Positions 1 through 56,608 of a stretch of DNA of 56,608 bases are shown one piece after another (position 1 is the stretch's first letter; each line of letters starts with the position of its first letter). A program made the translations under genes and the position numbers. Source of the stretch: an uncultured Verrucomicrobia subdivision 3 bacterium (GTDB taxonomy: Bacteria; Verrucomicrobiota; Verrucomicrobiia; Limisphaerales; UBA11358); the NCBI GenBank assembly GCA_903842235.1, contig CAIMLG010000099.1:1-56608 (forward strand), written 5' to 3'. Below the pieces are notes generated by a model, which worked only from the letters and a program-made list of their open reading frames with translations, was not told the DNA's origin and did no database searches.

Positions 1-405
1 GGGGGGGGTCTTTCCGCGCCGCTTCGCTGGTTTCCAAACTTCGTCAAATTATTTTTTCGGTTTTTTGCTGCGCGTAAAGTGTCTCTGGATGCACCTCAAC
101 TGCCCCGCCCTGCACCTCAACGCCCCCGGGGCTTTCCCGGCGGAATTTTTTTTCCAAAACCGGGTGTATAAATCCGGCGTGCCCCCGGAAATGTCTGGCT
201 GGGGATTGGCCGGGATCCAACGCCGTCAAATTTATTTTTCGCGGAAATTGGGTGGCCGGTTGCGGGGTGGTGGGGGCCGCAGGTGGCCGGTTGCGGGCGC
301 GGGATTTGTTGCGGAAAAAGTTTGGCGCAGGCCGTGCTATAAGTCTTGGCAACCGGCCGGGCCAGTCCGCCGGCCAAGTTATTAAACCAGTGAAAGGAAA
401 AATCT
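1..405. other. Intergenic region before the terminase pair
   Basis: No convincing gene is seen in the first 405 bases. The sequence is a patchwork of G/C runs and T-rich stretches. Two short direct repeats are visible: GTCAAATTATTTTTTCGG near base 44 recurs almost unchanged near base 224, and GGTGGCCGGTTGCGGG occurs near 250 and again near 282. A -10-like TATAAG sits at 338-343 but has no good -35 partner. AAAGGA at 393-398, seven bases before the ATG at 406, is one of the few clear Shine-Dalgarno sequences in the window. The run of eight G at the very start may simply be the window edge. Confidence 0.6.
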
Positions 406-1026
406 ATGAGTGATGACCACAGTGAAAATCCGGAGGCCCCCCGCCCGGCGTCAGCGGTTGCCGCCGATCCGCCGCCCGCCTTCGCCCCCGTCGCGGGGGA
501 ATCCGGCCGTGCTTTTGAAGCCTTTCGGGCCTATTTCGAACTCGGCCCCCGCCGCCGCTACGCGGCGGCCGCCCGCAAGGTCGGCGTCGCCCAGGGCACC
601 CTCAAACGTTGGGCCGGCGAATTTGACTGGCGCGGCCGCATCCTATCCCTCGCCGCGCGGGCCGTGGAGCAATCCGCCAACGCCGAAAACGCTTTGCAGC
701 GCGCCGATCTCCTCGATGCCGCCGCGCGCACCAAGCGCTTTCGCGACCGCCAATTCGCCCTCGCTGAAGCCATTCTCCAGGTCGCCGAACGCTATCTCGA
801 ACGCATGGATGAGGACCATTTGGATCAGCTGAGTTTCGCGGACGCCTGCAAAGCCTTCGCCTTTGCCTCCCAGCTCGGCAAATACGCCCCCGCAACCGAC
901 GCCTCGGCCGCCCCTGACCAAAGCTTGCGCGATCAATTGACGGCCCTGCTTGATCAGGCCTGCGGTGAAACCCTGGCCCCAAAAACCGCATCAACCCTCA
1001 ACCGTCCTGAACCGGCCCAGCCATGA
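406..1026 (+). CDS. Phage terminase small subunit-like DNA-binding protein
   Basis: A 206 residue protein. Residues about 45-85 read as a helix-turn-helix of the kind found in terminase small subunits and Terminase_5-like proteins (AARKVGVAQGTLKRWAGEFDW: a helix, a VGVAQGTLKRW recognition helix, then a conserved W). The N-terminal 40 residues are Pro/Ala-rich and probably disordered; the middle is helical and Arg-rich. In phages the small subunit binds pac/cos DNA and hands it to the large subunit. The next gene downstream is a clear large subunit, which is the strongest support for this call. The start is ATG 406 with AAAGGA seven bases upstream. No other phage structural gene is seen nearby. 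It could instead be a generic HTH protein, but the pairing makes terminase most likely. Confidence 0.72.
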   Translation: MSDDHSENPEAPRPASAVAADPPPAFAPVAGESGRAFEAFRAYFELGPRRRYAAAARKVGVAQGTLKRWAGEFDWRGRILSLAARAVEQSANAENALQRADLLDAAARTKRFRDRQFALAEAILQVAERYLERMDEDHLDQLSFADACKAFAFASQLGKYAPATDASAAPDQSLRDQLTALLDQACGETLAPKTASTLNRPEPAQP

Positions 1027-1099
1027 AAGCCTATAAGCCACAACCATCTGCCGGACAACCCCTGCTGAGCCTGTTACCTTTTGTCCATTTTTTGCCTTT

Positions 1100-1150
1100 T
1101 CAAAACGGGGTATCAAAACGGCACAAAAAGTCTCAAAAGGTATCAAATCG
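1100..1150. promoter_or_regulatory. Cluster of TCAAA-type direct repeats between the terminase genes
   Basis: The 176 base gap between the two terminase genes contains four related words: TCAAAACGG at 1100-1108 and 1113-1121, TCAAAAGG at 1133-1140 and TCAAATCG at 1143-1150. The word GGTATCAAA occurs twice, at 1109-1117 and 1139-1147, exactly 30 bases apart. The repeats lie about 55-100 bases before the large-subunit ATG. They could be binding sites for the small subunit (a pac-like site) or for a regulator; that role is inference. Confidence 0.4.
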
Positions 1151-1202
1151 TAACCTCCGGCCCGTTCCACTTTCAGCGCTGCTGCGATCAAACCATTAAT
1201 TT

Positions 1203-2723
1203 ATGAAATCGAATCCTCAAAATGCCAAGCCGCTCTCGGCCGCGGCTGAAGCCAAGCTGAAAGCCTTTTTTCAGCTCGGCCTGCAACACGGCTGCCCCCG
1301 CGATCAGCTCCTCAACTTCTCCAACGCCGGCCTCATCCTGCAGGCGCGTCAGCTCGCCGCCTGTGCCGCCGCCCGGCTTGGCGACCAACCCGATGGGCCG
1401 CGCGCTGTCGGCTATGGCGGCGCGCGCGGCGGCGGCAAAACCCACTGGCTCCTCGCCCAGATGGGGGCGGATGATTGCCAGCGCCGCCCCGGTCTCAACT
1501 GCCTCCTCCTTCGCAAGGTCGGCAAATCCAACCTCGAAAATTTCGAGACCCTGCGCCAGCGCCTCTTCGCCCGGTTGCCCCACGAGTTTAACGCCTCGCG
1601 CGGCATCCTCACCTTCGCCAACGGCTCCCGCATCATCCTCGGCCATTACCAGTGCGAGAAGGATATCGATGGCTACCTCGGCCTCGAATACGACGTCATC
1701 GGCCTCGAGGAAGCCACCCAGCTCACCCTCCGCAAATACGAGGACATCTCCACCTGCTGCCGCACCAGCAAGCCGGACTGGCGGCCGCGGATGTATTCCA
1801 CCACCAATCCCGGCGGCGTCGGCCACCAGTGGTATCTCGAAAAATTCATCGTCCCGCACCAGTCCGGCCGCGAGACCGACACCCGCTTCATCCCCGCCCG
1901 CGTGGACGACAACGCGTTTATCAACCCCGGTTACAAGGCCGATCTCGCCCGCCTCACCGGCTGGCAGTATGACGCGTGGTATGAGGGGCGCTGGAACTTT
2001 GCCGCCGGCCAGTATTTCCGGAATTTCTCGCCCCGTCTCCATGTCCTCCAAGAGGATTTTAAGTCGCCTGATGGCGCTGAATGGTTCGCCGCCATGGACT
2101 ACGGCTACACCCATCCCACTGTCGTCCTCCTCGGTTGCCGCGATGCGGCCGGCCAAATCTATATCCTGGATGAGCACGTGGAGCGCTTTTGGATTCCCGC
2201 CCGCCATGCCCAGGCCATCAAGGCCATGTTCGCCCGGAACGAGGTGTTTTGTTCCCCGGATCACCTCCGCGATTATCTCCTCGCCCGCTTCCCCAATGGC
2301 TGCACCGAGCGCGAGCACCTCTGGCTCCATTGGCAGCAGCGGCGGCTGCTCACTAAATTTGTCGCCGGCTCCGACGCCTTCGGCCGCGAAAGCAGCGGCG
2401 CCTCCGTCGCCCGCCAATACCAAGAATTCGGCCTGTCCTTGAAGCCCGCCAATATGGATCGCGTGGCCGGCTTGTCCGCCATCGCCCAGCGCCTGGGCGA
2501 CCCCGCTGCCGGCATCCCGCCTGCGCTGTTCATCCACCCGCGCTGCGTGCGCCTGATCGGTTGCCTGCCCTTTTTACAGCACGATCCCGACCGCCCCGGC
2601 GATGTCCTGAAGTCCAACATCAACGAGGAGGGGGCCGGCGGCGATGATCCCGCCGACGCCCTGCGCTACCTCGTCACCATTCAAATCCGCCGCGTTTATG
2701 CGCGCAAACTCTCCGGCTTTTAG
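1203..2723 (+). CDS. Phage terminase large subunit (ATPase-nuclease)
   Basis: A 506 residue protein of normal length for a terminase large subunit, the motor that packages DNA into phage capsids. The N-terminal ATPase has a Walker A loop GGARGGGKT at residues 72-80 and a Walker B DVIGLEEA with the acidic pair E169/E170; a TTNPGG coupling motif follows. The C-terminal RNase H-like nuclease has MDYGYTHPT with D299 and the terminal acidic motif DDPADALRY (D481, D482, D485). All key acidic residues are present, so the enzyme looks intact. It follows the small-subunit-like gene by 176 bases. Normally a portal gene comes next; here the gene is followed only by tandem repeats and a chromosomal GntR operon. 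It is therefore an orphan packaging cassette, either a prophage remnant or a retained cellular gene. No Shine-Dalgarno is obvious before ATG 1203. Confidence 0.88.
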   Translation: MKSNPQNAKPLSAAAEAKLKAFFQLGLQHGCPRDQLLNFSNAGLILQARQLAACAAARLGDQPDGPRAVGYGGARGGGKTHWLLAQMGADDCQRRPGLNCLLLRKVGKSNLENFETLRQRLFARLPHEFNASRGILTFANGSRIILGHYQCEKDIDGYLGLEYDVIGLEEATQLTLRKYEDISTCCRTSKPDWRPRMYSTTNPGGVGHQWYLEKFIVPHQSGRETDTRFIPARVDDNAFINPGYKADLARLTGWQYDAWYEGRWNFAAGQYFRNFSPRLHVLQEDFKSPDGAEWFAAMDYGYTHPTVVLLGCRDAAGQIYILDEHVERFWIPARHAQAIKAMFARNEVFCSPDHLRDYLLARFPNGCTEREHLWLHWQQRRLLTKFVAGSDAFGRESSGASVARQYQEFGLSLKPANMDRVAGLSAIAQRLGDPAAGIPPALFIHPRCVRLIGCLPFLQHDPDRPGDVLKSNINEEGAGGDDPADALRYLVTIQIRRVYARKLSGF

Positions 2724-2750
2724 GGCCTTGGCCGCCATGCCAATGCGGCA

Positions 2751-2975
2751 CTTCAAATTGATGCGAGGTAGGGACGGCGCGCTACGCCGTCCGTGCTTCA
2801 AATTGGTGCGAGGTAGGGACGGCGCGCTGCGCTGTCCGTGCTTCAAATTGGTGCGAGGTAGGGACATCGCGCTGCGCTGTCCGTGCTTCAAATTGGTGCG
2901 AGGTAGGGACATCGCGCTGCGCCGTCCGTGCTTCAAATTGGTGCGAGGTAGGGACGGCGCGCTGCGCCGTCCGTG
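2751..2975 (+). repeat. Five tandem 45 bp palindromic repeats
   Basis: Five head-to-tail units of exactly 45 bases, 2751-2795, 2796-2840, 2841-2885, 2886-2930 and 2931-2975, each beginning CTTCAAATTG and ending CCGTG. Each unit contains an inverted repeat: in units 1, 2 and 5 the arm is GGACGGCGC, with the second arm GCGCCGTCC (unit 5), or a one-base variant, across a GCT or GCTAC-like loop. Units 3 and 4 carry GGACATCGC in the first arm, giving mismatched stems. Because 45 is a multiple of three the array stays open in one frame and encodes a meaningless 15-residue repeat. It lies between the terminase gene and the GntR operon. Confidence 0.93.
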
Positions 2976-3083
2976 CCCGCCCGAATTTCTGTTTTCCGCT
3001 TTTCCCTCGCTCCTTTTTATATCCGGGTTTATCGGTGTTCCTCCGTGGTTAAAATTTCAGCGTTTCAGTTTTTCAGTTTTTCC
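2976..3083. other. Spacer between tandem repeats and GntR promoter
   Basis: Together with the tandem array this completes a 408 base gene-free stretch (2724-3131). It is T/C-rich, holds one copy of a dispersed intergenic repeat (3021-3057) and a short TTTCAGTTTTTCAGTTTTT track at about 3064-3082 just before the -35 element of the GntR gene. No gene is seen. Confidence 0.6.
3021..3057 (+). repeat. Dispersed intergenic repeat, copy 1 (CCTCCGTGGTTAAAA type)
   Basis: The stretch holds ATCGGTGTTCCTCCGTGG followed by TTAAAATTT. It matches, with substitutions, the sequences at 7497-7534 and (reverse strand) 11291-11325, all of which have the layout ATC-N-GTGTTN, then a second GTGTNC, then a TCCGTGG or TCGGTGG core and an A-rich end. 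Its translation (HPWLK-like) is a familiar source of false short proteins in environmental genomes. Confidence 0.6.
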
Positions 3084-3112
3084 TTGACGCGCGCCGCTCT
3101 CTGTCCTAGTGT
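3084..3112 (+). promoter_or_regulatory. Predicted sigma-70-type promoter of the GntR-ABC operon
   Basis: TTGACG at 3084-3089 is a strong -35 match. Seventeen bases later TAGTGT (3107-3112) is a weak -10. Transcription would start near 3119, leaving a leader of only about a dozen bases before the ATG at 3132, which fits the absence of a Shine-Dalgarno sequence. The -10 lies inside the operator palindrome. Confidence 0.45.
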
Positions 3113-3122
3113 CATAGGACAG
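3101..3122. promoter_or_regulatory. Operator palindrome for the YtrA-type GntR regulator
   Basis: A perfect inverted repeat: CTGTCCTA at 3101-3108, a 6 base spacer GTGTCA, and TAGGACAG at 3115-3122. It covers the predicted -10 and start point and ends nine bases before the regulator's ATG. YtrA-subfamily GntR proteins usually control their own ABC transporter operon from such palindromes, so autoregulation is the likely role (inference). Confidence 0.65.
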
Positions 3123-3131
3123 TCACCGATT

Positions 3132-3533
3132 ATGCGCCTGCAGCTTGATTTCAAATCCGGCACCCCGGTTTACTTGCAACTGGTGGATCAGATCCGCCAT
3201 GCCGCCGCGTCGGGCGGGCTGCGCACGGGCGAGCCGCTGCCGGGCATCCGGCCGCTGGCCGAGGAGTTGCGTGTGAACCGCAACACCGTTGCCAAGGCTT
3301 ACGCGGAGCTGGAAAGCCAGGGCGTCATCGAGACGCTTCCCGGCAAGGGCTGTTTCCTGAAAGCCGTCGGTTCCCCGCTCACCAAATCCGCCCGCAACGA
3401 CCTGCTGATCCAGGAAATCGACCGCGCCATCGTGGCCGCGCACCATCTCCAGATCAGCGAGGCTGACTTGCTCGCCTTGCTCAAGAAACGGCTGGAAGCT
3501 TTCGCCCGCCAACACTCGGCCGCCCATGATTAA
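3132..3533 (+). CDS. GntR family transcriptional regulator, YtrA subfamily
   Basis: A 133 residue protein. Residues 1-75 are a winged helix of the GntR class: YLQLVDQIRHAAASG, then LPGIRPLAEELRVNRNTVAKAYAELESQGVI as the HTH, then the wing LPGKGCFL. The C-terminal ~50 residues form a short helical tail (LLIQEIDRAIVAAHHLQISEADLLALLKKRL) rather than an FCD or UTRA domain, which is the hallmark of the YtrA subfamily. Such regulators repress ABC transporter operons in which they are the first gene, as here. The ATG at 3132 is chosen because the conserved LDFKSGTPVYLQL start follows directly and because the promoter and operator lie just upstream; the frame is open further upstream but runs through the promoter. 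The next gene starts 10 bases after its stop. Confidence 0.9.
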   Translation: MRLQLDFKSGTPVYLQLVDQIRHAAASGGLRTGEPLPGIRPLAEELRVNRNTVAKAYAELESQGVIETLPGKGCFLKAVGSPLTKSARNDLLIQEIDRAIVAAHHLQISEADLLALLKKRLEAFARQHSAAHD

Positions 3534-3543
3534 CAAGGATCCC

Positions 3544-4449
3544 ATGAATACCGAAACTCCCGTGATCGAAATTCAAAACCTCGTGCGCCGCTACGGCCGG
3601 CACGACGCCGTGAACGGCCTCTCGCTCACGGTTCAGCCCGGCCAATGCTACGGCTTCTTCGGCCGCAACGGCGCGGGCAAGACCACCACCATCAAGTGCC
3701 TGCTGAATCTGCTCCGGCCCGACGCCGGCGGCGTGCGCGTGTTCGGCTTGGACCCGCGTAAGGCCGAGGTGGCCGTCAAATCCCGGCTGGCCTACGTTCC
3801 GGACCTGGTGGCGTTTTATCCCTGGATGACCGTGCGCACCACGCTGGAATATCTCGCGTCCTTCCGCCGCCACTGGAACCGGGACATTGAAAACGACCTG
3901 CTGACCCGCTTTCAGCTCGATCCCACCAAGAAGACGACCAGCCTTTCCAAAGGGCAGCGCACGCAGTTGGCGCTCATCGGCGCGATTTGCCCGGAGCCGG
4001 AGCTGCTGCTGCTGGACGAGCCGACCAGCGGCCTCGACCCCATCGTGCGCCGCGAATTCATTGAGACCGTCATTGGCGCCTATCAATCTGGCGATCCCAC
4101 CCGCCGCACGGTGTTCGTTTCCACCCACCTCATCTCCGAGTTTGAAGGCTTGATTGACGAGTTCACCATCCTTGAGCAGGGCCGCGAGCTGCTCTCCATG
4201 AACGCCGATGCCGCCCGCGACCGGTTCAAAAAAATCCGCGCCCGGCTGCCGCAGGAAATGAAACTGAATCTCACCGGCGCGTTGCAGGTCAAGCGCTCCG
4301 GCCGCGAGGTGGAAATCCTCGCCAACGGCAATTGCGCGCAGTTGCTGGCGGAGCTGAAAATGCATTCGCCCGAGGAATTGAAGACCGAATCGCTGACGCT
4401 GGAGGAAATCTTCGTGGCGTCGGACGTTTTGAAAAAGGCCGTCGCATGA
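3544..4449 (+). CDS. ABC transporter ATP-binding protein (ABC-2 type export)
   Basis: A 301 residue ATPase of the multidrug/bacitracin-type (CcmA-like) class. It shows a Walker A GRNGAGKTT at residues 40-48, the ABC signature LSKGQ beginning at residue 134, Walker B LLLLDEP with D158 and E159, and an H-loop STHLISE. The signature reads LSKGQ rather than LSGGQ, as is common in the ABC-2 branch. The ~90 residue tail after the ATPase is typical of this group. ATG 3544 is preferred to the in-frame ATG at 3526, which overlaps the regulator's end, because AAGGA at 3535-3539 stands just ahead of it. Its last four bases (ATGA) are shared with the permease start, so the two are translationally coupled. 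It powers the following permease at the inner membrane; the substrate is unknown. Confidence 0.93.
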   Translation: MNTETPVIEIQNLVRRYGRHDAVNGLSLTVQPGQCYGFFGRNGAGKTTTIKCLLNLLRPDAGGVRVFGLDPRKAEVAVKSRLAYVPDLVAFYPWMTVRTTLEYLASFRRHWNRDIENDLLTRFQLDPTKKTTSLSKGQRTQLALIGAICPEPELLLLDEPTSGLDPIVRREFIETVIGAYQSGDPTRRTVFVSTHLISEFEGLIDEFTILEQGRELLSMNADAARDRFKKIRARLPQEMKLNLTGALQVKRSGREVEILANGNCAQLLAELKMHSPEELKTESLTLEEIFVASDVLKKAVA

Positions 4450-7262
4450 ACGCCTTCGTCAAAAAGGAAATTCGCCTGCTGCTGCCGAATTTTGGGCTCG
4501 TCTGCCTGCTGGCTCTGGCCAATCTTTTTTTCTCCGATCAGCCGGACCGCGCTTTCAACTCCATTTTCTATCTCACCGGCTTTGTCGGCTGTCCACTGGT
4601 GGCTGTGATGCTGGTGCTGGGCTCGTTTGGCACCGAGATTGGCGGGGGCACCTTTTCCTCCCTGTTGGCGCAGCCGGTTTCGCGGCAGAAAATCTGGGAA
4701 ACAAAAATCCTCCTGCTGCTGGCGGCCTTGCTGGCGGGGGCGATGCTTTGGTCGGCGTGCGTCTATATTGGCATCTTCCGTTCGGGGTCCAGCCATGGGA
4801 TAAACGAAGTGTTCCATCTGTTGACCGTCGTCTTGGTGGCTTGTCTGGCCATCTTCTCCGGCGGACTGTGGACGGTCTTGCTCATGCGGCAGGTGGCGGC
4901 GGCTTTTTGGTTCACGATTCTGGTGCCGGCCGTGTTATTCATCCTTTTGTCCAGCGTGCTTGCGGGCGCGTCCGATGAATTATCGCTCGCCCTGTTTGTG
5001 ACGGTCTGGGGCGGTTACAGTCTGGCGGGTTTTTTCTTCGCGCGCTGGCTGTTCTTCCGGGCGCAGGATCTGCAATGGTCGGGCGGCACCATTGCCCTGC
5101 CCGAGGTGCGCGGCCTGGCGGGTTTGTTTTCCAGTGCGGGCAAAAAACGGAGCTGGCGGCCCCGGGCGGCCTTGGCTTGGAAGGAACTCCAATTGCACCA
5201 GGCGCAATTCATTATCGCGGGCGTGCTGGCGTTGCTGCACCTCGGCGTGCTGGCGGCGCGGAAATACGGCCATTACCAGCGGAATTCCGCGACGGAATTC
5301 ATCCTGGAACTTTTCTGGGGGCTGTGGCTGGTGATGCCGTTGCTGGTCGGCTGCGCTGCGGTGGCCGAGGAGCGCAAGCTCGGCACGCTGGTCGGCCAAC
5401 TGGGTTTGCCGGTGAAGCGGCGCACGCAGTTTGCGGTGAAATTCCGTGTGGCCCTGCTGCTGTCTGTGCTGTTGGGCTGCGTGCTGCCGCTGCTGCTGGA
5501 AGGCCCGCGCATTTTGCCGGACCTGCATTTTTTGCCCGCCGGCTTTCATCCTGCGAACAGCTATTTGGGCATGCCGAATGGCTGGCAATTTTTCCTTTGG
5601 TATGGATTGGAAACGGTTAATCAATGGGCCGCTTGGCTCGCCTTCGCCGGCTCGGCTGCCATCATCGGTGGGATTTCCTTTTACGCCTCCACGCTGGCGC
5701 GCAACACGCTCCAGGCGCTGGCACCGGCGGTGCTGGGCTTGGCCCTGACATATTTTCTGAGCACTGTTGCGCTCCGCAATCCGGGGAACTTCGGCTGGCA
5801 TTTACCGTGGCACGGCGGCCTGGTGGTTTTTATCGGGGTTCCGGTGTTGGTCGTCACGCTGGTGGTTCTGGCCTTCGGCAATTTTCAATCCCTCAATCTC
5901 GGCTGGCGGGTGGGGCTGCGGAATGCGCTCGGGTTGGGGGCGGCGCTGGGAATCACCTTTCTCCTGACGGCCGGTGTTTACAATCGTGCTTGGGAAAAAC
6001 TGACGCCCTTCGAGCCGCCGCACGGCCCGGCGCGGCTGTCGCAGGCCGATCCTCCCAGCTTGACCAGCCAGGGGAACTCGATCTCCGTGCGCCTCTCGGA
6101 TGGCCGAATCTGGGCGGATGACAATCCGTATTTTAATTTCTTGGCCAATCCGCTGGCATTCTATTTTGGCAATGTCCGGCTGGTCAACCAAGACGGCGGC
6201 CGGTATTACGCCGGGGCGGATTGGGTGAAAATGATCTCAACTTTTCGGAATGAAAGTGTGGGCCTGAAGACGGACGGGAGTTTATGGGTGTCCGAAACGC
6301 CCGCGCGCTACGAACTGGCGTCCGGAGAATGGAAAGTATTTCCCGCCGGCAAACTCGTGCGCTTGGGTGGCGACGCCCAGTGGAGCAGCGTGATTCCAAA
6401 CAACCTGGGAATGTTGCTGGTGAAAAATGATGGCACGCTGTGGCATTGGGGCGTGCGCACCAGTTGGAACTGGAAAGACCAGTGGCCGGGCTTCCGGACC
6501 TTCACGCCGCAACGTTTGGGGACGGAATCAAACTGGGCGGAAGTGTATTCGTCGGGCTATTACCCCGTAATCCGCCGAACCGATGGGAGTCTCTGGACGA
6601 CTGCGATCAACAAGCCCAGCTCTCAGCCAACGAATGAAATTGCCCCCGGTTTCGTTCTCCAGCGGGCCGCCTATTTGGAAGCGGGCCAATGGCGCAGCAC
6701 GACGAAATACGGCCACGGTTTGATTTGCGAATTGGGCATACGCGCTGACGGAACGTTTCGCATCCGGGCGGATCACTCGCTAACAAGAGCTTTTGATAAT
6801 CAACCTGAATATTCCTATTATGACTGGACGGCGGTGGATTTACAGTTCGGCCATGAAACCAACTGGCTGGCCGTGGCGGGAGCGGGTCAAAAGTTCGTCA
6901 CCCTCAAGGACGACGGCACGCTGTGGCTCTGGAATTTCTACCATGACGATCGGTTCGGCCGGAACCTTGAGCGGGACGAACGCGCCATGCTGGCGGTCAA
7001 ACCCGTCCGCCTCGGCATTCACTCCGACTGGCTGGCGATTGCGGGCGTGGAGGGCGGCATTGTCAGTCTCGCCGCCGATGGCAGTCTCTGGTATTGGCCC
7101 TTGGCCAGCACCGGCGAGTTTGTGGCCAGCTTTAGTCAAAGCGGATTTTGGCGCAATGGTGATTATAATGGTGAAATTGCGATGGAACCGCTCCTGGACT
7201 TTTCCCGCAAGCCGCAGTCGCTCGGCAATCTGTTCCGCCCGGCAAACTCGCGCGCTCCCTGA
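4446..7262 (+). CDS. ABC-2 permease fused to a C-terminal seven-repeat RCC1-like propeller
   Basis: A 938 residue protein. Residues 1 to about 520 are a membrane domain with many hydrophobic segments (LLLPNFGLVCLLALANLFF, ILLLLAALLAGAMLWSACVY, TLVVLAFGNF and others) in two halves, like an ABC-2 permease duplicated in tandem. After the last helix (LGAALGITFLLTAGVYNRAW) comes a soluble part of ~415 residues with seven evenly spaced motifs of the type DG-x-x-W: DGRIW, DGSLW, DGTLWHWG, DGSLW, DGTFR, DGTLWLWN and DGSLWYWP, about 50-56 residues apart. That spacing and motif fit RCC1-type repeats and a seven-bladed propeller. The start is ATG 4446, overlapping the ATPase stop by four bases; the frame is open upstream but inside the ATPase gene. 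An ABC permease carrying an RCC1 propeller is unusual; the propeller probably lies outside the cytoplasm and binds a ligand or partner (inference). Confidence 0.85.
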   Translation: MNAFVKKEIRLLLPNFGLVCLLALANLFFSDQPDRAFNSIFYLTGFVGCPLVAVMLVLGSFGTEIGGGTFSSLLAQPVSRQKIWETKILLLLAALLAGAMLWSACVYIGIFRSGSSHGINEVFHLLTVVLVACLAIFSGGLWTVLLMRQVAAAFWFTILVPAVLFILLSSVLAGASDELSLALFVTVWGGYSLAGFFFARWLFFRAQDLQWSGGTIALPEVRGLAGLFSSAGKKRSWRPRAALAWKELQLHQAQFIIAGVLALLHLGVLAARKYGHYQRNSATEFILELFWGLWLVMPLLVGCAAVAEERKLGTLVGQLGLPVKRRTQFAVKFRVALLLSVLLGCVLPLLLEGPRILPDLHFLPAGFHPANSYLGMPNGWQFFLWYGLETVNQWAAWLAFAGSAAIIGGISFYASTLARNTLQALAPAVLGLALTYFLSTVALRNPGNFGWHLPWHGGLVVFIGVPVLVVTLVVLAFGNFQSLNLGWRVGLRNALGLGAALGITFLLTAGVYNRAWEKLTPFEPPHGPARLSQADPPSLTSQGNSISVRLSDGRIWADDNPYFNFLANPLAFYFGNVRLVNQDGGRYYAGADWVKMISTFRNESVGLKTDGSLWVSETPARYELASGEWKVFPAGKLVRLGGDAQWSSVIPNNLGMLLVKNDGTLWHWGVRTSWNWKDQWPGFRTFTPQRLGTESNWAEVYSSGYYPVIRRTDGSLWTTAINKPSSQPTNEIAPGFVLQRAAYLEAGQWRSTTKYGHGLICELGIRADGTFRIRADHSLTRAFDNQPEYSYYDWTAVDLQFGHETNWLAVAGAGQKFVTLKDDGTLWLWNFYHDDRFGRNLERDERAMLAVKPVRLGIHSDWLAIAGVEGGIVSLAADGSLWYWPLASTGEFVASFSQSGFWRNGDYNGEIAMEPLLDFSRKPQSLGNLFRPANSRAP

Positions 7263-7601
7263 CGGTCCGCGCATTTCGCGGGGCGTCGCTCCCGCGCCAG
7301 CGTTTTGGAGTGCGGCGGCCCGCCCCCGCTTACCCCTCCCGAATCAACCCGTGTGCTCTTCTATTGAAAAGTTTTTGGATTTCCCCGGGCGGAAAATGAC
7401 GTCTTTTGGGGAGTCGGAGCCCCTTTCGTCGAGATGCTGCTCCGCCCCGTCCCGATTGCGGCGCGCGAGGGCGCTCGCCTCACCGGCTTCGCTTCCATCT
7501 GTGTTTATCTGTGTCCATCCGTGGCTAAAACTTTCCCGGCGCCACTGTTGGGTTCCCAATAATCCTTTGTGCCGGCGGGGCTTTGTGGTAAATCCTTCCG
7601 C
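7263..7601. other. Intergenic region with a dispersed repeat
   Basis: About 340 bases with no gene. The left part is GC-rich and low in information; the middle (GAAAATGACGTCTTTTGGGG) is unremarkable; the right part carries a dispersed repeat at 7497-7534. An in-frame GTG at 7569 would extend the following gene by 11 codons, but has no better ribosome site than GTG 7602. Confidence 0.6.
7497..7534 (+). repeat. Dispersed intergenic repeat, copy 2 (GTCCATCCGTGGCTAAAA type)
   Basis: ATCTGTGTTTATCTGTGTC then CATCCGTGGCTAAAACTTT. This is the most complete of the three copies in the window. It shares GTCCATC-N-GTGGC and AACTTT with the reverse-strand copy at 11291-11325 and the CCGTGG-TTAAAA part with the copy at 3021-3057. 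All copies lie between genes. Confidence 0.7.
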
Positions 7602-8516
7602 GTGGATACGGTCACCCAACTCACCAACGATCTCGTCGCGTCCTACGCGCGGCTCGGCGGCATCAATCATCTGGATGGCAAAAATCTGCCGTCCAAAACC
7701 GCCATCACCAAGATCACGCAAGATTTGCTGCGCCTGTTATTCCCGGGTTTCTTTGAGGAGCAGCTGATTCATTCCTCGGAAATCAAGGCGGAGACGGCAG
7801 CCCTGCTGGATTCCCTCCTCGGCAAGCTGGAGGATGAAATTCGCAAAAGTTTTGAATATCAGCCGCCGGCCGGGTTGGCCAAAAAGGACCTCGCCCGCGC
7901 CGCGCATCAGGTGACGGTGGCCTTTCTCGGCGGCCTGCCGTCGATCCGCGAAATTTTGCAGACGGACATGCAGGCGGCCTTTGACGGCGACCCGGCGGCC
8001 TCCAGCAAGGAGGAAATTCTCGTTTCCTATCCGTTTGTGGAAGCCATCGCCGTGCAGCGGCTGGCGCATGAGCTTTACCGGAAGAACGTGCCGCTCATCC
8101 CGCGCATCATGAGCGAGTGGGCGCACGCGCGCACGGGCATGGACCTGCATCCGGGCGCGAAGATCGGCTCGCACTTCTTTGTGGATCATTGTACCGGCAC
8201 GGTCGTGGGCGAGACCTGCATCATCGGCCAGCATGTGAAGCTGTATCACGGCGTGACGCTGGGGGCGAAATCCACCGCCGCCGGCCAGTTGCTGCGCGGC
8301 AAGAAGCGGCATCCCACCCTCGAGGATCGCGTGACGATTTATCCCGGCGCGACCATTCTCGGCGGCGAGACGATCATTGGCGCGGGCAGCACCATTGGCG
8401 GCAACGTGTTCATCATGGCCAGCGTGCCGCCGAATTCCTTGGTGATCTACGATGGGCTGGACATGCGCGTGCTCAACAAGGCGCAAAAAAACGCCGAGCT
8501 GGATTTTCAGATTTAA
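7602..8516 (+). CDS. cysE: Serine O-acetyltransferase
   Basis: A 304 residue enzyme that transfers acetyl from acetyl-CoA to L-serine, the committed step of cysteine synthesis in the cytoplasm. An N-terminal helical domain of ~180 residues is followed by a left-handed beta-helix of hexapeptide repeats. Key motifs are visible: SHFFVDHCTGTVVGET with D195/H196, and KLYHGVTLGAKS with H216, then GAGSTIGGNVFI repeats and an NSLV loop. The length matches the larger EpsC/SrpH-type acetyltransferases rather than the short forms. GTG 7602 is taken as start; GTG 7569 is possible and neither has a strong Shine-Dalgarno. It converges on the xylulokinase gene with only 15 bases between stops. No cysK partner is nearby. 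Confidence 0.87.
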   Translation: MDTVTQLTNDLVASYARLGGINHLDGKNLPSKTAITKITQDLLRLLFPGFFEEQLIHSSEIKAETAALLDSLLGKLEDEIRKSFEYQPPAGLAKKDLARAAHQVTVAFLGGLPSIREILQTDMQAAFDGDPAASSKEEILVSYPFVEAIAVQRLAHELYRKNVPLIPRIMSEWAHARTGMDLHPGAKIGSHFFVDHCTGTVVGETCIIGQHVKLYHGVTLGAKSTAAGQLLRGKKRHPTLEDRVTIYPGATILGGETIIGAGSTIGGNVFIMASVPPNSLVIYDGLDMRVLNKAQKNAELDFQI

Positions 8517-8531
8517 GCGCGCCGGGCGGCT

Positions 8532-10112
8532 TCAAACGACGTAAAGCGCGTCGTTTTCGCAGGAGGCGTATTTCTCGAGCAGATGGTCGTAAACTTTCGC
8601 CGCCTTTTTGTCCGGGAGAATTTCGCTGCCGGGCAGGGGGGCGGTGAAACCGGCGACCAGTTTGTCCCACTTCGGACTTTTGTCGGTCGCCACCAGCCAG
8701 CCGTGGGCGGCCTGCAGGGCGGCCCCGAGCGCGGCGCTGTTGGCCACTTCGATGCGCAGCACCGGGCAGTTCATCACGTCGGCCATCACCTGTAGCAGCT
8801 GCGGATTGCTGGCGGCCCCGCCGGTGGCGAAGATTTTTTCCGGGGCCATCTGCATCCACTGCGAATGCAGCCGCATGGCCAGCATCTGCGCCTCGAAAAT
8901 GGCGCGGCAATTGGCGGCGGCATCTTTTTCATCGAGATTGAAGCGGTGGACTTTCGGCTGGTTCACGCGGGGAACGATCTCCGCCTCAAACCACGGCAGC
9001 AGCACGCCGCCGTTATTGCCGGGGGGCGTGGTGGCGAGCAGTTTGCCAAACGCGCTCCAATCCTTGAGGCCGTAGAGCGCGCGGATTTTCTCGCGGGCGA
9101 GCGAGCCGTTTTTGAAGCAGACGAGCGTCAGGTAGCTGCCGGTGGGCGAGCCGAAGACGTGGCCTTCCCCGGTTTCATCCGTCTGGCATTTCTCCATGGT
9201 GCCGATGAAGGTGTCGCTGGTGCCGAGGCTGATGGCGGCTTGACCGGGCTTGATGAGGCCCAGGCCGAGGGCGCTGGCGGGATTATCGCCGGTCCACACG
9301 GTGGCGAGCGCGGCGGCGTTGAAGCCGTATTTCTGAACGAAGTAGGCGCTGACCGGGCCGATGACCCAGCCGGCATCCGCGAGGGCGGGCAGTTTTTTCA
9401 CCAGGCCGGGCGCGGTGGCCTTGAGCGCATCGTGGTTCCAGTTCTTCCGGCGGATGTCCATGAGGTTCGTGCCCGCGCCGTCGCCGAAATCAATCGGCGC
9501 AATTTTTCCGGCGAGCACGGAGGCCAGAAACGAGCTGACCAGCGCGATGCTCGTGGTCTTGTCGTAGGCTTTCGGCTCGGTCTTGTAAAACTTGCGGACC
9601 TGCGGGCCGGTGAAGCGTTCGAACGTGTCCGAGCCGGTGCGCGAGGCGGTGAATTTGATGCCGCCGAGTTTCTTGCGGATCTCGGCGCATTCCTTCGTGG
9701 TGGAGGCGTCCATCCAGATGGGCGCGGTTTTGCGCGCGAAAATGCCGGCGAGATTATCCGCGAGGGATTGCTTGGGATCCAGCGTGGCGAGCGTGGTCGC
9801 GGCTTTTTCGTTGAGATAAACGGAGCCGTGCTGCTGGCCGCAGCCGCTGATGGCGATGATTTTTCCGAGCGCCACCTTGTCCTTTTTCATCTGCGCCAGC
9901 AGCCGGTCCAGCGCGGCGGCCCAGAGCAGCGGCGGGCTGTGCTTGACCAGCGGATCGCGGTTGGGCAGCACGCCGTGCTTGGTTTTGAACTGCGGCAGCG
10001 CCTGGTCGTAATTCACGGATTGTTCATAGACCACCTTGCGGGCATCGAGGTCGATGACCACCGCGCTTAAACTTTGGGTGCTGGCATCGAGGCCGAGAAA
10101 TAATTTAGCCAT
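8532..10112 (-). CDS. xylB: Xylulokinase (FGGY family, eukaryotic XYLB-like)
   Basis: A 526 residue FGGY sugar kinase that phosphorylates D-xylulose with ATP. The N-terminal ATPase fold starts LFLGLDASTQSLSAVVIDLD; SGCGQQHGSVY, PIWMDASTT and PIDFGDGAGTNLMDI contribute the sugar site, with the D of DGAGT as the likely catalytic base. The second lobe shows VWTGDNPASALGLG, SLGTSDTF, LVCFKNGSLAREKIR and the ADP site ATGGAASNPQLLQVMADV. The length (~525) and the CFKNGSLAREKIR, GDGAGTNL and SGCGQQHGS stretches resemble animal XYLB more than the ~480 residue E. coli XylB. ATG 10112 is chosen because GLDASTQ follows at the usual distance; the frame is open 18 codons further. No xylose isomerase lies beside it. 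Confidence 0.88.
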   Translation of the reverse strand: MAKLFLGLDASTQSLSAVVIDLDARKVVYEQSVNYDQALPQFKTKHGVLPNRDPLVKHSPPLLWAAALDRLLAQMKKDKVALGKIIAISGCGQQHGSVYLNEKAATTLATLDPKQSLADNLAGIFARKTAPIWMDASTTKECAEIRKKLGGIKFTASRTGSDTFERFTGPQVRKFYKTEPKAYDKTTSIALVSSFLASVLAGKIAPIDFGDGAGTNLMDIRRKNWNHDALKATAPGLVKKLPALADAGWVIGPVSAYFVQKYGFNAAALATVWTGDNPASALGLGLIKPGQAAISLGTSDTFIGTMEKCQTDETGEGHVFGSPTGSYLTLVCFKNGSLAREKIRALYGLKDWSAFGKLLATTPPGNNGGVLLPWFEAEIVPRVNQPKVHRFNLDEKDAAANCRAIFEAQMLAMRLHSQWMQMAPEKIFATGGAASNPQLLQVMADVMNCPVLRIEVANSAALGAALQAAHGWLVATDKSPKWDKLVAGFTAPLPGSEILPDKKAAKVYDHLLEKYASCENDALYVV

Positions 10113-10272
10113 GTGATTGGAGCTGGTTTTCCGAATAATCGGGTAATAATAGGGGATTCCCGCCAAATGGCCAGCTTAACCGTGCGTCAATGCGGGCTGT
10201 CAAGGATTCCGCATCCGGCGGGCGGGCCATCCCCGGCGTCATTTTTCCTCCGCGCGGCCCGGAATTCGGCCC

Positions 10273-11304
10273 TCAGGCGCGGGGCCGGAGCCGCTTTTGC
10301 ACGCGCTCCAAAACCCCGGCGGGGGCCAGGGCGCGGAGGCATTCCTCGGGTTTCTCAAAACGGCAGGTGGCCTTCAGGCAGGGCGAGCAGGGCAGGTCGA
10401 GGCGCAAAACATTTTCGAGCTGGCCATAGGGGCCGGTGCGGCGCGGTTCGGTGGGGCCGAAGAGCGCGACGAGGGGTTTGCCCAGGGCGGCCGCCACATG
10501 CATGGGGCCCGTGTCGTTCGTGACCATGATCTCACCGCGCCGCACCCACTCGATCATTTCCGGCAGGGTCGTGGCTCCGCATAGGTTCAGGCAGCGTCCG
10601 GGGGCGGCTTGCAAAATAATTTCCCCGAGGGGCCGGTCGTCCCGCCCGCCGAGGATGGCGAAGCGGAGATCGGGGAATAGCTGGGCCAGCTCGCGCACGA
10701 GCGTGGCGAAATGGGTCGCGGGCCAGCGCTTGTTTTCCCAGCGGGCGCCGGGCTGGAGCGTGATCCAGCGGGTCGGGCCGGCCGGCCACTTGGATTCCAC
10801 GGCGGCGGCAATTTCCGGGCGCTCCGGCAGCCAGGTGAACGGGCGGTGCACCGGCACGCCGAGCGGCGGCAGCACGGCGAGATACCAGTCCACCGCGTGG
10901 GTGTGAAAACTTTTGCGCGGCGCCGCGTGGTCGTAAAAGCCGCGCGCGCCTTCGCGAATTTCATCGAGCCCCACGAGCTGTTTCCCATTGGCCAGCCAGC
11001 CAAACGCGCCGCTGCGGAGCAGGCCTTGGAGATCAATGACGAGATCGAAATTTTGGGCGCGCAGCGTGCGGATGCTGCGGAGCATTTCCGGCCAGTGCCG
11101 CGGGTTGCCCCAGCGTTTGCGCTCAAAGCGAACCACGCCGGCCAGGTCGGGATCGCCTTCGAGAAGCGGCGCCAGGCCGGCGTCGATCCACCAGTAAATT
11201 TCTGCGGCCGGATAATGCCGCTTGAGCAACCGCAGGACGGGCAGCGCCTGGATGACGTCGCCGAGCGAACTGGGTTTGAGGATCAGGATTTTCAAAGTTG
11301 CCAC
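10273..11304 (-). CDS. Glycosyltransferase family 9 (heptosyltransferase-like)
   Basis: A 343 residue GT-B enzyme like lipopolysaccharide heptosyltransferases (WaaC/WaaF/WaaQ), which add heptose from ADP-heptose to the LPS core at the inner face of the inner membrane. The N terminus ILILKPSSLGDVIQALPVLRLL and the C-terminal nucleotide-sugar site (QPGARWENKRWP; TNDTGPMHVAAALGKPLVALFGPTEP; TGPYG) are family hallmarks. Three late cysteines in LPCSPCLKATC are also often seen. The start is uncertain: GTG at 11304 gives MATLKIL, but TTG at 11295 gives the more typical MKILILKPS; the GTG lies within a dispersed repeat. No other LPS gene is adjacent. Confidence 0.88.
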   Translation of the reverse strand: MATLKILILKPSSLGDVIQALPVLRLLKRHYPAAEIYWWIDAGLAPLLEGDPDLAGVVRFERKRWGNPRHWPEMLRSIRTLRAQNFDLVIDLQGLLRSGAFGWLANGKQLVGLDEIREGARGFYDHAAPRKSFHTHAVDWYLAVLPPLGVPVHRPFTWLPERPEIAAAVESKWPAGPTRWITLQPGARWENKRWPATHFATLVRELAQLFPDLRFAILGGRDDRPLGEIILQAAPGRCLNLCGATTLPEMIEWVRRGEIMVTNDTGPMHVAAALGKPLVALFGPTEPRRTGPYGQLENVLRLDLPCSPCLKATCRFEKPEECLRALAPAGVLERVQKRLRPRA

Positions 11305-11325
11305 CGATGGACGCGGATAAAAACG
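11291..11325 (-). repeat. Dispersed intergenic repeat, copy 3, overlapping a gene start
   Basis: Read on the minus strand: ATCCGCGTCCATCGGTGGC followed by AACTTTGAA. It aligns with GTCCATCCGTGGCTAAAACTTT at 7514-7534. The GTG in the core is the apparent first codon of the glycosyltransferase gene, so the repeat either supplied the start codon or the true start is the TTG nine bases later. Confidence 0.55.
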
Positions 11326-11387
11326 TTGCCGGGTTCACGGCTGGCTTACGCCCTGTGAATCCCGGCGTCTCGTGGGGCCTGAAAAAA

Positions 11388-12110
11388 TTATCGGCCGTAA
11401 GCCAGGCGTTCCGCCAGCCGTTCGGGCAGGCCGGCCTCGCGGATTTTTCGCTGGGCGGTCTCAATGTCGTAGTCCAGCCGGCGCAGTTCAATGGTGCCGG
11501 CGGTCATGTCATAAATCACATAGCCGCACTTGGGATTGTTGTCCCGGGGCTGGCCGACGGCGCCCACGTTAATGAAATATTTTTTGGACGGATCGATCTT
11601 AAACTTGGAATAGGTCCCGCCGCGGACGACGGTGTCCCGCATGAATGCCACGGGCACATGCGTGTGGCCGAAGAAGCACAGCTGCGTGGTTTGATAGGGA
11701 AAATTGGCGGCGGCGGCGAGCTTGTCAAAGACGTATTGCCAGCGCTGGGGGGCGTCCAGCGTGGCGTGCACCATCGTGAAATTGTCGGCCATGCGGGTGT
11801 ATTTGAGGTCGGCCAGCCATTGCTTCTCATCGGCGTCCAGCTGGTCCCGGGTCCAGTGGACGGCGTCCGCGGCCGCCGGGTTGAAGCCATCAAGGTGGTC
11901 GTTGCTGGAACAGTATTCGTCGTGGTTGCCCTTGATGCAGGGAATGTTCATCTCGCGGATGATCTGGAGACATTCCTTGGGGTTGGCGTTGTAGCCGACG
12001 ACATCGCCCAAGCAGACAATGTGGTTTGCCTTCTGGGCGCGGATATCCTCCAGCACCACCTGGAAAGCTTCCAGATTGGCGTGGATGTCGGCGATAATGG
12101 CGTATTTCAT
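11388..12110 (-). CDS. Metallophosphoesterase (YfcE/MJ0936-like phosphodiesterase)
   Basis: A 240 residue calcineurin-type phosphoesterase with the full set of metal ligands in order: DIHANLEAF near residue 8, GDVVGYNANP, GNHDEY, a VHATL histidine, and GHTHVP. The final segment YFINVGAVGQPRDNNPKCGY is characteristic of the bacterial YfcE/MJ0936-like subfamily, cytoplasmic dimetal enzymes that hydrolyse phosphodiesters in vitro and whose natural substrate is generally unknown. Length is normal. It is three bases downstream of the acylphosphatase stop on the same strand, so the two are probably co-transcribed. The start ATG 12110 places the DIHAN motif at the usual position. Confidence 0.9.
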   Translation of the reverse strand: MKYAIIADIHANLEAFQVVLEDIRAQKANHIVCLGDVVGYNANPKECLQIIREMNIPCIKGNHDEYCSSNDHLDGFNPAAADAVHWTRDQLDADEKQWLADLKYTRMADNFTMVHATLDAPQRWQYVFDKLAAAANFPYQTTQLCFFGHTHVPVAFMRDTVVRGGTYSKFKIDPSKKYFINVGAVGQPRDNNPKCGYVIYDMTAGTIELRRLDYDIETAQRKIREAGLPERLAERLAYGR

Positions 12111-12113
12111 TTC

Positions 12114-12377
12114 CTAGCGAACGATTTCAAATCCCCGAAATTCATTTTTCGCGGCGGCCCAAGTTACCTGCTCGTCGCGAATAAATCCAGCAAGACCTGC
12201 ATCTTGGATTCCGGCGCGAAAAGCGGCGAGCTCTGCCCGGGTGCCTTCGGCCACCAGTTCGACCCGGCCGTCGGGCTGGTTGCGAATAATGCCCGTTACC
12301 TCGTAGCCGGCGGCCACGGTCTTGGCCGTGTAGCGAAACCCCACGCCTTGCACATTGCCGGAATACCATACGGTCAT
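12114..12377 (-). CDS. acyP: Acylphosphatase
   Basis: An 87 residue enzyme, close to the usual 90. It hydrolyses carboxyl-phosphate bonds such as acetyl phosphate or 1,3-bisphosphoglycerate in the cytoplasm. The phosphate loop GNVQGVGFRYTAK holds the catalytic Arg, and IRNQPDGRVELVAEG holds the catalytic Asn. ATG 12377 (MTVWYSGNVQGVG) gives a family-length protein; the frame is open 31 codons upstream but that extension looks non-coding. It is divergent from the pilus locus and followed closely by the metallophosphoesterase gene. Confidence 0.88.
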   Translation of the reverse strand: MTVWYSGNVQGVGFRYTAKTVAAGYEVTGIIRNQPDGRVELVAEGTRAELAAFRAGIQDAGLAGFIRDEQVTWAAAKNEFRGFEIVR

Positions 12378-12432
12378 CCGGGTGCGCAGGTTGGGGGTGG
12401 TGGTTGGCGACACAGCAGGATGAAGCCAAAGG

Positions 12433-12475
12433 CGGCCGGCTGATGCAATATTTATTGCGGCCGGAAGCAATATTT
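12433..12475. promoter_or_regulatory. Repeated GGCCGG-GCAATATTT elements in the divergent promoter region
   Basis: In the 203 base gap between acyP and pilM the pair GGCCGG...GCAATATTT appears twice in tandem (first at about 12433-12453, second at 12459-12475). The first contains a perfect palindrome GCAATA-TT-TATTGC at 12445-12458. The region ends in a run of eight T. A TTGACC at 12489-12494 could be a -35 for pilM but its -10 is weak. A regulator binding here could control both directions; this is inference. Confidence 0.4.
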
Positions 12476-12580
12476 TTTTTGTTTATGTTTGACCCGCGTG
12501 GCAATTTACCCTAATCAATTCGCCTTGCCATCACATGATTCGAGTCATTCGGTTGTGCGAAGGTGGCGTTGCGTAAAAAA

Positions 12581-14461
12581 ATGCTGAACAACAAGTCATT
12601 TTTGACCATTGATTTCGGAGCCGGCAGCCTCAAGCTGGCCGAATTTGAAATCAATGATGCGGGCGGATTGTGTCTTAAGCATTTTGTCATCAAATCCTTG
12701 GGTTTAGAGGGGGCGCAGGAGGCGACGCGGGAAAAAGTCATTCTTCAGACGCTCCAGGGCGTCTTGGCCGAAAAGGGCTTCGCCGCCAAAAACCTCAACG
12801 TCTGTGCCCCGGGCTTCCATGTCTTTTCCAAGTTTGTCAAGTTGCCGCCGGTCGATGCCGGCAAGGTGGGGCAGATTATCCAATACGAGGCGCAGCAAAA
12901 TGTGCCGTTTCCGCTGTCGGAGGTGGTGTGGGATTACCAGATTTTAGGCGCGGCGGCGAGTGGCGAGTTGGAGGTGCTGCTGGTGGCCATCAAGTCCGAA
13001 ATCGTCGAGGGGCTGTTCCGGCTGGCGGAACAGGCCAAGCTGAATCTGCAATTATGCGATGCCTCCCCCGCCGCGTTGTGCAACGCGTTTCGCTATAATT
13101 ACGGCGACGTGGACGACTGCACCATGCTGCTGGATATTGGCGCCAAAACCAGCAACCTCCTGTTCTTTGAGAAGGGCAAAGTTTTTTCCCGGAGCATCAA
13201 TCTGGGGGCGAATACCATCACGCAGGACTTTGCCACTGAGGCCAAGCTCCGGTTTGATGACGCGGAAAAGATCAAGATTGCCGAGGGTTTTGTCAGCCTC
13301 GGGGGGGCCTATGAAGAGCCGGACAACCCGCATCAGGCGGCCATTTCCAAGATTGCGCGGCAGTTCATGACCAAGCTGCACATTCAGGTCAACCAGACCA
13401 TCCAGTTTTATCGCGGCCAGCAGGGTGGTTCCGCCCCGCAGCGCTTGTTTTTGTCCGGCGGGGCTTCGATCATGCCCTACACGGCGCAATTCTTTGCCGA
13501 AAAACTTCAGGTGCCGGTGGAATACTTCAACCCCTTCCACAATGTTCAAATTGACCCGGCCATTAATCTGGAGGAGCTTTCCCAGGTGGCGCACTCCCTG
13601 GGTGAGGTCGTGGGTTTGGGCTTGCGTAATCTGGCGAATTGCCCGGTGGAAATGAATTTGATGCCGACCAGCACCTTGCGCTGGCAGTCCTTCAATCAAA
13701 AGAAACCCTATTTCATGGCCATTTTGTTCAGCTTGGTGCTGGTGGCCTTTGCGGTGGGCTTTTTGTTCCAGAAGCTGGCGGTGAACAAGGAAAAGGAAGT
13801 GGGCCGGTTGGAACCGCTGGTGGCGACGGCCAACAGCAAATCGGATGCTTTTAAAAAAGCCAACGACCGCTTGCAACGCGCCCGGCAGCAGTTGAACCAG
13901 ATCGCGGCGCTGTTGCAGCAGCGTTACTACTGGGGGGATTTTCTGGCGGACCTGCGCTTGGCGCTGATCCGGTCTGAAATCAGCGTCAAGAAGAAATTAT
14001 CCGCGCAAAAGCCGGGGATCGAGGCGGGCATTTGGATTGAGCAGCTGACGTCTGCGCCCAATCTGGGTGCCGCTTCCGGCAATGCCGCCGCCGCCTTGAT
14101 GATGGGGCAGGCAGGAACCTTTCAACGCAGCCGGTATGGCCGGACCGAACCCGCCCCCGAGCCGGTGGATCCGGCCTTGGCGATCTTGGCGGCGGAAGCG
14201 GCCAGGCCGGCTGGGGCGGTCGGGCAGGGGGCCACCAACGACGTGATTGTGATCGTCTGCCGGGCGGTTGATCTCTCCAAAACCAGCGGGGATGCCTCGG
14301 CCAACAATGAAATCGCCTACGCCGTGGAAAATGAAATTAAAGCCTCGTATCTGGTGGATAAGGCGGCGACGGCTTTGGTCGGGCAAATTATCCCGGACGA
14401 AGCCAATGGCACCTTTACCTTTACGGTGAATGTGAAACCCCTCCAACCGCTGAATTTTTAA
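12581..14461 (+). CDS. pilM: PilM/PilN-like fusion, type IV pilus assembly (Amuc_1101-like)
   Basis: A 626 residue protein. Residues ~5-360 are an actin-like PilM ATPase domain: TIDFGAGSLKLAEFEIN at the first phosphate loop, MLLDIGAKTSNLLFFE at the second, FLSGGASIMPYTAQFF in the nucleotide site. A transmembrane helix follows at about 376-402 (FMAILFSLVLVAFAVGFLF), then a coiled coil and a PilN-like periplasmic part. PilM alone is cytoplasmic and ends near residue 360, so this is a natural PilM-PilN fusion. It should anchor the PilO/PilP-like proteins encoded next to the cytoplasmic face. ATG 12581 is favoured (MLNNKSFLTIDFG); GTG 12563 would add six codons. The stop is followed after one base by the next ATG. 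Confidence 0.88.
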   Translation: MLNNKSFLTIDFGAGSLKLAEFEINDAGGLCLKHFVIKSLGLEGAQEATREKVILQTLQGVLAEKGFAAKNLNVCAPGFHVFSKFVKLPPVDAGKVGQIIQYEAQQNVPFPLSEVVWDYQILGAAASGELEVLLVAIKSEIVEGLFRLAEQAKLNLQLCDASPAALCNAFRYNYGDVDDCTMLLDIGAKTSNLLFFEKGKVFSRSINLGANTITQDFATEAKLRFDDAEKIKIAEGFVSLGGAYEEPDNPHQAAISKIARQFMTKLHIQVNQTIQFYRGQQGGSAPQRLFLSGGASIMPYTAQFFAEKLQVPVEYFNPFHNVQIDPAINLEELSQVAHSLGEVVGLGLRNLANCPVEMNLMPTSTLRWQSFNQKKPYFMAILFSLVLVAFAVGFLFQKLAVNKEKEVGRLEPLVATANSKSDAFKKANDRLQRARQQLNQIAALLQQRYYWGDFLADLRLALIRSEISVKKKLSAQKPGIEAGIWIEQLTSAPNLGAASGNAAAALMMGQAGTFQRSRYGRTEPAPEPVDPALAILAAEAARPAGAVGQGATNDVIVIVCRAVDLSKTSGDASANNEIAYAVENEIKASYLVDKAATALVGQIIPDEANGTFTFTVNVKPLQPLNF

Positions 14462-14462
14462 T

Positions 14463-15374
14463 ATGGGCTGGATCAAACGAAACCTGTTTTTTGCCATTGG
14501 CGGCGCCTTGGCCTTGGTGCTGCTGCTGGGGGCTGCCTATTATATTTATCAGGGTTGGTCAAATAATGCCGCGGCGGCCATCAAGCTCGGGGAAAATTAC
14601 GATGCCTTCCAGCAATTGATCAAGGAAACCCCGGGTCCGGGCAATAAAACCATCAACAACACGGCCCTTGCCCGGGAGCAGGAAATGCAGGCCATCAAAT
14701 GGATGGATCGGGCGCGCGCCTTCTTCCAGCCCGTTCCCGCCATTCCGGCGGAAACGCCCGTGACGAGCGAAGCCTTCGCCACCGCCCTCAGAAGGTCTTT
14801 GGATCAATTGCGGCATGCCGCTGAAGATGCCGGGGTGACGCTGCCGCCCAAGTATGATTTTTCCTTCACGGCCCAGAGTTCGCTCATGAAATTTGCCCGG
14901 GCCGGTCTCCCTTCGCTGGCGGAGCAATTGGGGGAGGTCAAGGTGATTTCCGAAATCCTCTTTGCGGCGCGGATCAATGCGCTGGACGGCCTCCAGCGGG
15001 CGCGCGTTTCCATGGAAGATTTCACCGGGCCTCCGTCGGATTATCTGGACGCGCTTCCGGTGACCAATCATCTGGCGGTGGTGACGCCCTATGTGGTTAC
15101 CTTCAGTTGTTTTTCGCCGGAACTGGCCCGGGTGCTGGTGGGGTTCGCAACCGCGCCCAATGCTTTTATTGTGCAAAATGTGAACCTTCAGCCGGCCGCG
15201 CCGGCGGTTCCGGTTGGCGGGTTGCCGCCGGGATTTTCGCCCGCCGGGTTGCCGCCGCCGCCGCTCGCCGCCCCGCCCCTGGCTGGTCGCGGGGGGTTGC
15301 CGGTGGTTTTGAAGGAGCAGTTGTTGCGGGTCACTCTGGAGCTGAAATTGGTCAAATTGCCGGCCAAAAATTAA
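14463..15374 (+). CDS. PilO-like inner-membrane pilus protein (Amuc_1100-like)
   Basis: A 303 residue protein: one N-terminal transmembrane helix (FAIGGALALVLLLGAAYYIY, residues 10-30), a helical/coiled region, and two globular parts separated and followed by a Pro/Gly-rich stretch (PGFSPAGLPPPPLAAPPLAG) before a final strand EQLLRVTLELKLVKL. Layout and order of parts match Amuc_1100 of Akkermansia muciniphila: helix, PilO-type ferredoxin-like domains, Pro/Ala-rich loop, closing VSLNLV-type strand. The gene position just after pilM is also the same. PilO-like proteins form the periplasmic alignment ring of type IV pili. Sequence identity to Amuc_1100 is low by eye, so the call rests on architecture plus position. 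Confidence 0.72.
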   Translation: MGWIKRNLFFAIGGALALVLLLGAAYYIYQGWSNNAAAAIKLGENYDAFQQLIKETPGPGNKTINNTALAREQEMQAIKWMDRARAFFQPVPAIPAETPVTSEAFATALRRSLDQLRHAAEDAGVTLPPKYDFSFTAQSSLMKFARAGLPSLAEQLGEVKVISEILFAARINALDGLQRARVSMEDFTGPPSDYLDALPVTNHLAVVTPYVVTFSCFSPELARVLVGFATAPNAFIVQNVNLQPAAPAVPVGGLPPGFSPAGLPPPPLAAPPLAGRGGLPVVLKEQLLRVTLELKLVKLPAKN

Positions 15375-15375
15375 G

Positions 15376-16167
15376 ATGGATTTTCTTAAAAAAAATTACG
15401 AGAAGCTTCTGCTCGGCCTGGTTTTGACCGGGTTGATTGGCGCGCTGGTCATGATGTTGTTTTACATTTCTGCCGATCAGGATGAGATGCAAAAGCGTTC
15501 CGAGGGCATGATCAATCCGGCCTCCGTAAAAGCCCTGCCCAATTTGGATATGACGGCCGCCAACGGGGCCATTGCCCGGCCGCAGCTGGCCTATCATTTG
15601 GATTTTGAGACCACCAACAAAGTGTTCAATCCGCAGGAATGGCAGCGCAGTTTGGACGGCTCGCTGATTCTGGCCGCCACCAAGACCGGGCCGCAGGTGG
15701 CCGTGGTGACGAATATTGCCCCGCTGTATTTGATTGTCTCGTTCGATTCCGTCATCACGAATGCCGCCGTTCCGCGCTATGTGATTGGCGTGGAAATGCA
15801 GGCGGCACCGACGCGCGCCAAGCGGTTCAAATTTATGCGCTACGCCTCGGTGGGGGATAAGCCGAATGACATCTTCTCGCTCGAGAGTATTCAAGGTCCG
15901 CCGGATAATCCGAGTGCCTTGGTGCTCAAATGGGTGGATTCCGGGAAGAAAATTCTCGTCGCTCGCGACCGGGCCTTTCGCCAGATTGACGCCTATGAGG
16001 CCGGGCTCTGGTATGCTCCGGAAAAAAAGGGCTTTGCCGCCAAGCGCATTGGCGATCGGCTGTCCTTTGGCGGCGGGGATTACCAGGTGATTGAGGTAAA
16101 CCCGCATGAATTAATCTTGGTGGATTTATCCAACCAGAAAAAAACCTCTTTGCCTTTTACCCCCTGA
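15376..16167 (+). CDS. PilP-like pilus alignment protein (Amuc_1099-like)
   Basis: A 263 residue protein with one N-terminal transmembrane helix (LLLGLVLTGLIGALVMMLFYI, residues ~10-30) and a periplasmic part. The C-terminal ~50 residues (KRIGDRLSFGGGDYQVIEVNPHELILVDL) look like the small beta domain of PilP, which docks on the secretin. The gene starts one base after the preceding stop, and a secretin gene follows 54 bases later. In Akkermansia the gene in this place is Amuc_1099. Family assignment rests mainly on context; the middle part is not recognised. Confidence 0.6.
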   Translation: MDFLKKNYEKLLLGLVLTGLIGALVMMLFYISADQDEMQKRSEGMINPASVKALPNLDMTAANGAIARPQLAYHLDFETTNKVFNPQEWQRSLDGSLILAATKTGPQVAVVTNIAPLYLIVSFDSVITNAAVPRYVIGVEMQAAPTRAKRFKFMRYASVGDKPNDIFSLESIQGPPDNPSALVLKWVDSGKKILVARDRAFRQIDAYEAGLWYAPEKKGFAAKRIGDRLSFGGGDYQVIEVNPHELILVDLSNQKKTSLPFTP

Positions 16168-16221
16168 TTGATAACAATTCCATTTTTAACCGCGCCCATT
16201 GTTGATTAACCTGATTTTGCC

Positions 16222-19146
16222 ATGACCAAAGCCGCCTTATTTACCATCGGCCTCGCCGCCCTGCTGAGTTTCCCTGTCGTTGTGCCGGCGCAGGATAATT
16301 CCACCGCGATCGCGGTGGATGAAGCCGTCTTGCGCCAGGCCAAAACCATCGTGCTGCGCCAGAAACTTTCCGAAGCCCGGGCGACTGCGCAGCGGGATGA
16401 GGTGGCCGCGGCCGCCAAGTTATATCAGGAATCCTGCGCCCTGGCCCAGCAGATCGGCTCGGGCGTGGATGCGGAAACCGCGCAGGCGGTGGCCGGGCTG
16501 TCAGCCACGCGGCTGGCCCTGGCGCGCGATGCCCAAAGCCGGGGCGATTTGCGCGAGGCCGATGTCCAGGTGCAGCAGGTTGTGAAATTGGGCCAGGCTT
16601 TCAAAGTGCCGCCGGATCTCACCGAGGCGCTCGCTTTCAAAAAACAAAACGATGAAATGCTGGCCGCCAGCCAGGGGTTGCGGCCGAGCGAGGCGGTGCT
16701 GGATCAGCGGGCGGGCATCACCGCGAAAAAAGTGGAGGCGGCCACGCTGGTGCAGGACGGCAAGCTGTTTTACGAAATGGGCAAATTGCCGGAGGCGGAA
16801 GCGAAACTTCGCGAAGCCCTGCGCGTGGATCCGGATAATTCCGCCGCCTACTATTATCTGAATACCATTAAACAATCGGAAATCGCCCGGAGTTTCTCCC
16901 AGCACAGTCTGGATACCCAGACCCGCATGGAGCAGGTCGAGAAGCAGTGGGTGTTGCCCACGCAGAAAGTAACGGATCCCAATCGTCCTAATTCGTATGC
17001 CACCAATACGCTCATTTATACCGGCCCCGGCCGGCAGGCCATCATGGCCAAGTTGGATCGCTTCCGGATGGACTTTAGCACGCCCGAAAACGGCATGCCC
17101 TTGAGCGAAGTGCAGCGCATCCTGAATGAGACGTGCAAGCGCCTGGATTTGCCCGATCACAAGGGCATCAATTTTTTAATCAATCCCAACGCGGACAAGT
17201 CCGGTCAGCCGGTGGCGTCGGATGCCCAGGGGCGCGGGAATGCCGCGGGGGCGTTTGCCAATCGCGGTCCGGCCGCCCCGCAGTTTGACCCCGCCACCGG
17301 TTTGCCGATGGCGACGCCGGGCGCGGGTCCGGCGGAGGGCGGGGAGACCGTTGAGGTGGGTTCTTACATGATCAAAATCCCCAACCTGACGGATGTGCGC
17401 TTGGCGGATGTGCTGGAAGCCATTGTTTTGGTTTCCGACCACCCGCTGAAGTTTTCCATTCAGGATTTTGCCGTGGTCTTTCAGGCCAAAGGCCCCGAGC
17501 AGGTGGTGTTGTCCATCCGGGAATTTAAGGTGGACCCCAATACTTTTTATTCCGGTCTGTCGAGTGTGACCTCCCAAAGCTTTGGCACGAGCGGGGGGAA
17601 CAATAATAGCTCCGGCGGGAACGGCGGCAATGGTAGCGGGGGTAATAGCAGCCGGAATAATAATAGCGGCGGCAATAACGGCGGCAATAATAACAACAAT
17701 AATGGCGGCAACAATAGCGGCGGCGGGGTCGTTGGTATTGTGGATCCGTTTGGCGGCGGCGGCGGCGGTCGGGGGGGGCGTAACAACAACAACAATAACA
17801 ATAATAACGCCGGCAATAATAATCAGCGCGGCAATGCGAATGGCAACAGCCAGAATGGGGGCGGTGGGGGCTTGCAATTCGTTACGCAGGTGAGCGATGC
17901 GCAGACGCCCAGTGAGTCGGCCATTGCGTTCTTTGGCGCGTTGGGGGTGAATCTGCAGCAGCCCGCCGGCAAAGCGGTGTTTTTTAATGATAAGGCCGGC
18001 ATTCTGCTCGTCCGGGCGACCGAGCAGGATTTGGATATCATTGAGCGGGCCATCCAAACGATGAATCAGGTGTCGCCGCAAGTTCACATCAAAGCGCGCT
18101 TTATTGAAGTGCAGCAGACCGATAGCAAGGCGATCGGCTTTGATTGGTCGGTCGGGCAATTTAATGTGGGCCGGCAGATGTCGGGCACGGCCGGCACCGA
18201 TCCCTCCGCCACGGTGGCGCCTTCCGTGGCTAATCCTGCGGGCGTGTTTCCCGGTTTGGCGGGTCCGGCCGTCTCGCCCAATGCGACCACGGATCAGCTG
18301 CTCACCGGTGGCTTGCGCAATTCCGGCCCGGTGATCGGCACCCTGACCGGCATTCTGACCGACCCCAACTTCCGGGTTGCCCTGCATATGTTGGAACAGC
18401 GTGGCGGCTTTGAAAATCTGGCGGAACCGGAAGCCACCACCACCAGCGGGCGTCAGGTCCAGATGAAGGCTACGCAAACCACCTCCATCATCACGGACTT
18501 TCAGTTCGACAATGGTTCGAGTGCCAATAATGTGAATGCCGGTAACGGCAACGGCAATGGCAACGGCAACGGGGCTGGCGGGAATGTGATTAATCAGGCC
18601 GGCGTGGCGGCCATCATTCCTAATACCGAATCGGTGGAAACGGGGCCGGTCTTGGATGTGGTGCCTTATGTTTTATCCGACGGCTACACCATTAACATGG
18701 CTTTGATCCCTTCGTTGACCGAGTTTGATGGCTATGATGCCGTGCCGTCGATTCCGGGTTACAATCCGGGCACCACCATTGGCAACTTAAACGGCACCAC
18801 CCTGCCGGTGGTGCTCCCCAAATTCACCGTTCGCCAGGTGGTGACCACCGTGAATGTCTGGGACAATCAGACCGTGGTGCTCGGCGGGTTGATCTCCTCG
18901 CAAATCTCCACCACCAAGGACAAGGTTCCGGTGATCGGCGATCTGCCTTTGTTGGGCCGGTTATTCCAGAGTCAGAGCAAGACCGCCCTCAAGAAGAACC
19001 TCATGATTTTTGTGACGGCGACGGTGTTGGACCCGGCGGGCAATCGTGTGCATTCGGATGATGATCTGCCCTTTGCGCAGACGAAGGTTCCGGTGCAGGC
19101 GGAGGGTGCGGGGCAATTTGTCCCCCTGCCGGCCACGAATCCGTGA
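16222..19146 (+). CDS. Type II/IV pilus secretin, GspD/PilQ family (Amuc_1098-like)
   Basis: A 974 residue outer-membrane secretin. It has a signal peptide (ALFTIGLAALLSFPVVVPAQ), TPR-like helices including GKLFYEMGKLPEAEAKLREAL (~residues 179-200), an N-domain region, and a striking Gly/Asn-only linker at ~458-549. The secretin pore domain follows: KARFIEVQQTDSKAIGFDWSV, then EPEATTTSGRQVQM, VLDVVPYVLSDGYTINMALIP, and the hallmark VVLGGLISSQISTTKDKVPVIGDLPLLGRLF with LMIFVTATV at the end. The TPR-containing front part replaces the AMIN domain of proteobacterial PilQ. It assembles the outer-membrane channel of the pilus or secretion machine encoded upstream. Its stop overlaps the next gene by four bases. 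Confidence 0.92.
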   Translation: MTKAALFTIGLAALLSFPVVVPAQDNSTAIAVDEAVLRQAKTIVLRQKLSEARATAQRDEVAAAAKLYQESCALAQQIGSGVDAETAQAVAGLSATRLALARDAQSRGDLREADVQVQQVVKLGQAFKVPPDLTEALAFKKQNDEMLAASQGLRPSEAVLDQRAGITAKKVEAATLVQDGKLFYEMGKLPEAEAKLREALRVDPDNSAAYYYLNTIKQSEIARSFSQHSLDTQTRMEQVEKQWVLPTQKVTDPNRPNSYATNTLIYTGPGRQAIMAKLDRFRMDFSTPENGMPLSEVQRILNETCKRLDLPDHKGINFLINPNADKSGQPVASDAQGRGNAAGAFANRGPAAPQFDPATGLPMATPGAGPAEGGETVEVGSYMIKIPNLTDVRLADVLEAIVLVSDHPLKFSIQDFAVVFQAKGPEQVVLSIREFKVDPNTFYSGLSSVTSQSFGTSGGNNNSSGGNGGNGSGGNSSRNNNSGGNNGGNNNNNNGGNNSGGGVVGIVDPFGGGGGGRGGRNNNNNNNNNAGNNNQRGNANGNSQNGGGGGLQFVTQVSDAQTPSESAIAFFGALGVNLQQPAGKAVFFNDKAGILLVRATEQDLDIIERAIQTMNQVSPQVHIKARFIEVQQTDSKAIGFDWSVGQFNVGRQMSGTAGTDPSATVAPSVANPAGVFPGLAGPAVSPNATTDQLLTGGLRNSGPVIGTLTGILTDPNFRVALHMLEQRGGFENLAEPEATTTSGRQVQMKATQTTSIITDFQFDNGSSANNVNAGNGNGNGNGNGAGGNVINQAGVAAIIPNTESVETGPVLDVVPYVLSDGYTINMALIPSLTEFDGYDAVPSIPGYNPGTTIGNLNGTTLPVVLPKFTVRQVVTTVNVWDNQTVVLGGLISSQISTTKDKVPVIGDLPLLGRLFQSQSKTALKKNLMIFVTATVLDPAGNRVHSDDDLPFAQTKVPVQAEGAGQFVPLPATNP

Positions 19147-20024
19147 GCCGGTTGCTGATTGTTGACGGGCACGCCTACGCGTATCGGGCGTTTCACGCCA
19201 TTCGCGAGTTGCGCGGGCCGGCGGGTCGGCCGACGAATGCCATTTATGGCTTCGTCAAGATGCTGGAAAAAATGCGCTCGGCTTTGGCGCCGACGCATTT
19301 GATTGTTGTCTGGGATGGCGGTTTGGATGCCCGGCGGTTGGCGGAACTGCCGGATTATAAGGCGCAGCGGCCGCCCATGCCGGATGCTTTGCGGCCGCAG
19401 CTGGATGAAATGGCGGGTTATCTGGCCGCCGCGGGGCTGGCCAGTTATTGCGGTGAGGGGATTGAGGCGGATGATTACATCGCCTGTCTGGCGCGGGCGG
19501 CGGCGGCGGCGGGTTGGCCGGTGGTCATCGCCAGTGCCGACAAGGATTTTATGCAGTTGGTTTCGGGCCGGATTGGCTTATTGAATCCGAACGATAAGTC
19601 CGGGGCGATCTGGACGCGGGAGCAGGTGGTGGCCAAAACCGGAATCGAGCCGGAGCAGGTGGCGGACTGGCTGGCGCTGATGGGCGACGCGGTGGATAAT
19701 ATTCCCGGCGTGCCCGGGGTCGGGCCCAAAACCGCGGCGGAGTTGTTGCGGCAATTTGGCACGGTGCCGGAATTGTTAAACCGGTTGGCCGCGGTAAACT
19801 CCGGTAAAATTCGGTCAAGTTTGTCGGCGTCGGGGTCCCTCCTGCGCCGCAATTTGGAATTGGTGCGGTTGCGGGATGTGCCGTGTGAATTTTCACCGGA
19901 CCGACTGGCGGTGCGCCCGGCGGATCGCGAAAAACTGCGCGGTCTGTTTCAGTGCTGGGGTTTTAATAAAATGATGGCCGGTCTGGATTCGCCCCTGGCG
20001 GAACGGCAGGCTGAGTTGATTTGA
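19143..20024 (+). CDS. Stand-alone 5'-3' exonuclease (flap nuclease, DNA polymerase I N-domain type)
   Basis: A 293 residue nuclease of the PIN/FEN class. It keeps the metal-site motifs LLIVDGHAYAYRAFHAI, FVVWDGG-like IVVWDGG, EGIEADDYIA, ASADKDFMQLV and GDAVDNIPGVPGVGPKTA, the last being the helix-hairpin-helix that binds DNA. The length equals the exonuclease domain alone, with no polymerase. Such proteins remove RNA primers and flaps. The GTG start overlaps the secretin stop (GTGA), so it is translationally coupled to the pilus operon, an odd place for a replication-type nuclease. A link to DNA handling by the pilus is possible but unproven. Confidence 0.88.
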   Translation: MSRLLIVDGHAYAYRAFHAIRELRGPAGRPTNAIYGFVKMLEKMRSALAPTHLIVVWDGGLDARRLAELPDYKAQRPPMPDALRPQLDEMAGYLAAAGLASYCGEGIEADDYIACLARAAAAAGWPVVIASADKDFMQLVSGRIGLLNPNDKSGAIWTREQVVAKTGIEPEQVADWLALMGDAVDNIPGVPGVGPKTAAELLRQFGTVPELLNRLAAVNSGKIRSSLSASGSLLRRNLELVRLRDVPCEFSPDRLAVRPADREKLRGLFQCWGFNKMMAGLDSPLAERQAELI

Positions 20025-20100
20025 CCATGAATTTGCCAAGCTGGATGAACAAGCAACTGGCTGACGCAGGCGACTGCGCAGCGGCCACGGCCGGAATATT

Positions 20101-20129
20101 TAGACAATTCCGCCGGCCTGATCTATTTT
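20101..20129 (+). promoter_or_regulatory. Predicted promoter for the secreted-protein genes
   Basis: TAGACA at 20101-20106, a 17 base spacer, and TATTTT at 20124-20129. Transcription would begin near 20136, eight bases before ATG 20144, giving a nearly leaderless message like that predicted for the GntR gene. Similarity to the consensus is moderate. Confidence 0.4.
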
Positions 20130-20143
20130 ACCCCTGTCGTTCC

Positions 20144-22111
20144 ATGAAGTCATTTTCCACGCGTGCCTCCAACCTGATGGGCTCCCTTTGCTGGGGGCTG
20201 CTGCTCATTTCCAGCTTTGCCTCTCCGGTTTCGGCCCAGCCGGCCACCAACTATGTCGCCAGCGGCGTGGAATCCGCCGTGGTCGGTTCCCTGCCGGCCG
20301 ACCAGATGTTTCCGGATGCGGCCCTTTCCCCCGGCGGTGGCTTTGTGGTCTGGCAGGATCCGATTACCGACGGGAATGGCTGGGGCATCAGTGCGCGCCG
20401 GCTCAACAGCATTTACGGCGCGTTCCGGGTCAATGCCGTGGGCGCGGGCAGCCAGGAAAACCCGCGCGTGGCGCTGTTGAAAAATGGCGGGGCCGTGTTC
20501 GTCTGGCAGGGCGGGATTCCGGGTTTGGATCAGCATATTTACGCCCGGTTTTTAACGCCCACCAACACCTTTCTGGGCCCCAACGACCTTCGGGTCAACA
20601 CCTATCCGAATCATTTCCAGATCAACCCCGCCGTGGCGGTGCTCAATAACAGCAATGTGGTGGTGGTTTGGGCCAGTTACAATCAGGCCGGTTCCAATTC
20701 CCTGCAGGATGTTTACGGGCAGATCCTCTCGCCGGCGGGACAAAAGCTCGGTGGGGAGTTTTTGGTGAATCAAACCATTGCCTTCAATCAGCGCAACCCG
20801 GCGGTCACCGCGTTGGCGACCGGTGGGTTTGCCGTGGCTTGGGTTTCCGAGCAGCAGCGACAATCCGTTGTCCCCGGAACCAATGGGGCGGTGAACAGCG
20901 GCATTACTCCGCCCAGTGCGAGTGTGGACATCTGCGCGCGGTTGTTTGACAACGGCGGCGCGGCGCTGGGCAATGAATTTTTGGTCAACGCGGACCTGAA
21001 TCCCTGCGCCAATCCGGCGATCGCGGCCGCCACCGACGGCCGCTATTTGATCGTTTGGATGGCCAAAGACCTCGCCGCCGCCACCAACAGTTTGGATATC
21101 TATGGGCGCGCCTTCCTCGGGAATGTGGGCGGGGCGGTCTTGGGCGTTAATTCGCAGCGGTATGGCGATCAGTATCTGCCCCGCGTCAATGCGTTGGGGT
21201 TGGATTATCTCGTCACCTGGACCAGTCTGGGACAGGACGGGGACAGCGAGGGCATTTTTGGCCAGTTTCTGCACAGCAATGGTTCGCTTTCGGGCGGCGA
21301 GTTTCGGGTGAACACCACCACCGTGAGCGTGCAAAAACAGCCGGCGGTGGCCTCGGATGGGGTCGGTCAGTTTATGGTGGTCTGGTCGGGCTATACCGGT
21401 TATCCCAATACCTTCGATTTGTTTGCCCAGCGTTACCAGAACACCTTGGTCACCAATTTGCCGGTCCTGAGCGCGCCGTTTGTCTGGGCCCCGTTCGAAC
21501 TCGATGCCGAGGGCTATTACCTGCCGCAATTGATCGTGACCTGGGCTTCGCAGGAGTCTGTGCCGGTCGCGAAATATCAGGTGTTCGTGGATGGCTTGAC
21601 CAATACCCCGGCGGCGGAGGTCACCAGCAATCAGTGGGTCATGACGGCCTTGGCCGGCAGCACGCATGCGTTCCAAGTCGGTTATGTCACCCCTTCCGGG
21701 GCGGCCTCGCCCCTTTCGCTGGCCACCAGTGCTAAGACTTGGGGGGGCGATGATTGGTTTGGCATTCCCGCCGAGTGGGTGAAAAAATATTACGGCACCA
21801 AATATTCCAACTGGCCCGCCAATGTGGATGCGCCGCTGGTCCCCGGCGGCCCGAGCTTGGGGCAGGTCTTTTTGAGCGGTGGCAACCCGACGAACGCCGC
21901 CACCTGGCTGCGCTCCCAGTTGGTCAAAACCCCGGCGGGCCTGATTCTGAGCTGGAATAGCCAGCCCGGGGCCACCTATCAGGTGCAGGTTTCCACCAAC
22001 CTGGGTTCCTGGGTGAATTTCGGTCTGCCGCTGTTTGCGGCGGGTCTCACGGATCAAAGCTATGTCGGTGGCAGCCAGGCGGCTTACTACCGCGTGCTGC
22101 TCTTGCGTTAA
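20144..22111 (+). CDS. Secreted protein with seven propeller-like repeats
   Basis: A 655 residue exported protein. The signal peptide is residues 1-30 (SLCWGLLLISSFASPVSAQ). Seven repeats with a VVW-type strand follow: GGFVVWQDP, GGAVFVWQGG, NVVVVWASYN, GGFAVAWVSEQ, RYLIVWMAKD, DYLVTWTSLGQDG and GQFMVVWSGYT, about 50-60 residues apart, which suggests a seven-bladed beta-propeller. Next comes a fibronectin-like segment (VAKYQVFVDGLT...AFQVGYVTPSG), a DDWFGIPAEWVKKYYG segment common in secreted Verrucomicrobia proteins, and a tail YQVQVSTNLGSWVNFG. ATG 20144 is chosen for the signal peptide; the frame is open to 20021. Function unknown; binding or adhesion is likely. Confidence 0.72.
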   Translation: MKSFSTRASNLMGSLCWGLLLISSFASPVSAQPATNYVASGVESAVVGSLPADQMFPDAALSPGGGFVVWQDPITDGNGWGISARRLNSIYGAFRVNAVGAGSQENPRVALLKNGGAVFVWQGGIPGLDQHIYARFLTPTNTFLGPNDLRVNTYPNHFQINPAVAVLNNSNVVVVWASYNQAGSNSLQDVYGQILSPAGQKLGGEFLVNQTIAFNQRNPAVTALATGGFAVAWVSEQQRQSVVPGTNGAVNSGITPPSASVDICARLFDNGGAALGNEFLVNADLNPCANPAIAAATDGRYLIVWMAKDLAAATNSLDIYGRAFLGNVGGAVLGVNSQRYGDQYLPRVNALGLDYLVTWTSLGQDGDSEGIFGQFLHSNGSLSGGEFRVNTTTVSVQKQPAVASDGVGQFMVVWSGYTGYPNTFDLFAQRYQNTLVTNLPVLSAPFVWAPFELDAEGYYLPQLIVTWASQESVPVAKYQVFVDGLTNTPAAEVTSNQWVMTALAGSTHAFQVGYVTPSGAASPLSLATSAKTWGGDDWFGIPAEWVKKYYGTKYSNWPANVDAPLVPGGPSLGQVFLSGGNPTNAATWLRSQLVKTPAGLILSWNSQPGATYQVQVSTNLGSWVNFGLPLFAAGLTDQSYVGGSQAAYYRVLLLR

Positions 22112-22121
22112 TCAAATTTGT

Positions 22122-25100
22122 ATGCGGAAACTGATTCAACATATTTTTCAGGCTGGCGTTTTGCTGGCGGCCCTCCCGTCCGCTTGGGGATTTTCCCTGA
22201 GCGGCCCCATCGGCAACAACGGGGACGCTTGGCAAATCATCGACATTGGTTATGGGTATCATGATAGTGTGGCGCCCAAGGACTACCGGGAAGGTTACCG
22301 GCCCGTGGTGCCCGTGATGTATTACGCCGCCGATGGCTTGTTTAGCAGCACCTATGGTTCTGCGGCCTTGACGAATATTGATGCGGCGTTCGCGGTCATG
22401 AATGGGGTGATGTGTGGCCAGACCAACACCCCGATTTTCCTGTTCAACTCCACCAATGGGGTTACGCTGGGCACCAGTTGGCTGACGGGCGGCGCGCCCG
22501 TCAGTTTAAATGCCGCGAATACCCTGGACAATTACAGTGCTGACGTGTCGGAGTTTTCCTTGGAGGTGCTGCAAATCAATCACACCGCTGAAACCTTGGG
22601 CTTGTTGGATTTGAAATCGATGATCCTGCACAATGCGGTGTTGGAACTCGGATTGGCGGATCCGGCTAGCTATGTGTGGACGTTGCATGACCGTTTGCCA
22701 GGTGCGAACCCGGCTGGAGTCGATCAATGCCCCTTACTTTATAAATATCTGGTGGTGATGCGGAATTTTGACGTGAATCCCAATCAAAATTTTCCCTATT
22801 CCCCTTACATTAACGGTGCGCTCTTTAATTTTACTATTACTGAATACTGCGGGGCCCATCCGTTCGGTATACCCTATAACGCTATTACCGTGCCCTACGC
22901 GGCGGATTATCTGGGTAGTTATTCCTCCGTCGCCAGCGGTGGGTTGGGTTATGGTGCGGCGACGGGGGTGGCGGAGGGGGCGGGTATTTTCTACACCGGG
23001 CTTTCCCGGGATGATGTCGCTGGTTTGAAGTTTTTGCTGAGTTCCAACACCATTAATTGGGAGGATCCGGCGCCTTCGGGCGGGGTGCTCCTCACCACCA
23101 ATCTTCAGGAGGCGCAACAGTTGACCACCCTGTCTCTCGGGGCGTTGCTTTCCCAATCCGGCACCACCACGTCTCCGTCCACCCTGCTGACCAATTATCC
23201 CGGTCTGAGTTTCTTGTCCATTATTACCAACATCGGCTTGCAGATCACCACCACCCCCGTCGTTTATTTCACCAATCAGTCGGTGCCGCCGGTCTTCAGC
23301 AACAATGTCGTGGCCGCGCTGACCAACGGCGGCCTGTATTTTACCAATCAGCCGGGGCCCACCATTATCAATTACGACGCGTCCGCCCCCGAAAATGACG
23401 TGCTCATGTCCACGCTGGATTTGGGAACTTTTTCGGATCGGCTGACCAATGATCCCACGACGCTGAAGGCGCTTTATCCTGCCTTGTCAATTATCAAAAC
23501 CAATTTCAGCTACGATTTTGGCGGGGTGACGAATTACGTTTTCTATCTGACCAACTATACCTGGTATGGGCCGGTCTTCGCCGTCAAAGCGCCGGTATCC
23601 ACCAATTATTTCTTTATCACCAACTGGCACTACACTTTTGGAAATATCTACACCAACCACTATTCCACCTCGCGCGCGGTGATCGTGCAAAGTGTGTGGA
23701 CCACCAATTATGCCTGGTATGCGCCCTTTTTCAGCCTGACCAATTACAACTTGATTTACACCAATAAAGTGGCGGGGGATTTCTTTCTCATTCCCACCAA
23801 TTGGTGCGGTTTCCAGGTGGTCGCCACCCGGCCGCTGGACAACCCCCCTTATTTGTATGGGTCCTCGAATACCATCATTTACAATGGGATTACCACGAAC
23901 GGTGTGCCGACGGGCACCAACAATCCGGCCGGCGGAAGTGCCTATGGCCTGACGCAGACGTTCTATAATCTGTATACCAACTACAATTACATTCTCCGTC
24001 CCGGCATTTGCGAGCCGGTCGTGGTGTTTGCCACCAATTACGCCACCAATATTCTGACGACCTACCAATATTATTTCGGCGGCCTCGTCACCAATAATTA
24101 TTATACCAATACGACGGTCGTGATCATTACCACCAACGTTTCGCCGGTCTTTGGCGGGTCGCCGGATGGGTTGGTGACCAACAGTTCCATCGTCACCAAC
24201 ATCCTGAATGTGCCCTCCGGCGACTTCTTCCTCGTGCCGCCGGCTTGGTGTGGCTATTCAATCCTTTCCGTGTTGCAGACCAACACGGTTTACACCACCA
24301 ATGTGGTGACCGCCAACACCGTCCCCGGTGCGGGCAATATCGGTCAATTTTACACGCAGATCACCATTACCGCCTATACCAATGTGACCCTCTTGGTGCA
24401 GCCCTCCCTCTGTAGCAACGCCGTGCCCCAGCCAGCCTTGCGGCGGGGCCTCGGGCGGGTGCAGTTTATCCGCGCCAACTACGATTCGCTGCTCGGCCAG
24501 GCGTTTGTGCCCAAGACCAACAATTACACTATGGTGAAGATTGAGAACAGCCAGGAGGTGGTGGAATACTATCAGCGGGTGTCGGCGACTCCGGAATTCC
24601 TGTTTACCGCCGAGGATTTAACTGTTCCCGATGGTCAAAATGGCTATCCGTATGGCAAAAATTATACGGTATCGCAGCCCAGATTTGATGGCACTGCCAT
24701 CCGTGGTAATTGGGCCGGGCCCGGCACCATCACTCCGGGCGTAAGAATGGTCTTTAACAAGAATTTGTTGAGCCTGTATCTGAACGGCAGCCAAAGTGTC
24801 TATAACTACCCGACCAATAAGTTTTTAAATCAGGATACGCAGGTGAAAGTGCTGGCTTTTGGGCAGTTTGATGATTCCACCAATTATCCGGCGGTCTTCC
24901 CCGATGGCACCGCCAGTGCCAGCCTGTTGAACCTGATGCTCATTACCGTGACCCCGGCCACGGCCGTGGACGGCACCAATGGCGTGCCTTACAATGGCAC
25001 CGGGATAACTTTTACGGCCACCGGCGGTCAACCCCCCTATTTCTGGGCCAGTCCTTCCCAGGTGCCCGGCTTGAGCTTTAACCCGGCCACGGCCACGCTG

Positions 25101-25202
25101 TCGGGCACGCCGGTCGCCGCCGGGGTCTTCACCTTTACTGTGCAGTTGACCGACTCCGCCAACCAGGTGGTCAACCGGAATTACTCGATTACGATCCACT
25201 AA
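22122..25202 (+). CDS. Large secreted Asn/Thr/Tyr-rich protein with a C-terminal Ig-like domain
   Basis: A 1026 residue exported protein. It starts with a signal peptide (FQAGVLLAALPSAWG). The first ~330 residues form a globular domain (IIDIGYGYHDSVAPKDYREGY; ILHNAVLELGLADP) whose fold I do not recognise; it faintly recalls metzincin-type surface proteins but no HExxH is present. Residues ~350-800 are dominated by TNY/TNT strands with many aromatics. Inside this an internal duplication is clear: GDFFLIPTNWCGF at ~553 and GDFFLVPPAWCGY at ~701, 148 residues apart, each followed by a second Cys (GICEP, SLCSN). The end is a He_PIG-type Ig domain (ATGGQPPYFWASPSQVPGLS, ATLSGTPVAAG). ATG 22122 lies 10 bases after the previous stop. 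Function unknown, probably surface-exposed. Confidence 0.7.
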   Translation: MRKLIQHIFQAGVLLAALPSAWGFSLSGPIGNNGDAWQIIDIGYGYHDSVAPKDYREGYRPVVPVMYYAADGLFSSTYGSAALTNIDAAFAVMNGVMCGQTNTPIFLFNSTNGVTLGTSWLTGGAPVSLNAANTLDNYSADVSEFSLEVLQINHTAETLGLLDLKSMILHNAVLELGLADPASYVWTLHDRLPGANPAGVDQCPLLYKYLVVMRNFDVNPNQNFPYSPYINGALFNFTITEYCGAHPFGIPYNAITVPYAADYLGSYSSVASGGLGYGAATGVAEGAGIFYTGLSRDDVAGLKFLLSSNTINWEDPAPSGGVLLTTNLQEAQQLTTLSLGALLSQSGTTTSPSTLLTNYPGLSFLSIITNIGLQITTTPVVYFTNQSVPPVFSNNVVAALTNGGLYFTNQPGPTIINYDASAPENDVLMSTLDLGTFSDRLTNDPTTLKALYPALSIIKTNFSYDFGGVTNYVFYLTNYTWYGPVFAVKAPVSTNYFFITNWHYTFGNIYTNHYSTSRAVIVQSVWTTNYAWYAPFFSLTNYNLIYTNKVAGDFFLIPTNWCGFQVVATRPLDNPPYLYGSSNTIIYNGITTNGVPTGTNNPAGGSAYGLTQTFYNLYTNYNYILRPGICEPVVVFATNYATNILTTYQYYFGGLVTNNYYTNTTVVIITTNVSPVFGGSPDGLVTNSSIVTNILNVPSGDFFLVPPAWCGYSILSVLQTNTVYTTNVVTANTVPGAGNIGQFYTQITITAYTNVTLLVQPSLCSNAVPQPALRRGLGRVQFIRANYDSLLGQAFVPKTNNYTMVKIENSQEVVEYYQRVSATPEFLFTAEDLTVPDGQNGYPYGKNYTVSQPRFDGTAIRGNWAGPGTITPGVRMVFNKNLLSLYLNGSQSVYNYPTNKFLNQDTQVKVLAFGQFDDSTNYPAVFPDGTASASLLNLMLITVTPATAVDGTNGVPYNGTGITFTATGGQPPYFWASPSQVPGLSFNPATATLSGTPVAAGVFTFTVQLTDSANQVVNRNYSITIH

Positions 25203-25206
25203 GAAT

Positions 25207-28200
25207 ATGATGGAATTACTTTGTTTCTCCTTTAACTCTGCCCGCCGAAGCGTGAAAGCTTTGGCGCTGGGCTTGGGGTTGCTGACGGTGGGCCATTCCG
25301 CCATGGCCGTGGATGCCGTTTTTTACAACAACAAATATCTGTCCACGATTGACAATGTTGTTTCGGCCACGAATTTTGTCAACGACAGGCTGGGCACCTT
25401 CGATGTTCCGTTCCCCAGCCCGACCTATCTGCCAAATTGGCAGGTGGAACTCTATTATGGTTGGACTTTTACGCAAAATTTCACAAATTTTGGGAAGATG
25501 ACCTCGACCATCGGTTTCCGGTTTGACACCCATTATGGACCAATGCAGGCGGCGGCGGCCAATATTTACAATGCCAAGAATGGGCTTATTAACTGTGGCA
25601 CTTCCCTGAATGCCGTGCAGTTGGGTTTCGGTGCTGGCGTCTTTGGTTATGGGGGGATTCAGGTGGAGGCCACCAATATCATGAATGCGGGGCTTATTGC
25701 CTTGGGTCCGGGGGGCGGGGCGAAATTTTTTGGCAACTCGGTGGACTTATCGCAGGGTAAGGTCGCGATTCAACCGATCTTGGGCGCGCGGGTTTACGCC
25801 CGGGGTGAAACCGATACCAGCACCAACAAATGGATTCCAGCGTCGTCGCTTTTCCCGAATCAGGCCTATTCGGCTCCGGTCCGTTCGGTGGGCACGTTCT
25901 TTCTGTCCCCTTCCAAGCCCTATTACGTGCAACAACCGACTTCGGCGACCAATGTCACCGTCCGGATGGTGTTTATTCAAACCGACGATACCAACAATGT
26001 CAGTGAGCAGGTCTATTTCAGCCCGGATCCCAATGGCGCGGTTCAAATCGAATGGGCGGGTAATTATGTGGATCCCGCCACCGCTGGGGCGCGGCCCATT
26101 TACTTGGATCTTTATAATGACTACCGGGCGGGTTCCGCCACCAACATTTTAAGTTATGGCAACCCGGGGTTGGGTGTGCCGGGTAATTTTGTATTTGTGG
26201 CTTCGGATACCTCGGTCGGATCGGCCTTGGGTTTTGTGCCTACCAACAGCGCGTTTCCCCCCTTTATTTCGCCGGATGTGGTCACCAACAACATTTATTC
26301 CTACGTCAACGCCCAATTGATCACTACCGCACTGGCCACCAATGACGCCGGCCTTGGAATGGTTTCGATAACCAACATGCCGGGGCGCGTGGAAATTACG
26401 GCCCGCCAGCAGTTGAACCTGTCCAGTGCCAGCCTTTCGGGCATGAACTATTTCAAGCTCGATAGCCCCAACCAGTTTAATTATGACTCGCAATCCCCGG
26501 TGCCCGCGCCGTTTTCGGATCTCTACCTCGGGAACACCAACGGCAGCCTCACGATTTCCAACCTGATCCAATCCTCCCTGCCGCTTTGGAGCGGTTCGGT
26601 GCAGGCTTGGACCACCTCCTGGCAATATACCGACACCAACGCGGCGACGCCGGTCTTTTACGATTTTCGTGTGCTGCTGGCGCATTGTGGCACTACGCCG
26701 GGGAGTCCTTCGTATGTGCAGGATTTGGTGCTCAAGAGTTCCAATAATGTCGTCATCAGCGACGTGATGAATGTCTTCCGCACCTTGAACTTGAACTGCA
26801 CCAATCTGTTGATTACCACCAATGGTTTTGGCCTCGGGGCCGCTTCGTCCGAGGGTGAGTTGAATCTGGGTTCGTCTGGCATGTCCTGGGCCAGTTCATT
26901 TCCCCGGTTGCGGACCCTGACCAATAATGGGGCTATCAGCACCCTGTCCGAAGCCAACTTTGGCAGTGAGGCTTTGCCCTACTTGAGTTTTATCAATTCG
27001 GGGCGGGTCAACATTAACGGGGGCGGAACGACGATATACGCGGATATTTTTCTGAACGCTGGGGCAATATCCGCCATGCTCACTAATTCTATCGATCCCG
27101 ACGGCGCGGTTACGATTCAGTCCCAAGCGTCGGCGATGGTCGGCGGCACGGTGACGGCCGGCGGGGCGTTCAGTGATACCGCCGGCGTGATGGCGTTTGC
27201 CGGCACCTCCCTCCAGGTCGGCAAGTCCTTGACCCTGACCGCCACCAATCTGCTGGCCGACGGCAGCCGGATCATGAGTTCCATTTCCGGCTCCAATATT
27301 TTTGGGGTCACCATTCCCGTGATCCCGCTTCCCGTGATCAACTTTTGGGCACTGGGCTTTGCCAATTATTTGAACGGAGGGGCAGGTTTGGAGCTGCCGC
27401 TCAAGCCTACCTATGGGGATTTGTTGGGCACCGTCATCTATCAAGTGGCGCCGGGGATCACCCAGGTGATCATCACCGACACTTGGGCCGGGGAGGATCG
27501 GGGCAATTCGGTGACCGGCTTCTCGAACAATGTGGCCATCGGGCAGTTGATTTTGGATGCCCAGGGCACCAGCCAATTTTATTTTACCGGCACAGGCAGC
27601 CGTAACGCCATGTATGTGGATAATTTGGTTCTGGCGGGAAATGCCGCTTATAATGAGACCAACCATCCGAACAGCAGCATTCCGGGCCTGACGTTCAACA
27701 CCAATCTGGTCATTTATTACGCGCAAGCCCAGAATACGAATGGCATTTCCGTGGCCGAAAAAATCAACGGTTACAACGGCGACCATCTCCGCTGGATTTC
27801 GGATTATGCCGGCACGTTCAGTTCCACCAATCTCGTTTACCCGGATGGCACCACCAACGCCGTCAATGCCGCCTTGGCGGCCAGCTCCGACTTTGATTCG
27901 GATCATGATGGCCGGGGCAATAGCACCGATCCAACCCCGGTCTTTGTGCCCTCGCAGGTGTTGTTCAGCGCGACGCGGACCACCAACGTGCCGCCGCTGG
28001 TGCGCATCCAGTGGTCGACGATTCCCCAGGCCAGCAACCGGGTGGAATACACGACCAGTTTGGCCACGCCCGCTTGGCTGACCCTGACCAATTTCAATTC
28101 GCCCCAACCCTATGTCAACAACGGCACCTGGCCGTTCGACAATTGGGAGGTGACCAATGTCTGGGTGTTTGATTCCACCACGAATACCCCCCCGCGTTCC

Positions 28201-28227
28201 TACCGGGTGAGCGTGCAGCCCTATTGA
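25207..28227 (+). CDS. Large secreted protein, beta-helix or autotransporter-like, unknown function
   Basis: A 1006 residue exported protein that starts four bases after the previous stop. The signal peptide ends near VGHSAMAVDA. The body has many short Gly/Asn/Ser-rich strands (LINCGTSLNAVQLGFGAGVFGYGG; NNGAISTLSEANFGSE; NSGRVNINGGGTTIYAD), as in right-handed beta-helix passenger domains, including an AGAISAMLTNS...QSQASAMVGGTVTAGG stretch. No outer-membrane barrel is present. The C terminus reads DFDSDHDGRGNSTDPTP, a calcium-binding DxDxDG loop, then RIQWSTIPQASNRVEYTTSL, the ending shared by several secreted proteins here. Not recognised further; a matrix or adhesion role is a guess. Confidence 0.68.
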   Translation: MMELLCFSFNSARRSVKALALGLGLLTVGHSAMAVDAVFYNNKYLSTIDNVVSATNFVNDRLGTFDVPFPSPTYLPNWQVELYYGWTFTQNFTNFGKMTSTIGFRFDTHYGPMQAAAANIYNAKNGLINCGTSLNAVQLGFGAGVFGYGGIQVEATNIMNAGLIALGPGGGAKFFGNSVDLSQGKVAIQPILGARVYARGETDTSTNKWIPASSLFPNQAYSAPVRSVGTFFLSPSKPYYVQQPTSATNVTVRMVFIQTDDTNNVSEQVYFSPDPNGAVQIEWAGNYVDPATAGARPIYLDLYNDYRAGSATNILSYGNPGLGVPGNFVFVASDTSVGSALGFVPTNSAFPPFISPDVVTNNIYSYVNAQLITTALATNDAGLGMVSITNMPGRVEITARQQLNLSSASLSGMNYFKLDSPNQFNYDSQSPVPAPFSDLYLGNTNGSLTISNLIQSSLPLWSGSVQAWTTSWQYTDTNAATPVFYDFRVLLAHCGTTPGSPSYVQDLVLKSSNNVVISDVMNVFRTLNLNCTNLLITTNGFGLGAASSEGELNLGSSGMSWASSFPRLRTLTNNGAISTLSEANFGSEALPYLSFINSGRVNINGGGTTIYADIFLNAGAISAMLTNSIDPDGAVTIQSQASAMVGGTVTAGGAFSDTAGVMAFAGTSLQVGKSLTLTATNLLADGSRIMSSISGSNIFGVTIPVIPLPVINFWALGFANYLNGGAGLELPLKPTYGDLLGTVIYQVAPGITQVIITDTWAGEDRGNSVTGFSNNVAIGQLILDAQGTSQFYFTGTGSRNAMYVDNLVLAGNAAYNETNHPNSSIPGLTFNTNLVIYYAQAQNTNGISVAEKINGYNGDHLRWISDYAGTFSSTNLVYPDGTTNAVNAALAASSDFDSDHDGRGNSTDPTPVFVPSQVLFSATRTTNVPPLVRIQWSTIPQASNRVEYTTSLATPAWLTLTNFNSPQPYVNNGTWPFDNWEVTNVWVFDSTTNTPPRSYRVSVQPY

Positions 28228-28305
28228 TTTCTTTGAAAGCCGAATGAAAATTTTTGAAACGAATACCCCTGCTGCCTCCGGCGGCGGAGTGACTGGAGCT
28301 ATCTT

Positions 28306-31300
28306 GTGAATACCATTCAGAAAATGTTTGTCGAATTGCCGGTGGCCGTCCGTGTTGTGCTGGCCGGGTGGATGAAGTTGGCGCTGGTCGCGGGCCTGGG
28401 CCTGCTGGCCAGCTTGGCCGTTGCCCAGCCCGCCAATGACAATTTTACCAATGCCGCGGTTATTTCGGGGCTGTCCGGCGCCCTTGCCGGCACCAACAAC
28501 TTGGCCACCCTGGAGGCGGGGGAACCGGATTTTATTAACACCGATGATTTTGCTGGCGTCGCGAAGTCCGTCTGGTATCGGTGGATCGCGCCCTCGAACG
28601 GCGTGGTGGCTTTTGACACGTTCGGCGGCGATTTTGACACGGTGCTGGCGGTTTACACCAATGCTCCGACGCTCGGCAACCTCGTGACGGCGAATGACGA
28701 CTATATCACTTTGTTCGTGGTCCAAAGCCGGCTGACCTTCACGGCGGTGGCGGGAACCACCTATTACATTTCGGTGAACGGCAATCAATCCCCGGCCCCG
28801 GGTTGGAGTGACGCCGGCTCCTTTGTTCTGAACTGGAAAGAAACGGTCCCTACCGTCCCGTCCGGCACCTTTTTATTCACCGCCGCCACGTATAATGTCA
28901 GTGATGGCGATGCGTCTTCGCCCGGCGATCCGGCCATGGCCTCGGTGCCTACCTGGGTGGGCGCGCGGGTGACCGTCACCCGTACGAAGGGCTACAGCGG
29001 ACGGGTTTTGGTGCCCTACGTGGTGACCGGAGATTCCAATCAGCCGGCGGCCACGGTCACTAATGGCCTGTTGATTTTTGACGACTACCAGATGAGCGCC
29101 GATATCCGCGTGACGCTATCTGCGGTTGCTGTCATCCCTGCCCCCGACACAAATACTGTCGCTTATGCGCCGCCCAATCAAATTGCGGTCACGCTGGGTA
29201 CCCCGATTTTGGATCCGCTGGAATCCACGGACTTGATTCCGCCGGTGGCGGCGGGGGTGACAAATACGATCGTCAACGTGGTGAGTTGGAATAAGCCCGC
29301 CAGCCTGGCAGATCGGGCGGCCACCCTGCCTTTTTTCTACATTGAACGCACGCATTTCCGTTGTCGAGAAAGTCAAGGGAATGCCGTCGTTTATGTCTAT
29401 CCTTCCCGGGCTCCTCGCAGTGATGAAAGGTGGGCCTTGAATTACACCTTTGACCATAGCTCTGGTTTGATCGACGAGGGACCGTCATACAATACCTTCC
29501 CGCTTGAGGCTGGCTCTGATTACGCTACGCCAGGCGTTGATTTTGTTGCTGCTGGCGGAACGTTCACTTGGGAGCCGGGGGATGCCAGTCGTCGGGCGAT
29601 TTCCATTCCGATTACCGATGACCCCGATCCGGAGTTCAATGAGGATTTGGAAGCGGAGATCTACTATCCGCGGGACACCGCCCATAATAACGCCGTGCTG
29701 GCGCTGGGGCAGATTTCCAAGGCCACGGTGACCATTCTGTTTGACGATCAGCCTGCCGGCGCCGTGGATCGCACTTGGAACAAGGATGGGGCCAACGATT
29801 CCCTTCCGCCGTTCTTGCAGTATCCTGGAACCCAGGGCGGGATCAGCGACAGTGCCAACGGCAACGGCGGCACGGTCTATGCCGCCGCCGAACAGCCCGA
29901 TGGCAAGGTGATCATTGCGGGCAGCTTTATTTCGTATGACTCCAATCCCTATAACCGGATTGTGCGCGTCTTGGCCAACGGCTATCAGGATCCCGCCTTT
30001 CAGGGAAATTTTTCCCCGTGGTATAACAGCGGCGCCGATGACACCATTAATTGCGTGGTGCTGCAGCCGGACGGGAAGATTCTGATCGGGGGCAACTTCA
30101 CCTCCTTTAACGGTGCCAGCCGCTATCGCGTCGCCCGCCTCAACGCGAATGGCTCGGTGGACACGACCTTCACGCCCGGTGCAGGGGCCAACGGCAAGGT
30201 TTTTGCCATCAGCCTGCAGTCCGACGGCAAAATCTACATTGCTGGCGCATTTACGGCCTATAACAATACGAATTGCAGTTATCTGGCGCGTTTGAACGAC
30301 GATGGCTCGCTGGACACAGCCTTTAATCCCGGGGATTCGATCAGCCAGCCGGTTTATGCGCTGGCGGTGCCGGCTTCCGGCACCAACTCGGTGTATGCCG
30401 GTGGGGCCTTTACCCACATCGGCGGGGTCACCTATGGCTGCGTCGCCCGTTTTAACGGCGACGGCTCGGTGGATGCCGCCTTCAACCCCGGTATCGGCAC
30501 CTATAATCCCAAAACCGGAACCAACGATCCGGTTTATGCGCTGGCTTTGCAGCCGGACGGAAAATTGGTCGTGGGGGGAACCTTTTCCACGGTGGAAATG
30601 ATCGCGATCAACGGGATCACGCGTTTCAACCCGGATGGCACGTTGGATGCCGGGTTCAGCACGGTGGGCGCCCTCAACGGCACTTACAATCCGGTCACCG
30701 GCGTGGCGGACCGGGTGAATGTCATCACCCTTCAGGCGGATGGGAACATCCTCCTGGGCGGCGACTTTGCGAACGTCAATCAAACCCGCCGGATCGGCCT
30801 TGCCCGGCTGTTCCGCAACGGCAGTCTGGACACGAGCTTCATGGATACGGCTTACAACCAGTTCGCCGGCCCGATCAACCATTATCATAATATTGATGCC
30901 ATCAACACCAATGATTATCCGCAGGGCAACCACCTCAATTCGATCCGGGCCATCGCCTTGGAAGCGGATGGGGACGTGATTGTGGGCGGGAATTTCCTGC
31001 GGTTCGGCGGCGGGTCTTACGCTCATTCGGGCCCGGCCAAACAGGGGGTTATCAATAACGGCCGGTTGGATACCCATCCGCGCAGTAACGTGGCGCGCTT
31101 GATTGGTGGGGGCACGCCCGGGCCCGGCAATCTGGAGCTTTCTTACGACCGGTATTCGGTGGACAAAAGTGCGGGCACCCTCTTTGTGTCCCTCGTCCGC
31201 AGCAATGGCAATCTGGGAACCATTGCGGCGAATTTTTACTCGCCCCTCGCAGCTACCAACCAGCAGGGCATTGCCAGATTGGGAACGGATTTCACCATCG

Positions 31301-34300
31301 GCAACCTCAAGCCGACTTGGGCGACCATGTGGTCGAGCTCCTGGACCCGGAGCGTCGCCTTTGAAGATCAGAATTATGTGGGTTCGGCGGGCAATAATGC
31401 GGCCGAAACGCTGACGATCATCAATAATACCAACTTCACCGGGAATGTGATTGCCAATCTGGCGTTGGTGGCCCCGGCCTTCGACCTTTTCAGCTTGGGT
31501 GGCGAGACGATTCCGCTCGGGGCGGCCCTCGGCCTGAATCAGACCAGTCCGATGACCATTATTGACGGGAACTTCCCGGCCGGCACCTTCAGTTTCAGCG
31601 CGCCGTCCTACACCGTGAACGAAAATGCCAGCACCGCGACCGTCACGCTCGTCCGCACCAATGGCACGAAGGGGATCGTGACGGTGTATTACCGGACTTT
31701 CAATGGCACGGCGATTAGTCCGACTGACTATACTAGTGTGAGCGATTCCCTGACCTTCGCTGATGGGGACACCAGTCAGTCCTTTACTGTCCCCATCATC
31801 CCCAGCACGGCCAATCAGCCGGACAAAACAATCAATCTCCTGCTCTATGGCGTCACTGGCGGGGGTAAACCCGGTTTGACCAATGCCGTGCTGACGATTG
31901 TGAACAATGTGTTTGGTGCCGGCCACGTCGCCCTCGCTTTCGCCACCAATACGGTGGCCGAGAATGCCGGGGTGGCTGGCATTGTGCTCAACCGTCTGGG
32001 TTCCAGCACCGGCACCCTGGATGTCACGGCCATTACCAGCGACGGTTCCGCCGTCAATGGGGTGAATTATGTGGGTTCAACCAACGTGATTCACTGGGAC
32101 AGCGCGGATGCTTTGCCCAAGACGATCACCATCCCTGTAAAGCGCGACTGGGTTTATACCACGAATCTGACGGTCAATCTCCGGTTGACTAATGGCTTGG
32201 CGGGGGGCCGGGCGAGTGCGTATGTGCTGGGGCTTTCCGCCATCACCAACGCGACCTTGGTCATCACCAATGTGGATTTCCCCGGGACGGTGGAATTTTC
32301 GGCGGCCGCCTATTCGGTTAAGAAATACGGGGGCACCGCGCATATTCCGGTGATCCGCACCGGGGGCAGCGCCGGCACCCTCACGGTCACCAACTACACC
32401 GTGGATGGCACGGCTTTGAGCGGGATGAATTACATCGGCCAGACCAACGTTCTGACTTTCACGAACGGGCAGGTCAGCCGGTTCTTTGATGTGCCCGTCA
32501 TCGCCGGCGCCACCGGCGGCTTGGTGTCCTTGAATCTGTTTTTAACCAACGCCACGGTGCTGAATAGCCCCTTGCCCTGGAATGCGTCCGGCAGTCCGGC
32601 GCGGGCGGTGCTGAACATTATTGATACGACCCCCACCAATCCGGGGGCCGTGCTGGAGACGCCCGGTTCGCCCGATATTACCTATAGTCCATTGAGTGGT
32701 TTTGATGATGCCGTGCTGGCGCTCGCCCTTCAGTCCAACAACCAGTTGATCGTCGGCGGTGATTTCACCATGGCCTGTGGCGTGTATCGCCAGCGCTTGG
32801 CCCGCTTGAATGAGGACGGCACTTTGGATCCCACCTTCCTCTTCCCGTCCGCCGCTTTTGGGGCAGACAATTCCATCCGCACGCTCGCCCTCCAGTCGGA
32901 TGGCCGTATTCTGGTGGGCGGGTTCTTCACCAACCTAAACAGCGTGGTTCGCCATGGCATTGCCCGGCTGAACTACGACGGTTCGTTGGACAGCCGCTTC
33001 AATCCGGGTTCTGGGGCCGACAATCCGGTGTATGCCGTCGCGGAAACTTTTGTGAGCGGTCAGCGGAAAATTCTGGTGGCCGGCTCTTTCACCCGCCTGA
33101 ACGGGGTGGTGGCAAACGGTTTTGGCTGCTTGGATGGCGACGGCATTAATGGCCAGGAAGGTCGTCCGGATGCCTCTTTCAATCCGGGCGGCGCGGGCGC
33201 CAATGGCAAGGTGTATGCCTTGGCGGTCCAAACGGATGGCAAAATCCTCCTGGGCGGTGATTTTACCACCGTGAACGGGGTCTCCGCCAACCATATCGCC
33301 CGGTTGAACGTGGATGGTTCCGTGGATCTGTCCTTTACCAACGCGACCGCCAATGATTCCGTTCGGGCCATCGCCCTTCAGTTGGATGGCCAGATTCTGG
33401 TCGGCGGCCTGTTCACCAGCGCCAATGGCAGTACCAACTTTAACCACCTGGCCCGGTTGAATAGCGCGGATGGCTCCGCCGATAATTCCTTCACGCCGGG
33501 CTTGGGGGCGGATGACGGCGTCTTCACCATCGCCGTGCAGACGGACAACCGGATTGTGCTGGGCGGGGAGTTTACTCATTGCAGTGGCGTCCAGCGCAAC
33601 CGGATCACGCGGTTGAATCCGGATGGCACCGTGGATCCCACCATTAATTTTGGCGTGGGGGCCGATAGTTTTGTGCAGGCGGTCGTGATTGAGCAAGCCT
33701 CCATCCATAGCTATCCCACCAATGTGCCGGATGAGAAAATTATCATCGGCGGCGGTTTTACCCGCTATTATGGGGAATCGCATCCGCATCTGGCCCGGAT
33801 TTATGGCGGTTCCATGATGGGCGTCGGGAATTTTGAATTCTCATCGGGGGCGTATTCCGTCAATGAGAACGGCACGAATGTCGTTATCACCATCAATCGG
33901 GTTGGCGGCACCAGCGGCCCCAATACGGATGGTTCCGGAAATGTGTTTGTCACCTGCTTCACCACCGATGGCACTGCCCGGGCGGATACGGATCATGCCG
34001 GCGCGACTAATTATTTTAGTGTGGTGGCCAATCTGACCTTTGTTCCGGGCGAGGTTCAGCAGACTGTCGTGGTTTCCGTGCAGGACGACCGGATCATCAC
34101 CCCGGACCTGACTGTCAACCTCGGGCTGACCCCGCAGGCTCCCGCCGAATACGGTGGCCAGCCCACGGCGGTGCTCACCATCGTCAATGTGGATAGCGCC
34201 ATCAGTTTCTCGGCTCCCGCCTATCTGGCCGCCAAGTATGCTGCCGGAGCCCCGGATGGGCAGGCGGCGGTGGATATCAACCGGCTGGGGTCAACGGTCG

Positions 34301-36609
34301 GCACTTCCACGGTCACGTTTAACACCGCTGCCGGCGGCACGGCGGTGCCCGGGGTGGATTATCAATCGGTGACGAATGTTTTAGTGACCTTTGCTCCCGG
34401 GGTTTCCACCCAGACCATGATGATCCCCGTCATCAACGGCGTCTCCGACGGCGACCAGACCGTGGCCCTGCAGTTGACCAATCCGACCGGTTCGGCTTTG
34501 GTTGCCCCATCCAATGCCGTGCTGACCATTCAGGATCGGACGCTGGCGAGGGGGTCGTTTAGGTTTTCCTCGACCGACTATGGGGTCAGCGAGGGCGGCG
34601 GTTCCGGCTATGCCAATTGTGTGATTACCGTGGTGCGCACCAATGGCGTGACGGGAACCGTGACGGTGGGCTACGGCACCTCGGATGGCACGGCGGTGGC
34701 CGGGGCGAAATATGTTCCCACCAGCGGCGTGCTGACCTTCGATCGCGGGGAAATCAGCAAGACTTTCACGGTTCAAGTTCTAAATACTGGAACGGTGGAG
34801 CCGACCGAATTCTTCTCGGTCTGGCTGGCCAATGCCACCGGCGGGGCGGGGTTGACGGATCCGACGAACGCCACGGTGACGATTTTGAACACCAATACCG
34901 GCGTGGCGTTTCTGGCGGCGACCAACACGTTCGATGAATCGGGCTTGGCGGCCACCCTCACCGTCCAGCGTTATAACAACACGCAGGGGACGAGCACCAT
35001 CTATTATACCATCACCAATGGCACGGCGGTGGCCGGGGTCAACTTCGTTGACAACGGCGCGCCCCACCAGCTGGTGTTTAACGATGGGGCCGCGCAGGCG
35101 GTCATCTTCATCCCGCTGATTTACGATACCAATTATACCGGCGACAAGCAGTTTACCGTGGGCTTGGTCAATCCCAGCGCCGGAATGCAGATCGGGACGC
35201 CGGGCATGACCACGGTGATCCTGCGCGATGTGGATGTCGGGGTGGGTTTCACCAATGCCACCGCCAGCGTGCTGAAGAATGCCGGCAGCTTGGCGGTGAC
35301 CGTGCATTGCTATAACACCAACGCCGGGCCGGTCTCTGTCAGCTACGCCACTGCCGATGGCACCGCCACCAATCATGCGGTGGGCGGCCGGGATTATGCC
35401 CCCACCAGCGGCCTGTTGACCTTTAGCAACGGTATTGCCGACCGGACCTTCTCCGTGCCCATCCTCTATAGCAGCGCCAATCCCGGCGATCATGTCTTTG
35501 AAATCAACTTGTCCAATCCGACCAGTCCGGGCCGCCTCGTTCCGCCCAGCCAGATGATGGTGACCATCGTGGACAGCGATTCCGCCCTGCGCTTCTCCAG
35601 CGCCGATTTTACCGTGCTCAAAACGGCCGGGGCGGCGCGCATCACTGTCTATCGCACCGGGTATGCGAACTCGGTGGCCGCCGTGAATTTCATGGCCACC
35701 AACGGCACCGCCCTGGCCGGGCTCAATTTTATCGCCACCAACGGCACGCTGGTCTTCGCCCCCGGCGTGGTCTCCAATTCCTTCACGGTTCCCATCATTG
35801 GATCGACGACGGTTCAGCCGGACCGGACTGTGTTGCTGCAATTGACCAGCCCCGTGAACGGCCTGCTGGCGGCCCCCTCGGCGGCCCTGTTGACCATTCA
35901 TGACGACACCGGCAGCTTCGTTGTCCCGGCTGGGGCGCAGTTGCTCTCGGAAATCGGGGCCGGGGCGCCCAACGGGCTGATTGATCCTGGCGAGACGGTT
36001 CAAATTCTGTTTGCCTTCCGGGTCGCGGGCGGCACCAATGTCAACAACTTGGTCGCCACGCTGCTGCCCTCCAGCGGCATCACGCCGGTCAATCCCGTGA
36101 CCAAAATTTATGGGCCGCTCGCTTATCGGGGTCACTCCGCCTCGCAGCCGTTCACCTTCACGGCGGCCGGCACCAATCGGCAGCAAATTGTCGCCACCTT
36201 CCGGCTGCAGGATGGGGCGCTGGATATCGGCACCAATGTTTTTGGTTTCAGCCTCGGTAGTTGGACCGCGGTTTATTCCAATACCACGCCGATTGTCATC
36301 AACGACAACACCAACGCCTCGCCGTATCCCTCGACGATTAATGTGAGCCAGGTGGGCGGTTCGCTCGTCAAGGCCACGGTCACCTTGAGCAAGTTCTCCC
36401 ACACCTCGCCGAAGGATGTGGCGGCGCTGGTGGTCGCGCCTTCGGGCCTGAACACCCTGATCATGGCGGGCGCCGGCGGCGGAAATGCCGTGACCAATCT
36501 CGTGCTGACCTTTGATGACGCGGCGGCCGCCAGTTTGTCGGCCACCAACCGCCTCACCAACGGTGTTTACAAGCCCACCCAATATTATCCGGTGAAAAAT
36601 TTCCCCTGA
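28306..36609 (+). CDS. Giant surface protein: Calx-beta domains and two seven-repeat propellers, truncated C-terminal module
   Basis: A 2767 residue exported protein with GTG start 28306 and a signal peptide (LVAGLGLLASLAVAQ). In order: a PPC-like domain (~45-180), two Calx-beta-like domains, seven delta-60 repeats at ~525-935 (QPDGKILIGGNFTSFNGAS type), about four Calx-beta domains, seven more delta-60 repeats at ~1445-1840, six Calx-beta domains (DGTAVAGAKYVPTSGVLTF type), a LIDPGETVQILFAF-type domain, and finally the front half of a proprotein-convertase-P-like module that stops after KPTQYYPVKNFP. Delta-60 clusters of seven fit two seven-bladed propellers. Calx-beta domains bind calcium and act as adhesive spacers. 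The sudden end in mid-module and the matching remainder in the next gene suggest the gene was interrupted. Probably an extracellular adhesin or matrix protein. Confidence 0.85.
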   Translation: MNTIQKMFVELPVAVRVVLAGWMKLALVAGLGLLASLAVAQPANDNFTNAAVISGLSGALAGTNNLATLEAGEPDFINTDDFAGVAKSVWYRWIAPSNGVVAFDTFGGDFDTVLAVYTNAPTLGNLVTANDDYITLFVVQSRLTFTAVAGTTYYISVNGNQSPAPGWSDAGSFVLNWKETVPTVPSGTFLFTAATYNVSDGDASSPGDPAMASVPTWVGARVTVTRTKGYSGRVLVPYVVTGDSNQPAATVTNGLLIFDDYQMSADIRVTLSAVAVIPAPDTNTVAYAPPNQIAVTLGTPILDPLESTDLIPPVAAGVTNTIVNVVSWNKPASLADRAATLPFFYIERTHFRCRESQGNAVVYVYPSRAPRSDERWALNYTFDHSSGLIDEGPSYNTFPLEAGSDYATPGVDFVAAGGTFTWEPGDASRRAISIPITDDPDPEFNEDLEAEIYYPRDTAHNNAVLALGQISKATVTILFDDQPAGAVDRTWNKDGANDSLPPFLQYPGTQGGISDSANGNGGTVYAAAEQPDGKVIIAGSFISYDSNPYNRIVRVLANGYQDPAFQGNFSPWYNSGADDTINCVVLQPDGKILIGGNFTSFNGASRYRVARLNANGSVDTTFTPGAGANGKVFAISLQSDGKIYIAGAFTAYNNTNCSYLARLNDDGSLDTAFNPGDSISQPVYALAVPASGTNSVYAGGAFTHIGGVTYGCVARFNGDGSVDAAFNPGIGTYNPKTGTNDPVYALALQPDGKLVVGGTFSTVEMIAINGITRFNPDGTLDAGFSTVGALNGTYNPVTGVADRVNVITLQADGNILLGGDFANVNQTRRIGLARLFRNGSLDTSFMDTAYNQFAGPINHYHNIDAINTNDYPQGNHLNSIRAIALEADGDVIVGGNFLRFGGGSYAHSGPAKQGVINNGRLDTHPRSNVARLIGGGTPGPGNLELSYDRYSVDKSAGTLFVSLVRSNGNLGTIAANFYSPLAATNQQGIARLGTDFTIGNLKPTWATMWSSSWTRSVAFEDQNYVGSAGNNAAETLTIINNTNFTGNVIANLALVAPAFDLFSLGGETIPLGAALGLNQTSPMTIIDGNFPAGTFSFSAPSYTVNENASTATVTLVRTNGTKGIVTVYYRTFNGTAISPTDYTSVSDSLTFADGDTSQSFTVPIIPSTANQPDKTINLLLYGVTGGGKPGLTNAVLTIVNNVFGAGHVALAFATNTVAENAGVAGIVLNRLGSSTGTLDVTAITSDGSAVNGVNYVGSTNVIHWDSADALPKTITIPVKRDWVYTTNLTVNLRLTNGLAGGRASAYVLGLSAITNATLVITNVDFPGTVEFSAAAYSVKKYGGTAHIPVIRTGGSAGTLTVTNYTVDGTALSGMNYIGQTNVLTFTNGQVSRFFDVPVIAGATGGLVSLNLFLTNATVLNSPLPWNASGSPARAVLNIIDTTPTNPGAVLETPGSPDITYSPLSGFDDAVLALALQSNNQLIVGGDFTMACGVYRQRLARLNEDGTLDPTFLFPSAAFGADNSIRTLALQSDGRILVGGFFTNLNSVVRHGIARLNYDGSLDSRFNPGSGADNPVYAVAETFVSGQRKILVAGSFTRLNGVVANGFGCLDGDGINGQEGRPDASFNPGGAGANGKVYALAVQTDGKILLGGDFTTVNGVSANHIARLNVDGSVDLSFTNATANDSVRAIALQLDGQILVGGLFTSANGSTNFNHLARLNSADGSADNSFTPGLGADDGVFTIAVQTDNRIVLGGEFTHCSGVQRNRITRLNPDGTVDPTINFGVGADSFVQAVVIEQASIHSYPTNVPDEKIIIGGGFTRYYGESHPHLARIYGGSMMGVGNFEFSSGAYSVNENGTNVVITINRVGGTSGPNTDGSGNVFVTCFTTDGTARADTDHAGATNYFSVVANLTFVPGEVQQTVVVSVQDDRIITPDLTVNLGLTPQAPAEYGGQPTAVLTIVNVDSAISFSAPAYLAAKYAAGAPDGQAAVDINRLGSTVGTSTVTFNTAAGGTAVPGVDYQSVTNVLVTFAPGVSTQTMMIPVINGVSDGDQTVALQLTNPTGSALVAPSNAVLTIQDRTLARGSFRFSSTDYGVSEGGGSGYANCVITVVRTNGVTGTVTVGYGTSDGTAVAGAKYVPTSGVLTFDRGEISKTFTVQVLNTGTVEPTEFFSVWLANATGGAGLTDPTNATVTILNTNTGVAFLAATNTFDESGLAATLTVQRYNNTQGTSTIYYTITNGTAVAGVNFVDNGAPHQLVFNDGAAQAVIFIPLIYDTNYTGDKQFTVGLVNPSAGMQIGTPGMTTVILRDVDVGVGFTNATASVLKNAGSLAVTVHCYNTNAGPVSVSYATADGTATNHAVGGRDYAPTSGLLTFSNGIADRTFSVPILYSSANPGDHVFEINLSNPTSPGRLVPPSQMMVTIVDSDSALRFSSADFTVLKTAGAARITVYRTGYANSVAAVNFMATNGTALAGLNFIATNGTLVFAPGVVSNSFTVPIIGSTTVQPDRTVLLQLTSPVNGLLAAPSAALLTIHDDTGSFVVPAGAQLLSEIGAGAPNGLIDPGETVQILFAFRVAGGTNVNNLVATLLPSSGITPVNPVTKIYGPLAYRGHSASQPFTFTAAGTNRQQIVATFRLQDGALDIGTNVFGFSLGSWTAVYSNTTPIVINDNTNASPYPSTINVSQVGGSLVKATVTLSKFSHTSPKDVAALVVAPSGLNTLIMAGAGGGNAVTNLVLTFDDAAAASLSATNRLTNGVYKPTQYYPVKNFP

Positions 36610-36629
36610 ACGGCGATGCCTGAATTTGC

Positions 36630-39095
36630 ATGAAAGCTTTTATGAGTAAGATTTTTTTGAGGACGAGTCTCGGAGCCTTCGCCGTGGCCGGCTTGGTTTG
36701 GTCCGCGCCCGCCGCCGGGCCGGGCCTCCTGAAACAGCTTCACGGCCATGTGCCGCCGGCGACGGCGCATCTGGTCCCGAACGGCCGGTCGGCGGAAACG
36801 AATCGTTTGCTTCTGGCCATTGGCTTGCCCCTGCGGGACCCCGAGGCGCTCACCAATCTGCTGGCCCAGATTTATGATCCCTCCAGCCCCCACTTCCAGC
36901 ACTATCTCACGCCGGCGGAGTTTACGGCCCATTTTGCTCCGACCGAGCCGGAGTTCCAGAAGGTGGTTGATTTTGCCCAGGCTAACGGCCTCACCGTCAC
37001 GGTTCGGCACCCCAACCGGCTGATTTTGGATGTGGCAGGCAGTGTCCGGAACATTGAAAAGGCGTTTAAAGTGACGCTGCGCACCTACCGGCATCCCAAG
37101 GAATCCCGCACCTTTTTCGCTCCCGATGCCGAGCCGGCGGTGGATTCCGCGTTGCCCATCCTCCACATCAGCGGAATGGATAACTATTCGGTGCCGCGGC
37201 CAAAGGCGCATATTATTCCGTTAAGTCAAATTTCTCAGGTCGCGCCGCAGGCCGGCTCCGGCCCCAAAGGAACTTATCTGGGTGCCGACTTCCGCACTGC
37301 TTATGTGCCGGGTACCACCTTGACGGGGGCGGGCCAAAATGTCGGGCTGGTGCAGTTTGATTCTTATTTTCCGGGCGATGTCGCGGCCTATGCGCGGGCC
37401 ATCGGTTTAGCCAACCCGCCGAACTTGGTGAATGTGCCGGTGGATGGCGGGGTGCCGGTGCCGGGCGGTGGCAATGGGGAGGTCTGTCTGGACATTGAAA
37501 TGATCATGTCCATGTCCCCGGGGGTTTCCAACATTTATGTTTATCAAGCGCCCAACCCCAGCCCGTGGGTGGACATCTTGAGCCAAATGGCGAATGACAA
37601 TCTGGCCCGCCAGTTGAGTTGCTCCTGGGGGGGCGGCCCGCCGGATGCCAGCGCCGAACAGATTTTCCAGCAGATGGCCTTGCAGGGGCAGACTTTCTTC
37701 AATGCCGTCGGGGATACCGATGCTTTTCTGGAACCGGATAATCCGATTACGTTTCCCTCGGACAGCCCGAATATTACGGAAGTGGGCGGGACGACGTTGA
37801 CCACCGCTGCCGGAGCCGTTTACACCTCGGAGAAGGTTTGGAATTGGAGAATTCCAAACCAGAACGGGGGCGAATGGGGTAGCAGTGGCGGCATCAGCAC
37901 CGACTATGCCATTCCCAACTGGCAAAAAGGTTTTGGCACCGGCGCGAATCATGGTTCCGCCACGTTCCGCAATACTCCGGATGTGGCGCTGACGGCCGAT
38001 AATGTCTATCTGATTTCGGATAATGGCCAGGCCGGTGCCAGCGGCGGGACTAGTGCGGCGGCACCCTTGTGGGCGGGCTTTACGGCCCTCATCAACCAAC
38101 AGGGAGCTTTGAATGGGCGTCCCTCCGTTGGCTTTCTGAATCCGACCCTTTACGCCCTGGCCAAAACCCCGTTCTATGCCAACTGTTTTCATGATGTCAC
38201 GAACAGTGACAACACCTGGTCGGGAAGTCCGACCAACTTTTTTGCCGTGCCGGGCTACGATCTCTGCACCGGCCTAGGCACGCCGGCGGGCACCAATCTG
38301 ATCAATGCGCTCACCCAGACGAACGGCGGTGGCGGTGGGATTGTGATTGTGGAGCCGATTATTTCCGCGCCGCCGCCGCCTTGGGGTTCAACTCTGGGCG
38401 TGATGAATGGCAGCAATCCCAACGGTTACTGGTTCCTGTTTGTGCAGGATGACAAGCCCTTGGATGTTGGGCTGATCAACAGCGGTTGGGCTATTGCTCT
38501 CACCACGGCCAATCCGGTCGGGTTTGCGGCAGATAACCAGCTTTATGTCACCGCCACCAATCTCTCGGTCGTTCCCGGGACGGATTTTAGCATCTTCTAT
38601 GCCGTGACCAACTATGGCCCGTCCGCGTCCACCGGCGTGGTGGTCTCAGTGATCACCCCTATTTCCGGCGTCACCTTGGTTTCTTCCAATGCCCCCTTGA
38701 GCGTTGTGGGTTCAACGCTGGCATGGTCGGTTGGCAATCTGCCTGCGAATACGGGTGCCAGCCTGTCGTTGACCTTCCACGCCGCCACCACGGGCATTTA
38801 CACGAATGAGGCCCAGGTATCGGCCACCACCGTGGATCCGAACCCGGACGATGACTCCGTTGCCACCCTCGTTACGGTAGCCAATTCGACTCCGCCCCAG
38901 TTGACCCCCGTGTTTATCGGCGGCGGGGCGGGCGGGTTCCAATTGTCGGTCACGGGTTCCCCTGGCCAGACCGTGGTGATTGAAGCGTCCACCAATCTGG
39001 TGAACTGGGTGCCGGTGTATACGAACATTGTTCCCTTCACCTATACCAATACCGATTCCGCGAATTACCCGCTGCGGTTCTATCGGGGATTCTGA
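36630..39095 (+). CDS. Sedolisin family serine-carboxyl peptidase (S53) with P-like and repeat tail
   Basis: An 821 residue exported peptidase. After a signal peptide (LGAFAVAGLVWSAPAAG) comes a pro-kumamolisin activation domain (~35-190: PSSPHFQHYLTPAEFTAHFAPT, LDVAGSVRNIEKAFKV), then the catalytic domain (~205-555). The triad Glu-Asp-Ser is visible as GEVCLDIE (E284, D288) and SGGTSAAAP (S475), with the oxyanion Asp in AVGDTD (D362) and the calcium site VPGYDLCTGLGTP near the domain end. Sedolisins are acid-active endopeptidases. The tail is unusual: after a Gly/Val linker comes PPPPWGSTLGVMNGSNPNG...WAIALTTANP, the back half of a P-like module, then a DUF11/CARDB-type domain and a VIEASTNLVNWVPV ending. 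The front half of that module is the end of the preceding gene. Confidence 0.9.
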   Translation: MKAFMSKIFLRTSLGAFAVAGLVWSAPAAGPGLLKQLHGHVPPATAHLVPNGRSAETNRLLLAIGLPLRDPEALTNLLAQIYDPSSPHFQHYLTPAEFTAHFAPTEPEFQKVVDFAQANGLTVTVRHPNRLILDVAGSVRNIEKAFKVTLRTYRHPKESRTFFAPDAEPAVDSALPILHISGMDNYSVPRPKAHIIPLSQISQVAPQAGSGPKGTYLGADFRTAYVPGTTLTGAGQNVGLVQFDSYFPGDVAAYARAIGLANPPNLVNVPVDGGVPVPGGGNGEVCLDIEMIMSMSPGVSNIYVYQAPNPSPWVDILSQMANDNLARQLSCSWGGGPPDASAEQIFQQMALQGQTFFNAVGDTDAFLEPDNPITFPSDSPNITEVGGTTLTTAAGAVYTSEKVWNWRIPNQNGGEWGSSGGISTDYAIPNWQKGFGTGANHGSATFRNTPDVALTADNVYLISDNGQAGASGGTSAAAPLWAGFTALINQQGALNGRPSVGFLNPTLYALAKTPFYANCFHDVTNSDNTWSGSPTNFFAVPGYDLCTGLGTPAGTNLINALTQTNGGGGGIVIVEPIISAPPPPWGSTLGVMNGSNPNGYWFLFVQDDKPLDVGLINSGWAIALTTANPVGFAADNQLYVTATNLSVVPGTDFSIFYAVTNYGPSASTGVVVSVITPISGVTLVSSNAPLSVVGSTLAWSVGNLPANTGASLSLTFHAATTGIYTNEAQVSATTVDPNPDDDSVATLVTVANSTPPQLTPVFIGGGAGGFQLSVTGSPGQTVVIEASTNLVNWVPVYTNIVPFTYTNTDSANYPLRFYRGF

Positions 39096-39100
39096 TCTTC

Positions 39101-39685
39101 ATGAAACTTTGCGGTTTGACCGGCGGCGTGGGGATGGGAAAATCCACCGCCGCCGGTTTCTTTTCGGCGTCCGGCATTTGCGTGATTGATACGGACGAGC
39201 TGGCCCGCCAGGTCGTCCTGCCCGGCCAGCCGGCCCTCGCGGAAATTCACCAGGCGTTTGGCGGGGAGGTGTTTGATCCCGCGGGCGGGCTGCATCGGGC
39301 CCGCTTGGCGCGCCTCGTCTTTGGCGATGCAGCGGCCCGGCAAACGCTGGAAGCAATTCTGCATCCGCGGATCCGGGCCCTTTGGCTGGCCCAGGTGGCC
39401 AGCTGGCGCCGTCAGGGCTGCCCGTTGGCGGTGGTGGTCATCCCGCTCCTGTTCGAGACGCAGGCCGAAACCTGTTTTGATCAGGTCATTTGCGTTGCCT
39501 GTTCGCGCGTCGCCCAGCACGAGCGGCTGCGCCAGCGCGGCTGGTCTCCGGAGCAGATCCGGCAGCGCCTCGCCGCCCAGTGGCCGGTGGCGCAAAAAAT
39601 GGCGCGGGCCGATTTCGTGCTGTGGTCGGAAGGCGCGCTGGCTTCCTGCGCCCGGCAGGTGGCGCGGATTCTCGGGCGTCTTTGA
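39101..39685 (+). CDS. coaE: Dephospho-CoA kinase
   Basis: A 194 residue P-loop kinase, the last enzyme of coenzyme A synthesis (phosphorylation of the 3'-OH of dephospho-CoA) in the cytoplasm. It has the P-loop GGVGMGKST, the substrate motif VIDTDELARQV (the common form is DAD or DTD), the LHPRIR segment, VVVIPLLFE and the lid Arg-rich stretch RVAQHERLRQRGW. The length is normal. It starts six bases after the sedolisin stop, so a housekeeping gene ends this long run of surface-protein genes and is probably transcribed with them. Confidence 0.95.
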   Translation: MKLCGLTGGVGMGKSTAAGFFSASGICVIDTDELARQVVLPGQPALAEIHQAFGGEVFDPAGGLHRARLARLVFGDAAARQTLEAILHPRIRALWLAQVASWRRQGCPLAVVVIPLLFETQAETCFDQVICVACSRVAQHERLRQRGWSPEQIRQRLAAQWPVAQKMARADFVLWSEGALASCARQVARILGRL

Positions 39686-39762
39686 AGGGTAGGTAGCGGC
39701 GTCCCCCGTCTGTCACCACAACTGGGGACATGCCAAACGCGCGGGCTGTGTTAACCTGTCTC

Positions 39763-39840
39763 CGTTGGAAGTAGTGACTCCAGCGAAAATTTAGTGTGTG
39801 TTGAATGAGGCCGGCGTAGTGTCCGGCCTCTTTTCTTTTA
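39763..39840 (+). ncRNA. Possible small RNA or 3' leader: hairpin followed by terminator
   Basis: A stem CGTTGGA (39763-39769) pairs with TCCAGCG (39779-39785) across a 9 base loop, with one G-U pair; 21 bases later the terminator hairpin at 39807-39840 follows. Two stable hairpins ending in a terminator, 80-150 bases after coaE, could be the end of the coaE message or an independent small RNA. No clear promoter for an independent RNA is seen and no known RNA family is recognised. Confidence 0.3.
39807..39840 (+). terminator. Rho-independent terminator
   Basis: GAGGCCGG at 39807-39814, an 8 base loop CGTAGTGT, and the perfect complement CCGGCCTC at 39823-39830, followed by TTTTCTTTTA. It is the clearest terminator in the window and would end transcription of the 12.6-39.7 kb block. 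Confidence 0.85.
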
Positions 39841-40055
39841 TCGACAGGGCAATTATCTCCTTATTTCATTGGGTTTTCAAGGGTTTTCTCATTTGACTTG
39901 CGGTAACTTTGGGTAACCGAAACCTACCAATTCCCTAGTTTTATTTGCAGTTTAACTGGCAGGCAAAACAGCAATTCGGTGAGGATTCCTGCTCAATTTC
40001 CGGCTACTAAAAAAGGCTTTGCAATGGCGAGACGTTGCGGGATGAACTGAAGGCT

Positions 40056-40448
40056 ATGAATGAAGATTCTTCCGAAATGAAACGTTTGGCGGACGCGGTG
40101 GCCGGTGTGGCCGCGACGATGGCGGAAATGTTCAACAAAAAGTTGATGGCGGCAAGCGGCAGTGGCGGCGCCGGGATCCCCGACGAGGAACCGATAGCCA
40201 GGCCGGTCGGTTATCCCAACCGCTACACGCCGATTCCGCCCAATGGCAAACGATGCGAGTTCACGGGCATGAAACACGCGAAGCTATATGATATGCTGAG
40301 CGTGGGCGGTATTGCCCGAAACAAAGTGCGCGTGGCAAATCTGCGCTCGCCGGGAACCAATCGCGGCCAGACGTTATTCCATGTGGGCGACATGCTCCGT
40401 TTCCTAGACGAACTGGCCGCTGAGCAAATGCGATTAGACGCTCATTGA
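40056..40448 (+). CDS. Small excisionase/HTH_17-like protein
   Basis: A 130 residue protein. The N-terminal ~35 residues are helical ([24 protein letters not shown]), then a Pro/Gly linker. Residues ~75-125 ([26 protein letters not shown]...[19 protein letters not shown]) resemble the small winged-helix of excisionase-type MerR relatives, where a LYxLLSxGxI helix is followed by an R..LF..xDLxxFL strand-helix. Such genes often accompany integrated elements. ATG 40056 follows AAGGCT closely; an upstream TTG at 40035 is possible. The gene sits in an AT-richer patch and its last seven bases overlap the end of a convergent pseudopilin fragment. The family call is tentative. Confidence 0.5.
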
Positions 40449-40819
40449 ACACGCCGGCTGACCGGATCGGACGAAAATCCGAAGGAAAGAATTTTCGGAT
40501 GAGCGGCCTGGTCCGGGGCGTGTGATAATCTGGCGGCATCTGGGCGCAAGTTCCTCGGAATGGGAATCTGCTTCTGGTTGGTCAGGCAATTTATGGCTTT
40601 GGCCTTTTCCTTGGCGGAACTGAACGCTGGCAACAACATGGCCGCCAAAATCGCGATGATGGCGATGACGACCAATAACTCAATAAGTGTAAAAGCCCGA
40701 ATCTTGCGAAGCGCCCAAGCACGCTGAACGCTTGGAAGGAATCGCGGGCATTGCCCGGTTCGGGCGGAGCGGAGTTTTGCGGGCGTCGCTGAAGTAAACC
40801 TGTTCATCGGTTGGTGCAT
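40442..40819 (-). pseudogene. Truncated pseudopilin (prepilin N-terminal domain only)
   Basis: The encoded protein begins [11 protein letters not shown] and has a perfect prepilin cleavage and methylation segment ([20 protein letters not shown]) followed by [23 protein letters not shown], the usual start of a Verrucomicrobia/Planctomycetes pseudopilin. After NQKQ the similarity stops; ~45 residues of unrelated sequence ([15 protein letters not shown]...) lead to a stop, while the family normally runs to 230-280 residues. The whole globular head is missing. A 59 base stretch covering the helix is identical to the intact gene beside it. It is either a decayed copy or a recombination leftover. 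Confidence 0.75.
40626..40684. repeat. 59 bp identical repeat, copy 1 (pseudopilin helix coding region)
   Basis: These 59 bases are identical to 41518-41576, in the same orientation, 892 bases apart. They code on the minus strand for the hydrophobic helix of the two pseudopilins. The flanks on both sides differ clearly, which points to recent duplication or gene conversion limited to this segment. Confidence 0.9.
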
Positions 40820-40907
40820 AGCTTACTGCACTGCGCCGTAATTTTGGCGGGCGTGCCGAACCAATCATGGCTACTGCATCTTTTCAAAGGCGGCATGGGA
40901 TGCCTTT

Positions 40908-41702
40908 TCACGGCGGCACCTGTGACTTGTCCCGGTAGAACTTCGAGAGGTTAGCCTGTAATACTAAGTTGGAGTTCAGAGACTCCACATGACTATCGCA
41001 AAAAGCCACCACCTCTCGTTTCCCATGGATATATTGTAAAATGCTGGTGTCCTCCTTCGCGAGGATCACTGATCCCCAGGCTCCACCCGGAACAGATACG
41101 CCACCTGCAGCATAAGCCGCTGTCTGCAAACGAATTTCTGTCAGCGCGATGGTATCGGATGGATTTTGAATTGCCGATTGCTTGATCGAAGAGCCATACA
41201 ACATGACGCCGGTTTGATTTGGAGACCCATAAGCCCCGTTGCGGTCATCAACATTTGCATTCACCCAGTAATGTCGAGAACTGCCGCCTGCTTTCTGCGG
41301 CTGAGTTGGGCATTTAAGCGAATTGGTGCTTATACCATAAGGCAGGATCAATTGGTCCCACGTCAAATAGCCATTCGCATTCACTCCGGGTGCGTTAATC
41401 ATGCCGGGTGGCATTTTTTGATCATTAGAGTCCACATACATGAGGGTAGCGATCCCAATTTGATGTTGGTTGTTTACACATACCGTTTTGCGCCCCTGTT
41501 CTTTTGCGCTACTCAGTGCTGGCAACAACATGGCCGCCAAAATCGCGATGATGGCGATGACGACCAATAACTCAATCAACGTGAAGGCTTGGACCGTGTG
41601 AAACGCCCAGGCGCGCTGAATACTTGTCAGAAACCTGGGTTTTGATTCGGTCAGGGTGCCATCGGAACTCGCAGACGTTATCTTTTTCATTGGCTGATGC
41701 AT
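40908..41702 (-). CDS. Pseudopilin, prepilin-type N-terminal cleavage/methylation protein
   Basis: A 264 residue type II/IV pseudopilin-like protein. A charged leader ([15 protein letters not shown]... ending [12 protein letters not shown]) precedes the class III cleavage site and helix [19 protein letters not shown], then [36 protein letters not shown] and a globular domain ending with [14 protein letters not shown], the H-x-(D/E) ending typical of the large SBP_bac_10/DUF1559-type pseudopilin families of Planctomycetes and Verrucomicrobia. These are exported and processed by a prepilin peptidase, which is not in this window. ATG 41702 is favoured because the same MHQPM start occurs in the truncated copy. 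It lies downstream of the GH32-like gene on the same strand. Confidence 0.85.
41518..41576. repeat. 59 bp identical repeat, copy 2 (pseudopilin helix coding region)
   Basis: Identical to 40626-40684. It lies inside the intact pseudopilin gene and encodes the same hydrophobic helix on the minus strand. Sequence after the repeat diverges (CAACGTGAAGG here, AAGTGTAAAAG there). Confidence 0.9.
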
Positions 41703-41770
41703 ATCTTGGGCTATTTGTTTTGTTTGTATGCACAATTTACCATTTTTCGCCCTTCAAACAACTGAGCCAT

Positions 41771-41789
41771 CCTCCCTCATTCGGGGGAG
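41771..41789 (+). repeat. Short intergenic hairpin, CCTCCC-ATTC-GGGGGAG family, copy 1
   Basis: CCTCCCTCATTCGGGGGAG. The 7 bp stem CTCCCTC/GGGGGAG (one G-U pair) has an ATTC loop. It lies between the pseudopilin and the GH32-like gene. Related hairpins occur at 46962-46977, 48244-48263 and 51093-51114. Confidence 0.7.
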
Positions 41790-41865
41790 TGACTAATCAC
41801 TTGCCGTCATCCTGCTGGCTCGTTCGTAAATCTTGTGTATTCAATTAACGGGTTTGTCGTTAATT

Positions 41866-44208
41866 TTAATACGGCTTGGACGCTGCCATTTCCCAGGCTT
41901 CGATTGACTTCACGATAGTTTTTCCGCCACGGCTGAAGAGCGAGACACCGAGTGCGTCGGCCCGCGTCGGCCACAGGCGTTGCGTCAGGCACTGGCGGCC
42001 ATTGGCAAACACCTCCATCATCGAACGGTCGAGGAAAATGCGTAACCGCAGTGGTTCGCCGGGTTTCAACACAAGGGGTGCTTCTTGATTGAGCACGCGG
42101 CGGGTGGCATCTGCGGCGTCCTCGGGCCTGAAAAGACACCAACTGCGGTAACGAATGGCCGGATCGAGGGTGGATTTACCCAGATCAACCTTCAGCACAC
42201 CCGACTGCGGATTGTAACTGATCGCCGTTTCCTCCGCACCATCCGGGGTGCGGCGGACTTTGACGCCAAATTCATGCGCACCTTCCGGCTGCATTTCAAT
42301 CGCAAGTTCCATGCTGTCGCCCCGAATATCGTCCATCGGAAGTTCTACCCCAGGATTGACCGTGATATTCTGATGTGCGCGCGGATTAAAACGAAGTTGT
42401 TTCAGTTCCTCCACGGGTTCGATCTGGAGGACGCCATTTGGGTCGAGAGAGAGCACGCGAGGGAGGGTCATCACACCGCTCCAGCCACTGGCGATTCGGG
42501 TCGCCTGCGGGCGTTCGTCCATGCACCAGGCCCATACAATCCGGCGGCCCTTGTCGTCGCGTAGTGTTTCCGGCGCAAACATAGCTCCCCCGGGCCAGTT
42601 CATTCGGCCATACGATTCGGCGATGAAATGCTCGTTTTCCCAGCGGCCCAGGAAATAGCGCGCACCGCGCATGTGACTGATGCAAAGCAGCATGTTCTTA
42701 TTCCCGAGCCGAAAGAAGTCGGGGCAGGAGACATCTTCACCCGGTTGGCTCCAGCGATCGTTGTCGAGAAAGGGTGCTACATAGTGAAGTTGCGTCATTT
42801 CCGGGCCTTTGAAAAGTGTCGGGTGAGTCCCGGTGTTGGGGTTGCCGCCGAAGATGGCATAGTAGGTGTCGCCTTCAAGCCACGCGTGGGGATCCCACGA
42901 GTCGTATTTGCCATAATCCGGCTCGCCCGGTTTCGGCATTCGCACGATTGGATTTGCCGGCGATTTTTTCCAATTGATCAACCCGTCGTCCTGCGCCAGG
43001 GCAATGCAATTGCCGGCGTCCACACCATGGTAAATGATAAGCGGCACACCCTCCTTGGTGACTAGGGCGGCACCCGAGAAAATGCCACGGTCCGGATCGT
43101 TGGGCGCGACATCCAGTGCGGTTTGATGATGTTCCCAGTGGACAAGGTCAATGCTGGACGCGTGTCCCCAACAGTGGACGATTTTTGGTTCGGTGGGCTG
43201 CTGACGTTGAAAAATGTAGCAAAGGTGATAGCGGCCCTTCCACCAGATCGCTCCATTGGGATCGCCTGGCATGATATCGCCTTCCTCAGGAGGCATGAAA
43301 TGGTAGCGCGGACGGTTCGGATCGTTTTGGAACTTTTTGGTTAACTCGCGTGACTGGTTCACAAGATCCCAAGTCGAGGGCTGGCGCGGTGGCGGAGTGT
43401 ATTGCGCGAAGGCGGCCTGTTGCGGCCCCACCACGGCCGGGCCGCCGCTGAGGGCGACGATCTCGCCATCGCTAAGCGCCCGATCCCAGAGCGCCGCGTG
43501 GTCAATGAGGCCGGGAAAAGCATTGTCGCCCGGTCCGCCCGCCCCGATGGCCAGCGGTTCGGTGTTGCCCTGACGAAGCCGGCCGGTGGCGGGTTTGCGG
43601 TCCAGGGCGACACCGTCAATGAAAAGCACCAGTTCACGTCCATCGTAGCGCGCGACCACATCGTGCCAGTTGGTCGCGCCAATCTGGGCGACGGGCACCA
43701 TCACTTGCGCACCCAGTCCCGCTTTGCCTTCGACGCCAATTTCACATCCAAGCCGCATTTCCTGCGGGCCTTGATCGAAGTCGTAGGAAAAGAAATTGAA
43801 TACGAGCCGCTCATGTCCGCCGCCTTTGCTGAAAAATCCACGCGTAGCCCAAAGACTGGCTGCCGGGCAGCGCATTCGAATTAGTGCGGTAAACTTGTCG
43901 CCAGTCAGATTCAACTCACCACCGTCGCCTTGGCCGGCATCGAGCCAGCCGCCGTCGATCTGCGCGACCTTGCCATCGCCACCCCGGGCGAGCGAGGCGT
44001 CGCGTTCAGGCCCGGCAAGTTCGATCCCAAGCTTCACCGGCTCATGAATTTTCAACGCACTGTCGCGACCAGCGGAATCCTTTGTGTCGGCCATGTGCCA
44101 GACCGCGATTGCGCTGGAAAAAATTTGCTGCGGCTCTTGTGCTGCATGGGCGGCTTGGGCGACGGCCAGGGCGGCGAAGGTTGAAGCGAGGAGGGTGGTC
44201 AGTTTCAT
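41866..44208 (-). CDS. Secreted LamG-GH32-like glycoside hydrolase with altered catalytic motifs
   Basis: A 780 residue exported protein: signal peptide (LASTFAALAVAQAAHA), a LamG-type sandwich (~30-260: FTALIRMRCP, WHDVVARYDGRELVLFIDG, GLIDHAALWDRALSDGEI), then a GH32 five-bladed propeller (~300-640) and its C-terminal sandwich (GDSMELAIEMQP, LRLRIFLDRSMMEVFANGRQ). GH32 enzymes cut beta-fructans or sucrose. The nucleophile motif reads PGDPNG (D316). The other two signatures deviate: RDP is WDP (438-440, in SWDPHAW), and the acid/base E-C pair is SCPDFF with S494, the nearest acid being E491. Either the acid has shifted or this is a separate subfamily with another substrate. It is the last gene of a sugar operon containing an epimerase-like gene, an MFS porter and a binding protein. 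Confidence 0.85.
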   Translation of the reverse strand: MKLTTLLASTFAALAVAQAAHAAQEPQQIFSSAIAVWHMADTKDSAGRDSALKIHEPVKLGIELAGPERDASLARGGDGKVAQIDGGWLDAGQGDGGELNLTGDKFTALIRMRCPAASLWATRGFFSKGGGHERLVFNFFSYDFDQGPQEMRLGCEIGVEGKAGLGAQVMVPVAQIGATNWHDVVARYDGRELVLFIDGVALDRKPATGRLRQGNTEPLAIGAGGPGDNAFPGLIDHAALWDRALSDGEIVALSGGPAVVGPQQAAFAQYTPPPRQPSTWDLVNQSRELTKKFQNDPNRPRYHFMPPEEGDIMPGDPNGAIWWKGRYHLCYIFQRQQPTEPKIVHCWGHASSIDLVHWEHHQTALDVAPNDPDRGIFSGAALVTKEGVPLIIYHGVDAGNCIALAQDDGLINWKKSPANPIVRMPKPGEPDYGKYDSWDPHAWLEGDTYYAIFGGNPNTGTHPTLFKGPEMTQLHYVAPFLDNDRWSQPGEDVSCPDFFRLGNKNMLLCISHMRGARYFLGRWENEHFIAESYGRMNWPGGAMFAPETLRDDKGRRIVWAWCMDERPQATRIASGWSGVMTLPRVLSLDPNGVLQIEPVEELKQLRFNPRAHQNITVNPGVELPMDDIRGDSMELAIEMQPEGAHEFGVKVRRTPDGAEETAISYNPQSGVLKVDLGKSTLDPAIRYRSWCLFRPEDAADATRRVLNQEAPLVLKPGEPLRLRIFLDRSMMEVFANGRQCLTQRLWPTRADALGVSLFSRGGKTIVKSIEAWEMAASKPY

Positions 44209-44291
44209 ATTTAGATCAGACTTTGGGGTTGATTTTAATTAAGTAAATATCTTCATCAAATGGTTTTCGGGATGGAGCCCTGCGACTCGGC

Positions 44292-45470
44292 TCAATCGTT
44301 TTTCTCCGGCTGTCTGGCGATGACGGGCTTTTGCTTGCCCTTAATGGCCGAGATACGGTCGGCCACCCGCTTTACCTGCGCCGTGCCGATGTGGATGGCG
44401 TAGTCAATGGTCGCGGAGTAACTCGCGCCCGGAGCAAGCTTCGGCACGCGGCCGAGTTTGCGCTCGATGCGGCGATTGTTCGGAAAGTTCGTGCCCGGTT
44501 CCAGACCGGTTACATAGCCCTCGCCTTCGCTCGCGGTGTTTTTCCAGAGCGTCACACAGGGAAGCTCTTTCACTGCGAACGCCATAGAGACGGCGCGGTC
44601 ACGGGCCTTGTTCGCCAGCGCGATGAGGGTGTGTCCCGCCGCGTCGGCCAACGGATGCAGACAATAGACCTGTTCGACGAAGCCCGTTTTCGGCCCGGCG
44701 TAAGCGGCGTAATCCTTGACCGATTTCGCGGCGTGATCGTTGAAAGGAATCACGCGCGAAACCGGCGCGAGAAACACGGCTCCGGCTTGCAGCAGTGGCG
44801 GGCCATAGTTGGCGTGGTAGAGGATTTGAAACTCCTGCTCGGGTGCGCCGCGATTCGTGATGACGTCGGCGATGCGCAACTCATTTGAATCTGGCTCGGT
44901 GGAAATCTCCGTCCACAATTCCAGCTTTGGCCCGAACATCGCCCGCTCGTCCACCCGTCCGCGCACCCGGATGCGATACGGCGGCGACTTGTCCACCGCA
45001 ACCTCAACCTCGCTCGCGGGGAGGTTGGCAATCTTGCCGTGCAAGGTGAGTTCCATTGTCGCCTCGGCCCCGACATTGTTTACGAAATTGTCCGTGCCCG
45101 GATGGCCGTTGCTTTCCAGGCCGCAGCGCACCATCCATTCATTGAACCCTTCAAGCCAGCCGAGTCCGCCGCGACTCTGGAGATTCATGTGGTGCGGGTG
45201 GACAATCTCCTTCACGGGTGAATTCCAGCCGAGCCGCACATCACCCAACTTGGCTTCCAGCACGCTCATGCCCCGAGTCGGCACGACGGTGAACGAAAGT
45301 TTCCCGTTGTCCACCAGGATGACTTCGACGCCCTCTTGTTTGCCGCCGTGGAGCGTGAGCTTGCGCACCGACCACCTCGGACTCTTTGGTGTGATTTTCC
45401 GGCCGGTGATTTCCGCCCTGTCCACGCGCGTATTCTGGTTCACGCTGATGAATGTTTCGCGGGTGTGCAT
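44292..45470 (-). CDS. DUF4432 family aldose 1-epimerase-like protein
   Basis: A 392 residue protein of the galactose-mutarotase-like superfamily, DUF4432 branch. Typical stretches are VVPTRGMSVLEAKLGDVRLGWNSPVKEIVHP, GGLGWLEGFNEWMVRCGLESNG, ILYHANYGPPLL (a conserved His in the active-site region) and TGLEPGTNFPNNR. Members bind or interconvert sugar anomers and are usually next to sugar transport and breakdown genes. No signal peptide, so it acts in the cytoplasm. It lies 42 bases after the MFS porter stop and 83 bases before the GH32-like gene, on the same strand. The exact substrate is unknown. Confidence 0.85.
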   Translation of the reverse strand: MHTRETFISVNQNTRVDRAEITGRKITPKSPRWSVRKLTLHGGKQEGVEVILVDNGKLSFTVVPTRGMSVLEAKLGDVRLGWNSPVKEIVHPHHMNLQSRGGLGWLEGFNEWMVRCGLESNGHPGTDNFVNNVGAEATMELTLHGKIANLPASEVEVAVDKSPPYRIRVRGRVDERAMFGPKLELWTEISTEPDSNELRIADVITNRGAPEQEFQILYHANYGPPLLQAGAVFLAPVSRVIPFNDHAAKSVKDYAAYAGPKTGFVEQVYCLHPLADAAGHTLIALANKARDRAVSMAFAVKELPCVTLWKNTASEGEGYVTGLEPGTNFPNNRRIERKLGRVPKLAPGASYSATIDYAIHIGTAQVKRVADRISAIKGKQKPVIARQPEKND

Positions 45471-45512
45471 CGCTCTGAATGACGGTAAACTCTGTGTAAT
45501 CCTTCACCAGTT

Positions 45513-46916
45513 TCAGTTATTCACCGCTGCATCGTTCGGGCTTAAGAACAAGGCTGGTTTGCCGTTGGATTGAACGCCTTTGCCGCTCATGGCTTCCTCC
45601 ATGTCTTCCAAGGCGATGCCTTTGGTCTCCGGGAAGAACTTCCACACCACGAAAAATTGCAGCACCATCATCGCCGCGAAGAACACAAAGGGAATCCCCG
45701 CGCCGGATTGTCCGGCATTCTTGGCAAACATCGGAAACGTCCACGACACCACCGCCGCCATGAACCAGTGCGTAAAACTGCCCAGCGTCTGGCCCTTGCC
45801 CCGAACCGCATTCGGGAACACCTCGCTGATATAGACCCAGATCACCGCGCCCTGGCCGAACGAGAAGAACACCATGTAGAACAATAGCAGCCAGAGCAGC
45901 AAATCCTTGTGCGCGCCGGTGTTGAACACCGCCGCCACGCCGCCCAGCGCAATCGCCATGCCCACCGAACCCACCAGCAGCAGCTTGCGCCGCCCGACAT
46001 GGTCAATAATCAACATGCCGAACATCGTGAACACCAGCATCGTCGCGCCCACCGCCACCGATTGCATGTCGCCGGACACCTTGTTGAACCCGGCCATCGT
46101 GAAGATGGGGTTCAGATAATACAGGAGCGCATTGATGCCGGTAAGTTGGTTGAACATCGCCACGCCCCACGCCAGCAGAATGGGCGTCATGTAGGCGCGG
46201 CGGAACAAAGGTTCTGCCGCCCGGCCCTTCTCGATGTGAATGGAATGCCGGATGGCTGCGAGTTGTTCATCCGGTTTTTCCGTGCCAATCTTTTCCAGCA
46301 CCATCCGCGCCTCGGTATATATCCCTTTCATCGTCAGCCAGCGCGGGCTGCGCGGGATGAAAAAGAGGCAAAACAGGAAGCCGGCGGCGGGCAGTGCGAC
46401 GATGCCTAGTTTCCAACGCCATTCGGCATCGCCAAAATGTCCGAGGCCGAGCAGGTAGTTCGCCACATACGCCAGCAGAATTCCGAAAATGACGTTGAAC
46501 TGGAAGAATCCCACCAATCTGCCGCGCAGGCGCGTCGGTGCGATTTCGACCAGATAGAGCGGGCCGATCACGGATGAAGCCCCGATGGCGATGCCGCCGA
46601 TCAGCCGGAATGTGACGAGCGAAGAAAAATTCCACGCCAACGCACAGCCCAGGGCGGATACAAAATATACCAGCGCGACGACCTTCAAAGAATCCCGGCG
46701 GCCATAGACGTCAGCCGGTTTGCCGGCGATCAGCGAGCCGATGATGGTGCCGATCAAGGCGGACGCCACCATGAAGCCCTGCATGAAGCCGTCGAGCTGG
46801 AAGATTTCCTTCAGCTGCGTCTGCGCCCCGGAGATGATCACGGTGTCGAATCCGAACAAAAGGCCGCCGAGCGCGGCTACGATGGTTGCGCCGATGAGAG
46901 TCGAATTTAATTTCAT
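45513..46916 (-). CDS. MFS sugar porter (sugar:H+ symporter family)
   Basis: A 467 residue inner-membrane transporter with twelve predicted helices. Sugar-porter signatures are all present: GGLLFGFDTVIISG in helix 1, DVYGRRDSL after helix 2, PRSPRWL after helix 6, FNQLTGINALLYYL in helix 7, DHVGRRKL after helix 8 and PETKG near the C terminus. It resembles XylE, GlcP and fructose/sucrose porters. ATG 46916 is chosen because KLNSTLIGATIVAALGG is the usual start; an ATG seven codons upstream (46937) is possible and neither has a Shine-Dalgarno. It probably imports the monosaccharide released by the GH32-like enzyme. Confidence 0.92.
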   Translation of the reverse strand: MKLNSTLIGATIVAALGGLLFGFDTVIISGAQTQLKEIFQLDGFMQGFMVASALIGTIIGSLIAGKPADVYGRRDSLKVVALVYFVSALGCALAWNFSSLVTFRLIGGIAIGASSVIGPLYLVEIAPTRLRGRLVGFFQFNVIFGILLAYVANYLLGLGHFGDAEWRWKLGIVALPAAGFLFCLFFIPRSPRWLTMKGIYTEARMVLEKIGTEKPDEQLAAIRHSIHIEKGRAAEPLFRRAYMTPILLAWGVAMFNQLTGINALLYYLNPIFTMAGFNKVSGDMQSVAVGATMLVFTMFGMLIIDHVGRRKLLLVGSVGMAIALGGVAAVFNTGAHKDLLLWLLLFYMVFFSFGQGAVIWVYISEVFPNAVRGKGQTLGSFTHWFMAAVVSWTFPMFAKNAGQSGAGIPFVFFAAMMVLQFFVVWKFFPETKGIALEDMEEAMSGKGVQSNGKPALFLSPNDAAVNN

Positions 46917-46961
46917 ATTCTGATTATTGCGCTTCATGGCAAGGTTGCCATTCCGTTCCTC

Positions 46962-46977
46962 TCCCCCATTTGGGGGA
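46962..46977 (+). repeat. Short intergenic hairpin, CCTCCC..GGGGGA family, copy 2
   Basis: TCCCCCATTTGGGGGA, a perfect 7 bp stem with a two base loop, 46 bases upstream of the MFS porter start. Same family as the hairpins at 41771, 48244 and 51093. Confidence 0.7.
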
Positions 46978-47056
46978 ACGTGCGTGTGATGAAAATACAA
47001 ACTCTGCGCCGTTGTCCCAAATCAAGCAAACGCGCGAAGCCGAGCCGTTGGTTGCG

Positions 47057-47128
47057 ATGCTGGCTGGGTAAGACTAGGGAGTGTTAATATGCCCTATAGA
47101 GCATTGACAGAAATGCTGACTGGGTAAG
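47057..47128. repeat. Direct 16 bp repeats upstream of the MFS porter gene
   Basis: ATGCTGGCTGGGTAAG at 47057-47072 and ATGCTGACTGGGTAAG at 47113-47128 differ at one base and are spaced by 56 bases. The gap between binding-protein and porter genes is 223 bases, unusual in an otherwise tight operon, so these may be sites for a regulator or processing. The second copy ends 11 bases before the binding-protein stop codon. Confidence 0.5.
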
Positions 47129-47139
47129 TAGTGCCAATA

Positions 47140-48084
47140 TTACTTGGCTTCGAGGAGGCTGGCGGCATTCTCCCGGGTGATGAGCTTTACCGGAATTTTA
47201 ATATCCTTTTCCACGGGCTTGCCGGCGATATGTTCGTAGGCTTTTTCGGCCGCAATGCGCCCAATTTCGCGCGGGGATTGCGCCGAGGTCGAATGCAGCT
47301 TGCCGGCTTGAATCGCGGCGATGCCCTCGCGGGAGCCGTCCACCGTCACCACCGTGACTTGTCCCGTGCGGCCCGCCGCTTCGATCGCCGCAATGGATCC
47401 GATCGCGCTGGGATCATTGACCGCAAACGCAGCGTCCAGTTCCGGAAACCGCGCGAGCAAGTCGCCCATGACCGGGCGGGCTCCCTCGGCGCTCCCTTTG
47501 CCTTCCTGTGTGTCGAGAATTTTCATGCCGGGATGCCTGCCCATCTCCGCCTTGAAACCTTCCACTCGGTCAATGCATGCCCGGTTCACGCTTAAGTGGA
47601 GGATGACGATTTTCGCCTCCGGCTTGATCTTCGCCAGCGACTCGCAGGCAAGTCGGCCCGCCTCAAAGTTGTCGCTGGCGACCTGGCAGAGCACGAGGTC
47701 GGGATCGCTCACTGGCGCATCCACAATGATGACGGGCACGTTCTTGCGTTTGGCCTCAATGAGAATGCCTTTTACGCCCTCCCAATTCACCGGGTTGATA
47801 AAAATGACAGCGGGCTGCTGCTGGAGCAGCTCGGTGACATCGTTCTTTTGTTTCAGTGAATTGAACTGCGCATCAAGCGTAACCAACCGGTCCCCCTGCG
47901 CCTCAATGGCGGCCTTCAAACCGTCATTGATCTCGACAAATACCGGGTTGTTCAGGGTTTGAAAGGTGGCCCCAAAGAGGCGGCCTTTGGGGACCTCGGA
48001 AAACGGTGCTTTCGGTTTGCAGCCGACCAGCAGACCAGATGTGATTGCCGCAAGGAGCAGGATGCAAAAGTGACGGCGGTTCAT
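47140..48084 (-). CDS. Sugar-binding lipoprotein, RbsB-like (Peripla_BP_4)
   Basis: A 314 residue exported lipoprotein. The leader ends in the lipobox LLVGC with Cys22. The body is a ribose/galactose-binding-protein fold: GATFQTLNNPVFVEINDGLKAAI, LDAQFNSLKQKNDVTELLQQQP, FINPVNWEGVKGILIEAK, VPVIIVDAPV, AAFAVNDPSAIGSIAAIEAAGR and TVVTVDGSREGIAAIQAG. Such proteins normally deliver sugars to an ABC importer, but no ABC permease or ATPase is nearby. It is divergent from a sensor kinase whose start lies 195 bases away. A role as the sugar sensor for that kinase is attractive, since RbsB-like proteins can act that way elsewhere (inference). Confidence 0.9.
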   Translation of the reverse strand: MNRRHFCILLLAAITSGLLVGCKPKAPFSEVPKGRLFGATFQTLNNPVFVEINDGLKAAIEAQGDRLVTLDAQFNSLKQKNDVTELLQQQPAVIFINPVNWEGVKGILIEAKRKNVPVIIVDAPVSDPDLVLCQVASDNFEAGRLACESLAKIKPEAKIVILHLSVNRACIDRVEGFKAEMGRHPGMKILDTQEGKGSAEGARPVMGDLLARFPELDAAFAVNDPSAIGSIAAIEAAGRTGQVTVVTVDGSREGIAAIQAGKLHSTSAQSPREIGRIAAEKAYEHIAGKPVEKDIKIPVKLITRENAASLLEAK

Positions 48085-48243
48085 AACTTCTCTACAGGCG
48101 GTTGCCGATGACTGCCAATTGCCGGGATGTCATTAGCCAATCCGCGCCCCAGACCAAATTCAGAGCGCAGCCAAGAAAGACTGTCGGATGTTAATGGCAC
48201 ACGAAAATCCTGCCCGTTTATACCTATTCGGTCAAGTTCACAT

Positions 48244-48263
48244 CCTCCCCCATTCGGGGGAAG
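48244..48263 (+). repeat. Short intergenic hairpin, CCTCCC..GGGGGA family, copy 3
   Basis: CCTCCCCCATTCGGGGGAAG, stem TCCCCC/GGGGGA with loop ATTC. It lies 16 bases before the sensor kinase ATG, close enough to occlude its ribosome site if folded. Confidence 0.7.
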
Positions 48264-48279
48264 AAAGAGTGCTGCGGCA

Positions 48280-50376
48280 ATGTGGTCAAAGCTGGCGACC
48301 TTTGTTAAAATCGGCAATGTGCAGGCTGTCCAGTGTCATTTCCGTTTCGGAATACATCTCGGTTTGACGGTCGTCATGCTGGTGCTGGCGTTCCCGGCAC
48401 GGGCGGAGTTGCCGCTGCATACGGCGGCGGAAGTCTTGGCGCTTTCGCCCGAACAAACGCGGATGCACCGGGAGGTCCGGCTCACCGGCGTCATCACCTT
48501 TGCGTGGCATGCCGGCACCACGGAATTCACGGTGCAGGATGAGTCGGGGGCCGTCTGGCTGCCGCCGATCCTGCTGCCGGCGAATTGCACCGTCGGCACC
48601 AAGGTTGAAATCGAGGGACGGACCGAAATGGGCGGTTTTGGCCCGATCGTGCAAGCGGAAGTTGTGCGACCCCTCGGATTGGGAACGCTGCCAGCGCCTC
48701 GTCCGTCCACTTACGAGGAACTGCTCACCGCCCAGTTCCAAGGCCAGCGCGTGGAGTTGACCGGGATTGTGCGCGGCCAGCGGGTGAACCCGGAGTTTGG
48801 CCTCGGCTGGCTCGCGCTCGAAATTGCCACTGGCGCCGGCCGCGTGACGGTGAACGTGACGCATGAAATCACCGGACACCCTGAATTGCTGGATGCGCTC
48901 GTGCGCGTGCGTGGAGTGAATTTGCACAGTTCAGATGCCCAGCAACAGGCTTTCCTGCCCATGATCAATGCCCATACCCTTGCGGATGTGGAGGTGCTGG
49001 CTCCGGCAAACCCGCAGCCCTTTGAGCAACCGCCGGTGGCGCTCAACCAGATCATGCGCAGCGCGAACCCGGCGGGCGCAGGCCACCGCGTGCACGTGCA
49101 TGGCACCGTCACAGTCGTCCGGCCGGGCTGCTCGTTTTTTCTCCAGGATGAAACACGCGGCCTTCAGGTTTTTTCGCGCGAGTCCTCATGCCCGGAGGCG
49201 GGCGAGATTGTGGACGTGGTCGGCTTTCCCGAGCCCGGTGCATTTTCCCCCGTGCTGCGCGATGCGGATTGGCGGCCCGCCGGAAAGACTAATTTTCCAC
49301 CGCCGCTCGCCGTGAGCGGCGCGGATGCCGTAAAGCACGATGGTCGGCTCATCACAGTGCGCGCGCTGCTCATGGCCCTCGCCGTAGCTGATAACGAAAT
49401 CGTGATGACCCTCGACGACGGCTCCCTGCGCTTTCGCGCCCACGTCCCGGATGCTGACAGCGGGCGCTGGCGCGTGGGGAGTGAATTGCAGACGACCGGC
49501 GTGTGCAGCGTGGAAGTTGGTGATTGGGAATCACTGGTGACCCACCGCCAGCCGCAGGGCTTTTCATTGCTGGCGCGCGGCCCGGGCGACATCCGGCTCC
49601 TGCACGCTGCCACGCTGTGGACACCGCTGCGGATCGTATGGGCTTTGTTGGCGGTCGGATTGGCGCTCGGCGTGGCGCTCGGCGTTATCTGGGCCCAAAC
49701 ACGCCGCCGGCTGCGCGAAGCCGCGCGCACGCGTGCGGCGTCCCACGCGCAGTTTGAAGCCGTGATTAACGAGCGCACTCGCATGGCGCGCGAAATCCAC
49801 GACACCCTGGCGCAAGGCTTTGCCGGCATCTCCGTGCAACTCGAAGTGCTCAATGACCGCTGCGATGCGCTGCCGGGCGATACGCGCCAGCACCTCAATC
49901 TGGCGCGGGAGCTTGTCCGCAGCAGTCTTGACGAAGCGCGCCGCACCGTCTGGAATTTGCGCGCCCAGACGCTGGAGGAAAACGGACTCGCTGGTGCCCT
50001 TGACCGCCTCGGTCGCCAGCTCACCGATGGCAGCAGTATTGCTTTCACGCTGCATGTCGAGGGCGCGCCCCGGGCTCTTCCCGCCGAGGTGGAAAATAAT
50101 CTCCTGCGCATCGGCCAGGAGACGATCACCAATACCGTCCGTCACTCCGGCGCGCGGCATATAAAACTCTCCCTCGCTTTTCGCAGCGACGGCGTGCGCC
50201 TGGGCGTAAGTGACGACGGACATGGCTTCGACCCGGCCAGCATTCACCCTTCGCGGCACGGTGGCTTCGGCTTGGCCGGTCTTCGCGAACGGGCTAAGGC
50301 CATGCATGCTCAACTGGAAATAAACAGCGTGCCCGGCAGCGCTACGCGCATTGAAATCACCGTTCCCTATGTCTAA
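48280..50376 (+). CDS. Sensor histidine kinase (NarL-type, HisKA_3) with periplasmic OB-fold domains
   Basis: A 698 residue membrane kinase. An N-terminal helix (GIHLGLTVVMLVLAFPARAE) leads into a periplasmic part of ~440 residues made of about three OB-fold-like segments, each with a REVRLTGVIT, QRVELTGIVRG or RVHVHGTVTVV strand followed by VWLPP/FLQDETRGL. A second helix (IVWALLAVGLALGVALGVIWA) is followed by a HisKA_3 box MAREIHDTLAQGFAGISVQLE with the phosphorylated His, and a HATPase with NLLRIGQETITNTVRHSGA (N box), GVSDDGHGFDP and GFGLAGLRERAKAM. ATG 48280 is favoured; the frame is open to 48127 but the N terminus there is not membrane-like. It overlaps its response regulator and faces the sugar-binding lipoprotein gene. 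Confidence 0.88.
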   Translation: MWSKLATFVKIGNVQAVQCHFRFGIHLGLTVVMLVLAFPARAELPLHTAAEVLALSPEQTRMHREVRLTGVITFAWHAGTTEFTVQDESGAVWLPPILLPANCTVGTKVEIEGRTEMGGFGPIVQAEVVRPLGLGTLPAPRPSTYEELLTAQFQGQRVELTGIVRGQRVNPEFGLGWLALEIATGAGRVTVNVTHEITGHPELLDALVRVRGVNLHSSDAQQQAFLPMINAHTLADVEVLAPANPQPFEQPPVALNQIMRSANPAGAGHRVHVHGTVTVVRPGCSFFLQDETRGLQVFSRESSCPEAGEIVDVVGFPEPGAFSPVLRDADWRPAGKTNFPPPLAVSGADAVKHDGRLITVRALLMALAVADNEIVMTLDDGSLRFRAHVPDADSGRWRVGSELQTTGVCSVEVGDWESLVTHRQPQGFSLLARGPGDIRLLHAATLWTPLRIVWALLAVGLALGVALGVIWAQTRRRLREAARTRAASHAQFEAVINERTRMAREIHDTLAQGFAGISVQLEVLNDRCDALPGDTRQHLNLARELVRSSLDEARRTVWNLRAQTLEENGLAGALDRLGRQLTDGSSIAFTLHVEGAPRALPAEVENNLLRIGQETITNTVRHSGARHIKLSLAFRSDGVRLGVSDDGHGFDPASIHPSRHGGFGLAGLRERAKAMHAQLEINSVPGSATRIEITVPYV

Positions 50377-50998
50377 ATCCAACCGCATCCGCATTCTCAT
50401 TGTTGATGACCACCTCGCCTTGCGGGTCGGCCTTACCGCCATGCTCGCCGCCCGTCCGCACTTGCTGGTCGTCGCCGAAGCCGACAAGACCGCCGGGGCC
50501 ATTGCCGCCTGTGAAAAACACCACCCTGACGTCGTGCTCATGGATCTGCGGATTCCCGGCGGCGGCGTGGAGGCTACGATTGCGATCCGGCAGCGCTGGC
50601 CCGCCACCCGCGTGCTCATCGTCACCACCTACGACGGCGACGAGGATATTCACCGCGCGATTCAGGCCGGCGCGAGCGGCTATCTGCTCAAGGGCCTTAC
50701 CAGTTCCGAACTCATCGCTGGCATCGAGGCCATCCATCGCGGAGAGAAAGTGATGCCGCCCAATATCGCTACCCGTCACCGCGAACGTGTCCTGCGCAAG
50801 GACCTTTCCTCGCGCGAACTCGAAGTCCTGAGCTTGATCGTCGCGGGCCGCAGCAACAAAGAAATCGCCCGCGACCTCGTCATCGGCGAAGAAAGCGTGA
50901 AGACCTATTTGAAGACCGTATTCCAAAAGCTCAGTGTCGCTGACCGCACCCAGGCCGCCATCGAAGCCATCCGCCACGGCATCGTGCATCTTGACTGA
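50369..50998 (+). CDS. NarL/FixJ-family response regulator
   Basis: A 209 residue cytoplasmic regulator. The receiver domain has the acidic pair in ILIVDDHLALR, the phosphorylated Asp in VVLMDLRIPG, the Thr in VTTYDG and the Lys in YLLKGLTS. A LuxR-type HTH follows (LSSRELEVLSLIVAGRSNKEIARDLVIGEESVKTYLKTVFQKLSVADR). Its ATG overlaps the kinase stop by eight bases, so kinase and regulator are translated together. Its targets are probably the divergent sugar operon and perhaps the secreted proteins downstream (inference). Confidence 0.93.
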   Translation: MSKSNRIRILIVDDHLALRVGLTAMLAARPHLLVVAEADKTAGAIAACEKHHPDVVLMDLRIPGGGVEATIAIRQRWPATRVLIVTTYDGDEDIHRAIQAGASGYLLKGLTSSELIAGIEAIHRGEKVMPPNIATRHRERVLRKDLSSRELEVLSLIVAGRSNKEIARDLVIGEESVKTYLKTVFQKLSVADRTQAAIEAIRHGIVHLD

Positions 50999-51092
50999 TG
51001 AAAACCCGGACGCTTGATGCGCGGGCGGATCTCTGGCCGATCCTTTCTCCCCGGTTTTTAGCACGGGATCAAGTGTGCCAACTCCCGCGAGG

Positions 51093-51114
51093 CTTCCCCC
51101 AATTGAGGGAGGCT
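51093..51114 (-). repeat. Short intergenic hairpin, CCTCCC..GGGGGA family, copy 4
   Basis: On the minus strand it reads AGCCTCCCTCAATTGGGGG then AAG, the same element as copies 1-3 in reverse orientation. It sits 94 bases after the response-regulator stop and before the beta-helix gene. Confidence 0.65.
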
Positions 51115-51222
51115 CACAAGTTGGACAGATATGCACCGAACAGACTATTTTTTGAATGACCACCGAAAAATGATCACAAAAATCTAAAGCAAACCAATGT
51201 TCAGATATATGAGTCCAACATT

Positions 51223-53592
51223 ATGAAAACCGACAAACAGTTAAAACAGACACCGTCTGTCCCGGCAATGTTCGCGGGCAGGAAAACCAACGCCTCCTGC
51301 GGGAGGAATTTAATTCGCGCCTGGCTGATGGCCGCGTTTTTGGCTGCGGGACCATCCCTTGCCTCTGCCGCGATCATCAATGTCCCTGCCGACCAGCCGA
51401 CCATCGGTTCTGCCTTGGCTGTGGCAAATACCGGCGACGAAATCTTAATTCAATCGGGGACTTACGAGGAAACGGGCATCCTGTCTATCTCGACCCAATT
51501 GACGCTCCGGGCGACCAATGGCCCTGTGACGGTTCACGTTCCGTCGAGCGAAATTGCAGTTGCGGCAGTGAATTCGGCGGTCTCGGGCGTCGTCTTCGAC
51601 GGCATTAAGTTCGAGCGCCTATCTGCGGATGCTGACTGGATGCAATCGGCTCAGTTGAACTGGGGTTCTTCCTCTACATTCACCAACTGCACGTTTACCG
51701 GTCCGGCGAACGGTAGCGGAGTGGATTTGTTTTACGGGGCGAGCGCGGAGTTTGACAGTTGCTCATTCTCCAACTACAACCCGGTGACTACTTGGTCGGC
51801 GGCCATCTTGCTTGAAGGGCATGACGCTACGTCTCCGTTCTCACAATTGGTTGTGCGCAACTGCACCTTTGACACCGGCTGCAATGGCTGGATCAAAACG
51901 ATTGACTTTGGCAACTCCCCGCGCGTGGGTGATATGACCGTGACTGGTTGCACTTTCAAGGCCGCTCGTTACGGCCAGGCTTTGTCATTCCACGGCTTTA
52001 ATGATGTGCTCAATTATGACTCCGGCAAGGCGCTTCTGTTTCAGGACTGCACATTTGAGGGGACAGTGTATGAGGAAGCGGAATTTTACTACACCACCGG
52101 CACGGCCCCGACATCGCTGAAGTTTAGCCGGTGCAACTTCAAGGCCTACAACAGCACGCGCAAGATGTTCTGGTTTGATTTGCCGGCGCCACTCGTCTTC
52201 GAGGACTGCTTGTTTGCCGGTGGCCAGCACGAGACGATCATGACCATTTGGGGCGGTCCGCCTAGCGTGAATTTATACAATTGCACCATGATCAACGATG
52301 GTATCACCAGTGCGACTTCCGCCAGCGGCACGTCACAATCATCTTTCATTAACGGTTGGGACGGCGGGCGGACCTTCAACATCGTCAACTGCCTCTTCCG
52401 CTGCACGAATAACTATTCTGCGGGATTTGTGGGCGACGCCGGAAGTTCAGCGAATCGCAATTATGCAATCTCCCATTCGGTTATTGACCACCCCACACCC
52501 GTGGGCGCGTATGCCCAGATCACCCCGGGTGCCGGTTACACCAACACTTCGCTTGCTTCAGCTTTCGTGAACCCTGCGAGCCGGGATTATCATCTTGTCA
52601 ACGGATCACCTTGGGTGAACGGTGGCATCGATCTTGGTTTTCTCCTTTATCCATTCGATGCGGACAAGAATGCCCGCAATCAAGGCAGTGCTCCCGACAT
52701 GGGGGCCTTTGAGTTGGCCGGTGACATTCCGACGGCACCCACTGTCGTCGCCTATGAAGGATTCAACTACGCTACCGGGGATCTAAACGGTAAAGGTGCC
52801 AGCACTGCACCCGGAGATTTCGTCGCGCTCGGCTTCGGTGCCTGGAGCACTTTTGGCGAAGGGTTCAATGTGGATGGCAGCTCTGGCTCACCAGCGGGGA
52901 CGGCGTTCACCTATACGGGAAATTTGGCCAATCCAGTCGGTTCCGGTTTGGGCAGCAACCGCGGCGGTAAAGAATCAGTCAGCTTTTCCATGGCCAGTTC
53001 TACGCTGGCACAGACTTACGGAACCTCGAATGGGACAGTTACTCTGACCTTCGACATGGAATATGGTTACGGCACCGGTTTCGCTGGTTTGGAACTCAGC
53101 TCCGCTGGCGCGAACACGATGTTCATTGGTGACGGCGGCGGGGGCACCTTCATTATCAGCGGATTCGGCGGCGCCGCTCAAGACACGGGGGCTTACGCCA
53201 AGTCAGGTGACCGGTTTATCCAATGCGTCTTTGCCTTCACTTCCACGAACAGCACGGCCACTTATTCAATCTTCGATCATAATGGAGTTCAGCAAGGTGC
53301 AACAGTCACCCGGGATGTCACCGGCTTCAGCTTTAACACGGTTAGGTTGTATCTTGGATCGCGTGCCGAAGGGTTCGACGAAATCGCTATCAACGCGTTA
53401 TATAATGTCGCCCCGGTGACACCTACGGTCAGCGTCGCCCGTAGCGCGGGCAACATCATCGTCACATTTGCCGGTGTTCTCCAGTCGGCTGGCCAGGTGC
53501 AAGGGCCATTCACCGATGTGTCGGGGGCCACCAGTCCGCTGACGGTAGCGCCGACGGGCACCAATCTGTTCTGGCGTTCCCGCTCGCCATAG
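51223..53592 (+). CDS. Secreted right-handed beta-helix protein with YEGF module
   Basis: A 789 residue exported protein. The long signal region ends at LMAAFLAAGPSLASA. Residues ~50-460 form a right-handed parallel beta-helix of the pectate-lyase type: IINVPADQPTIGSALAVANTGDEILIQSGTYEE at the cap, then repeated FTNCTFTGP, FDSCSFSN, VRNCTFDTG, VTGCTFKA, FQDCTFEG and FSRCNFKA coils. The end DKNARNQGSAPDMGAFE is a common closing motif of such helices. Residues ~510-725 are the YEGF module shared with the following gene, and the C terminus is a short TNLFWRSRSP tail. Beta-helix proteins like this often cut or bind acidic polysaccharides, but I see no clear catalytic residues. It lies between the two-component system and the second GH32-like gene. 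Confidence 0.82.
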   Translation: MKTDKQLKQTPSVPAMFAGRKTNASCGRNLIRAWLMAAFLAAGPSLASAAIINVPADQPTIGSALAVANTGDEILIQSGTYEETGILSISTQLTLRATNGPVTVHVPSSEIAVAAVNSAVSGVVFDGIKFERLSADADWMQSAQLNWGSSSTFTNCTFTGPANGSGVDLFYGASAEFDSCSFSNYNPVTTWSAAILLEGHDATSPFSQLVVRNCTFDTGCNGWIKTIDFGNSPRVGDMTVTGCTFKAARYGQALSFHGFNDVLNYDSGKALLFQDCTFEGTVYEEAEFYYTTGTAPTSLKFSRCNFKAYNSTRKMFWFDLPAPLVFEDCLFAGGQHETIMTIWGGPPSVNLYNCTMINDGITSATSASGTSQSSFINGWDGGRTFNIVNCLFRCTNNYSAGFVGDAGSSANRNYAISHSVIDHPTPVGAYAQITPGAGYTNTSLASAFVNPASRDYHLVNGSPWVNGGIDLGFLLYPFDADKNARNQGSAPDMGAFELAGDIPTAPTVVAYEGFNYATGDLNGKGASTAPGDFVALGFGAWSTFGEGFNVDGSSGSPAGTAFTYTGNLANPVGSGLGSNRGGKESVSFSMASSTLAQTYGTSNGTVTLTFDMEYGYGTGFAGLELSSAGANTMFIGDGGGGTFIISGFGGAAQDTGAYAKSGDRFIQCVFAFTSTNSTATYSIFDHNGVQQGATVTRDVTGFSFNTVRLYLGSRAEGFDEIAINALYNVAPVTPTVSVARSAGNIIVTFAGVLQSAGQVQGPFTDVSGATSPLTVAPTGTNLFWRSRSP
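52750..53403 (+). repeat. YEGF module, copy 1 (coding, near-identical to 55917-56553)
   Basis: The module starts AYEGFNYATGDLNGKGAST and ends GFDEIAINA. The DNA of this and the second copy is highly similar over more than 600 bases, including long identical stretches such as GATCTAAACGGTAA. The two flanking proteins are otherwise unrelated, so the module was copied between genes. Confidence 0.85.
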
Positions 53593-53659
53593 AGAAACTC
53601 ACGGTTGCGGATTGTCAGCAGGGTTGATAGCGGTCTGACAATGGTTGGGATGGGGTTTG

Positions 53660-53690
53660 GATCCCCGCCGCCGCAAAGGCGGCGGGGATC
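53660..53690. terminator. Strong GC hairpin after the beta-helix gene
   Basis: A perfect 13 bp stem: GATCCCCGCCGCC at 53660-53672 and GGCGGCGGGGATC at 53678-53690, loop GCAAA. No T run follows on either strand, so it is not a classical terminator; it may stabilise or end the beta-helix message or be a repeat element. It lies in the 188 base gap before the next gene, 68 bases after the stop. Confidence 0.5.
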
Positions 53691-53780
53691 TGTCACATAA
53701 GAGCCAGTTTGAATGTGGAGACCGTGTGCCATATTAAGACGCGGAGCATCCCAAAACAGTCTCCTTAAAATGAAAATTTG

Positions 53781-56608
53781 ATGATGAAAACATGTGTTAA
53801 ATCGCTGGTGACGGGAAGCCTGTTGACGCTGGCGGCGTTTTCCGCCGCCGCGCAACCCGACCCGCGCACCACCGCGCTGGCGGCTTGGTATTTTGGCGAC
53901 GGCATCGCCGGTGAAACCAATCCAATCACATCCACTGGCACCATTAGTTACAACGTCGTGCCAACGGGCTATGGAGCGCGCCCCGCCAACCGCACGGCCC
54001 AACTCACATCCGCCTATTTCAATGCCGGCACCAACCTCGGCGTTTCCGGCAATCAGCTCACCATCTTCCTGCGCGCGCGCGTGCCGGGCGGCAGTTGGAG
54101 CAGCGGACTTTTCGCCAAGCGCGGCAGCACCAATGTGCTCAACTACAATTTATTTGGCGGCACGTCCGGGACCAATATCGGGTTCGAAGTGCGCACCGCC
54201 AACGGCTTCGTCTCCCTTGGCTTTCCGGTTACCAACGTCGATGCCACCGCCTGGCACAACCTCGTTGGCCGCTACGATGGCACCAATGTCCAGTTGTTCT
54301 GCAACGACCGGCTCATGGCTTCCGCGCCGCTCACAGGCAACCTCATCCAGAACACCGAACCGACCCTCATTGGCGCTGAAACTGACAACGGTTCCATCGT
54401 GCGCCGCTTTACCGGTTACATCGAAGAAGCCGCTCTCTGGAACACCGCGCTGAATGGCGGCCAGTTGGCTTACCTCAATAACCTGACCGCCACCAACGAC
54501 GCTTATCCCACACAGTTACTGCACTACCGGGATCCGAATAATGATGTGGGCGATGCCCACATTCGCCTTATCAACGGAAGCTGGCTTTTGACTTATTTGT
54601 ATCCCATCGACACCTTGGGCAACTTGGATCAAGCGCAACTCGTCACGCCCGATTTTCTCCACTGGGTCTGGCGCAAACCGGTTCACGCGCCTGTGACTGC
54701 CCCCGATCAATTGATAAACTGGTTTGATCTGGAATACACTTGGGACCCCTTCCTGAACCAGTGGCGCTCAATTTGGGGCTTCTATGGGATGCGTTGTTCG
54801 TTGTCTGGTGACACCTTCAATTGGCAGGCTGCTAACCCGCAAATTGCGATGCCAGACCCTGGCACTTATAATACCTTCAGGGACCCCTCGATAACGCAGG
54901 TCGGCTCGAATTCCTGGCAAATGGTCATTACAATGGACAAAACCAACGTGCCTTCCGGAACCGGTGGTTCCATCGGTTACGCCACTTCCAGCAACCTCAC
55001 CCAGTGGAATTTTCAAGGCGACCTATACTTCCCCGGAGGGCGGGGTGCCCCCGAAGTGCCCACCTTGTTTCAGATGGGCAGCCAATGGTATCTCCTCAGC
55101 AGTTGGTATAACAACGCAGTGGGCCGCCCCAGCTATGCCGTGGCAAATTCGCCGGCCGGGCCGTGGAGTGAGTTCACTCCCAACAGTCTCGATGGCAAGG
55201 ATGTCTGCGCAGCCACTTCCGAGGCCTACGGCACCAACCGCATCCTTACCGGCTGGATTCCCCTCTACGCCTGGATCAACTCCAACCAGCACTGGGGCGG
55301 CCATCTTTGTTTCCCTCGCGAAATCTTTCAGCTCACCAATGGGGTTTTGCGCTCCCGTATGCCGGCAGATTTCGCGGGTAAAATTCTCGGACCGCAACTG
55401 TTCCCCGGCCTGGCTAGTCCCAGCACAAAATCCGGCAATTGGGCCTATCAAAACCTGGGTGCCCAGATGGACTGTTATTCAGGCAGCGGTCAAAGCCGGA
55501 CCATTCTGCCCGGCTTGTTTGACCGCTTCGAGGCCGACACCACCTTCACGCCCGCCACCGGCACCAAGCGCGTGGGTTGGTTGGGCGGCTGGCAGGAGTC
55601 GGGCAGCTTTTATGAGGTTGGCCTCAATCAGACAAATCAGACGCTCTTTATCCGCATTGCCGATGGCACCATCTACGCCGACCTGAGCGTGCCGGTCGCG
55701 CTCAATGCCTCGCATCGCCTGCGGGTCATCGTTGAGCAGGATATGGTGGAGGTGGTCTATGACGAACAATTCACTCTCGCCGCGCGTATTCCCACTAAGC
55801 TGCGAACGACGTCGCTGGGGCTGTTCGCAGAGGGCGGTCCGGTTAGCTTTAGCAGCGTAGCCGTCAACCGGCTCAAGAACCTGGAAAATATTCCGGTTCC
55901 GCCCACCACAGTCACCGCCTATGAAGGTTTCAACTACGCTAACGGTGATCTAAACGGTAAGGGAGCCAGCACTGCATCCGGAGATTCCATCGCGCTTGGC
56001 TTTGGACCGTGGAGTGTCTATTCCGATGGTTTTCATGTTGATGGCAGCTCCGGTTCACCAGCGGGAAAGCCGGGATCTTATGCGGGCAACCTGGCCAATC
56101 CCCGCGGCTCCGGTTTGGGCAGCAATCGTGCCGGTATGATTGCCACCAACTTGGCCATGGCCAGTTCGACGCTGACCCAGACTTACGGAACCTCGAACGG
56201 AATGGTAACGCTGACCTTCGCGATGGAATATGGCTACGGCAGCAGTTTCGCGGGTTTGGAACTCAGCACCGCTGGCGCGAACACGATGTTTTTGGGTGAC
56301 GGCGGCGGGGGCACCTTCATCGTCAGCGGATTCGGCGGAGCCACTCAGGATACCGGGGCCAATGCCAAATCCGGCGTCCGTTTCATCCAATGCGTGTTTA
56401 GCTCCAACTCGGTCGTTTATACCGTCTTCGACAGCGCCGGAGTGCAGCAGGGCACAACGATCACCCGGACAATTACAGGATTTAGCTTCAATACGGTGAG
56501 ACTGTATCTCGGTGCCGGACGCGCCGAAGGATTCGACGAAATCACACTGAATGTTAGTCCGCAGATGACCACTGTAACTTCTTCGGGAAACAACTCCACC
56601 TACGGGAC
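53781..56608 (+). CDS. Secreted LamG-GH32/GH43-like hydrolase with YEGF module (partial, runs off the window)
   Basis: At least 942 residues, open to the window end with no stop. Signal peptide: VTGSLLTLAAFSAAAQ. Residues ~30-235 are a LamG sandwich (LTIFLRARVPGG, WHNLVGRYDGTNVQLFCNDR, GYIEEAALWNTAL). Residues ~245-560 are a five-bladed GH32/GH43-type propeller: VGDAHIRLINGSW with D258 as likely nucleophile, FRDPSITQVG (R367-D368-P369), and GAPEVPTLFQMGSQWYLLSS with E425 as likely acid. Here RDP and the E are kept, unlike the first GH32-like protein. A back sandwich (FEADTTFTPATGTKRVGWL; IVEQDMVEVVYDEQ) and a YEGF module (~713-925) follow. ATG 53781 or 53784 starts the gene. Probably an extracellular fructan- or other glycan-degrading enzyme. 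Confidence 0.85.
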   Translation, partial: MMKTCVKSLVTGSLLTLAAFSAAAQPDPRTTALAAWYFGDGIAGETNPITSTGTISYNVVPTGYGARPANRTAQLTSAYFNAGTNLGVSGNQLTIFLRARVPGGSWSSGLFAKRGSTNVLNYNLFGGTSGTNIGFEVRTANGFVSLGFPVTNVDATAWHNLVGRYDGTNVQLFCNDRLMASAPLTGNLIQNTEPTLIGAETDNGSIVRRFTGYIEEAALWNTALNGGQLAYLNNLTATNDAYPTQLLHYRDPNNDVGDAHIRLINGSWLLTYLYPIDTLGNLDQAQLVTPDFLHWVWRKPVHAPVTAPDQLINWFDLEYTWDPFLNQWRSIWGFYGMRCSLSGDTFNWQAANPQIAMPDPGTYNTFRDPSITQVGSNSWQMVITMDKTNVPSGTGGSIGYATSSNLTQWNFQGDLYFPGGRGAPEVPTLFQMGSQWYLLSSWYNNAVGRPSYAVANSPAGPWSEFTPNSLDGKDVCAATSEAYGTNRILTGWIPLYAWINSNQHWGGHLCFPREIFQLTNGVLRSRMPADFAGKILGPQLFPGLASPSTKSGNWAYQNLGAQMDCYSGSGQSRTILPGLFDRFEADTTFTPATGTKRVGWLGGWQESGSFYEVGLNQTNQTLFIRIADGTIYADLSVPVALNASHRLRVIVEQDMVEVVYDEQFTLAARIPTKLRTTSLGLFAEGGPVSFSSVAVNRLKNLENIPVPPTTVTAYEGFNYANGDLNGKGASTASGDSIALGFGPWSVYSDGFHVDGSSGSPAGKPGSYAGNLANPRGSGLGSNRAGMIATNLAMASSTLTQTYGTSNGMVTLTFAMEYGYGSSFAGLELSTAGANTMFLGDGGGGTFIVSGFGGATQDTGANAKSGVRFIQCVFSSNSVVYTVFDSAGVQQGTTITRTITGFSFNTVRLYLGAGRAEGFDEITLNVSPQMTTVTSSGNNSTYG
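55917..56553 (+). repeat. YEGF module, copy 2 (coding)
   Basis: Second copy of the ~215 residue module (AYEGFNYANGDLNGKGAST to AEGFDEITLNV), in the LamG-GH32-like protein. Copy 1 is at 52750-53403. Differences are mainly at third codon positions plus a short indel in the first third and near the end (FTSTNSTATYSIF versus FSSNSVVYTVF). Confidence 0.85.

Follow-up and report, generated by a model that had tools for sequence, protein, structure and literature searches.

A P domain divided between a giant protein and an adjacent protease in Verrucomicrobia suggests a docking slot for interchangeable enzymes

The P domain (PF01483) is linked to subtilases of the S8 family, and in furin, Kex2, and the Aeromonas sobria serine protease, a single polypeptide chain holds a subtilisin-type catalytic domain and, after it, the complete P domain. 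In contrast to the P domain of the proprotein convertases, the domain in the loci described here is cut, a giant protein bearing one half and an S53 peptidase (sedolisin) or a metallopeptidase bearing the other. No link to S8 subtilases was found for this module, and the enzymes found with it were S53, reprolysin-like, and M6 peptidases. Among the papers listed in the literature search, none dealt with a split P domain or with this gene pair.

The window, which is the whole stretch of 56,608 nucleotides analyzed here, contains three consecutive genes of interest on its forward strand: a gene for a giant protein of 2767 amino acid residues (28306..36609), a gene for a sedolisin-type peptidase of 821 residues (36630..39095), and a dephospho-CoA kinase-like gene (39101..39685), which we take to be coaE and used as a syntenic landmark. 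The giant protein contains DUF5122/delta-60 repeats and Calx-beta domains, and its N-terminus resembles a signal peptide as judged by eye. Its C-terminal residues, GVYKPTQYYPVKNFP followed directly by the stop codon, lie inside a P domain, and its last 109 residues (36280..36606, ending in NFP) make up the N-terminal half (N-half) of this domain in an hhalign comparison with a profile of intact modules. The peptidase has its own start and, also by eye, a signal-peptide-like N-terminus, followed by a Pro-kumamolisin activation domain (Pro-kuma_activ, PF09286; residues 52–185, 36783..37184; E = 1.3e-23) and a sedolisin catalytic domain with conserved presumed catalytic residues (about residues 205–562, 37242..38315). 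E284, D288, D362, and S475, which we take to be the Ser-Glu-Asp triad and the oxyanion Asp, and two further Asp residues, presumably of a Ca site, were invariant in all 26 sedolisin loci compared. PF00082 also matched the window sedolisin (E = 2e-6 in Pfam), which was taken as a cross-match. The C-terminal half (C-half) of the P domain occupies residues 578–629 of the peptidase (38361..38516), where the sequence reads IISAPPPPWGSTLGVMNGSNPNGYWFLFVQDD and continues to GWAIALTTANP. It is followed by a DUF11 domain (38547..38864) and a C-terminal tail ending in YPLRFYRGF (38892..39092), both of which have their closest matches in intact giants. Elsewhere in the same genome, on contig C278, two sedolisin matches (L003 and L006) overlap in position and differ in frame, which looks like a broken or frameshifted sedolisin paralogue.

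The module is a furin/Kex2-type P domain, with one half per gene. Its fold is that of P domains, and the fold comparison also returned rows other than P domains. When the window halves were aligned by hhalign to a profile of 69 sequences of intact modules (A1), the last 124 residues of the giant filled columns 3–124 (E = 5e-38), and 52 of the 67 submitted sedolisin residues filled columns 126–177 (E = 6e-18). The two halves are thus complementary, with a gap of one column, and both matches were far above chance. These results confirm the original prediction that two half-modules lie on two genes with a complete sedolisin, including its prodomain and intact catalytic residues, ahead of the second half. 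A whole P domain in one polypeptide was not found in the window, where the halves are on two ORFs. The Pfam model P_proprotein (PF01483) gave no row for either window protein up to E = 1; intact relatives did match it, and some C-half proteins did so weakly. The hexamer ATTTCC occurs at both edges of the seam (36599–36604 and 38361–38366). It was rejected as an insertion repeat and is best taken as chance, as the original prediction had allowed, because the codon phases differ between the two copies and it is the longest string common to both edges in only 2 of the 28 split loci (the window and L016).

A sedolisin matching the window protein to residue 819 or beyond of its 821 residues was found in 27 of 49 genomes of the window's genus, the window's own genome included, and a module match was found in 35 of them. 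The end of the giant lay upstream of the sedolisin in 28 of the 30 loci tested; the other two were at a contig edge (L029) or had a sedolisin without the tail (L036). L009 equals L014 and L010 equals L025 where read, and removal of these repeats left 26 distinct sedolisin pairs. Two metallopeptidase pairs, one in the window's genus (L079) and one in another family (L164), bring the split to 28 distinct gene pairs, which come from two families. Pairs of the same appearance, cut by contig ends and not counted among the 28, were observed in L125 and L126. In the split loci, the giant and protease genes are adjacent and either closely spaced or overlapping, and the giant ends in Phe-Pro in 27 of the 28 and in Phe-His in one. 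Among the 112 N-half relatives in the matches listed, which include the window's own, 52 ended within 12 residues of the end of the N-half, 49 of them in FP, and the other 60 continued. The original prediction had named, as a finding that would count against it, a usual C-terminus of such giants at this same place; this was borne out within the genus but not outside it. It had also spoken of an adhesin left truncated and of a peptidase whose tail is borrowed; if meant as a local accident, this description does not hold, since the arrangement recurs in 26 sedolisin and 2 metallopeptidase pairs, both halves are strongly conserved, and the halves stay when the enzyme is replaced.

No giant ending in the N-half was found in 15 stretches before coaE (L108–L122) from 14 genomes of the genus, one of which was represented twice, so the pair was lost, never gained, or moved there. 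Because these 14 genomes have no such giant before coaE and the giant of genome G006 is intact, the giant/protease pair is dispensable. In G003, G010, and G017, a long sedolisin of 1333–1339 residues stands before coaE without a giant (L112, 7849–11868; L117 and L119, reverse complement, about 7413–11465), and the G003 protein and the intact G006 giant are nearly identical over their last 45 residues. A sedolisin domain is also present at the N-terminus of the split giant of G011 (3681 residues; L082, reverse complement, 1387–12432), and the database giants P0147 and P0167 likewise contain Pro-kuma_activ.

Intact giants with a complete P domain, DUF11, and the tail were found directly before coaE in L073 (G006, of the window's genus) and L123 (G107, of another family). 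These are relatives with both halves continuous in one protein, the search for which had been proposed with the original prediction. In 23 further loci, picked from the order for strong module matches, the module of a giant (A) crosses the seam in all 23, and a neighboring gene (B) carries further modules in 22. Pfam, applied to the B genes of L128, L129, and L132, found a protease at the start of all three (sedolisin in L128 and L129, M6-like in L132), and gene B of L153 and L154 also matched sedolisin. In several families (L132, L137, L138, L143, L144, L151, L153, L155, and L158), the genes follow one order: first giant A, whose P domain crosses the seam, then gene B, which has several P domains, and last coaE. 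B-like database proteins belong to various peptidase families (PF09286, PF00082, PF13582, and PF02128/PF07504, the last of which we take to be M36-type). Small proteins of 275–287 residues that consist of scarcely more than one complete P domain were also observed, with similar neighbors in three genomes (L075, 7654–8481; L077, 3088–3951; L078, 8287–9144).

In all 28 split loci, the N-half had a higher mean score against outgroup giant A modules than against gene B modules, and the top hit of the C-half, DUF11, and tail was an intact giant. Because intact giants stand beside coaE, the N-halves fit A, and the C-parts fit intact giants, the placement of a protease gene inside one giant gene is the simplest origin of the split, and the original prediction of such an insertion is supported by these comparisons. 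A route in which two deletions acted on the outgroup order (giant A–gene B–coaE) was disfavored, since the N-halves fit A and not B; the C-parts fit intact (type II) giants best, and insertion into a type II giant therefore needs fewer steps. The split is derived, yet old and maintained. A single origin of the split with G006 outside was not rejected (p-AU 0.33 and 0.46), although the free trees put G006 elsewhere than outside the split loci. The split prevails in the genus of G006, whose intact giant may either have stayed unsplit or have arisen by re-fusion. The coaE tree resolves the genus poorly, with 32 of its 67 inner branches open.

Two database searches (112 proteins listed in one; the best 120 of 157 in the other), which admitted proteins of about 450–1440 residues, so that longer kinds may exist, yielded at least 204 distinct C-half proteins, a number that includes the window's own protein and some fragments. 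Among these listed matches, 193 were sedolisins (S53), 7 were reprolysin-like metallopeptidases, and 4 were M6 peptidases. DUF11 was present in every C-half protein of both listings, and an N-half match in the same chain was found in none of the 204 listed proteins within this size range. The G121 metallopeptidase is 23% identical to the M6 protein P0111 in the enzyme, but the identity rises to 82% for the C-half and to 92% for DUF11 plus the tail. Likewise, the G015 metallopeptidase and the G016 sedolisin have enzyme parts that are 25% identical and C-halves that are 78% identical, and these two genomes are sisters both by coaE (98/93) and by the C-terminal part (100/99). In a quick tree, the inserted sedolisins did not form one group among the free-standing ones compared, with five changes, at least three of them forced by starred branches. 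The window enzyme itself groups with that of L014 (100/99). On the enzyme cassette, placing the window with L015, L017, and L026 is rejected (p-AU 2.5e-4), whereas a grouping of the window with L014 is rejected by the end of the giant (p 1.5e-56) and by the C-half, DUF11, and tail (p 8.6e-7), all of these p values being optimistic because the groups were chosen after the trees were seen. From about residue 46 to 420, the window sedolisin is mostly nearer to L014, with up to 97% identity per 30-residue stretch; from about 420 to 510 it is about equally near to L014 and to the relatives of the flanks, and before about 46 and after 510 it is mostly nearer to the flank relatives. The enzyme core of the window thus has an ancestry unlike that of both flanks. 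The enzyme, whether a sedolisin, a reprolysin-like metallopeptidase, or an M6 peptidase, has been swapped while the halves persist.

When the 26 sedolisin loci were compared in pairs, mean identities were 57% for the N-half and 54–55% for the upstream part of the giant, and 56%, 60%, and 61% for the prodomain, catalytic domain, and C-half of the protease, respectively. DUF11, the tail, and the signal region of the protease were 45%, 47%, and 34% identical, respectively, and the linker beside the C-half was 22% identical in the 120 of 325 pairs that were measurable. Both halves are thus conserved about as well as the catalytic domain, and the linker beside the C-half is not. The pairwise distances of the N-half and the C-half correlated across the two proteins (r = 0.51), whereas those of the C-half and the catalytic domain did not track each other within one protein (r = 0.08). 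When the other segments were controlled, the correlation between the halves was 0.27, with none of 2000 permutations as high, although partial Mantel tests are too liberal; the upstream giant and the C-half gave 0.08, and the N-half and DUF11 gave 0.06. Uncontrolled correlations of 0.59 between DUF11 and the upstream giant and of 0.44 between the N-half and DUF11 indicate that the correlation is partly plain linkage. The flanks move as one block, and the correlation is specific to the halves only in part.

We infer from these sequences the secretion of both proteins, the completion of the P domain in trans, a docking role, and a target for the protease. The ancestral giant would have had one intact P domain, then DUF11, then the tail, and a protease gene, bringing a start and a signal peptide of its own, would have landed in the long loop of the P domain. 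Afterwards, the giant would stop after the first half, and the second half, DUF11, and tail would be carried by the protease. The two proteins would be made from adjacent genes, whose close spacing or overlap would aid matched synthesis. Outside the cytoplasm, the C-half of the protease would complete the P domain of the giant, and the protease would thereby dock non-covalently at the C-terminus of the giant. As the interface would consist of the halves and not of the enzyme, the enzyme core could be replaced by recombination, and the slot would now be used by three unrelated protease families. Complementary conserved pieces were found on two chains, and one such piece was found with different enzymes. 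The main strands absent from the P domain of the giant sit on the protease, with a conserved pattern of W-x-LF-x-x-D and GW that survives enzyme replacement. In a single-chain model of the window sedolisin, built from 16 sequences with a mean pLDDT of 62, the C-half was unfolded (pLDDT 26–36), as expected for half a domain; this is a weak hint that counts little because much of the catalytic domain was equally poor. On this evidence, the C-half probably completes the P domain of the giant in trans and provides a docking slot for interchangeable proteases. We also lean slightly toward a natural plug-and-socket in at least two families, with the socket half on the giant and the plug half on the current protease of the slot. 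In this reading, recombination would swap the enzyme core across lineages and across protease families that are unrelated, and the plug would stay conserved.

Some of the same observations are compatible with a fission without function, in which a protease gene hit the giant gene and the secreted pieces persist with halves that are relics or fold on their own. The insertion origin, the intact giants, and the genomes lacking the pair all agree with it, but it is unlikely: the halves are conserved about like the catalytic domain while the adjoining linker is not, 27 of 28 giants share the same terminal residue pair, the C-half is retained across changes of enzyme family, and the distances of the halves correlate. 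Neutral relics are unlikely because the halves are under constraint. Alternatively, the C-half, DUF11, and tail may be a secretion or anchoring tail of the protease, with the N-half of the giant pairing elsewhere, for example with its own copy, and DUF11 and the tail, retained on the protease, could be the true attachment. This reading draws on the presence of DUF11 in every C-half protein among the matches listed and on DUF11 distances that track both the pre-module part and the N-half of the giant. It is nevertheless improbable, given that the C-half is clearly better conserved than DUF11 and the tail, that the partial correlation of the N-half is far lower with DUF11 than with the C-half, and that intact giants bear such a tail alongside a complete P domain.

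It is very unlikely that the two ORFs are joined in translation, by a programmed frameshift or stop readthrough, into one chain that encloses the protease and has its P domain restored. A slippery-type heptamer, T TTC CCN, precedes the stop of the giant in the window (36595–36609) and in L009 and L010, the first three loci read, and the protease frame is open right after the stop of the giant in 5 of the 26 distinct loci. However, the heptamer follows from the conserved Phe-Pro codons, and the N-termini of the proteases resemble signal peptides. A programmed frameshift or readthrough was rejected because the relative frames of the ORFs are mixed (12/7/7 of the 26 distinct loci) and, in the window, a TGA at 36621 interrupts the −1 frame ahead of the ATG at 36630. 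Docking of separate chains is preferred over these three explanations; the conservation of the split across many related species with the enzyme exchanged suggests that the halves snap together and place interchangeable enzymes on the giant. If the halves bind, nature would here employ a split domain as a docking interface, and relatives that are still unsplit as well as natural enzyme swaps would be at hand for comparison; such binding would also explain how the giants of these Verrucomicrobia come to carry enzymes. How a protein-protein interface evolves out of a single folded domain could then be tested directly, and the halves, of about 110 and 50 residues, would offer a ready split tag for biotechnology.

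Like sedolisin and kumamolisin (S53), the window peptidase has a Pro-kuma_activ prodomain and apparently intact catalytic residues, as in all 26 loci, but it differs from them in its half P domain, DUF11, and giant-derived tail and in having a giant as its partner gene. In donor-strand complementation in pili and in split inteins, a fold is completed by a piece of another chain, and in the proposed reading the P domain would be completed in the same manner; the donor here would be a 50-residue half with two main strands, and unlike in those systems, no splicing or polymer is implied. In the cohesin-dockerin system of cellulosomes, one scaffold protein holds different enzymes through a small docking part common to them. 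The present interface would differ from it in consisting of two halves of one ordinary domain instead of two domains, with one slot seen per giant and with proteases instead of glycan hydrolases, but it would resemble it in that the giant would act as a scaffold for different enzymes sharing one docking piece.
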